IMG/VR virus record: IMGVR_UViG_3300015371_000129
Location: 1 to 30,338 of that record
Reading direction: 5' to 3' (one strand)
Source: a virus
DNA length: 30,338 nucleotides
Made by a program: the position numbers and the translations under genes. Positions 1-30,338 of this stretch are shown here, one piece after another. The notes beneath the pieces were generated by a model. The model saw nothing but the letters and a program-made list of their open reading frames with translations, was not told the DNA's origin and made no database searches. Within the stretch, counting starts at the first letter, position 1; each line of letters begins with the position of its first letter.

Positions 1-139
1 CGGGTTGGACCGCTTCGCAAATCGCACCCCAGGGATCGGAGCAGAGTCCGCGTCCTTCGACATAGCAGAAACGATCTCCGAGTTCCCCGCAAGCGGGGCG
101 GAGTTGCATGCCAAATCTCAATGCTTCGCTAGCTTTCAT
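1..139 (-). CDS. Partial phage hypothetical protein (N-terminus only)
   Basis: The ATG at 139-137 overlaps the TGA of the upstream tail-terminator gene (ATGA overlap), so translation is probably coupled. The readable 46 residues begin MKASEALRFGMQLRPACGEL and contain a Cys-rich stretch (FCYVEGRGLCSDPWGAICEA). This matches, from memory, a small phage and bacterial family of unknown function starting with M-x-x-SEA-I/L-R-x-G. The gene runs off the left edge, so its C-terminus is unknown. The frame is supported by the overlap and the motif; the function is unknown. Confidence 0.7.
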   Translation of the reverse strand, partial: MKASEALRFGMQLRPACGELGDRFCYVEGRGLCSDPWGAICEAVQP

Positions 140-699
140 CCAAGTGCCTCGATTAGTCTCACTGTTAGCAATCCAAATCCCACATGCACCACCGTCGTTC
201 CAAAGTTGTCCGGCTCCATTACCGGCATTTGCAACTCGTCGTGTCCCTCTACCCACTCGCCTGCGCCGGGAACTGCAAAGCCCAGCTTCGGGTTATCGTT
301 CAGTGTCGTGCGAATCAGTTCAACATTCGTGGAGAACGTGTTCTCACTGGAATCACCGAACTGGTAGAAGTAGGTCAGGCGAAACTGGCGAGTGATGATA
401 TTGCGCCCGCGTGGTTGCGTAATCAGTCGCGTGGAGTCCTCCTTCACCGGAACCTTTACCTGACTGAACGACGCCTCACTGATCATCAGGCAATTCACTC
501 GCTGCACCGTTCCACCACCGGAGAGGGTTGCAATGTCGAGAGGTGAGCGAAGGATTGCTACCTCAGTTCCTTCCTCTGATTTAAACGCCAGTGCCAAGTA
601 GTCAAAGATCTTTGTCTTCTTCGTCAGTGCCGTGCCGATTACAGGTGATAGCAGAGTCTTGAGCTGCGTCTTGATCTGATTTGCTGTCGGTGCTGACAC
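136..699 (-). CDS. Putative tail terminator / tail completion protein
   Basis: This 187-residue protein has no membrane segment and looks alpha/beta. It starts with GTG at 699, and no better ATG lies in frame. Tail terminators cap the tail tube and join it to the neck. The assignment rests mainly on position: it follows the HK97 gp10-like gene in the usual order of capsid, neck, gp10, terminator. The central part (residues about 95-145, with RQFRLTYFYQFGDSSENTF and ELIRTTLNDNPKLGF) resembles the strand-helix pattern of minor tail U-like proteins. A major tail protein is less likely because of size and position. The role is inferred; the coding status is strong. Confidence 0.55.
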   Translation of the reverse strand: MSAPTANQIKTQLKTLLSPVIGTALTKKTKIFDYLALAFKSEEGTEVAILRSPLDIATLSGGGTVQRVNCLMISEASFSQVKVPVKEDSTRLITQPRGRNIITRQFRLTYFYQFGDSSENTFSTNVELIRTTLNDNPKLGFAVPGAGEWVEGHDELQMPVMEPDNFGTTVVHVGFGLLTVRLIEALG

Positions 700-701
700 A
701 T

Positions 702-866
702 TTAATAACCGACGTACTCAAGGATTCCATCAACTACACAACGGTGAATATCGCCATACCACACCTGTAATCCCGCAGCGTCAAGGTAGTCTGGAAGATA
801 AAGCACGTCCCCGCTTTCCTTTACTCGCGCTACTGCTCGCCTGTCTGGACGTTCCCAATAATTCAT
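702..866 (-). CDS. Small hypothetical protein in the neck gene cluster
   Basis: This 54-residue frame (MNYWERPDRRAVARVKESG...) was read from the gap between the gp10-like and terminator genes. Its ATG at 866 lies one base after the TGA of the upstream gene and its TAA ends two bases before the next GTG, so it fits the packing of the operon exactly. It is acidic and soluble, with an LDAAGLQVWYG stretch and a C-terminal ILEYVGY. No family is recognised. Being co-transcribed with neck genes, it may be a minor structural or assembly factor. Confidence 0.7.
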   Translation of the reverse strand: MNYWERPDRRAVARVKESGDVLYLPDYLDAAGLQVWYGDIHRCVVDGILEYVGY

Positions 867-867
867 G

Positions 868-1311
868 TCAGTTGGTCGTAAAGTTTCTCGTCAATTCACT
901 CGCCTTAGCCACGATTCGCGGCCTTGCTTGGGCCACTGCAATGCGCGAGTACCGTCTTGCTCGCATTCCTGGCTTACCTCCGTAGACGTAACCAACCGGA
1001 GATGGTCCACCTGTGCGCGCGCCTTCTCTCCCTATGCCGTACTCACCAAACAGCGGGTAGGGAGCACCGCGCTTACTTGTAGCAGTGGGAAAGAGGCGAT
1101 AAATCTTTGCATCTCCCTCGCTGACCACTTCCTCTTGTAAAGATCTCAACGTTACACCCTTGTCAAACCAGCGGAGGCGAATGCTGGACTCCTCTTCCTG
1201 TCGGAGAATCTTCCCACCCTCACCGAGCAAGTCGTCTCGCAACGCTTCCACTCGTGATTGGAAGTTGTGAAAGATCGGGCCGAGTTCGACTGTGACAAGT
1301 TCGTCTGTCAT
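868..1311 (-). CDS. HK97 gp10-like head-tail/neck protein
   Basis: This 147-residue protein starts at ATG 1311, overlapping the upstream TAA (TAATG). The N-terminal half has a helix (FHNFQSRVEALRDDLL) and the C-terminal half a G/Y-rich segment (YPLFGEYGIGREGA, then GYVYGGKPGMRARRYSRIA), typical of HK97 gp10/minor tail Z-like proteins that mature the head-tail junction. Its position between head-closure-like and tail-terminator-like genes agrees. The family call is from motif memory and synteny, not from an alignment. Confidence 0.6.
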   Translation of the reverse strand: MTDELVTVELGPIFHNFQSRVEALRDDLLGEGGKILRQEEESSIRLRWFDKGVTLRSLQEEVVSEGDAKIYRLFPTATSKRGAPYPLFGEYGIGREGARTGGPSPVGYVYGGKPGMRARRYSRIAVAQARPRIVAKASELTRNFTTN

Positions 1312-1493
1312 TAGTAACCGCCGCCACCGTAGCCGCTAAGAAATAAATCGTGTCGAAACGTCTGACATTGACGAGCAAAGCTCAGGAGTTCATAAATGCG
1401 ACTCGGACGCTCTGTGTCCATACTTCTAACTGCGTAGAATCCTGCTTTACGCTCCATCTCTAATAAATCCTCACAAATCCCTTCGTAATCCAT
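1311..1493 (-). CDS. Small hypothetical neck-region protein
   Basis: A 60-residue protein (MDYEGICEDLLEMERKAGFY...) ending in a Gly tail, SGYGGGGY. It overlaps both neighbours by one base (TAATG at each end), so it is translationally coupled. It is mostly helical in appearance, with no metal-binding Cys pairs and no membrane segment. No family is recognised. It sits between a putative head-closure protein and the gp10-like protein, so a minor virion or chaperone role is possible but only inferred. Confidence 0.65.
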   Translation of the reverse strand: MDYEGICEDLLEMERKAGFYAVRSMDTERPSRIYELLSFARQCQTFRHDLFLSGYGGGGY

Positions 1494-1855
1494 TAGATTC
1501 TCACCCCTGCATGCAGCAACTTAAATTCGTAACTCGGCACTGCGCCGACGAAGGAATCTTTGCCGTGGAAGGTGAACACGTCATCTCCGATTTGCACTGC
1601 GGTCATTTGTTTCAGCTTAGCTAACCTACATCCTTCCAGGTCTTCCACCACGAGTCTCTTGTACCGCTTTCCCGCACTCACGTCTAAATACTCGCGCTTG
1701 TCGAGATACCAGTGGGAGTCGTAGGTGGCAATCGGCGTCCCCCAGTTGTTCTGGTCCCCGGCGAGGAGCTTGATGCACTGCTCCTGCACGAAGAGTTGTC
1801 GCAACCTGTCGTGCGCTCTGGCAATCCCTCTCGCGATTCTCGTTGGTCGGTCCAT
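1493..1855 (-). CDS. Putative head closure / head-tail joining protein
   Basis: A 120-residue protein with an N-terminal basic helix (RPTRIARGIARAHDRLRQLF) and a beta-rich C-terminal part (residues about 45-120). An AAGGTGA Shine-Dalgarno lies just before the start. Head-closure (stopper) proteins of siphophages are about 100-125 residues and beta-rich, and lie between the connector and gp10 genes, as here. The call is positional and by fold impression; no signature motif proves it. Confidence 0.4.
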   Translation of the reverse strand: MDRPTRIARGIARAHDRLRQLFVQEQCIKLLAGDQNNWGTPIATYDSHWYLDKREYLDVSAGKRYKRLVVEDLEGCRLAKLKQMTAVQIGDDVFTFHGKDSFVGAVPSYEFKLLHAGVRI

Positions 1856-1868
1856 TCATCACCTTGCG

Positions 1869-2201
1869 TCACCATACCCAGAGGACTGGAACTGAAGTCG
1901 ATCTGAAGAACCCGCCATCACCTTCGCGAAACTCCGGGAGTCCCAGTAGTAGTCGCAACCGCCTGCGAATATCCATCAACGCATCCTGGTCTTTCTCATT
2001 CACTCCCTCGCGTCCACCGTTAACCAGCTCCATCACGCTCCCCGGCACGTACTCATTCCAAGCCGAGACGAGTTCCAGTGCTCGATTCCACTGTGCGTCG
2101 TTCAAGTTGTCAATGAGCGTTGAGACGGACTCGAAACTTCCCTCGCCTGCCACTTCGCGAGCAAAATCAATATCCTCATCTGTCGGCGTTGGTAGTGGCA
2201 T
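1869..2201 (-). CDS. Putative head-tail connector-like protein
   Basis: An acidic, mainly helical protein of 110 residues (DIDFAREVAGEGSFESV, then DALMDIRRRLRLLLGLP). Small helical gp6/gp15-type connector proteins usually follow the capsid genes, so an adaptor role is plausible. The helices here do not carry a motif I can recognise, so the role is an inference from synteny. The last residues (VPVLWVW) are unusually hydrophobic. The stop lies 13 bases before the next gene. Confidence 0.4.
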   Translation of the reverse strand: MPLPTPTDEDIDFAREVAGEGSFESVSTLIDNLNDAQWNRALELVSAWNEYVPGSVMELVNGGREGVNEKDQDALMDIRRRLRLLLGLPEFREGDGGFFRSTSVPVLWVW

Positions 2202-2210
2202 TCGTCATTC

Positions 2211-2600
2211 CTATGTACTCGGACTCGCTGAATGACTGGGCGAAGTTGATGCGCTTGGGCTAGCTGAGCGCGACGCTGACGAACTTGGACTTCCCGATGA
2301 GCTGGGTGACACTGAGCTACTCGGCGACGCGCTCTGACTCGCGGTGGTTAGAGTCGCTGATTGCCACAGCCCATCTGCGTCAACTGTGAAGAATCCACCC
2401 GCAGGATTCATCGCAATCGAGCCCTTGCCGTAAGCGGACAGCTTCCCATTCTGGATATTCGAGTCCAGTACGAGATCAGTTGTCGTACCGATGACGATGT
2501 ATTTGCCTGTGGAATCCTGGCCCAGTGCAAACGCCCCATAAGTGCGCCCGTTGTTCGAGTAAGTGCGCGAGAGGCGATTGTTGATCTTTTTGAAGTTCAT
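2211..2600 (-). CDS. Capsid-associated protein with C-terminal Ser/Pro repeat tail
   Basis: A 129-residue protein in two parts. Residues 1-87 look like a small beta domain (GRTYGAFALGQDSTGKYIVI; GKGSIAMNPAGGFFTV). Residues 88-129 are a low-complexity Ser/Pro/Ala tail of the type SASPSSSVSPSSSGSPSSS. The same kind of repeat ends the protein at 7427-7819 and makes up about 450 residues of the protein at 14778-17924, so it looks like a shared module. A GGGAGA ribosome site lies upstream. Located just after the major capsid region, it may decorate the head or neck; this is inferred. Confidence 0.6.
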   Translation of the reverse strand: MNFKKINNRLSRTYSNNGRTYGAFALGQDSTGKYIVIGTTTDLVLDSNIQNGKLSAYGKGSIAMNPAGGFFTVDADGLWQSATLTTASQSASPSSSVSPSSSGSPSSSASRSASPSASTSPSHSASPST

Positions 2601-2626
2601 TAAAGATTCTCCCGATCTTTGTAGAT

Positions 2627-2860
2627 CTACGGCTTTGCAGCGCTTGAGTCATCTTTGGGAAGGAACTTGCCCTTCGTCGATTTCCAGTTGCCCGTGATGT
2701 CGCCCCGCGCAATCATCGCATCCAGTTCCTTCTGCGTGAACGCGTTCGCGAGTTCATCTTCCATGCCGTCGGAGAGAGTTTGCGACTGTGGTAGTTTTTT
2801 TCCCTCCGCTGCGGGAAGCATGACGCGAATGCCATGAACGATTTTGCGATTGTCCTTCAT
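2627..2860 (-). CDS. Small hypothetical protein downstream of the major capsid gene
   Basis: The protein has 77 residues from ATG 2860. A GTG at 2869 would add three residues, but the AGGAG ribosome site at about 2869-2873 abuts that GTG and sits 8 bases before the ATG, so the ATG is preferred. The sequence is highly charged (MKDNRKIVHGIRVMLPAAEG; AFTQKELDAMIARGD; C-terminal WKSTKGKFLPKDD). No family is recognised. Capsid-following genes of this size often encode minor head proteins. Confidence 0.65.
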   Translation of the reverse strand: MKDNRKIVHGIRVMLPAAEGKKLPQSQTLSDGMEDELANAFTQKELDAMIARGDITGNWKSTKGKFLPKDDSSAAKP

Positions 2861-2871
2861 TCGACTCACTC

Positions 2872-3921
2872 CTAGGTCACGAGAGTATTTTCCACTCTCA
2901 ACTTCTGCTCGTTAGGAATCGTAAAGGGATTTACTTGTACCTCTACGGTGAGGTCACGCCCCATCACTGACTCCTCGTAATAGACCGTCTGCCCTCTCGT
3001 ATCGATACCAGGATTCCCGGAAGCACGCGCAATCTCCATCGCTCTCACTACAGGTGCGAACACCGTGCGTCCAACTCCACCACCAGAGGGAACCGCTGCA
3101 ATGTATCCAGCGGGCCAAACGTTAGTGGAAGTGGTTGCTGTACCGCCATCGTTGAACACGTCGAGCGTGTCATCGAAGAGGAAGAAGTTGAACGGAATGC
3201 CGAGTTCCTCTGTGACTGCCTCTGCCAATCGCCCACGTGGGATGATTGTCCCCAGTGCAGTGTTCGGAGCGTCGGCGTGAATGGCGCGATGAAGCGCAGT
3301 GCGTAACACAACTCCCTGCACCGGGCCAATCTTGTCCTGAGCATCTTCAAGGAAGGAGATGAGCAGATCCCACGCATTGACCGAATTGTCGTCCCACGCC
3401 GTACCTGCAGTAGTGAGACGATCCGAGGCAAAGTCATAGCTGACGGTGTGCGTGGTACCTGTTTGTGGATTCTTGGCAACGTTCGTTCCGGTGGCCCATG
3501 CGGTGAATGCGTCAACTTCAATACGCCGATCATTCGCCTGGACGATCTGCGCCACCTTGCCGGGAATGGAGCGTCCGAGGATCTGGTTGATCACCTCGGA
3601 GTTTGCGTTTGCCCGCTCACTCAGTTTCTGAATCTCGTACTCATCCCACTTGTAATAACCCTCAACTGGAATCATTGAAAGTTCACGCAAAGGCGGGGTG
3701 ATGTCGGGAATCAGGCGTCCGCGCGAGTTCCACTCACGTCTGTCCGACACAGGGCGGAAGTCAATCGTCGTCACTTCCTTGAGGTCGATTGAATCCACGT
3801 TCTGACGCGGAAAGAAGATGGGCCAGCGTAGCCGTCCGGTGTTGTTGGCGGAGATCGTTTGCGCGACTACGGTTAGAGACGCAGGCGATAACTCCTCGAC
3901 CAGTGGAATAAGTGATCTCAT
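2872..3921 (-). CDS. Major capsid protein (lambda gpE-like HK97 fold)
   Basis: A 349-residue protein, the usual length of lambda gpE-type capsid proteins, which form the icosahedral shell. It opens with MRSLIPLVEELSPASL and contains typical capsid features: TIDFRPVSDRREWNSRG (N-terminal arm and E-loop region), a spine-helix-like segment around residues 95-125 (YEIQKLSERANANSEVINQI), and a beta-rich C-terminus (QTVYYEESVMGRDLTVEVQV). It lies directly downstream of scaffold-like and decoration-like genes. The call is from fold-family memory plus synteny. Confidence 0.85.
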   Translation of the reverse strand: MRSLIPLVEELSPASLTVVAQTISANNTGRLRWPIFFPRQNVDSIDLKEVTTIDFRPVSDRREWNSRGRLIPDITPPLRELSMIPVEGYYKWDEYEIQKLSERANANSEVINQILGRSIPGKVAQIVQANDRRIEVDAFTAWATGTNVAKNPQTGTTHTVSYDFASDRLTTAGTAWDDNSVNAWDLLISFLEDAQDKIGPVQGVVLRTALHRAIHADAPNTALGTIIPRGRLAEAVTEELGIPFNFFLFDDTLDVFNDGGTATTSTNVWPAGYIAAVPSGGGVGRTVFAPVVRAMEIARASGNPGIDTRGQTVYYEESVMGRDLTVEVQVNPFTIPNEQKLRVENTLVT

Positions 3922-3931
3922 TTATCGCCTC

Positions 3932-4345
3932 CTAAGTGAGCGTCAAGTTGATCTTGCAGGGTGCAGTCGCGAAGGCTGTTAGCTCGTTCGCCGTCAGTGC
4001 GCGTCCGAGGTTATCCTCAATCACGTCCCGGTTCACCGTGCCCATCGTGCCCATGCCGAGTGGATAGGTTTTAGTGTCGTTACTGAGCGATGTGTTTGTG
4101 GGCGGCACTGTGTCAAGGTGCAGGTTCTGCGGCTCGGGATTGACGGCGTAGATATGACCACTGCCATCCGCGAGCGTACCATCCTGCTTGAACGGAACAC
4201 CCGGCTTGAGCCAGCCGTCCGCATCCACTTCATCGGTAGTCAACTCACTGACATCGACTAACACCTGTTCCATTGCGAGAATCTCGCCGAGGAAGACGGG
4301 AGCGTAAGTAGTCGTCCCGGCTGTTTTCTTAACGTGCATTGGCAT
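3932..4345 (-). CDS. Head decoration protein (lambda gpD-like)
   Basis: A 137-residue protein immediately before the major capsid gene, where gpD-like decoration proteins that cement capsid trimers are found. It is beta-rich, with a Gly/Asp-rich core (VDADGWLKPGVPFKQDGTLA; DGSGHIYAV) comparable to the loop region of gpD homologues. It starts at ATG 4345, and a second in-frame ATG lies two codons downstream. It is 10 bases from the capsid gene, so the two are likely co-expressed. The family is probable, not proven. Confidence 0.6.
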   Translation of the reverse strand: MPMHVKKTAGTTTYAPVFLGEILAMEQVLVDVSELTTDEVDADGWLKPGVPFKQDGTLADGSGHIYAVNPEPQNLHLDTVPPTNTSLSNDTKTYPLGMGTMGTVNRDVIEDNLGRALTANELTAFATAPCKINLTLT

Positions 4346-4357
4346 GGATCAAATCTC

Positions 4358-5086
4358 CTATGCTGACTGTCTCTCGTTAAATGCTTTGAATGGATCTCCC
4401 ACGGGCTGTGACTGCTCGACGTAAGTTTTAGCGTAGTTCTTGGCCCATGCGAAAGGATCGGACGATGGCGGCTGCGTAGACATTTGCCCACCGGGAAGCT
4501 CGACTTGTTTAGTTTCAGCTTTCAACGATGGTAGGAAGGGGGTGATGTCGGGTGATGCTTCAACAAATTCCTTTGCAGGTTTCTCCGTGATCACGCCTTT
4601 ATCGTCCTTCACCTGTGCGAACCACTCGACTGTCTTCCCATCCTTACCGGACTTCGAGATGAACTCTGGCAAGTTCGGGAGTCGAATGAACGCTTCCTCG
4701 TTGAACCCTAGAGCCTTCGACGCCTGTCGCAGCGAGTCGTCACGTTTGCGCTTGTCGAGATCCGCCTTCATCGTGCCGTGCTCGGTTAGCTTCGTCGTCA
4801 CTTCATCCGGCGTGCCGTGCTCTTTGTACTTGCTCAGCAAGTCGGCGTCGGCTTTCGGGACCGCAACATGACCGCGCGGAACCGACTTCTCGGAAGCCGC
4901 CGCGATGTCTGCCTCCAACTCTCTTACCTTATTGGTCGCATTCGCCTTCTCGGTCAGGAGAGTCTTGTTATGCACGAGCACCGGATGATCGTCTGAAAGT
5001 TGCGGGACATACTTCCCGTCTGATTTGACGTAGTGCTCGCGGAGCGCCTCTGGAACTTCGTCAAGCGTGTTGTAGATTTTTAGCAT
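4358..5086 (-). CDS. Putative scaffold protein / minor capsid GP20-like
   Basis: A 242-residue, strongly charged protein. Residues about 45-70 form a likely coiled coil (LTEKANATNKVRELEADIAA), with a further helical Lys/Asp-rich stretch around 100-125. Its position just upstream of decoration and capsid genes and its composition fit an internal scaffold that directs capsid assembly. No protease motif is seen. It is the first gene after the terminator at 5116-5161. The start ATG is preceded by an AGAGGCC ribosome site. Confidence 0.65.
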   Translation of the reverse strand: MLKIYNTLDEVPEALREHYVKSDGKYVPQLSDDHPVLVHNKTLLTEKANATNKVRELEADIAAASEKSVPRGHVAVPKADADLLSKYKEHGTPDEVTTKLTEHGTMKADLDKRKRDDSLRQASKALGFNEEAFIRLPNLPEFISKSGKDGKTVEWFAQVKDDKGVITEKPAKEFVEASPDITPFLPSLKAETKQVELPGGQMSTQPPSSDPFAWAKNYAKTYVEQSQPVGDPFKAFNERQSA

Positions 5087-5115
5087 TGGCCTCTGGCTTT
5101 CTGCGTGTGCGATCC

Positions 5116-5161
5116 AAAGAAAAACCCGTCGTCTAAGACTCAGGCGGTCTGAAACGACGGG
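5116..5161 (-). terminator. Rho-independent terminator inside the late gene block
   Basis: On the minus strand an 8-bp stem (CCCGTCGT at 5154-5161 read as minus, pairing with ACGACGGG over 5125-5132) is followed by TTTTTCTTT over 5124-5116. The loop holds a second small stem, AGAC/GTCT. The U-tract lies only on the minus side, so it terminates transcripts coming from the portal side, just before the scaffold gene. Confidence 0.75.
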
Positions 5162-5186
5162 CTGTGTTCACGAAAGGAGAAGCTAT

Positions 5187-5366
5187 TCAATCAGCAGGCT
5201 GGCCACAGTGTTTACACCGACGAGCAATGCCCAGCTTTTTCTCGATCACCGACAACATCTGAAGCAAAGAACGGCGGAAATTAATCAGGTAGTCGCGGTC
5301 ATCGGCTGCGAAGTTATCACGTTTCGCTGTCGGATGTACAACTAATTTTTGCGGGGCTGTGCTCAT
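5187..5366 (-). CDS. Small CxxC-ended hypothetical protein
   Basis: The 59-residue frame has its ATG at 5366 overlapping the upstream TGA (ATGA overlap). The middle is helical (DYLINFRRSLLQMLSVIEKK) and the end carries a Cys pair, RRCKHCGQPAD, a possible half zinc site. No family is recognised. It is the last gene before the terminator, so it belongs with the portal transcript rather than the scaffold transcript. Confidence 0.7.
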   Translation of the reverse strand: MSTAPQKLVVHPTAKRDNFAADDRDYLINFRRSLLQMLSVIEKKLGIARRCKHCGQPAD

Positions 5367-5503
5367 TTCTTTGAACTGCGCTTCTTGACTCCCTTGACCT
5401 TACCGGCATTTACCGAAGCGTAGAACACTGATTTACCTTTCTTTGCACCGTAGGTTTTCTTCATGGCGCGCATGATTTTCTTACCCTTTTTATTGAGCGG
5501 CAT
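5363..5503 (-). CDS. Small basic phage protein (MPLNKKGKKI family)
   Basis: A 46-residue, extremely Lys-rich protein: MPLNKKGKKIMRAMKKTYG, followed by a KVFYAS-like core (KSVFYASVNAGKVKGV). I recognise it as a small conserved protein seen in many phages near head genes, with no assigned function. It starts four bases after the portal stop and ends in an ATGA overlap with the next gene. The high positive charge suggests nucleic acid or capsid-interior binding, which is inferred. Confidence 0.8.
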   Translation of the reverse strand: MPLNKKGKKIMRAMKKTYGAKKGKSVFYASVNAGKVKGVKKRSSKK

Positions 5504-5507
5504 AGTG

Positions 5508-7214
5508 CTAATTCACTGAATTCGTAGCTGGTTTAGGTGTTTGCTGCCCTGGAGTTGGGATGACGGACTCAGGTAACTCAGCTTCCGGCAATGTCGCCTC
5601 CTTGTCGATCCGCGCCTCTTCCGCCGCGTTGTCCTCCACCCCACTCAACCCTCGCGCAGTCTCATCGCTAACGAGAGGTCGATTCTTCATTCCGCCCGGT
5701 TGGCGCATGAGGAGGGAAGTTTTGATCATCTCAGGATCAGGTGCTCCCGCGTCGATGAGGGTGTTGAAGTCGGCGCGGAGAGGGAGGTAGCGGGAGGATT
5801 GGCCGATGATGAACGCAGCAAGCCGGAGCGTCGCTTCCAGTTGCCAGCGTCCACAGGCGTCGAGTTCAGTTTTGGACTCCTTGAGCGAGCGCTCATACTC
5901 ACGCCTCGCAACTTCTCTCGCCCTCCCACTTGTATCTGCCTTGTCCACAATCAACACGTGACGCTGATGCGCCTGCGCGTAGATTGCAGCTTTCTCCTTG
6001 TCGATCGTCTTCTCAAACGTTTCCACTGGGACTGGATCGCTAATGTTAATTCCAGGATCAGTGTAATCCACCACAATCCCATCCTCATTATAGATCGGCA
6101 TCCCCATGAGAAAGTTGACTGCGCCTGCGCCGGTCTTGAACGTACCGGGGAATTTCTTTGCTCCGGGAGTAGTTGGAGCGGGAGGCGAATCCACTCGCGT
6201 CGTATCCTCAGTGATCGTCGGCTTCTCATTTGTCGCACCGGGCGGGACTGCGTTGGTGATCGTCTGCTGGCGATGACCGGCGAGATTGACATTGCGAATC
6301 ATCTGCGTGTGCGCGAGGTTGACGGCTTTCTGATTCGATTGGATCTGCTCGGTGATGAGTGCGTCACGCGTCATCTCGTAGATGAGCAACCTACCTCCAA
6401 GCGGATAAGGCGCATATTCAGTTGGCGCTCCTTCATCTCGCACGATCTTGCACACAGTCTCACCGGCATCGTTGAGGAAACTGAGTTCCGCGCACTGCGT
6501 CTTAACATCGCCATTTGCGTCCAGTTCGTCAAACAGGAAGATTCCCAGGTCGCGCATCGTCTCAGGATCGGTGTAGACCATGCCACGATCCGCGTAGACT
6601 GTCTCGAAGAAGATGAAGTCGAGGGCATCGAGGAGGGAGGAGGCGCGCGGGTTACGACCGTTGGTTAGGCGACCGCGTGGGAATACCAGTCGCCGCACAA
6701 CCACTCCCTCACAAACGAGAATCCGCGCAGCTTTCTGCAGGTCCTTGAGTGCCAATCGATCATTCCACCAGCGAGTGAGGGTGTTGCCGGTTTCCTTGGA
6801 GAATTCCTTGCGCGTTCCTTCAGGGTCATCCTCCTCAGCGACGAGGAATGACCACGACGGCTCACGTCCGAGGATGCCGCCCACATGAGTCTTCACTACT
6901 TCCTTAATTACATTCTCACTGACGAATGCTTTGCGAATCGCGTTCTTCATTGATTGCGCACCCGGCAGCGCATCGGGAGGAAGCTGGCCAATAAACCCAT
7001 GTCCCCATTGCCAGTGGTTTCCCTTGTAGTACTCAGTTGCGCGTATCGCAGTCTCAGTACGACGAGTGGCGGGGCGATGATCGTTCACTCCGACGAGATC
7101 TTCGAGGATCGAGGGTAGACGAAAGTCTCGTGTCCCCTCAGTGGGCAGTTGGATGCGCGCGCCGACTTGGTTCGCGGCGTCGTCGTAGTTCCATTGTGAG
7201 AAGGGTTTACTCAT
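5508..7214 (-). CDS. Portal protein
   Basis: A 568-residue protein of portal length, forming the dodecameric ring at the packaging vertex. Typical features are the N-terminal region with ATEYYKGNHWQWGHG, a stem region around residues 60-120 (ENVIKEVVKTHVGGILGREP), the extended central domain with VYTDPETMRDLG, and a helical C-terminal wing/crown (YAQAHQRHVLIVDKADTSGR; ARREYERSLKESKTELD). The last about 60 residues are Pro/Glu-rich and probably disordered. It overlaps the upstream small membrane gene by one base (TAATG). The family call is by overall pattern and synteny with terminase and capsid. Confidence 0.85.
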   Translation of the reverse strand: MSKPFSQWNYDDAANQVGARIQLPTEGTRDFRLPSILEDLVGVNDHRPATRRTETAIRATEYYKGNHWQWGHGFIGQLPPDALPGAQSMKNAIRKAFVSENVIKEVVKTHVGGILGREPSWSFLVAEEDDPEGTRKEFSKETGNTLTRWWNDRLALKDLQKAARILVCEGVVVRRLVFPRGRLTNGRNPRASSLLDALDFIFFETVYADRGMVYTDPETMRDLGIFLFDELDANGDVKTQCAELSFLNDAGETVCKIVRDEGAPTEYAPYPLGGRLLIYEMTRDALITEQIQSNQKAVNLAHTQMIRNVNLAGHRQQTITNAVPPGATNEKPTITEDTTRVDSPPAPTTPGAKKFPGTFKTGAGAVNFLMGMPIYNEDGIVVDYTDPGINISDPVPVETFEKTIDKEKAAIYAQAHQRHVLIVDKADTSGRAREVARREYERSLKESKTELDACGRWQLEATLRLAAFIIGQSSRYLPLRADFNTLIDAGAPDPEMIKTSLLMRQPGGMKNRPLVSDETARGLSGVEDNAAEEARIDKEATLPEAELPESVIPTPGQQTPKPATNSVN

Positions 7215-7420
7215 TAGAAGATCGTCTTGTTAACTAAATTATACAACACGACTAGCGCGCTTACTGCGAATAGGATGCGACATATATCAATCAGCCAAGC
7301 GTGAAACTCGGGATACCGTGGACTTTGATCTCCTGACGTAGGAGGTAGCACAACCCGAAGCAGTAACCATATCACCGCGCTAATTATCATCACCATCATT
7401 GGAATTGTCATCGTCATCAT
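7214..7420 (-). CDS. Small membrane protein with two transmembrane segments
   Basis: A 68-residue protein with two hydrophobic helices: residues about 4-25 (MTIPMMVMIISAVIWLLLRV) and 46-64 (ICRILFAVSALVVLYNLV). The N-terminus is Met-rich (MMTMTIPMMVM). A GAGGTGA ribosome site precedes the start, and it is coupled to the portal gene by TAATG. The topology would suit a holin or other inner-membrane protein, but portal-linked position is not typical for lysis genes and no family is recognised. Confidence 0.65.
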   Translation of the reverse strand: MMTMTIPMMVMIISAVIWLLLRVVLPPTSGDQSPRYPEFHAWLIDICRILFAVSALVVLYNLVNKTIF

Positions 7421-7426
7421 TTCACC

Positions 7427-7819
7427 TCACACACTCGGACTCGCACTGGAACTCGGTGACATACTCGCACTCGGCACATCGACCACCCCGTAAAGATTCG
7501 TCACCTTGTACTTGTACTGCGCCGTCGCGGGTGTTGGGCCATTGTCGGACTCGTAGACATACTGGACCGTTACGGTGCGAATCTCCGACTTGCTGCGGGG
7601 CTTGACGATAAAGTTCTGGTCTGAAGTGATCCACAAGTCAACTGGAGTTGCGAGCGACGGGAAGCTCGTCACGCCGAGAATCGCCGTCTTGCTCGCTTCG
7701 TCGTCAATGCGATAAGTGGCTGAAGTCGGCACTACTGGATCGTTATTCTCGTCAACGAAGGATACGGCGAGTGGAAAGGCCGTTCGCTCGGAAACTTCAA
7801 AGAGGCATTCGTTAGCCAT
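7427..7819 (-). CDS. Ig-like structural protein with short Ser/Pro tail
   Basis: A 130-residue protein. Residues 1-115 look like an Ig-like beta-sandwich (FPLAVSFVDENNDPVVPTSA; IRTVTVQYVYESDNG; AQYKYKVTNLYGVV). Residues 117-130 are the Ser/Pro repeat (SASMSPSSSASPSV), as in the genes at 2211-2600 and 14778-17924. It sits just upstream of the portal transcript. A virion surface role is inferred from the shared repeat and neighbours. Confidence 0.6.
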   Translation of the reverse strand: MANECLFEVSERTAFPLAVSFVDENNDPVVPTSATYRIDDEASKTAILGVTSFPSLATPVDLWITSDQNFIVKPRSKSEIRTVTVQYVYESDNGPTPATAQYKYKVTNLYGVVDVPSASMSPSSSASPSV

Positions 7820-7970
7820 TCACTTGCTCTTTAGGTTTCTCGACGTGATCACAAGTCGCGCAATAGTAATAATCTATTTCGTCGGTATCGTCTACGCAAA
7901 CACCTGTCCAATCATGGTACTCACCGTTAAAACAAGTAGGCTCACCCCTGTCGTCGTCTTCGCTATCCAT
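7812..7970 (-). CDS. Small acidic CxxC protein
   Basis: A 52-residue frame (MDSEDDDRGEPTCFNGEYHD...) overlapping the end of the glycosyltransferase gene by 8 bases and the start of the Ig-like gene by 8 bases. It contains four Cys, including a CATC pair followed by DHVEKPKE, suggesting a small metal-binding fold. The dense Asp/Glu N-terminus is unusual. No family is recognised. Codon use and exact packing support coding, but no homologue was recalled. Confidence 0.6.
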   Translation of the reverse strand: MDSEDDDRGEPTCFNGEYHDWTGVCVDDTDEIDYYYCATCDHVEKPKEQVNG

Positions 7971-9777
7971 TCGCCAACTCCTCCAACCACTCCTGCACTC
8001 GCCCGTAGATTAGCGGCCAGCCGTCAATCTGTCCATTAGTTTCTGTCCAACCTTCCGCGTGTTTCTTATTCCTGAAGCTCTCGACAGAGAAGTGCGGCAC
8101 TGTAAGAGTCTGCCCATGTCCAGTGATGTCGATGTTAGAGAACTCCGACTCCCGGTTAGCGATCTTCTCATCCCCGAACTTGCCTCTCGTTCCCGGCTCG
8201 TAAGCCATGCGCTTCACGTCGAACACTCCGCCATTTGCTTCAATAAGTTCCACTCGACGCTTATAGTGAGCGAGGAGGAGGAGGCGATTTGCGCAGATGC
8301 CGGAGACTTGCTGGAGGTTAGCGGTACGAACTGCGTGACCATCCGAGTAGCGGATGCGCCAGACGTTGGTGTTGTAATACACAGTATCCTGACGAGGTGG
8401 AACGAAGTCGAAGTGCGATCGGTGATACATCACGTCACTCTCACATAGAAACACGTAATCCGCAGTCGATCTCTCCAGTCCAGCCAGAATCTGATAGTGC
8501 ATCGTCCCGCCTGACTTTTCCCGGTCGAGAGTGATGGTCCAATCACCGAAGTCGGTGCGTTGCAAGGAAACGCAACCGAGTTCATGGCCGTTTGTGGCTG
8601 ATTTGAGATTGTTGCGTGCAGCGAGTTCGAGAGTGGGATCGTGGGAGTTGCAGGTGTAATAAAGCGCACAACCGCGCTGCTTGCGTTGAATAGCGGGAGC
8701 GTAAGGAATCGACTTCCCTTGACGACGGTAGAATTCATCACCTGCTTGCGTAATCTGCTGCATCACTGGATTCTCTGGGCCGAAGTCAGGTACAGGTGCA
8801 AACTTCTCGATCAACCAACTCAACGGGTGAACCTGCTTCTCCCATTTATTCTGTAGGAATAATTCCTTCGACCTCGCCACTGCGCGTTCCTTGCGTCCTC
8901 CGTCCGGCCACGGGAAGCCAATACCACCAACGCGAAAGAAGTGAGCAAACCATGTATTCTGATTCACTTTTAGTTCGCCGCCCGATAACCAGCTCTTTAG
9001 TGAAACTTCCAGTCCCTGCTGCCCCCAGTTGCCCATGAGTTCATCACAGATATTCAACTCAAAGTACCGCTCCCGCCGCATGGCCCAACACGCACCCAGC
9101 AGGCACATCGTATCGTGAATGGGTTGCTGAGTTTCAGGACGAAAGAGAATGTTATGCTTGTTGCAGTAAACTTCGTCGGAGGCGTATGCACCCCAGTATT
9201 GAAATGTGAGAGTCGAGTCAAACCTCCACGAGTGCGTATAAGCTCGCCGTCGTCCCTCCTGTCCATCGCGAGGTTTCCAAATCTTCACTTGCTTGAGATA
9301 GCGCGAGTTGCACTTCTCGCAGCGCGCAGGTTTTGGAGACTGGTCCTTGGCCCATCCGCACTTCTTACATTTCCACTCGAACACTTGCAGATTGAATTGA
9401 CCAGGAACCACTGTCCAATGCGGCTCAAATGTCGCTAGCAGCTTCTCGTCAAAGTCGGAGTCCAATGCGCAATGTGCGTCCAGCTTCATCACGTACTCAC
9501 CAGTTGCAACTCGCGCTGCTTCATTAGTCGCCGCGCGTTGGCCAATCGACTTGCGATGCTGGATGACGGTAAGACGGGAGTTGACGGGGAGGGGGATGAG
9601 TGGCCATTGGGTGTCATAGCCGTCCAACACTGCAACTACTTCCGTCTTAACTGAAGTGTTGGCGAGGACGTTGGTGATCGTCTCGTGCAGGAGATCGATG
9701 TCGTAGTAGAACTCGTTGCGGGCGGGGATTAGGATCGAGAGCGCATAAGGGGATGGCATCGGGCGGGATAATAGCAC
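7963..9777 (-). CDS. Two-domain GT2-type glycosyltransferase with zinc-ribbon insert
   Basis: A 604-residue protein. The N-terminal GT-A fold starts ALSILIPARNE (residues 12-22), continues with VVAVLDGYD (47-55), and carries the metal/nucleotide-sugar motif as KLDAHCALD (98-106), the DxD equivalent. An insert at 137-156 has two Cys pairs (C137/C140, C153/C156), a zinc ribbon unusual inside a GT2 domain. A second half (residues about 370-590) resembles another sugar-transferase domain with FLCESDVMYH (443-452). It starts with GTG at 9777; a Met at residue 7 is the alternative. Related phage enzymes decorate virions or modified DNA. The acceptor is unknown. Confidence 0.8.
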   Translation of the reverse strand: MLLSRPMPSPYALSILIPARNEFYYDIDLLHETITNVLANTSVKTEVVAVLDGYDTQWPLIPLPVNSRLTVIQHRKSIGQRAATNEAARVATGEYVMKLDAHCALDSDFDEKLLATFEPHWTVVPGQFNLQVFEWKCKKCGWAKDQSPKPARCEKCNSRYLKQVKIWKPRDGQEGRRRAYTHSWRFDSTLTFQYWGAYASDEVYCNKHNILFRPETQQPIHDTMCLLGACWAMRRERYFELNICDELMGNWGQQGLEVSLKSWLSGGELKVNQNTWFAHFFRVGGIGFPWPDGGRKERAVARSKELFLQNKWEKQVHPLSWLIEKFAPVPDFGPENPVMQQITQAGDEFYRRQGKSIPYAPAIQRKQRGCALYYTCNSHDPTLELAARNNLKSATNGHELGCVSLQRTDFGDWTITLDREKSGGTMHYQILAGLERSTADYVFLCESDVMYHRSHFDFVPPRQDTVYYNTNVWRIRYSDGHAVRTANLQQVSGICANRLLLLAHYKRRVELIEANGGVFDVKRMAYEPGTRGKFGDEKIANRESEFSNIDITGHGQTLTVPHFSVESFRNKKHAEGWTETNGQIDGWPLIYGRVQEWLEELANG

Positions 9778-9780
9778 AAT

Positions 9781-9972
9781 CTAATCACTGGTAAACCCTG
9801 CTTCTTTATCTTCCTCCGCGGCAGACGGATCGATAAACACTCTGCCATTCTTCTCCAGCACGCCAAGGATCGGGTAGCTGGAAGTCGGAGAAGAAACGAC
9901 TACCACATCACAGTCGAGTGAGTGCTGCTGAAGCTCGACAATCAAGTCTCTTACGGTTCTGATGTGGGTCAT
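9781..9972 (-). CDS. Small hypothetical protein (TVRDLI family)
   Basis: A 63-residue protein (MTHIRTVRDLIVELQQHSLD...) coupled to its upstream neighbour by an ATGA overlap. It has the pattern of a common phage protein: a helix T-V-x-x-L-I-x-x-L-Q, then a VVVV strand, then YPILGVLEKNGRVFI. No biochemical role is known for that family. It ends four bases before the GTG of the glycosyltransferase gene. Confidence 0.7.
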   Translation of the reverse strand: MTHIRTVRDLIVELQQHSLDCDVVVVSSPTSSYPILGVLEKNGRVFIDPSAAEEDKEAGFTSD

Positions 9973-10157
9973 TTCTTCAACAACCCCGCAGAGTAATTCG
10001 CCAGCTTCTCAAATTCCCTCTGCTCAACGATGAGAGTTGCCAGTGTCTTGTCCGGCCCACGAAGGAATACCTTCACTTGATACGTCCCGTCATCCTGCTT
10101 GTTCAGTTGCAACTCACGACGGCCTTGAGATTTGATGATGTAGTCCTTTGTTGGCAT
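9969..10157 (-). CDS. Small hypothetical protein
   Basis: A 62-residue, basic protein with a beta-hairpin-like middle (RRELQLNKQDDGTYQVKVFL) and a C-terminal helix (REFEKLANYSAGLLKK). It starts at ATG 10157 and ends in an ATGA overlap with the next gene. No Cys, membrane segment or signal is present. Not recognised; part of the accessory run between the two glycosyltransferase genes. Confidence 0.65.
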   Translation of the reverse strand: MPTKDYIIKSQGRRELQLNKQDDGTYQVKVFLRGPDKTLATLIVEQREFEKLANYSAGLLKK

Positions 10158-10163
10158 AGCTAA

Positions 10164-10391
10164 TTACTCCTTGTCGAAGATGTCGGCCAACTTCTTAGCA
10201 CTTGGATCGGAGTGAGTCAAGAGAAACGCACGGAGTAACTGGCAAGCTTCAAACGTGAAGGATAATACCGGACGCTCGTGTTCCACGACGTAGGTATCGC
10301 ATAACCAACGGTTCGGAGATGGTTGACCCAGATCGTGATCGTTGTAGCCGATGAATCTTGCCTGACAGTTAGGACACTGCTGCGCGCTCAC
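10164..10391 (-). CDS. Small CxxC-containing hypothetical protein
   Basis: A 75-residue protein with a GTG start preceded by AGGTGG. It has an N-terminal Cys pair (QQCPNCQARFIGYND), further single Cys at WLCDTY and EACQLL, and a C-terminal helix. The CPNC looks like half of a zinc ribbon. Not recognised. It lies 6 bases upstream of the next small gene in the same operon. Confidence 0.65.
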   Translation of the reverse strand: MSAQQCPNCQARFIGYNDHDLGQPSPNRWLCDTYVVEHERPVLSFTFEACQLLRAFLLTHSDPSAKKLADIFDKE

Positions 10392-10406
10392 TCTACCACC
10401 TTTGAA

Positions 10407-10607
10407 TCACCACTGTTTTGACCTGTCTTCGGATTCAACAATGGAGCGAGTCTCCGAATCGACCACTTGCCACCAGTCGTAATCGTCAAGTCCTATCACC
10501 GCCTGAATCGCCGACTCAACGGAAACAAAGTCCATCTTATAGTCCGACCAGCCGCCACTGGGGTAGTAACGCTCTCCGGCAAATAACAGGTATCGACCTT
10601 TGGTCAT
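10407..10607 (-). CDS. Small phage protein of the YLLFAG/YYPSGG type
   Basis: A 66-residue protein beginning MTKGRYLLFAGERYYPSGGW, followed by a helix (SVESAIQAVIGLDDYDWWQ) and VVDSETRSIV. I recognise this as a widespread small phage family of unknown function with YLLFAG, YYPxGG and D-W-x-Q-I/V-V-D elements. It is coupled to the DUF2829-like gene by an ATGA overlap, so the two are co-translated. Confidence 0.75.
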   Translation of the reverse strand: MTKGRYLLFAGERYYPSGGWSDYKMDFVSVESAIQAVIGLDDYDWWQVVDSETRSIVESEDRSKQW

Positions 10608-10813
10608 TCAACGATCTCCCAATCATCCGCAAAGTAATCACTCTCCGTAATCACCCACGGGTGCCACTTGCCGTCGTCTGGTCCAAGGGATGAGAAGCCC
10701 TTGATGCAGAGCCGTCCCTCTTCCAGTCCGACGAAGACCTTCGAGGACCAGAGGCGACGACGAGCGCGGTGATTATCGGAGAAGATGGCGTGGAGGGTTT
10801 CGGTGAAGGTCAC
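10604..10813 (-). CDS. DUF2829 / Tad2-like protein (candidate anti-Thoeris)
   Basis: A 69-residue protein with the layout of DUF2829: an N-terminal helix (TFTETLHAIF), a basic turn ending in R-R-x-L-W (RARRRLWSS), a strand pair, and the C-terminal signature WVITESDYFADDWEIVE, close to the family's S-x-x-D-L-x-A-x-D-W-E-V. The Tad2 proteins in this family bind and sequester the cyclic ADP-ribose-type signal of the Thoeris defence. Many DUF2829 members are untested, so anti-defence activity is inferred. It starts with GTG, overlapping the upstream TAG (TAGTG). Confidence 0.6.
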   Translation of the reverse strand: MTFTETLHAIFSDNHRARRRLWSSKVFVGLEEGRLCIKGFSSLGPDDGKWHPWVITESDYFADDWEIVE

Positions 10814-11001
10814 TATTTATTCCTTTCCTTGTAGAATTTACTTCTCTTGTACAACCAGCCGCCGAAGGTATTAATCAGCCAGTAGGAAAACCTGCTTGGC
10901 TTCAGCGTAAGAAATGGCGCAGGAGACGATTCACTCCAGTAAATCACAATTTCCCCACCACTGCCGTCTTCCGAATAGCCACGAGCACCCATTGTAATCA
11001 T
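10813..11001 (-). CDS. Small hypothetical protein
   Basis: A 62-residue protein from ATG 11001, which overlaps the TGA of the upstream glycosyltransferase gene (ATGA). A GTG at 11013 would add four residues but lies further inside that gene. It has an aromatic/basic C-terminal half (SRFSYWLINTFGGWLYKRSK). It is not clearly membrane-spanning, although amphipathic membrane binding is possible. No family is recognised. Confidence 0.6.
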   Translation of the reverse strand: MITMGARGYSEDGSGGEIVIYWSESSPAPFLTLKPSRFSYWLINTFGGWLYKRSKFYKERNK

Positions 11002-13061
11002 GGCTTCACCCACATGAAATCCACCGACTTGTGTCCACTGAACAAGTACCAGACCGGAATCCGATGCGCGTTCGTGTAAGCCTGCACAGCTTCAACTACG
11101 CCACCGCCAATCCAGCGCTTCTGGTCGAGGGCGTAGTAGTCGTCGCCGGAAACGATCCCGCCTGAGCGTACTCGCTTGGACCACTCGATGATGTCCTGAA
11201 CGCACTCGTCGAATAAGTGATTTGCGTCCACGTAACAGAAGTCCAGCGAGTTGTAGAGGATACCGTCAACAACATCCAGACTGTAACCTTGTCGAATGTC
11301 AACGTGCTCGTATTCCTTTGTCTTCCTCACTGTCTCGTTGTACGCGAACAGGTGCTTGTCGTTGGGCTTGTTCTGCGGATTACCCGCATAACCACTCCAG
11401 ATATCGACTAGCAGCAACTCGCACTCAGGATTGGCCTTGAGCAGCACCTCGGAATACTTTCCTTCAGCCACCCCGATCTCCGCGCCGCGCTTGAATCCGA
11501 GTTCTGCAAACAGTTGCGCCAGATCGTTCCGATGAAAATCGCGGAGTTCGATCGGCATTGGCCCACGGAGACGTTGTGGAGAGATGGAGAAGTGTCGGAT
11601 GAGGTAGTCGTTGAGGGCGGTGGCGTTAGTCGTCTTAATACTCCCGTCAGGTTGTACCAGCGAGTGCCCAAATTGTTTTAAGCGTGGATCGTCATCATCG
11701 ACAACGGGCACGGTGAAGTCGATAACAGACGTTTCCGGCTCATTCTTTGGCTTCCAGATCGGCGTCTGCTCCCCGCTCGGTCGCACCTGCCCGATGATGA
11801 GCCAGTCTTTCTCCTCTCGTTGAATAGTAACAGGCTCCCCGCCGTCGTAGAAATATGTCACCCAAAGCGTCTTCTTCTTCCCGCGATGAGGGTTTTCGCC
11901 CGGACAGAGAGTTGAGTTGTTAACGACAATATCGAGTGAGTCATTGTTTAGGTAGGCCAAATTCTGAAGCCGTGCCGTAACATCAAGGTTTGCGCCGGGC
12001 CCATGCCCCGCATCGATACCATAGGTAGCCGCGATAATCACCAAGCCTTTAGTGAGATTGCCTTGTCCATCGTGAACCATTGTTCGATCTTCTCCGCTCG
12101 CTACGTCAACGCCAATCTCATAGCCCTGTATCACGCACGGCTTCCTCTCCGCATACAGCACCTCCTCCCAGTTCTCCGGCCAGCTCGGCACCGGCCAGAA
12201 GTGGTCGATCAACCATTTGAAGGGGAGGGTTTGTTTGGACCATGCGTCGTTCCAGATCCACTCCTTCGTGAAAGTTGCGCCTTGCGTGAGCCATGACTCG
12301 GGAAGGTGGTAGCCGCGCCCGCCTTTGCCGTCTTCACCTTTGTATTCCCTCCCCTTGTGGAGGTGGGCATAGAACGTCTTCTTATTGATCTTCACCTGTC
12401 CACCGCTCAGCCAGCACTTGAGTCCGAGTTCCTGAAACTCATTCCAAAATGGCCCATAACTCGCTTCGTCCATAAGTTCAAGTTCTTGAAAGTAGCTCGC
12501 GGCCATGAACCAGCACGATCCTTGCGAGGACATTTCGTCATCCAGATCGTATTCAGGCTTATCCAGTCGCTCCTTAATGCGCTCGTACCACACCTTCCCG
12601 TTGAGTCCTTTACCGCCGAAGTCCTGTGGATCGTCAGGGAATGAAAGATAGTGGTAGTCAACATCAGGCTTGCCGACATCCTGGACGGTCCAGGTTTCTG
12701 CGTTGAGACGTTTGCGACGTGGGACGACGATCCAGTTGGATTCCATGTCGTCTTGGAGCTTTGTGTCATAGCCTTCATCGAGCATACAGTGAGCATCGAG
12801 TTTGAGCAGGTACTTTGCTCCACGAGAGATTGCAGAACCTGCGGCTGAGTTGATTGCTGCGCGTAGCCCGCGTGGTTCGCCGTGATGAATCGTGTGCAGG
12901 TTGGGGAACTGGTCAGTTAGCTCTTTCCAGCCGGGATGCCAGTAACCGTCGAGACATACTACAACCTCTACCTCGCCTGCCGCGTTCTCGAAACAAGATC
13001 GAATTGTTTGAGGCAAGTATCTTTCATTTCGACTGGGAATTAATACTGAAACTTTCGCCAC
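10998..13061 (-). CDS. Glycosyltransferase-methyltransferase fusion protein
   Basis: A 687-residue protein with three parts. Residues 1-320 form a GT2 domain (AKVSVLIPSRNERYL at 2-16; KLDAHCMLD at 87-95 as the DxD-type motif; LSGGQVKINKKTFYAH). Residues about 335-430 form a beta domain (DVTARLQNLAYLNNDSLDI; KKTLWVTYFYDGGEPV) that recalls the DUF3395-like domain; this is tentative. Residues about 515-687 form a class I SAM methyltransferase (AEIGVAEGKYSE at 527, LLLVDIW, DFCYVDANH, GGIVSGDDYY). It probably transfers a sugar and methylates it or a linked group. The GTG start overlaps the HNH gene's TAG. Confidence 0.8.
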   Translation of the reverse strand: MAKVSVLIPSRNERYLPQTIRSCFENAAGEVEVVVCLDGYWHPGWKELTDQFPNLHTIHHGEPRGLRAAINSAAGSAISRGAKYLLKLDAHCMLDEGYDTKLQDDMESNWIVVPRRKRLNAETWTVQDVGKPDVDYHYLSFPDDPQDFGGKGLNGKVWYERIKERLDKPEYDLDDEMSSQGSCWFMAASYFQELELMDEASYGPFWNEFQELGLKCWLSGGQVKINKKTFYAHLHKGREYKGEDGKGGRGYHLPESWLTQGATFTKEWIWNDAWSKQTLPFKWLIDHFWPVPSWPENWEEVLYAERKPCVIQGYEIGVDVASGEDRTMVHDGQGNLTKGLVIIAATYGIDAGHGPGANLDVTARLQNLAYLNNDSLDIVVNNSTLCPGENPHRGKKKTLWVTYFYDGGEPVTIQREEKDWLIIGQVRPSGEQTPIWKPKNEPETSVIDFTVPVVDDDDPRLKQFGHSLVQPDGSIKTTNATALNDYLIRHFSISPQRLRGPMPIELRDFHRNDLAQLFAELGFKRGAEIGVAEGKYSEVLLKANPECELLLVDIWSGYAGNPQNKPNDKHLFAYNETVRKTKEYEHVDIRQGYSLDVVDGILYNSLDFCYVDANHLFDECVQDIIEWSKRVRSGGIVSGDDYYALDQKRWIGGGVVEAVQAYTNAHRIPVWYLFSGHKSVDFMWVKP

Positions 13062-13573
13062 TAGGTATACGCCTCCCTGCCAGCCTTATAACGCTGCCTG
13101 CCGTAATCGGATGCACATTGTTTACAGTAACGACCACCATCACAAGCTCGGTTTCCCTTCAACGGCAACAGATGCCCACGAATACAGAACACCTTTCTCG
13201 CATTAACGGCAGTAGGAGAAGTCAAGCTCCGCTTAGTATTGTCGGCATGAGTTGAAAGTTTTAGGTGGGCGGGGTTACAGCAACCCGCATTACTACAAGT
13301 GAAATGATCCAGTTCCGGCTTTCCTTTGCCGTGGCCGCGTAGTAATTTTGTTTGCGTGGTCCACGCATATAAAACGCGGTGGATTAACTCTTTGCGCCCT
13401 CTGTATCTCCACCGACCATATCCGCGAACTTTCTCCGCAAGCCATTCCCAGCAACCCGTTTCCCGGTTTACCGCAATCTTTGAAAAGATTCTCGATAGTT
13501 CATCTAGCGATAAATGCTCTACCGTCAGGTACTTTTCGTTACGGGAAGGGATTAAGATTGCAAGTTTTGACAT
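13061..13573 (-). CDS. HNH endonuclease with a glycosyltransferase N-terminal remnant
   Basis: A 170-residue protein. Residues 21-113 form an HNH nuclease: VNRETGCWEW (36-44), GYGRWRYRGRKELIHRVLYA, ELDH (87-90), CCNPAHL (98-104) and N112. The C-terminal Cys/His positions (C130, H134, C150, C153) suggest a zinc finger. Such proteins are usually homing endonucleases of phages. Residues 2-16 (SKLAILIPSRNEKYL) are a GT2 N-terminus nearly matching the downstream glycosyltransferase (AKVSVLIPSRNERYL). The ATG at 13573 overlaps the upstream TAA (TAATG), which fixes the start. Confidence 0.8.
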   Translation of the reverse strand: MSKLAILIPSRNEKYLTVEHLSLDELSRIFSKIAVNRETGCWEWLAEKVRGYGRWRYRGRKELIHRVLYAWTTQTKLLRGHGKGKPELDHFTCSNAGCCNPAHLKLSTHADNTKRSLTSPTAVNARKVFCIRGHLLPLKGNRACDGGRYCKQCASDYGRQRYKAGREAYT

Positions 13574-13749
13574 TATTTTACCAATGGCCTGATTAACCAA
13601 ATGCGAACCTGGTACACCAAACAGGCGGCCACTGATACGCCCGCAACCGCTCGCCAGTAACCTGAAAGAGCTAGGAGCATTCCAGCAATTGACAGCGCTG
13701 TTGTAAAAAATGACAAAGAATCAAACACTATTAACCTATTGGCACTCAT
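13573..13749 (-). CDS. Small membrane protein, two transmembrane segments
   Basis: A 58-residue frame with hydrophobic stretches at about residues 12-30 (SLSFFTTALSIAGMLLALSG) and 32-53 (RAVAGVSVAACLVYQVRIWL), ending IRPLVK. It starts in an ATGA overlap with the upstream gene and its TAA overlaps the HNH start. The size and two helices would suit a holin, but no lysis enzyme is nearby and no family is recognised. Confidence 0.65.
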   Translation of the reverse strand: MSANRLIVFDSLSFFTTALSIAGMLLALSGYWRAVAGVSVAACLVYQVRIWLIRPLVK

Positions 13750-14129
13750 CTTCTCTCACTCTCCAACTGGCCCACCAATTCAGTCAATTGCATCATTAAA
13801 ACCTGAGCTTGTATCCAACCCGCAAAGAAGACTATGTCTCGCTCCTTTAGCTGATCTACGGTGATTGTCATCGGACTTCTGTCCCCGATTATGTCAATCA
13901 ACCCCCGTGCGCTCATGCGGGATTTACGGGCTGCGTAGATGGAGAACAAGCCAAATCGAGACATTCCTAAGATGGCAGCAAAATCCGCGCTTGCATCGCC
14001 ACTGTAAAACTTCGCCTCTATCTCAACTATTAAGTACGAGCAGTCTTGCTCAGGCAATAATATCCACCACTCCCCGGACTTGATCTTCTCACGTAAAAAT
14101 GCCTTTACTTCCGCTCCGCTCGTTAACAT
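13746..14129 (-). CDS. Hypothetical protein
   Basis: A 127-residue soluble protein. The N-terminal helix (GAEVKAFLREKIKSGEWWIL) is followed by a beta segment (CSYLIVEIEAKFYSGD) and a long C-terminal helix (IVFFAGWIQAQVLMMQLTEL) that could form a coiled coil or associate with membrane. It starts immediately after the TAG of the upstream small membrane gene. Not recognised. Confidence 0.65.
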   Translation of the reverse strand: MLTSGAEVKAFLREKIKSGEWWILLPEQDCSYLIVEIEAKFYSGDASADFAAILGMSRFGLFSIYAARKSRMSARGLIDIIGDRSPMTITVDQLKERDIVFFAGWIQAQVLMMQLTELVGQLESERR

Positions 14130-14294
14130 CTACTTCACTTTCAATTCCAACTGGCCCACGCGACGCTGGAGGTCGCGAATGCTGGCCTGCTCCTTATTGT
14201 CGTAAGTACAATCTACTATGACGTAGATAGCCAGTATGACAATCACGACCACCATTAAACAGCCTCTAACATTAATGCTGTCCCGCTCACTCAT
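14130..14294 (-). CDS. Single-pass membrane protein with coiled-coil tail
   Basis: A 54-residue frame with one transmembrane segment (LMVVVIVILAIYVIVDC, residues about 13-29) and a charged, heptad-like C-terminal helix (EQASIRDLQRRVGQLELKVK). It is N-in by the positive-inside rule only weakly. The ATGA overlap with the upstream gene and direct contact of its TAG with the next ATG support coding. A spanin-like role is conceivable from topology only. Confidence 0.65.
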   Translation of the reverse strand: MSERDSINVRGCLMVVVIVILAIYVIVDCTYDNKEQASIRDLQRRVGQLELKVK

Positions 14295-14572
14295 TGCTCA
14301 GACTCAGTAGCGATCACGTGACAAGGCTGGATAAACATTGAGCACCGATCTTCTTCATATTGCTGCGGTCGAATGAACCACGGCTTTCCATCGCCCACCT
14401 TTACATATAAGACTTGCCCAGCTTCATACTTTCTATCGCTGGCGTCCTCGATTACCTTAACGTACCCCGACCAATAAGACTTGGACTCGTCGTAAAAATC
14501 AGTACAGCTATCGCCTCCACGGTATAAGTCTTGAACCCAAATATAGGGTAACTCAGGATGGTCTACGTTCAC
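14291..14572 (-). CDS. Hypothetical protein
   Basis: A 93-residue acidic, beta-rich protein (PYIWVQDLYRGGDSCTDFYD; AGQVLYVKVGDGKPWFIRPQ). It starts with GTG 14572 overlapping the upstream TGA (GTGA), with a purine-rich GGGGGAA just before it. The QVLYVKVGDGKPWF segment recalls small SH3-like barrels, but no family is recognised. Confidence 0.65.
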   Translation of the reverse strand: MNVDHPELPYIWVQDLYRGGDSCTDFYDESKSYWSGYVKVIEDASDRKYEAGQVLYVKVGDGKPWFIRPQQYEEDRCSMFIQPCHVIATESEQ

Positions 14573-14781
14573 TTCCCCCGCTCCTTCCGAGTACCGTTCG
14601 TCTTGGCTGGTTTCAGCAACACCGCTCGCAGACCTTTGTTATAGCTACCAAACTCCATCTTGAGCAGCCGGAGCGCGGTCCAGACTTCAGTGTCGAAACG
14701 AACCCCACGCGCGATGTATTCAAGTTTCTTAGACTTTGCCGCCACACGCGTTACTATATCGCACGGTACACGGTGCGTCAA
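14569..14781 (-). CDS. Small ribbon-helix-helix-like protein
   Basis: A 70-residue basic protein. The middle (VRFDTEVWTALRLLKMEFGS) followed by YNKGLRAVLLK fits a strand plus two helices as in Arc/MetJ-type DNA-binding proteins. It probably starts with TTG at 14781, overlapping the TGA of the large tail-like gene (TTGA); a GTG 12 codons in is the alternative. A regulatory role is possible, but many such folds have other roles. Confidence 0.5.
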   Translation of the reverse strand: MTHRVPCDIVTRVAAKSKKLEYIARGVRFDTEVWTALRLLKMEFGSYNKGLRAVLLKPAKTNGTRKERGK

Positions 14782-17700
14782 GGGGTAAATTGCGCCTGCG
14801 CCACTCGGGCTGCAAATACCACTCCAGGTTTGCGTGGTACGAACGCAACTGATGACTGACGCGGAGTAAAGTGGACATGGACAACTCGCGGCAGTGGACC
14901 ACTGGGGCTGGCTGAGTGGGAGGGACTTAGACTGGGACTGATGCTTATTGAGATAGAGGCCGAGGAAGAGGTTGAAGGAGATAAGCTGGGTGATTCACTT
15001 AGGGACTCTGATGCACTGGGCGAGATACTGGGCGATTCACTGGTGCTAGGTGAGGTGGACGCTGAAGCTGAAGCTGACGGGGAGACTGACAACGACTCGC
15101 TCCCACTTGGACTCTGCGAGAGCGACTCACTCTCACTCGGGCTAATCGAAGCCGATACCGAACTCGAAGGTGAGGCACTGGAACTGGGGGATAGGGAAGG
15201 GGACTCACTGGCAGATGGGGACTGAGATGGAGAAGGCGAGATTGATGGCGAGGACGACGAACTCGGTGATCGGCTCGAACTGGGACTGAGACTAGGAGAG
15301 GGTGATGAGGAAGGGGAGAGGGATAGCGATGGGCTAAGGGAAGCTGAAGCGCTCGAACTGGGAGAGATGCTGGGACTCGGGCTGAGAGATGGACTGGGGC
15401 TTGACGAGGGCGATAGCGATGACGAAGGCGAAGGGCTGCGACTAACACTGGAGCTGGGACTGATGCTTGCACTTGGAGACACACTCGGGGAAGCGCTGGA
15501 CGAAGGCGACTGGGAAGCACTTGGACTGAGACTCAGACTGATACTGCTCGAAGGTGAGAGCGATGGCGACGGAGAGACACTTGCACTTGCACTCGCACTC
15601 GGAGATACAGAGGAACTCGGACTAACTGAAGCCGATTCACTCGCGCTTGGAGAACTGATCGAGTCGCGGAATGCCACTACGACGCCGCACTCGTAAAGGA
15701 AGAAGTCAACACTTGTGCCGCCGCTGACCATGCCGATCCCGGCTGCATTCGATGGGTAACTGCTTTGAGTGACAGGCTTGAGCACCTTCCCCGGTGTCGT
15801 AGTAACCGCGGAACCTGTTATTGAGTAATCAGTGCCGTCTATAGTGATTGCAGGAGTGCCAGCACCGCCGAAGGGAGTGGACTTCTTAGTCCATATCCAA
15901 CCCATGAAGCCGACAATTGCCTTGCTGCTGATGTCTACGTCACCAGCGCCTGCGGATTCGAGAGTGTAGTTTTGTCGCGCCTGAGTTGAGCCTGCCTGCT
16001 GGCGATAGTCGGACTCGTCGAGAGGGCGTTCGTTGACTGCGCCTGTCCCACCCGTAGTGTCGAATTGATCGTCGTTAACCGTGGCTGGAAACTTTGCTGT
16101 CGTGCGAATATCGCCAGTGTCGCTGAGATCCGAACCATCGTCCAGGTAAACATGCGCGAAGTGGAATGGTCCGCCATCAGCCCCGGACGGACCAACAAAG
16201 CGGAATTGCCCTGCGGTAATCCCGTTCGATCCTTGACCCGTGATTGAAATGTCCAGCGTGCTATTGACGTAAGCATTTGCGTCGAGGTTATCGACAGTGC
16301 CGTTGTCGTTGAAGCAGAGAGTGATGTGATACCAAGTTCCTGTGTTCAGTACCTGAGAGCCGGGAGTTTCCGCTGCTCCTGTGACCGGATGCCAGTGAAG
16401 GAGTCCGTCTGGGCCAATTCTGAGATCAATGATTGGATCGGGACTGCCTGAGGCGTCTTCAGTAATAAGGAAAGGTAAATTAGTGCTAGGTAGCGCTTCA
16501 GTGTAGAAGTAAAAACTAATCCTGCCGATGCCGGGGCTGGTGGTCCTAACCCAGTCGGTGCCAGTCTCCAGCTTTATTGATGAGTAGCCGTCGGGCGGCT
16601 TAATCGTGGTATCTATCGCCGGAGCGCCATTGATCTCCTTATAGAGATGAGTTCCGTCCGTCGATGCGCCACCCGCTTCAAGAAAGAGGATGGTTGGCGG
16701 TGGCGGAGGCGGAGAAGGACTGGCGCTACTACTGGGGCTGAGACTTGCGCTTGGAGAAAGCGAGGCGCTGGGAGATTCTGAGGCCGACTCGCTACTTGAT
16801 GGGCTAAGACTCGCACTGGGAGAGATCGAGGGTGATGCGCTACTGCTCGAACTCTCACTGCTGCTGGGACTGACAGAGGGCGACTCGCTGCTGGAAGGGC
16901 TCGCACTGGAACTGGGACTCAGTGATGGGCTGACACTGGAACTCGGACTCGCTGACGATGAGGGAGAAACGCTTGGGCTCACACTACCTGAAGGCGAGAG
17001 GGACGAACTCGGAGAGAGAGAAGGTGAAGTGGAACTGCTGGGGCTAACGCTCGGGCTTGGTGAGACACTCGGGCTAACACTACTACTAGGACTGACGGAT
17101 GGGCTGGGCGAGATCGAGGGCGAGACGGAACTTGATGGTGACGTACTGCTCGAAGGGGAGAGACTGGGGCTGTTCGAGCTTGACGGGGAAACCGAAGGTG
17201 AAGGACTAACTGATGCGCTCGCACTGGAGGACGGACTGACGCTGGCTGATGGGCTGACGGATGCTGACGGGCTGAGACTCGGAGAAGGACTGACACTCGC
17301 ACTGGCGCTCGTCGTGTTGAAAGTGAGCGTATCAGCGAGGATAAGATTCGGATTGTTTGCAGTCGTGACGCCGTCGGTGATCGCAAGGTCGGTAGCTGAG
17401 TCGGAACCAATGCTAATAGATCCACCATGCGTGTTAGTCCCACCGGGATCGCCGTTGAGCCCGACTTCGATGACAATACGATCTCCTGCAACGGTTGTGT
17501 AATTCCCCGCTACGCTCGCCACGGTCGCGCTTCTGGTCGTGAGGGTCGCCGATGTTTGCTCCGTCCCGTCCTGACGTTTGGCGATGAGTGTTTTCTGTAA
17601 CGTCGAGCCGTTGAAGATGTAGACCGCCCACGTGAAGAAGAGATTGTTCGCCGCCGCCGTCTCCGCCTCACGTATCACGATGGAGATGTTCTGTCCGCCA

Positions 17701-17924
17701 GTGATCGTCTGTCCGGCATCGAGTGGGTGCGATATGAACTGCGCGAGGATGATGTCGAGTTGAGTGGAGATGGCGGAGGTAGAACTCCGCGTCGTCATGG
17801 TGGAGGAGAGTTTCGTCGTACCGGCAGCGAAGCGCGCGAACTGCGTCTGGTCCGTCCAGCCCGCGTTGGGAGTGGGAGTGATCGGACTAAACGCAGTCGA
17901 TTCGAGGTAGAGCTTGGTGGCCAG
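14778..17924 (-). CDS. Giant tail/surface protein: beta domain, Ser/Pro linkers, LamG-like lectin domain
   Basis: If translation starts at CTG 17924 the product has 1048 residues. The CTG is the first usable codon after a perfect AGGAGG (17939-17934), and the added 42 residues (ATKLYLESTAFSP...) match the N-terminus of a common phage tail-protein family; the first ATG is at 17798. Parts: residues 1-205 beta-rich; 206-407 Ser/Pro hexapeptide repeats; about 410-755 a concanavalin A/LamG-like lectin domain (ISFYFYTEALPST; TWYHITLCFNDNGTVDN; FHFAHVYLDDGS); about 755-1005 a second Ser/Pro block; then a C-terminal V-x-F-x-P-R beta repeat. Probably a surface-exposed adhesin or fibre. It follows the large terminase. 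Confidence 0.75.
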   Translation of the reverse strand: MATKLYLESTAFSPITPTPNAGWTDQTQFARFAAGTTKLSSTMTTRSSTSAISTQLDIILAQFISHPLDAGQTITGGQNISIVIREAETAAANNLFFTWAVYIFNGSTLQKTLIAKRQDGTEQTSATLTTRSATVASVAGNYTTVAGDRIVIEVGLNGDPGGTNTHGGSISIGSDSATDLAITDGVTTANNPNLILADTLTFNTTSASASVSPSPSLSPSASVSPSASVSPSSSASASVSPSPSVSPSSSNSPSLSPSSSTSPSSSVSPSISPSPSVSPSSSVSPSVSPSPSVSPSSSTSPSLSPSSSLSPSGSVSPSVSPSSSASPSSSVSPSLSPSSSASPSSSESPSVSPSSSESSSSSASPSISPSASLSPSSSESASESPSASLSPSASLSPSSSASPSPPPPPPTILFLEAGGASTDGTHLYKEINGAPAIDTTIKPPDGYSSIKLETGTDWVRTTSPGIGRISFYFYTEALPSTNLPFLITEDASGSPDPIIDLRIGPDGLLHWHPVTGAAETPGSQVLNTGTWYHITLCFNDNGTVDNLDANAYVNSTLDISITGQGSNGITAGQFRFVGPSGADGGPFHFAHVYLDDGSDLSDTGDIRTTAKFPATVNDDQFDTTGGTGAVNERPLDESDYRQQAGSTQARQNYTLESAGAGDVDISSKAIVGFMGWIWTKKSTPFGGAGTPAITIDGTDYSITGSAVTTTPGKVLKPVTQSSYPSNAAGIGMVSGGTSVDFFLYECGVVVAFRDSISSPSASESASVSPSSSVSPSASASASVSPSPSLSPSSSISLSLSPSASQSPSSSASPSVSPSASISPSSSVSRSPSPSSSLSPSSSPSPSLSPSPSISPSSSASASLSPSLSLSPSSSPSPSLSPSSSRSPSSSSSPSISPSPSQSPSASESPSLSPSSSASPSSSVSASISPSESESLSQSPSGSESLSVSPSASASASTSPSTSESPSISPSASESLSESPSLSPSTSSSASISISISPSLSPSHSASPSGPLPRVVHVHFTPRQSSVAFVPRKPGVVFAARVAQAQFTP
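14905..15660 (-). repeat. Ser/Pro hexapeptide repeat block 2
   Basis: About 250 codons encode imperfect S-x-S-P-S-S/A units. Codons vary between copies (for example Ser as AGT, AGC, TCN), so the repeat is kept at protein level more than at DNA level. The last third is enriched in Glu and Leu (SESESLSQSPS). Confidence 0.9.
16713..17310 (-). repeat. Ser/Pro hexapeptide repeat block 1
   Basis: About 200 codons of S-x-S-P-S-S/A units, ending in a PPPPPP run next to the lectin-like domain. Probably an extended, disordered linker; the density of Ser and Pro resembles O-glycosylated mucin-type tracts. Confidence 0.9.
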
Positions 17925-17933
17925 CGGGGGATT

Positions 17934-17939
17934 CCTCCT
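17934..17939 (-). promoter_or_regulatory. AGGAGG ribosome binding site deciding a CTG start
   Basis: A perfect Shine-Dalgarno read on the minus strand, nine bases before CTG 17924. No ATG, GTG or TTG follows in the right frame at normal spacing, so the large protein is likely initiated at CTG, or the sequence has a local error. Confidence 0.6.
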
Positions 17940-18077
17940 CGCTGGACTTTAGCATGGAAGTAAGGATTCAGTTGAGATATAATCCTCGCACTTCTCAATG
18001 AAGTGTAGGCGACTGAGGCTGGTTCAGGTCAACTCGCAAGGTGAGCTTGAGCTGGCCTTGGTCGTGTGTGGGCGCAG

Positions 18078-19679
18078 TTAGACGTATTCCATGTAGGAGT
18101 AGGACTGGACTTCCACTTGCTCAACTTGTTTCTTTTTCGGGAAGAATGCTTGCACGGTCGCATCGCCATCGTCAGTTGAGCGGCCTAGTCTGCTCGGTTT
18201 ACGCAAATCGTCCTTCGACTCAATACGCAGCTTTCCCGATCCCGTCATCCGTCCACGCTTCGGCGCAGAGAGGTCCCCGGTGAGTACGTCGCAGGGAGGG
18301 AGAGCGACTTGCGAATCGTAAGCTGGATCTAGTAACTCGCGCATATACCACCATGCCGCTGAGCGCTTATCCGCAAATTCCAACTCCTTCGATCTATCCC
18401 GCATCCCGGTACTCTCACCGGCGTTGAAGGGCTGAGCACGGGAGCCGAATCTCTCTCGGAGTTGATCGTATGGCCCAGCGCCAATCCCGATCACGTCCAC
18501 CATTGCGTAAGCTGCGGTCCAGCGTTCCAGGAGATTGGAAGCATAGCCGACGATGGGTTGAGTGTCTGCGATCGCGTAACGGTCGAGTTGAGTGAGAGTC
18601 ATCCCTTGACGACGACCAATGACAGTCTTATCACCCTTATCACTGCGCGCGATGTCGATGCCGAGCGCGTCCACCGGATAAGCCTCGTTGCGCCACCTCC
18701 ACCTCGGCCAAGTCCCCTGTTTCGCGCCTTCGATCCAGTTCCAGTTCTTATCGAGCAGCTCAATCCGCTCCTCCCAGCGCCGATTCGCAGCCTCGATCCA
18801 GGCAAGCGGGATAACGCAATCCTCACTCGACTCGCAGAACTCTCCCAGCACACGATTCTTGAACACAGCGGAATTCTCGCCCCACTGGCGCGCGAGCTGG
18901 TCTACTTTCTCTCGCGTGATCCTACCCGCTGCGATCATCTCCTCCACCGTGACGTGTCGCGTCCACCAGTCCTCATAGCCCGGTTTGCGCGTGTGGATGT
19001 CGTAAAAGCGGCCTGAGGGTTCACCGGGGGTGGAGATCGCAAGCGCATAAGTATCGCCGGTCATCAGTGCGCCTTCTGCAGCGTCCCAGCGACCGGGTGC
19101 GATAGCTTTAGCCTCGTCAAACACATAGAGGAGATGATCCGCATGCGCTCCTTCAGTCATCTCGTCGTCCGATGCCGCCATTGCAAACCCTCGTCCAGTG
19201 GAGAGTTTGAGCAGCATGGTTTGCAACTCGTATTGAGTGAAGGCGGGACGGCCAACTCGATCCCACTTGATTCGCATGGCCCACTTGTGCACCTCGGGCC
19301 AGAAGAATTCGCTGAGCTGACGCCAAGCAGAGGCTGTCGTCGGAATCTTCCAGTCCTCGCCGTCGAAGGTGGTGGAGAAGCAGAGCAGGGAGATTGCAGC
19401 TAGGCACGTTTTCCCCAAACCATGTGGGCCACGCACAGCAACTCGATGCTCGCGAGGGAGCGCATCCCAGATCTCATCCTGATATTGAGTTGGTCCCTGC
19501 CCCTCCGGCCAAGTGACGCAATCGTGCGCAAAGGCGACGTAGTTGTTGCGATAGGTGCGCTTGAACGTCTCACCCGGTTTGTCCAGTGAGCGCAGGTATT
19601 CGAGGAACTGGACGCGATATTCGATGGGCCAGGTCAGAGGGTCGGGACCGAGTTGGGGCTGGCGGCGGGGACGGGGCAT
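18078..19679 (-). CDS. terL: Terminase large subunit
   Basis: A 533-residue packaging motor. The N-terminal ATPase has a Walker A-like RGPHGLGKT (83-91) and a Walker B LLYVFDEA (183-190), with the coupling segment ALAISTPGEPSGRFY. The C-terminal RNase H-like nuclease shows the acidic residues D341 in ALGIDIARSDKGD, D394 in MVDVIGIGAG, and the STDDGDATVQAF region near 501-511. It cleaves concatemeric DNA and drives it through the portal. It is the first gene of a minus-strand run and is divergent from the small plus-strand cluster at 19711. The small subunit is at 21017-21532, separated by that cluster. Confidence 0.93.
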   Translation of the reverse strand: MPRPRRQPQLGPDPLTWPIEYRVQFLEYLRSLDKPGETFKRTYRNNYVAFAHDCVTWPEGQGPTQYQDEIWDALPREHRVAVRGPHGLGKTCLAAISLLCFSTTFDGEDWKIPTTASAWRQLSEFFWPEVHKWAMRIKWDRVGRPAFTQYELQTMLLKLSTGRGFAMAASDDEMTEGAHADHLLYVFDEAKAIAPGRWDAAEGALMTGDTYALAISTPGEPSGRFYDIHTRKPGYEDWWTRHVTVEEMIAAGRITREKVDQLARQWGENSAVFKNRVLGEFCESSEDCVIPLAWIEAANRRWEERIELLDKNWNWIEGAKQGTWPRWRWRNEAYPVDALGIDIARSDKGDKTVIGRRQGMTLTQLDRYAIADTQPIVGYASNLLERWTAAYAMVDVIGIGAGPYDQLRERFGSRAQPFNAGESTGMRDRSKELEFADKRSAAWWYMRELLDPAYDSQVALPPCDVLTGDLSAPKRGRMTGSGKLRIESKDDLRKPSRLGRSTDDGDATVQAFFPKKKQVEQVEVQSYSYMEYV

Positions 19680-19710
19680 AGGTCAACATGATACAACACG
19701 GGGAGGATTG

Positions 19711-19731
19711 ATGGTGGTAGAATTGCGCTGA
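19711..19731 (+). promoter_or_regulatory. Six-codon leader ORF with strong ribosome site
   Basis: A GGGAGG at 19701-19706 precedes ATG 19711. The frame encodes six residues (MVVELR), and its TGA overlaps the ATG at 19731. It may simply load ribosomes for the next gene, which lacks its own Shine-Dalgarno. This is inferred. Confidence 0.35.
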
Positions 19732-19940
19732 TGATGACAGAAGAAACCAGAGAGCAAAAACTACGACGTTCCACGCTCACCTGTGGCAATACTCAGTGTC
19801 GCCGCCCGGTACAAGTGGGAGCAAACTACCCGACAGGCGTACCGCTGCCTCGAACACTGGAACTTTACTGCAAATTCTGTCACGTGATCAGTCTGCACGA
19901 AAGCTCTCTGCTTTTCGAGGCGGACAGAGGAGTCGAATGA
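19731..19940 (+). CDS. Zinc-ribbon small protein
   Basis: A 69-residue protein with two Cys pairs: CGNTQCRRPVQVG (CxxxxC) and YCKFCHVISLH (CxxC), about 30 residues apart, forming a likely zinc ribbon. The N-terminus is charged (MMTEETREQKLRR). It is the first gene of a plus-strand cluster diverging from the large terminase and is coupled to the next gene by an ATGA overlap. The function is unknown; such ribbons bind nucleic acids or proteins. Confidence 0.7.
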   Translation: MMTEETREQKLRRSTLTCGNTQCRRPVQVGANYPTGVPLPRTLELYCKFCHVISLHESSLLFEADRGVE

Positions 19941-20128
19941 CTTCCGATCCAGCTACTCCGGTGTCGTCGTGGCCGCTGGTGGTCGTCATCGAAGACTGCT
20001 ACATCCCCGAGCTAGCCCCTGCCGCACTCGCCACTATCGCCGAAGCTGACAGTGAGACGCTTGCGCAGTGTTTCGAGTGGGCGGCATTCGCGGCGAAGGC
20101 GAATTTGAGAGGAGAGAAGTTGAATTGA
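19937..20128 (+). CDS. Small hypothetical protein
   Basis: A 63-residue acidic protein starting at ATG 19937 inside the upstream TGA (ATGA overlap). A longer in-frame reading upstream would overlap the previous gene heavily and is rejected. It is Ala-rich and helical at the C-terminus (ELAPAALATIAEADSETLAQ; FEWAAFAAKANLRG). Not recognised. Confidence 0.65.
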   Translation: MTSDPATPVSSWPLVVVIEDCYIPELAPAALATIAEADSETLAQCFEWAAFAAKANLRGEKLN

Positions 20129-20355
20129 GCATCGAGAACTGCGCCCAGTGCCGAGCGGGAGCGCCGCATGACCTACACATCGCAGTTGCGGCGGATCGTG
20201 TCGTCACTTTCATCGACAAGGACGGCAATCCAGTCGAGCCGTCGTCAACAGTGGGACAGAAATGCCCGCTTTGCCATAAGAGGGTGAGTTTCGTTGACCC
20301 GGAGTTCGGTAATGCGTTCTGTTTACCGTGCGAGTGGATGGGAGAAATGAATTGA
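20125..20355 (+). CDS. Small protein with three CxxC pairs
   Basis: A 76-residue protein. A TTG start at 20125 overlapping the upstream TGA (TTGA) fits an AGGAG site 10 bases upstream; the ATG at 20068 would lie deep inside the previous gene. The Cys pairs CAQC (near residue 6), CPLC (about 49) and CLPC (about 68) suggest two metal sites. The middle (ADRVVTFIDKDGNPVEPSST) is a beta segment. The function is unknown. Confidence 0.6.
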   Translation: MSIENCAQCRAGAPHDLHIAVAADRVVTFIDKDGNPVEPSSTVGQKCPLCHKRVSFVDPEFGNAFCLPCEWMGEMN

Positions 20356-20615
20356 GCGAGCGAATACTACTTTCCGACCGCCACTTTCACGATCTGCGCC
20401 TTTCCGAGCAGGAAATCGGGTTAATAATCGACGCGCTACATCAGCTTTTCGACCCTTTTGACGAGTCCGACTATTCCAAACTTGTTCAAGCCGTGGAAAA
20501 CACGATGAGGGGCACACTTGAAGGACCAGTGTCTGCATCAACTGTTCCCGAGGACGAAGAAAGAGAGTGGCGAAAGGTTCTTGACGCAATCCAGTCGAAT
20601 ACTTACCGAGTTTGA
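20352..20615 (+). CDS. Small helical hypothetical protein
   Basis: An 87-residue acidic protein (SERILLSDRHFHDLRLSEQE...). As in its neighbour, the likely start is TTG at 20352 overlapping the upstream TGA, with a GGGAG site seven bases before it; the in-frame ATG at 20328 lies inside the previous gene. It is mostly helical (IGLIIDALHQLFDPFDESD). It is the last gene before the non-coding region at 20616. Not recognised. Confidence 0.6.
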   Translation: MSERILLSDRHFHDLRLSEQEIGLIIDALHQLFDPFDESDYSKLVQAVENTMRGTLEGPVSASTVPEDEEREWRKVLDAIQSNTYRV

Positions 20616-20738
20616 CCTTTTTGTAATTTCCAATTCCAATAATTTCAGCTTCCAGTGTTTGTCAGGGATTAACAGGGGTGGGAATTTTGAGGCGCGTGGA
20701 TTTAACAGTGTCCCCACCTCCCTCCACCCAAACTTGCA

Positions 20739-20756
20739 ACTCCCGGTGACGGGGGT
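20739..20756 (+). repeat. Short hairpin with GTGA loop
   Basis: ACTCCCG pairs with CGGGGGT (one G-T wobble) around a GTGA loop. No T-tract follows on either side, so it is not a clear terminator. Confidence 0.5.
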
Positions 20757-20819
20757 GCGCGAGTGAGAGCTGAGCAAGTACGCAACTGCGAGTAGGGGTG
20801 ATCGTAGTAGTTACAGCTG

Positions 20820-20830
20820 GTGATCATCAC
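20820..20830. promoter_or_regulatory. Palindrome GTGATCATCAC
   Basis: GTGAT and ATCAC are exact inverted arms around a central C. It could be a protein-binding site. No gene start is nearby. Confidence 0.4.
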
Positions 20831-20860
20831 AATTCCTCAACGAATTCATTCAAATTAGAC

Positions 20861-20882
20861 CACTACTCTCAATTGAGAAGTG
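20861..20882. promoter_or_regulatory. Palindrome TCTCAATTGAGA with CACT/AGTG outer arms
   Basis: A perfect 12-bp palindrome lies at 20867-20878. Outer CACT (20861-20864) and AGTG (20879-20882) also pair, with AC bulged on one side. It is a candidate binding site for a dimeric protein or part of a packaging site. Confidence 0.45.
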
Positions 20883-21016
20883 CGCAGGTCAATATGAGTG
20901 CTCCTGGTTGAGATGGCCCACTACTGCGACCACTACCCCTAGTAGGTCTGATAATAGATCATCTGTTCTGATTGTAAGTGGAGGGTGGACGATGACAACC
21001 ACCGATGATGATGGTC

Positions 21017-21532
21017 CTAGTCGGAGGTAGTAGGCGTAGGTATTGGCCCAGGATGCACCTCATCCTCTTTTTGTAAAGTGGAGGAGGAAGGAGGAAATTG
21101 CCGTGGATTCAACATTTGAGCAGGATTCGAATTCAACTGTCTCATCCGTTCCCTGATCTCCTCATTCACAGCCTCAATATCAATCGTCACCTTGTCTCTG
21201 AACTTAGGCCGATGAGCTTTGAGGTAGAACATTAGTAGGAGTGAATCACCGGCTAAAGCCTTGCGAAATACGCTTGTTTCAGCTTTGTCGTAGCAATCTT
21301 CCTTCGATTCTTCCAGGGCTTGCGCAAATTCAGGATCAGTATCTATCCATCGGTATACAGTCTTGCGGTTAACCTTGGAATTGAGTGCCGCATGGTAGAT
21401 AGATCCTTCCTCACGGTAGGCCGAAACTACCGCACGTTTTCTTTGAACTGTGGCATTGTCCCCGAGGAACTGGTAGTCGTCGAGGTCTGTAAGTTGTTGT
21501 ACGGAAACGACTTCTGCTTCTAACGCAGCCAT
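21017..21532 (-). CDS. terS: Terminase small subunit
   Basis: A 171-residue protein that recognises the packaging site and presents DNA to the large subunit. Residues about 44-75 form a helix-turn-helix (GSIYHAALNSKVNRKTVYRW, then IDTDPEFAQAL), the common N-terminal DNA-binding part. A middle helical oligomerisation region includes YDKAETSVFRKALAGDSLLL and FYLKAHRPKFRDK. The C-terminal tail is Pro/Ser-rich, likely contacting the large subunit. Length and architecture are normal. A strong -10 box lies 11 bases upstream of its ATG. Confidence 0.85.
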   Translation of the reverse strand: MAALEAEVVSVQQLTDLDDYQFLGDNATVQRKRAVVSAYREEGSIYHAALNSKVNRKTVYRWIDTDPEFAQALEESKEDCYDKAETSVFRKALAGDSLLLMFYLKAHRPKFRDKVTIDIEAVNEEIRERMRQLNSNPAQMLNPRQFPPSSSTLQKEDEVHPGPIPTPTTSD

Positions 21533-21542
21533 AGTGAGAGGG

Positions 21543-21609
21543 ATTATAGCACGGCGCGTAAAGTACAGAGCAAGGTGAAAATTATAGCCGCGTTACGCCA
21601 GAGGTTAAA
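21543..21609 (-). promoter_or_regulatory. Two TATAAT boxes upstream of the small terminase
   Basis: Read on the minus strand, TATAAT lies at 21586-21581 with TTTAAC (21609-21604) exactly 17 bases upstream, a good sigma70 promoter. A second TATAAT at 21548-21543 has only a weak TTGCTC 19 bases upstream. Both would feed the small terminase. Confidence 0.55.
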
Positions 21610-21624
21610 CGTGTAGGTGGTCAT
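21544..21624 (-). CDS. Possible 26-residue membrane peptide
   Basis: The frame from ATG 21624 encodes MTTYTFNLWRNAAIIFTLLC plus six residues, with an AGGAG 11 bases upstream; an upstream in-frame ATG at 21657 would give 37 residues. It contains one hydrophobic stretch. It overlaps the promoter boxes above, so it may not be real. Included because it fills the space between two genes. Confidence 0.3.
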   Translation of the reverse strand: MTTYTFNLWRNAAIIFTLLCTLRAVL

Positions 21625-21677
21625 TGATGGGAAGTCTCCTGTTAAGTCTTTTAGCATGCGTTAGTTAGGTTCGCTTT

Positions 21678-21839
21678 CTACGTTCCTAACACTCGGTCGC
21701 ACCAACGTTTAAGGACATATAAACCAACAGCTATCAACGGTAGTCCGTACCAGGGCTGGCGGCTGTAAATGAAGCCTGTTCCAGCCCAAACCAGCAACCC
21801 TACTAAAGTCCCTAGCCCAATACTGACGACGCGACTCAT
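21678..21839 (-). CDS. Small membrane protein, two transmembrane segments
   Basis: A 53-residue frame with hydrophobic helices at about residues 5-25 (VSIGLGTLVGLLVWAGTGFI) and 32-45 (GLPLIAVGLYVLKRW). The C-terminus RWCDRVLGT is basic, so likely cytoplasmic. The start lies seven bases after the upstream stop, preceded by AGGGG. No family is recognised; a holin-like topology is possible. Confidence 0.6.
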   Translation of the reverse strand: MSRVVSIGLGTLVGLLVWAGTGFIYSRQPWYGLPLIAVGLYVLKRWCDRVLGT

Positions 21840-21846
21840 CCCCTGT

Positions 21847-22146
21847 TCACTCCTTTGCTGAAGTTGCGCGGGACTTAATTGCGTCTACGACTTGTCTGAT
21901 TTGACCTACACGCTGTCCGACGCAGTCAGCGGTTTGCCGCGCATACTCAGGGCTAATCGGCGCATTGGCGGTTGAAAGATCGTAAATGTCTAGTAATAGC
22001 GCGTTACAAGCGGATTCAATCTTTGCCATTCCTGCGTGACAGGGACAATCGCAGTAGTAATTCGGATTAGACGGCGGACCATTACAACCCGAACATGCGC
22101 CATGATTACCCTCAAAGCATTCGGTTACGAGTAATCGCGTGCTCAT
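21847..22146 (-). CDS. Cys/His-rich small protein
   Basis: A 99-residue protein. Residues 9-38 carry six Cys and two His (CFEGNHGACSGC, then YYCDCPCHAG), a CxCxCH pattern typical of small metal-binding phage proteins. Residues 42-99 are helical (IESACNALLLDIYDL; GQIRQVVDAIKSRAT). The start overlaps the upstream TGA (ATGA). The function is unknown. Confidence 0.65.
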   Translation of the reverse strand: MSTRLLVTECFEGNHGACSGCNGPPSNPNYYCDCPCHAGMAKIESACNALLLDIYDLSTANAPISPEYARQTADCVGQRVGQIRQVVDAIKSRATSAKE

Positions 22147-22313
22147 GAGTGTTTCTCAAACCACGTAATGACATACTGTGACCATTCCGTTGCACAGCCC
22201 CAACCCATTTCTGCTACGTCACGCACGGCCAGATCAAGATCTTTCAGGGTTGGTTTGACCATTTCCGGTTTCTTCTCTTTGCGTTTACTGCAAGGTCCAT
22301 ACTGATATGCCAT
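22143..22313 (-). CDS. Small hypothetical protein
   Basis: A 56-residue protein with a basic N-terminus (YGPCSKRKEKKPEMVKP) and an amphipathic, Trp-containing second half (DVAEMGWGCATEWSQYVITW). It starts two bases after the HTH gene's stop and ends in an ATGA overlap, so it is in the same operon as the HTH gene. Not recognised. Confidence 0.65.
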   Translation of the reverse strand: MAYQYGPCSKRKEKKPEMVKPTLKDLDLAVRDVAEMGWGCATEWSQYVITWFEKHS

Positions 22314-22315
22314 AA

Positions 22316-22492
22316 CTATCTCCCATCCTTTCGCTTCGGTCTGCCTGCGCGCTGGACTTCACTAATCGGAATCGCTGGCTTGCCTGCAAATGTCTGTACC
22401 TTCAGCTCGCCATCACGAATCATGCGATAGATCGTTGGCCGAGACTTGCCCAGCGCCTCCGCTGCCTGTTTGATTGAGTAGAACTTGTCCAT
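22316..22492 (-). CDS. Excisionase/MerR-type helix-turn-helix protein
   Basis: A 58-residue DNA-binding protein: MDKFYSIKQAAEALGKSRPT followed by IYRMIRDGELKV, the classic HTH_17 layout of excisionase-family proteins (helix, turn, recognition helix, wing). The C-terminus is basic (RAGRPKRKDGR). It could be a recombination directionality factor or a small regulator; with no integrase in view, regulation of the adjacent divergent promoters is more likely. Its promoter's -10 ends eight bases before the ATG, with no Shine-Dalgarno, so it is probably translated from a leaderless mRNA. Confidence 0.8.
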   Translation of the reverse strand: MDKFYSIKQAAEALGKSRPTIYRMIRDGELKVQTFAGKPAIPISEVQRAGRPKRKDGR

Positions 22493-22499
22493 GTGACGC

Positions 22500-22529
22500 A
22501 GTGTAAACTAAGGCTTTCCACGCTGTCAA
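22500..22529 (-). promoter_or_regulatory. Promoter for the HTH gene
   Basis: Read on the minus strand: TTGACA at 22529-22524, an 18-base spacer, and TACACT at 22505-22500. The expected start site is about one to three bases before ATG 22492. Confidence 0.65.
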
Positions 22530-22541
22530 GATATTTCTTGA
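22526..22541. promoter_or_regulatory. Operator-like inverted repeat TCAAGA-TATT-TCTTGA
   Basis: Exact 6-bp arms around TATT. One arm overlaps the -35 box of the HTH gene promoter, so a bound protein would block it. Nearby TGTAAA half-sites (22502, 22581, and reversed near 22550) may add further sites. Confidence 0.5.
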
Positions 22542-22571
22542 AAATAATTTTACAGAGAGTAAAGAAAACAC

Positions 22572-22600
22572 TTGACACGATGTAAAGAGAGGAGTAGGAT
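22572..22600 (+). promoter_or_regulatory. Rightward early promoter
   Basis: TTGACA at 22572-22577, an exact 17-base spacer, and TAGGAT at 22595-22600. It sits about 30 bases before the first plus-strand gene (22634) and diverges from the HTH gene promoter. Confidence 0.7.
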
Positions 22601-22633
22601 GCACTCACCTTAGACGAAAGAGGAGATGGAGAG

Positions 22634-22798
22634 ATGACAACTAACAGACCAAAGCCGCAAATCGGACAAGTATGCGAAGTCTATGGACAGCGCTGTGTGA
22701 TTATCGACGTTGAGGACTACGGCCATCACGGTAACGTGATTGTGCAGGTGATTGGCGTTGAGCGTTACTACAGGTTGAGTGGATTATCGTGGAATTAG
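22634..22798 (+). CDS. Small beta-rich hypothetical protein
   Basis: A 54-residue protein (MTTNRPKPQIGQVCEVYGQR...), mostly strand-like (CVIIDVEDYGHHGNVIVQVI; VERYYRLSGLSWN), the size and feel of a small SH3/KOW-like barrel. First gene of the rightward operon, with a GGAGATGGAGAG ribosome site. No family is recognised; first genes after an early promoter are often host-takeover or anti-repressor factors, which is only inferred. Confidence 0.65.
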   Translation: MTTNRPKPQIGQVCEVYGQRCVIIDVEDYGHHGNVIVQVIGVERYYRLSGLSWN

Positions 22799-22835
22799 AT
22801 TCTCTACACAACTGAAAAAGAGGAGGGATGGGGTG

Positions 22836-23030
22836 ATGAAGGAAAGGTTACTAAACATGTTCGATAGAGTGTCGATGGAATTTCTAGGCCATACCTATCG
22901 CTGGTTGAAGTTGCAGCGAGAGGAGCTGAGACGGAAAGAGTCTGAGAATCAATTAAAGGATCGATTAGCAGTTGCAGTGGTTACAAAACTGCGACAAGAC
23001 CTCAGTGCGCCGGATGACGCAGGGTGGTAG
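22836..23030 (+). CDS. Small helical hypothetical protein
   Basis: A 64-residue, strongly charged helical protein (MFDRVSMEFLGHTYRWLKLQ; REELRRKESENQLKDRLAVA). ATG 22836 is chosen because GAGGAGG lies at proper spacing and an upstream in-frame ATG at 22779 would overlap the previous gene. Likely a coiled coil. Not recognised. Confidence 0.6.
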   Translation: MKERLLNMFDRVSMEFLGHTYRWLKLQREELRRKESENQLKDRLAVAVVTKLRQDLSAPDDAGW

Positions 23031-23074
23031 TAGCCCGGTGACTAACTCAAACTCGGATGAGAAGGAGAGAGGGA

Positions 23075-23227
23075 ATGATAATGAAACCGATTGCAAAGAT
23101 TGACGAGAAGTACAAATCAGACAGTGAGCGCTGGGTGCTATGTACCGTTCACTTCGGCTGGCATCGTGAGCGTGAGACTTGTGAAGATCCGAAAGATGAT
23201 AGCAGCGATAACGTAGACGGCAACTAA
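23075..23227 (+). CDS. Small hypothetical protein
   Basis: A 50-residue protein (MIMKPIAKIDEKYKSDSERW...), with WVLCTVHFGWHRERETC in the middle and an acidic tail (DPKDDSSDNVDGN). ATG 23075 follows GAAGGAGAGAGGG; an in-frame ATG at 23057 would place that ribosome site inside the gene. Two Cys and two His could bind a metal. Not recognised. Confidence 0.6.
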   Translation: MIMKPIAKIDEKYKSDSERWVLCTVHFGWHRERETCEDPKDDSSDNVDGN

Positions 23228-23277
23228 CCCCGCACTCAAATGAGCGAGTACAAATTTGTTGGAGGGAGGATCAGACA

Positions 23278-23796
23278 ATGAGCAGCAAAGTTGATCGTTA
23301 CAGAGAGTACGCGGCTAATGCACGACGAAGATCGTCAGAGGCTTACGATGCTAGCCACGCAGCCGTTAGCGGTATTCCCTTCGGTCAGCCGATCTTGGTC
23401 GGACATCACTCAGAGAGTCGCCATCGCCGGGCGTTAAAGTTACAGGACTCCCGTATGCAAAAGTCTATTGAGGAAGATCAGAAAGCGGCGTACTGGAAGA
23501 GTCGCGCTGATCGAGTCGAGTACAGGGAACGCGGGCTTGAGCAGGCGAAGGAACTATCAGATGTAGTCGAGGGACATTTTGAGCAAGGTGAGGAAGTAAT
23601 CGCACGGTTCACAAATTGTAGTCGCTTCCATGAATTTCGCGGTGTGATCGTCGGACGAACAAAGAACGACTGGAAAGTTAAGGCGTTAGTTTCGCCCTAT
23701 GCAGACCAAGGCGAGCAACCGGGGCGAGTATTCTATATCCCTACCGTTTCCAGTCGGAAGCACTCACGGAATAATTGCATAGTGAAGGCTAGCTGA
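23278..23796 (+). CDS. DUF3560 domain protein
   Basis: A 172-residue protein with the hallmark IPFGQPILVGHHSESRHR (residues 33-50) of DUF3560, preceded by YREYAANARRRSSEAYDASH and followed by the KSIEEDQKAAYWKSRADRVE helix. The family is common on phages and plasmids, often next to anti-restriction or single-strand DNA genes, with no settled biochemical role. The C-terminal part (RGVIVGRTKNDWKVKALVSP) forms a small beta domain. A GGAGGGAGG site precedes the ATG. Confidence 0.85.
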   Translation: MSSKVDRYREYAANARRRSSEAYDASHAAVSGIPFGQPILVGHHSESRHRRALKLQDSRMQKSIEEDQKAAYWKSRADRVEYRERGLEQAKELSDVVEGHFEQGEEVIARFTNCSRFHEFRGVIVGRTKNDWKVKALVSPYADQGEQPGRVFYIPTVSSRKHSRNNCIVKAS

Positions 23797-23797
23797 A

Positions 23798-23847
23798 CCA
23801 CACCACTTTTCAAGTCCGAGGGCTGCGGGTGTGAGACGAAACTCGGA
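23798..23847 (+). other. Possible RNA pseudoknot in the intergenic leader
   Basis: CACACC (23799-23804) can pair with GGTGTG (23828-23833), and TCCGAG (23815-23820) with CTCGGA (23842-23847). The order 1-2-1'-2' is that of an H-type pseudoknot. It precedes the ribosome site of the gene at 23872 and could tune its translation. Arms are short, so chance is possible. Confidence 0.3.
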
Positions 23848-23871
23848 ATCAACGCAGAGAGGAGAGAGACA

Positions 23872-24090
23872 ATGACAAATATAACCTTTCATCCACAAGC
23901 GTGGCAGAACGATTACGCGATCCCTGTCGATCCTGAAGGACCGATACGGTTTCAGGTACCGGACGAGGATACTACTGGCTTAACAAGCGACACTTACGAA
24001 AGTGATGATCTGCGATTTCACGCTAATGCCCCTGAATGGATTAAGGAATGGTCCGGGCCTTTCTATATCGAAATTGAGGAGAAATGGTAA
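23872..24090 (+). CDS. Small acidic hypothetical protein
   Basis: A 72-residue acidic protein (ITFHPQAWQNDYAIPVDPEG; FRQ-like IRFQVPDEDTTGLTS; EWIKEWSGPFYIEIEEKW). No Cys or membrane segment. GAGAGGAGAGAGAC precedes the ATG. Its TAA overlaps the next ATG (TAATG). DNA-mimic or inhibitor roles are common for acidic early phage proteins, but nothing specific shows this. Confidence 0.65.
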   Translation: MTNITFHPQAWQNDYAIPVDPEGPIRFQVPDEDTTGLTSDTYESDDLRFHANAPEWIKEWSGPFYIEIEEKW

Positions 24091-24311
24091 TGATCTACTA
24101 CTTCTACGAATGTGGCATTTGCAACTGTCTGCATCCTTGCCAGTTCGCCGGGGATTGCAGGGACGATGAGAATCGATTTGCCCTGGATGAGCTTGAGGAG
24201 CGGTACGGATATGAGAATGTCATCACTGTGCCGATGGACGAGGCTGATGACTGGCCCGCTGAAGAACCTACTGCGATTGAGGCGCTGGAAGCTGAAGAGG
24301 TGATCGGATGA
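24090..24311 (+). CDS. Cys-rich N-terminus, acidic C-terminus small protein
   Basis: A 73-residue protein. The first 26 residues hold five Cys (ECGICNCLHPCQFAGDC); the rest is very acidic (MDEADDWPAEEPTAIEALEA). ATG 24090 overlaps the upstream TAA and sits eight bases from a GAGGAG; ATG 24084 would be too close. Not recognised; a metal-binding fold is likely. Confidence 0.65.
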   Translation: MIYYFYECGICNCLHPCQFAGDCRDDENRFALDELEERYGYENVITVPMDEADDWPAEEPTAIEALEAEEVIG

Positions 24312-24991
24312 ACTACGAGTACGCCATAGCGCGACAGTTTCATCAGATGACGGCGTTTGAAATGGCCACTGAGTTAAAACGGTTAATTGACGCTCAACCG
24401 AAACTCGACTTTGAACAATTAGAAGCCGGTCAAGTGGTCTATTACAAATCTTCCTATAGCGACCGCGATCAAGTGCTGCGTGTAGTCAAGACCACCCCGA
24501 AACGTAAACTTGCAGACGTTGAGGCGCTCAATGGAAATTACAAGTTTCGCGCAGCTAAAGGAAGCTATCACGGAAAGTTCTCTGTGCTTGACGAGGAACT
24601 AATCTCGTTCGTCGGTCTAACACATGAGCTGGTAATCGATGAGGCTCTATCTCGCGGTTTGGAAATTCCTGCGCGAGTGCGCGTCCACTACCCCGACAAG
24701 TTCATTGAGACACCGGAACGCTTCACTGTCAAACGATTACGCGACGTGCTTAGGCCGGAGTGGGGCAGAGCGATGACACCGGCTGCGGTTGATGCAGTCA
24801 TAGCCGACCATCACGGGCGGGTGAGGCAATTACAAGAGAGTCGAGTCAAGGCCGTGGCGCTCAATCCTGGTAGTAGCTTGGATTACGACAAGTACATTCA
24901 GAATTGCATCGACGACATTGATTTCTACCGCTGGCTGAGGCCACACGTGGACGCCGGTGGAGTGTTCTACCTGAACGGAGAGAAACCGTGA
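24308..24991 (+). CDS. Hypothetical protein, 227 residues
   Basis: Overlaps the upstream stop (ATGA). The N-terminal helices (AFEMATELKRLIDAQPKLDF) are followed by a beta segment (AGQVVYYKSSYSDRDQVLRV) and a helical middle/C-terminal part (EALSRGLEIPARVRVHYPDK; AAVDAVIADHHGRVRQLQES). No catalytic motif or family is recognised. It is one of the largest proteins of the early operon, so a good target for structure prediction. Confidence 0.7.
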   Translation: MNYEYAIARQFHQMTAFEMATELKRLIDAQPKLDFEQLEAGQVVYYKSSYSDRDQVLRVVKTTPKRKLADVEALNGNYKFRAAKGSYHGKFSVLDEELISFVGLTHELVIDEALSRGLEIPARVRVHYPDKFIETPERFTVKRLRDVLRPEWGRAMTPAAVDAVIADHHGRVRQLQESRVKAVALNPGSSLDYDKYIQNCIDDIDFYRWLRPHVDAGGVFYLNGEKP

Positions 24992-25161
24992 TTCCAGCCC
25001 TCAGAAGCCCTCGAAAGCTGGAAAAGGTATCACGGGCAGGGTTGAGGGCTGAAAGTGGCTCAGGTTCCCCTGAGACGCGATTTATAGCCACTCCACGCCG
25101 CTGTAGTAGGCCGGAATTGCTCAGAATCGCCCTCAGACTGGCGAGAATGGCGCTCAGGTGA
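24988..25161 (+). CDS. Doubtful 57-residue basic ORF in repeat-rich DNA
   Basis: A GTG at 24988 overlaps the upstream TGA, and the frame encodes a basic 57-residue product (SPRKLEKVSRAGLRAES...RIALRLARMALR). It lacks a clear ribosome site, and the DNA is full of inverted and direct repeats, so a structured RNA, operator array or origin-like element is as likely as a protein. Confidence 0.3.
   Translation: MIPALRSPRKLEKVSRAGLRAESGSGSPETRFIATPRRCSRPELLRIALRLARMALR
24995..25157 (+). repeat. CTCAG repeat cluster with two hairpins
   Basis: CAGCCCTCA (24995-25003) pairs with TGAGGGCTG (25043-25051). CTCAGG-TTCC-CCTGAG forms a perfect 6-bp hairpin at 25059-25074. CTCAG occurs five times on the plus strand (25000, 25059, 25120, 25132, 25153), and CTCAGAA-GCCCTC at 25000 and 25120 starts a degenerate direct repeat of about 28 bases. 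Confidence 0.6.
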
Positions 25162-25219
25162 AAAGAGATTGGCAAATTGGAAAATGGCTTAGAGGACGAT
25201 TTTGAGAGGAAAACGAGCA

Positions 25220-25372
25220 GTGACTCAGTATCCCAAACCCAAATGTCCGAAGTGCGGCGAGGAGCGAGAACTGCGCCACCTCCTCTACTCCCTCTGGCAC
25301 GAGTGCAAGAGGTGCCGGGAGAGGTTTGTGGCTGAGTGTGCGCCGAGTAGGCATGGAGGAGTGCTGTCATGA
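25220..25372 (+). CDS. Zinc-ribbon protein
   Basis: A 50-residue protein with GTG start and an AGAGGA site: KPKCPKCGEERELRHL then WHECKRCRERFVAEC. The CPxCG...CxRC arrangement is a classic zinc ribbon, with an extra Cys at the end. Such ribbons bind nucleic acid or act as protein adaptors. It is coupled to the next gene by an ATGA overlap. Confidence 0.7.
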   Translation: MTQYPKPKCPKCGEERELRHLLYSLWHECKRCRERFVAECAPSRHGGVLS

Positions 25373-25548
25373 CACAGGAACTAACTCGCGAAGACGTAAT
25401 GAAAGAAGCTGAACTTGACGAAGACGAATTCGACGATCTGTACCAGCAAACGCTGCAGGTTATCCGTTACTACGGCACTATCGGCGCGGAAACAATGCTC
25501 AGATTTCTCGATCAAGAATTGACTGCCGGACGGGAGGAGATCGAATGA
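25369..25548 (+). CDS. Small acidic helical protein
   Basis: A 59-residue very acidic protein (MTQELTREDVMKEAELDEDE...; FDDLYQQTLQVIRYYGTIGA; MLRFLDQELTAGREEIE). Coupled on both sides by ATGA overlaps. All-helical in appearance; not recognised. The acidity and the early position could suit a protein-binding or DNA-mimic role, which is only inferred. Confidence 0.65.
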   Translation: MTQELTREDVMKEAELDEDEFDDLYQQTLQVIRYYGTIGAETMLRFLDQELTAGREEIE

Positions 25549-25871
25549 GCACCGAACTACCCGAGATCGTCAAGCGAGCGCTGATTGAGACTGTCACCGA
25601 CATCGGACAACTATCGAAGTCGGACCTGTACCAGTTGAACAAGTACGTGAGAAAGGGCTGGCTGAGCCGAGGCAAGGGTGGGCCGTTTCCGATCCTGAAG
25701 ACGGTTTACGCGCATCATGGGTTTGACTTCGCAGCTAGTCGAGAGCAGTACGTCGAGGCTGCGATAGCAACGTACGAGATCGAGAAGCGGTTACGAGCTA
25801 GTGGGTATTTTGATCCACGCTCGCCAAACTATGGGAAGGATCTATCTTCATTACGAGGGAAACGACAATGA
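25545..25871 (+). CDS. Hypothetical protein, 108 residues
   Basis: Mixed helical protein with YQLNKYVRKGWLSRGKGGPF followed by PILKTVYAHHGFDFAASREQ and a charged C-terminal part. The KGGPFPILKTVYAHHG region may contact nucleic acid because of its Lys/His content. ATGA overlaps on both sides. No family is recognised. Confidence 0.65.
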   Translation: MSTELPEIVKRALIETVTDIGQLSKSDLYQLNKYVRKGWLSRGKGGPFPILKTVYAHHGFDFAASREQYVEAAIATYEIEKRLRASGYFDPRSPNYGKDLSSLRGKRQ

Positions 25872-26146
25872 AAACTATCTGGAAGTATCAAATTGCAGTT
25901 ATGGCTAGAATGCCTAAAGGTGCTGAAATCCTAACCGTCCAAATGCAAAACGAGGAGCCGTGTGTTTGGGCTGTCGTCGAACCGGATGCCGAGAAAGAGA
26001 ATCGCTACCTTGAGGTCTTCGGCACGGGTCAACCGATTCACGAAGACGTTGAGCGAAGGTATATCGGTACATTTCAACAGCCGCCGTTTGTATGGCATCT
26101 ATTCGAGAGACTTGATGCTCAGCAACGAAAGGACGGGGAAGGATGA
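25868..26146 (+). CDS. DUF7352-like phage protein
   Basis: A 92-residue protein. The order of elements matches a common phage family: MKTIWKYQI, MPKGAEILTVQMQNEEPC, VWAVVEPDA, FGTGQPI, RRYIGTFQQPPFVWHLFE. The family has no known activity and is a small beta fold. ATGA overlaps on both sides put it firmly in the operon. Confidence 0.8.
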   Translation: MKTIWKYQIAVMARMPKGAEILTVQMQNEEPCVWAVVEPDAEKENRYLEVFGTGQPIHEDVERRYIGTFQQPPFVWHLFERLDAQQRKDGEG

Positions 26147-26397
26147 GTGAGACGATGACCACCTTACAACTGCGTCGGAAGATTGCCGGTGCAAAGTCCT
26201 ATCTGAGTAGATTGCAAAACAGCTTAGATAACGGTAGGCGCGCCAGTAAGCCGAATCATGTTTACTTGAACCAGCTTTACAACCGCGTTCTGGTACAGCA
26301 GGAGAAGTTTCAAGCTTTGTGTAAGGAGCTTCGAGCACGCACTCCATCAGACAGCAACTCGGAAAGGGGATTGGATGATGACAACTCATACCGATGA
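26143..26397 (+). CDS. Small helical basic protein
   Basis: An 84-residue basic protein with two long helices (TLQLRRKIAGAKSYLSRLQN; YLNQLYNRVLVQQEKFQALC) and a polar tail. A coiled-coil hairpin is likely. Starts in an ATGA overlap and ends 23 bases inside the next gene. Not recognised. Confidence 0.6.
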   Translation: MSETMTTLQLRRKIAGAKSYLSRLQNSLDNGRRASKPNHVYLNQLYNRVLVQQEKFQALCKELRARTPSDSNSERGLDDDNSYR

Positions 26398-26818
26398 CTG
26401 CGTTCGACAGCGGGCTAAGTTCGGCGCACGAAGCATGGCGGGAGACATTTGCTCTTGTGGTGCTGATATACCCGCGCCGGATGGTGAAGAGCGCGATTAC
26501 GACGCTCAACCACTCACCTCCGCAGAGATTCAGGAAACGATCCGCTACATCCATCGCTGGCAGGTGTTCGAGCACTATCCCAAACGGATACTCGATGCAA
26601 ATGGCGTCATCGTTATTGCAGAGGCTCAGACTGAGGAGCGGGCGGCGCAAATTGTCGTTGAGCATAACGCAGTACCGCAACTGGTAGCGGCGTTGACAAA
26701 CATGCTCGACAAGTTCTATCCGCACCGGTGCAAGTTCCACGGCCCATCGATCTGTGACAAGTGTGAAGCACTGCGACAGGCGACGACCACTCTCACCACC
26801 CTGCGCAAAGGAGCGTGA
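26375..26818 (+). CDS. Hypothetical protein with N- and C-terminal Cys motifs
   Basis: A 147-residue protein. N-terminal CSCGADIPAPDGEERDYDAQ gives a CxC; C-terminal HRCKFHGPSICDKCEAL gives a Cys/His cluster that could hold zinc. The middle is helical (TEERAAQIVVEHNAVPQLVA). AGGGGA precedes the ATG, which overlaps the previous gene by 23 bases. Similar small phage proteins with ICDKC ends are common; function unknown. Confidence 0.65.
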   Translation: MMTTHTDDCVRQRAKFGARSMAGDICSCGADIPAPDGEERDYDAQPLTSAEIQETIRYIHRWQVFEHYPKRILDANGVIVIAEAQTEERAAQIVVEHNAVPQLVAALTNMLDKFYPHRCKFHGPSICDKCEALRQATTTLTTLRKGA

Positions 26819-26822
26819 TCGA

Positions 26823-27314
26823 ATGCATATCTCCCGCACCTGGGCCATGCCTTCACCGGCAACCTTCAGTATCCCGCCGATCAGTGAGCTACTGGACCGC
26901 TGGTTATTAGATTGCGCAGTGGTTATCGATCCATTCAGCGGCGACTCCCTGCGTGGTACGTTGCGCAACGACCTGCGACATGGAGTTGAAGCAACCGAGT
27001 GGCTGAGGACGTTAGACCTGCAAGCTGACGCAGTTCTGTTCGATCCGCCTTACTCGCCGCGACAAATCAGCGAGGCGTACAAGTCAATCGGGCTGGAAGT
27101 AGGAATGCGTGAAACTCAGAACGGACGATTGTATAAAGCTGTGAAGGATGAACTCCACCGACTACTGAAGCCGGGAGGAATCGCAATCTGCTGCGGCTGG
27201 AACTCTGCCGGATTCGGTAAGGTGCGCGGCTACGAGTTTGAGGAGATCCTACTAGTCGCACACGGCGGTGCGCATAACGACACGATAGTTACAGTCGAGC
27301 GCAAAGGAGCGTGA
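26823..27314 (+). CDS. DNA adenine-type methyltransferase
   Basis: A 163-residue compact methyltransferase. MHISRTWAMPSPATFSIPPI is the usual opening of a phage DNA methylase group; VIDPFSG (34-40) corresponds to the SAM-binding region and LFDPPYSPRQ (72-81) has the DPPY catalytic motif of N6-adenine or N4-cytosine enzymes. LLKPGGIAICCGWNS is the following conserved strand. It likely modifies phage DNA against host restriction. ATG 26823 is preferred over an in-frame ATG at 26754 inside the previous gene. It ends just before a terminator. Confidence 0.85.
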   Translation: MHISRTWAMPSPATFSIPPISELLDRWLLDCAVVIDPFSGDSLRGTLRNDLRHGVEATEWLRTLDLQADAVLFDPPYSPRQISEAYKSIGLEVGMRETQNGRLYKAVKDELHRLLKPGGIAICCGWNSAGFGKVRGYEFEEILLVAHGGAHNDTIVTVERKGA

Positions 27315-27327
27315 GGCGAGTGGATCA

Positions 27328-27355
27328 GACTGCGCCTGGGTGCGGTCTTAATTTT
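27328..27355 (+). terminator. Rho-independent terminator after the methyltransferase gene
   Basis: GACTGCGC pairs with GTGCGGTC (two G-T wobbles) around a CTGG loop at 27328-27347, followed by TTAATTTT. Confidence 0.7.
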
Positions 27356-27358
27356 AAC

Positions 27359-27387
27359 TTGACTTACACAACAACTTGTTGTAAGAT
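27359..27387 (+). promoter_or_regulatory. Promoter following the terminator
   Basis: TTGACT at 27359-27364, a 17-base spacer, and TAAGAT at 27382-27387, just before the zinc-ribbon gene at 27396. With the terminator it forms a transcription boundary inside the operon. Confidence 0.65.
27363..27385. promoter_or_regulatory. Operator-like double palindrome in the promoter spacer
   Basis: ACAACAA-C-TTGTTGT (27368-27382) is a perfect inverted repeat, and CTTACA (27363-27368) pairs with TGTAAG (27380-27385) around a different centre. It fills the spacer between -35 and -10, the classic place for a repressor. Confidence 0.6.
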
Positions 27388-27395
27388 AGCAGTCC

Positions 27396-27518
27396 ATGAA
27401 GATAGCAACGTGCAAGTGCAAGCTATGCAAATACCAGTGGGTGCCGCGTACGACTAAGGTGCCGCGTCAATGTCCGAAGTGCTGGTCTACTAACTGGCTA
27501 AAAGGGAAATCGAAATGA
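27396..27518 (+). CDS. 40-residue zinc ribbon
   Basis: MKIATCKCKLCKYQWVPR followed by PRQCPKCWSTNWLKGKSK: four to five Cys arranged as CxCxxC and CxxC, a minimal zinc ribbon, very basic. First gene after the promoter at 27359, with only 8 bases between the -10 and its ATG, so the mRNA leader is almost absent. It is coupled to the next gene by an ATGA overlap. Confidence 0.7.
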   Translation: MKIATCKCKLCKYQWVPRTTKVPRQCPKCWSTNWLKGKSK

Positions 27519-27796
27519 GCGACTCGGTTAAATGGTTAGACGACTTCAATGGCGCTCTCGCGTCAGCTCGTGGCGTTGCTGCCAGTGTGGATCGCAATGG
27601 CGAGATTCTTTCACTATCTGGCAACGTCATCATGGGCCAGCGGCTTGAGGGACTAGCGGCGGTACTGAGAGAGGCGCTCGAACGTGCAGACAATACTATC
27701 AGTCAAATGATTAGCGACGATGTTAACGAGAGCTTCAGACGTACTGACGAAACATTTGTAGCACTTCTAAAAGTAGCGGCGGTAAGTGGCGAGTGA
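27515..27796 (+). CDS. Hypothetical helical protein
   Basis: A 93-residue protein. The N-terminal half (VKWLDDFNGALASARGVAAS; RNGEILSLSGNVIMGQRLEG) and the C-terminal helices (AVLREALERADNTISQMISD; FRRTDETFVALLKVAAVSGE) are uncharged to acidic. No motif. Starts in an ATGA overlap with the zinc-ribbon gene. Not recognised. Confidence 0.65.
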   Translation: MSDSVKWLDDFNGALASARGVAASVDRNGEILSLSGNVIMGQRLEGLAAVLREALERADNTISQMISDDVNESFRRTDETFVALLKVAAVSGE

Positions 27797-27827
27797 AACC
27801 AACCAGTCCGAAACGGAGGGAGAGGGG

Positions 27828-27947
27828 ATGAGTGATCAGTTCGAGAAAGTCTTCGACAAACTGTTTCCAATTTTGTTCGTGCTCGGCCTGCTACTAGCCA
27901 TTGCGGGCGTCGCGGCGGTTGCGCACTTTGTTTTGAAGTTTTGGTAA
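27828..27947 (+). CDS. Single-pass membrane micropeptide
   Basis: A 39-residue frame (MSDQFEKVFDKLFPILFVLG then LLLAIAGVAAVAHFVLKFW) with one hydrophobic helix at residues about 14-36. It is preceded by GGAGGGAGAGGGG. A DUF5317-like membrane gene follows 24 bases downstream, so the two may act together in the inner membrane. Confidence 0.65.
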   Translation: MSDQFEKVFDKLFPILFVLGLLLAIAGVAAVAHFVLKFW

Positions 27948-27971
27948 ATGATAAGCATAGAAGGAGAAGGG

Positions 27972-28421
27972 ATGAGTAACGCGACTGACTTACGACTGAA
28001 ACGAGTAAAACGCATTGCAGGCTGGTCCACTTTTATCCTGCTTATTGTCACACAATGGGAAGTCCGTCCGTGGGTATTGTTTGCGGAGATGTTCTTTATC
28101 GCATTCACGATCTGGCAGTTGCTCAGTTGCTATTTCGAGTTCCGGTTACACCGGTTTGTGATTCTACTGGGAGGTACGATGAATTTTATCGCCCTAACTG
28201 CCAATAACGGTCGGATGCCAGTGTTAGGGAAAATAGAAACTGCGCGTTGGTGGCAACCATTGACGGAAGAGAGCAGGGTTAAATTTCTCTGCGACGTACT
28301 GTGGGCCACGTGCAGTATTGGGGACATGGTTATTCTTACAGGAATCTTGATAGGCCTTGGATTGGCGTTATACAAGCATCTGACAGCTTCGACTCCTGTG
28401 GTTACTCAGTTGGAGATATGA
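27972..28421 (+). CDS. DUF5317-like integral membrane protein
   Basis: A 149-residue protein with about four hydrophobic segments. The pair ILLGGTMNFIALTANNGRMP and ATCSIGDMVILTGILIGLGL matches the N-x-x-A/V-x-N-G-x-x-MPV and S-I-G-D motifs of DUF5317. The family is usually bacterial and its role is unknown; a phage-encoded copy is unusual. ATG 27972 is preferred because GGAG lies five bases upstream; an in-frame ATG at 27948 lacks a site. Confidence 0.7.
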   Translation: MSNATDLRLKRVKRIAGWSTFILLIVTQWEVRPWVLFAEMFFIAFTIWQLLSCYFEFRLHRFVILLGGTMNFIALTANNGRMPVLGKIETARWWQPLTEESRVKFLCDVLWATCSIGDMVILTGILIGLGLALYKHLTASTPVVTQLEI

Positions 28422-28750
28422 CAATGACAACTTTAAGCGAAGTCCATGACAGCTCAACCTGCAACGCCGCCAACGGTCAACCTTGTCCCATGTGCGCCGC
28501 TGCAATCGAGTACGAGACTCAGCAAGTAATCTCTCGCGTCCATCAGATGATGAGTGAGGATTGCGATTGCGAGGTACATCGTCATCAGATCGCACTGCCC
28601 ACCTTTGACGACGACTGGGAGCTTGCGCCGTTGTCGCGAACTCGCTGCGTCGAACGGAGTGATGCTGAATACTGGTATCGAATGGGCGGCAAGGCGATGA
28701 GGGAACGGATGCTGGTTGAGCAGAACGCAGACATGCGCGAGATGCTATGA
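28418..28750 (+). CDS. Cys/His-containing hypothetical protein
   Basis: A 110-residue protein starting in an ATGA overlap (28418). N-terminal STCNAANGQPCPMCAAAIEY and a later CDCEVHRHQIALP give several Cys and His that could bind zinc. The rest is helical and acidic (SDAEYWYRMGGKAMRERMLV). A longer in-frame reading from 28301 overlaps the membrane gene and is rejected. Not recognised. Confidence 0.65.
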   Translation: MTMTTLSEVHDSSTCNAANGQPCPMCAAAIEYETQQVISRVHQMMSEDCDCEVHRHQIALPTFDDDWELAPLSRTRCVERSDAEYWYRMGGKAMRERMLVEQNADMREML

Positions 28751-29082
28751 GTGGGAAGGGAGCGGGTGGAGAGATGAGGTATACGATGACAACTCCCTGT
28801 GATCAGTGTCCGTTCCTGAACACGCCAAACATGAAGCGCGGATTCAAACTGGCACGGCTGAGAGAGTTTGCCGCTAGTGAATTCCCTTGTCATCAGACTG
28901 CATCGGTTGTCGAGGATGAGGAAGGCGGTAGTGAGTATCGCGCCAACGACAGGAGTCTCCACTGTGCCGGTGCGCTCATCTTCAATGAGAAGCGCGGCCA
29001 CGCAAATCAGATGATGCGAATTTGTGAACGGCTGGGAATGTACGACGCAAGCAAGCTAGACATGGAGGCCAATGTACGATGA
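28747..29082 (+). CDS. DUF6283-like Cys protein
   Basis: A 111-residue protein. TTPCDQCPFL (about 14-23), SEFPCHQT (about 44-51) and SLHCAGALIF (about 70-79) follow the CxxCP, F-P-C-H, CAG layout of DUF6283, a small phage family thought to bind a metal or iron-sulfur centre; that is inferred from Cys spacing. ATGA overlaps on both sides. ATG 28747 or an internal ATG at residue 10 could be the start. Confidence 0.7.
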   Translation: MSGKGAGGEMRYTMTTPCDQCPFLNTPNMKRGFKLARLREFAASEFPCHQTASVVEDEEGGSEYRANDRSLHCAGALIFNEKRGHANQMMRICERLGMYDASKLDMEANVR

Positions 29083-29477
29083 AACGAAACAGACGATTAT
29101 TACTGAAAACTGCGAAACGAATTGAAGAGATACCGGAGAGTTATAACCAAGGTGAATGGGTCGCTGAAAGTAACCATTCTCCTTGCGGTACGGTGGCGTG
29201 TTTAGCCGGTGAAATCATCATCTGCTCAGAACGGTCAATGAAGAAGGGAATAGAAAAACTATTCGAGGCGAGCTACGACGGGATAAGTGATCTCGATGTT
29301 CCTGATCTAGCAGTTAAGTTAGCGGGTCTGGATTACGATGACCAGTTTAAGTTGTTCTACAGCCCGGTACAATGGCCCAACAAGATTGGTAAGGGTTTTA
29401 ATAAAAAGAAACAGAGAGCTAAAGCGAAAGCCGCTGCTACCTTGCTTCGCTACCTCGCAGACGGAGGCGAAGTATGA
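29079..29477 (+). CDS. Phage protein of the YNQ-x-W / CGT-x-ACLAG family
   Basis: A 132-residue protein. I recognise the order LLLKTAKRIEEIPESYNQGE, then SPCGTVACLAGEIII, then a LAVKLAGLDY helix and WP-containing C-terminus. This family is frequent in phages and its role is unknown; the conserved CGTxACLAG suggests a structural Cys pair. ATGA overlaps on both sides. Confidence 0.75.
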   Translation: MKRNRRLLLKTAKRIEEIPESYNQGEWVAESNHSPCGTVACLAGEIIICSERSMKKGIEKLFEASYDGISDLDVPDLAVKLAGLDYDDQFKLFYSPVQWPNKIGKGFNKKKQRAKAKAAATLLRYLADGGEV

Positions 29478-29686
29478 CCACTAGCCCACAACCTAACTTC
29501 GACATCACTCGTGAACGACTGCGGGAACGCGTCTCCGAATCATCAGACAGCGACTACGCGGGTGGGTATTGCAGCAATTGCAATGCTCAGCTCACTCACG
29601 CCGACATCGACAACGATAGGACTTGTACGAATTGCGGTTCCAATATCGACGCAGATGACGAGGATTGCTGTCACTTTGACGATTGA
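29474..29686 (+). CDS. Zinc-ribbon acidic protein
   Basis: A 70-residue protein. The N-terminal part is charged (FDITRERLRERVSESSDSDY). GGYCSNCNAQLTHADIDN and RTCTNCGSNIDADDEDCC form two CxxC pairs 19 residues apart, a clear zinc ribbon with a strongly acidic tail. Starts in an ATGA overlap. Confidence 0.7.
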   Translation: MTTSPQPNFDITRERLRERVSESSDSDYAGGYCSNCNAQLTHADIDNDRTCTNCGSNIDADDEDCCHFDD

Positions 29687-29751
29687 AGACAACTGAACCT
29701 GGACACCTCGCAAATGGAAACTCAACCTCAAAACATGAAAGGGAAAGAACA

Positions 29752-29994
29752 GTGAAGAATATACAACGTCGGCTAACCAGCCGCCTTACACTATTAACCG
29801 TTCTAGTGCTGCTATTGCTCACTACAATGGTCACCCCCACCACCGCAGGCGAACCGGACCAGATCCTGGTGACCGGAGACTTTTGCGTGACGTGCGAGTC
29901 AAATTGCTATCAGTCGGCCAGAAATGTCGACGACTACAACGCTTGCGTATTCCTATGTAACTACGCCGGGTGTCACATACCAATGATCCGGTAA
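29752..29994 (+). CDS. Secreted Cys-rich small protein
   Basis: An 80-residue protein from GTG 29752 (AAGGGA seven bases upstream). It has a textbook signal peptide: basic n-region (KNIQRRLTSR), hydrophobic core (LTLLTVLVLLLLTTM) and a TTAG-type cleavage region near residue 33. The mature part of about 47 residues has six Cys (CVTCESNC, ACVFLC, GCH), enough for three disulfides. An upstream TTG at 29683 would give a longer product lacking an N-terminal signal and is less likely. A periplasmic or extracellular toxin, inhibitor or receptor-blocking role is possible. Confidence 0.7.
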   Translation: MKNIQRRLTSRLTLLTVLVLLLLTTMVTPTTAGEPDQILVTGDFCVTCESNCYQSARNVDDYNACVFLCNYAGCHIPMIR

Positions 29995-30338
29995 TTAACA
30001 AGAGATGCGGGGTCGGGGTTTACCTGGCCCTGCACAAAAAATCCGAGCACTACAGAACGGTGACAGTCACAGCATACAGTAATGGCCATCCGGTCATATG
30101 GGATGGTTCCCATTGGCGTTACGAGGATGGGGAGCCAATAGGTTCACGTCCGTGTGCGCACTGTGACCGTGTAGAGGTGCTAATGGAAGTTACGATCCTC
30201 GCGCATCTATCGCACGACGGGCAGGAGCGTAAAGCGATCAAAGGCGTTGATGCCTGTATAGCGGAGATTGTGCGCGCGCTAAACGCGGGTGGCGTGATAA
30301 CAACGTCTTCATGCTGCGGGCATGGGAAGACAGACGGA
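29970..30338 (+). CDS. Partial phage protein with SCCGHG motif
   Basis: A reading frame open to the right edge, 123 codons if it starts at GTG 29970 (25-base overlap with the secreted protein gene); GTG 30060 is another start. WDGSHWRYEDGEPI and RPCAHCDR form a first Cys-containing part. MEVTILAHLSHDGQERKAIK, VDACIAEIVRALN and TSSCCGHGKTDG match a common phage protein whose usual continuation is an I-x-L-x-DGR strand. The function is unknown. The C-terminus is outside the window. Confidence 0.7.
   Translation, partial: MSHTNDPVINKRCGVGVYLALHKKSEHYRTVTVTAYSNGHPVIWDGSHWRYEDGEPIGSRPCAHCDRVEVLMEVTILAHLSHDGQERKAIKGVDACIAEIVRALNAGGVITTSSCCGHGKTDG

Follow-up and report, generated by a model that had tools for sequence, protein, structure and literature searches.

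Serine-rich repeat glycoproteins of Gram-positive bacteria (GspB/PsrP type) are built of Ser-x dipeptide repeats that are modified in the cytoplasm by enzymes encoded beside the substrate, with a dedicated transporter, the accessory Sec system, nearby. To our knowledge, Pro does not recur regularly in these repeats, and the enzymes that initiate their glycosylation are not GT27-like. In the Pgf system of Streptococcus mutans, as far as it is described, a GT-A enzyme encoded beside a surface protein modifies the Thr-rich repeat region of that protein, which raises its protease resistance (PMC5856776). In the polypeptide GalNAc-transferase of T. gondii, Asp276, His278 and His414 coordinate Mn2+ (PMC11074326). 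Virion O-glycosylation itself is already known in mycobacteriophages, where O-glycans are described at the C-termini of capsid and tail-tube proteins, shielding the particle from antibodies (Freeman et al. 2023, cited in PMC12619734, PMC11652166). In the open-licence PMC literature we found no account of a mucin-type system in phages or bacteria, nor of a Patescibacteria glycoprotein, which is weak evidence of absence.

The window analysed here is a virus record of 30,338 nucleotides (IMG/VR IMGVR_UViG_3300015371_000129), with PHROGs matches for the terminase, the major head protein and the scaffold. Its gene set, Ser/Pro tracts together with GT27-like enzymes, points to phage particles, and possibly tiny bacteria, covered by a mucin-like coat of sugar. 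As in the GspB/PsrP type, the repeats are strict Ser-x and the enzymes lie beside the substrate, and in bacteria tatC is found nearby where the accessory Sec occurs in that type; unlike it, the tracts have regular Pro, and no signal peptide is evident in the bacterial tract proteins. The adjacency of a GT-A enzyme gene and a repeat-protein gene resembles Pgf, although PgfS is membrane-bound and has membrane partners, and no methyltransferase fusion is described for that system (PMC5856776). As in the mycobacteriophages, glycosyltransferases are phage-encoded, and both the major tail protein and capsid-side proteins end in short C-terminal tails, here putative acceptors. By comparison with the mycobacteriophage system as described in the citing papers, the putative acceptors here include long S-x-S-P tracts on several virion proteins, the presumed initiating enzyme is GT27-like, and the cassette is also present in bacterial chromosomes. 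The new elements are the GT27-like enzyme, a putative tract substrate distributed across many virion proteins, a cassette shared with Patescibacteria, and a link backed by statistics. The features of the window are as follows.

2211..2600 (-): small protein encoded next to the major head protein, decoration-like by position; its C-terminus is an S-x-S-P tail of 42-44 aa
2872..3921 (-): major head protein (phrog_29, E=7e-12)
4358..5086 (-): scaffold-like protein (phrog_206, E=0.009)
5508..7214 (-): putative portal, by position only, with no profile match
7427..7819 (-): small protein encoded next to the putative portal gene; C-terminal tail of exactly 14 aa, SASMSPSSSASPSV
7963..9777 (-): GT_A, polypeptide-GalNAc-transferase-like GT-A domain plus a second domain
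10998..13061 (-): GT_B, DxH glycosyltransferase domain (aa 1-330), middle domain and C-terminal Methyltransf_24
13061..13600 (-): HNH endonuclease (P0010), whose initial residues duplicate those of GT_B
14778..17924 (-): tract protein, 1048 aa by translation; N-terminal domain (aa 1-205), tract 1, ConA/laminin-G-like central domain, tract 2, conserved 39-aa C-terminus
14898..15653 (-): tract 2, 252 aa, S-x-S-P pattern, alternate residues all Ser
16710..17309 (-): tract 1, 200 aa, S-x-S-P pattern, alternate residues all Ser
18078..19679 (-): terminase large subunit (phrog_5909, E=1e-5; phrog_5902, E=1e-27)

Strict S-x-S-P tracts make up about 450 residues of the 14778-17924 protein. The first-pass annotation had described them as two linkers at 14905-15660 and 16713-17310; these coordinates agree with ours to within a few bases, but tract 2 is followed by only 39 residues and is near-terminal, not a linker. 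Translation starts either at a TTG at 17924 (1048 aa) or at an ATG (1006 aa), and we favour the longer form because a bacterial homologue has an ATG at the equivalent position. Residues 1-202 share 39% identity with a Woesebacteria tract protein (E=1e-26), and the central domain matches Laminin_G_3 at E=0.0016, under the curated cut-off. Within the tracts, x is mostly P (36%), followed by A, S and V, and Pro recurs chiefly every 4 or 6 residues. All six Ser codons are in use (AGC 48, AGT 75, TCA 36, TCC 32, TCG 42, TCT 23), as are all four Pro codons, and AGY makes up a larger share of the tracts' Ser codons (123/256) than of those in other genes (30/151). Tandem Repeats Finder reports a single 46-bp array in the gene; given this near absence of tandem arrays and the codon usage, the tracts are no recent DNA repeat. 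No comparable run occurs in the other frames of the window, which hold one weak 12-aa S-x run lacking Pro. The protein thus resembles mucin-like glycoproteins in having a long Ser/Pro-rich tract under selection for Ser, with disorder predicted from composition, and its gene position suggests a place in the virion.

The C-terminal tails noticed at first pass on the two small proteins are also genuine. Ser and Pro are invariant across nine relatives in the tail of the 2211-2600 protein, and in that of the 7427-7819 protein the 14-aa length as well as every alternate Ser and Pro is invariant across nine relatives. Tract proteins recur at orthologous places in close relatives (21-66 kb records; head protein identity 72-97%): every one of these encodes several, and the fuller records about six. 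In one relative a tract-tailed protein is the major tail protein with an Ig-like domain (phrog_807, E=2.7e-47), and others are tail proteins of phrog_1101 and phrog_1082; the major head protein has no tract. The last 14 residues of three families, i.e. both small proteins and the major tail protein, have alternate Ser and fixed Pro in 8-9 phages, while the x positions vary. TCN and AGY codons are mixed in most Ser columns of these families, and no single synonymous step connects the two codon sets. Invariance of Ser and Pro despite such switches shows that selection acts on the protein sequence, as had been proposed from codon differences between units. Homology places only the relatives' major tail protein and tail proteins in the virion, and the two small window proteins would be located in the virion according to their gene position.

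The two GT2-type enzymes of the earlier reading, one of them fused to a methyltransferase, are borne out by Pfam (PF00535, E=4e-16 and 7e-12; Methyltransf_24 on the second, E=5.5e-11). The GT-A domain of GT_A (aa ~1-340) contains a four-Cys insert. In an hmmsearch against the PDB, a 33-sequence GT_A profile matched GalNAc-T1 (E=3.7e-15, in two stretches covering both domain halves), GalNAc-T2 (E=1.5e-12) and the T. gondii GalNAc-T. A single GT_A sequence matched solved GalNAc-transferases at E=5e-6. For other GT2 structures the match was confined to the first 100 residues, at E=1e-6. Judged by sequence, the closest solved relatives of GT_A are the polypeptide GalNAc-transferases (CAZy GT27), which in animals initiate the O-glycosylation of mucins. 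Residues D100 and H102 (DAH), W251, G252, and H279, F281 and R282 (HxFR) are invariant (33/33) and align with GT27, those of DxH and HxFR with their counterparts in GalNAc-transferases; in the T. gondii enzyme the equivalent DxH and His are the Mn2+ ligands. GT_A resembles GT27 in its sequence profile, its DxH with a third metal-ligand His, the Arg of HxFR and the Ser/Pro-rich nature of its putative acceptors. It differs in that the Glu of WGGEN is replaced (W and G are kept, Glu aligns with Gln or another residue), that Pfam finds PF00535 only (P0005) and no ricin-type (ricin-B) lectin domain, and that it has the four-Cys insert, a different second domain and a predicted cytoplasmic location instead of the Golgi. 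Since the lectin domain and the WGGEN Glu are lacking, we call the enzyme GT27-like and not GT27. Its second domain (aa ~341-604), which several relatives encode as a gene of its own, is probably a second glycosyltransferase; no solved relative of this domain was found. GT_B is a paralogue of GT_A, and GT_B sequences form one fully supported side of the tree. Residues D89, H91 and H233/H235 are invariant, the middle domain has a weak DnaJ-like_C11_C match, and its match to solved GT27 (profile A8; GalNAc-T1, E=3e-7) is weaker than that of GT_A and no better than to other GT2 structures. Neither enzyme has a hydrophobic membrane segment. AlphaFold models from alignments of 7-8 sequences were poor (pLDDT 44.5 for GT_A and 52.5 for GT_B).

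A link between tracts and enzymes had been proposed at first pass; it would fail if tracts were equally common without the glycosyltransferases, and it survived tests in both directions. In the capsid clade, tracts occur in all nine GT_A-positive records (the window and G001-G008) and in 0/13 GT_A-negative records, six of which exceed 50 kb (Fisher p=2e-6, a value that ignores shared descent inside the clade). The 13 comprise G009-G011 and ten records found by head-protein alignment, and in records longer than the locus examined, absence was read from DNA-pattern matches that were scattered and unclustered. In the forward test, which covers 50 viral loci encoding GT_A relatives, a strict tract is present in the DNA examined for 40 of the 46 newly taken up, a few of which sit in records also counted in the capsid-clade test. 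Among the exceptions, three are shorter than 10 kb; G136 carries a tract in another part of its record; G137, nearly a duplicate of G136, is a fragment of 23 kb; and G135 is explained neither by fragment length nor by a tract outside the locus. The reverse test took up 120 loci by an enzyme-blind DNA pattern for S-x-S-P-S-x-S-P-S-x-S-P-S; short pure SPSPSP runs, a different, simple-repeat class, were counted apart. Tracts of at least 100 aa occur in 11 of these loci, and nine of the 11 records encode GT_A (two of the nine also belong to the forward set), the other two being 10-13 kb fragments. GT_A is encoded in 2/109 of the remaining records (9/11 vs 2/109, p=3e-10), one with a long tract cut off in the piece examined (G083) and one with a weak partial match, and in 0/33 loci without a tract. 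In the DNA examined, about six viral and about 13 genome-contig GT_A loci have no strict tract, and many, not all, of them are cut by contig ends.

A dozen phages with GT_A represent at least four major-head-protein families, at least three portal families and several terminases. Viral and bacterial sequences are mixed in the GT_A tree, with about eight label changes, at least 5-6 of which are forced by well supported branches. The linkage therefore reflects more than common descent. No match to GT_A was found in 50,697 cultured-phage records or 72,556 plasmids. A genome scan gave 41 GT_A loci, nearly all in Patescibacteria assemblies and one on a 917-kb chromosome, with a strict tract gene in 28 of the 41, mostly just downstream. 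The phage frame of the first-pass annotation was thus correct in that phages have the cassette but too narrow, as Patescibacteria chromosomes carry it too. The bacterial clusters encode homologues of both GT_A domains, of the GT_B glycosyltransferase domain and of its methyltransferase, as well as sugar-nucleotide enzymes; elsewhere in such clusters the GT_A domains and the GT_B methyltransferase family occur as separate genes. Five TatC matches were found on seven large bacterial contigs and no tatC in the phage records. Export by Tat is only a guess, because the bacterial tract proteins have no obvious signal peptide. These observations suggest that the bacterial loci serve the cell surface, their product being synthesised in the cytoplasm and then exported, and that phages use the system where they can do without export. 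Many other glycan and polysaccharide genes lie near the bacterial loci, and the glycosyltransferases there could build another glycan. Prophage origin was considered but found no support: searched against PHROGs, 91 ORFs from seven large contigs gave no terminase, portal or major head protein; the families matched were those of sugar genes, apart from a few isolated, weak matches to virion or tail-spike proteins. Some contigs from metagenome-assembled genomes may be phage or misbinned. We see about an even chance that this is a prokaryotic mucin-type O-glycosylation system of GT27-like enzymes and S-x-S-P proteins. It would reside on Patescibacteria chromosomes within a cluster of glycan genes, in many cases next to tatC, and would have passed repeatedly between these bacteria and unrelated uncultured phages, which coat their virions with it, perhaps copying the surface of a Patescibacteria host.

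For the window itself, we consider it probable that it holds a mucin-type protein O-glycosylation cassette yielding a coated virion. What follows on the chemistry, the sugar, the sequence of steps and the use of the coat is our proposal. In the cytoplasm of the infected cell, the DxH domain of GT_A would add the first sugar, probably a HexNAc from the host UDP-HexNAc pool, to the regularly spaced Ser of the tracts. Chain extension would then fall to the second domain of GT_A and to GT_B, whose methyltransferase domain would cap the glycan by O-methylation. Glycosylation would precede virion assembly, with the long tract protein and several structural proteins, the latter on their short C-terminal tails, as acceptors, so that the finished particle would bear stiff, hydrated, sugar-coated bristles serving as a shield or in surface adhesion. 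If true, two-way genomic linkage would have revealed an enzyme-substrate pair for mucin-type glycosylation outside eukaryotes, and S-P tracts of environmental viruses that resemble mere low-complexity sequence would gain a testable function. It would also hint at how some phages armour or disguise themselves, point to Patescibacteria as possible hosts and offer a possible source of soluble bacterial-style enzymes for making mucin-like glycoproteins.

The main rival to glycosylation holds that the tracts carry no modification and act as disordered bristles or linkers in the manner of Pro/Ala/Ser polymers, and that the glycosyltransferases make another surface glycan or modify the host envelope, merely sharing an accessory region with them. 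Ser/Pro/Ala-rich chains are hydrophilic and disordered even without sugar, and the wealth of other polysaccharide genes in the bacterial loci fits this explanation. Linkers, however, need no invariant alternate Ser, whereas these tracts retain Ser across TCN/AGY switches even as the x residues change; moreover, the linkage holds across phages with unrelated capsids, and the closest solved relatives of GT_A modify Ser/Thr of proteins. We therefore consider unmodified bristles unlikely. Much less probable still are recombination-prone modules that swap fibre domains and are kept for DNA reasons: tract-protein length does vary strongly among close relatives (1006 vs 1421 aa, with N-termini 96% identical), and globular domains are common to phage and bacterial tract proteins, but codons are scrambled between units and copies, the exact 14-aa tails are conserved in place and the enzymes are left unexplained. 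That the enzymes glycosylate modified bases of phage DNA, the tracts being unrelated, is hardly credible: virus-encoded glycosyltransferases that hypermodify DNA are on record (cited in PMC12619734), but the hydroxymethyl-pyrimidine synthase expected of such a phage, a thymidylate-synthase-family enzyme, was found in 0/10 records with positive controls, and the same glycosyltransferases adjoin tract genes in bacterial chromosomes.

The HNH protein P0010 was also searched as a source of control loci, and nothing was found; its gene is a probable mobile insertion and lies outside the proposed mechanism.

GT_B is the glycosyltransferase gene with a C-terminal methyltransferase domain, and its paralogue GT_A encodes a polypeptide-GalNAc-transferase-like enzyme. 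In relatives, GT_B is interrupted by one HNH gene (L033:4207-4653) and GT_A by another (L046:6976-7377), and the glycosyltransferase genes are therefore recurrent targets of HNH insertion. The features of the window considered here are as follows:

13061-13600, HNH endonuclease ORF, whose first residues duplicate the N-terminus of GT_B (MSKLAILIPSRNEKYL...)
9270-9430, four-Cys insert in the glycosyltransferase domain of GT_A (aa ~135-160), rubredoxin-like or zinc-ribbon
23278-23796, plus-strand arm, DUF3560 protein (PF12083, E=1.4e-28)
26754-27314, protein with a DNA methyltransferase PHROG match (phrog_11619, E=2e-34)

At least three Cys of the GT_A insert are invariant across the 33 aligned sequences. 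The middle domain of GT_B (11532-12071) gave a weak DnaJ-like_C11_C match, under the cut-off (PF11875, E=3e-5). The 1.2 kb separating GT_A from GT_B (9777-10998) holds short ORFs only; small conserved genes are likely there, since a portion of ~200 bp retains 75-81% identity in three viral relatives (G001, G002 and G007).

S-x-S-P tract genes lie near tatC in Patescibacteria clusters (L227, L237, L256, L258, L261 and L263), yet in the tract proteins neither a twin-arginine signal peptide nor one of any other type is evident. In the 1048-residue tract protein of the phage, the 39-aa C-terminus beyond the second tract (14778-14897; PRVVHVHFTPRQSSVAFVPRKPGVVF...) is 64-84% conserved among relatives and is possibly an attachment or sorting segment.
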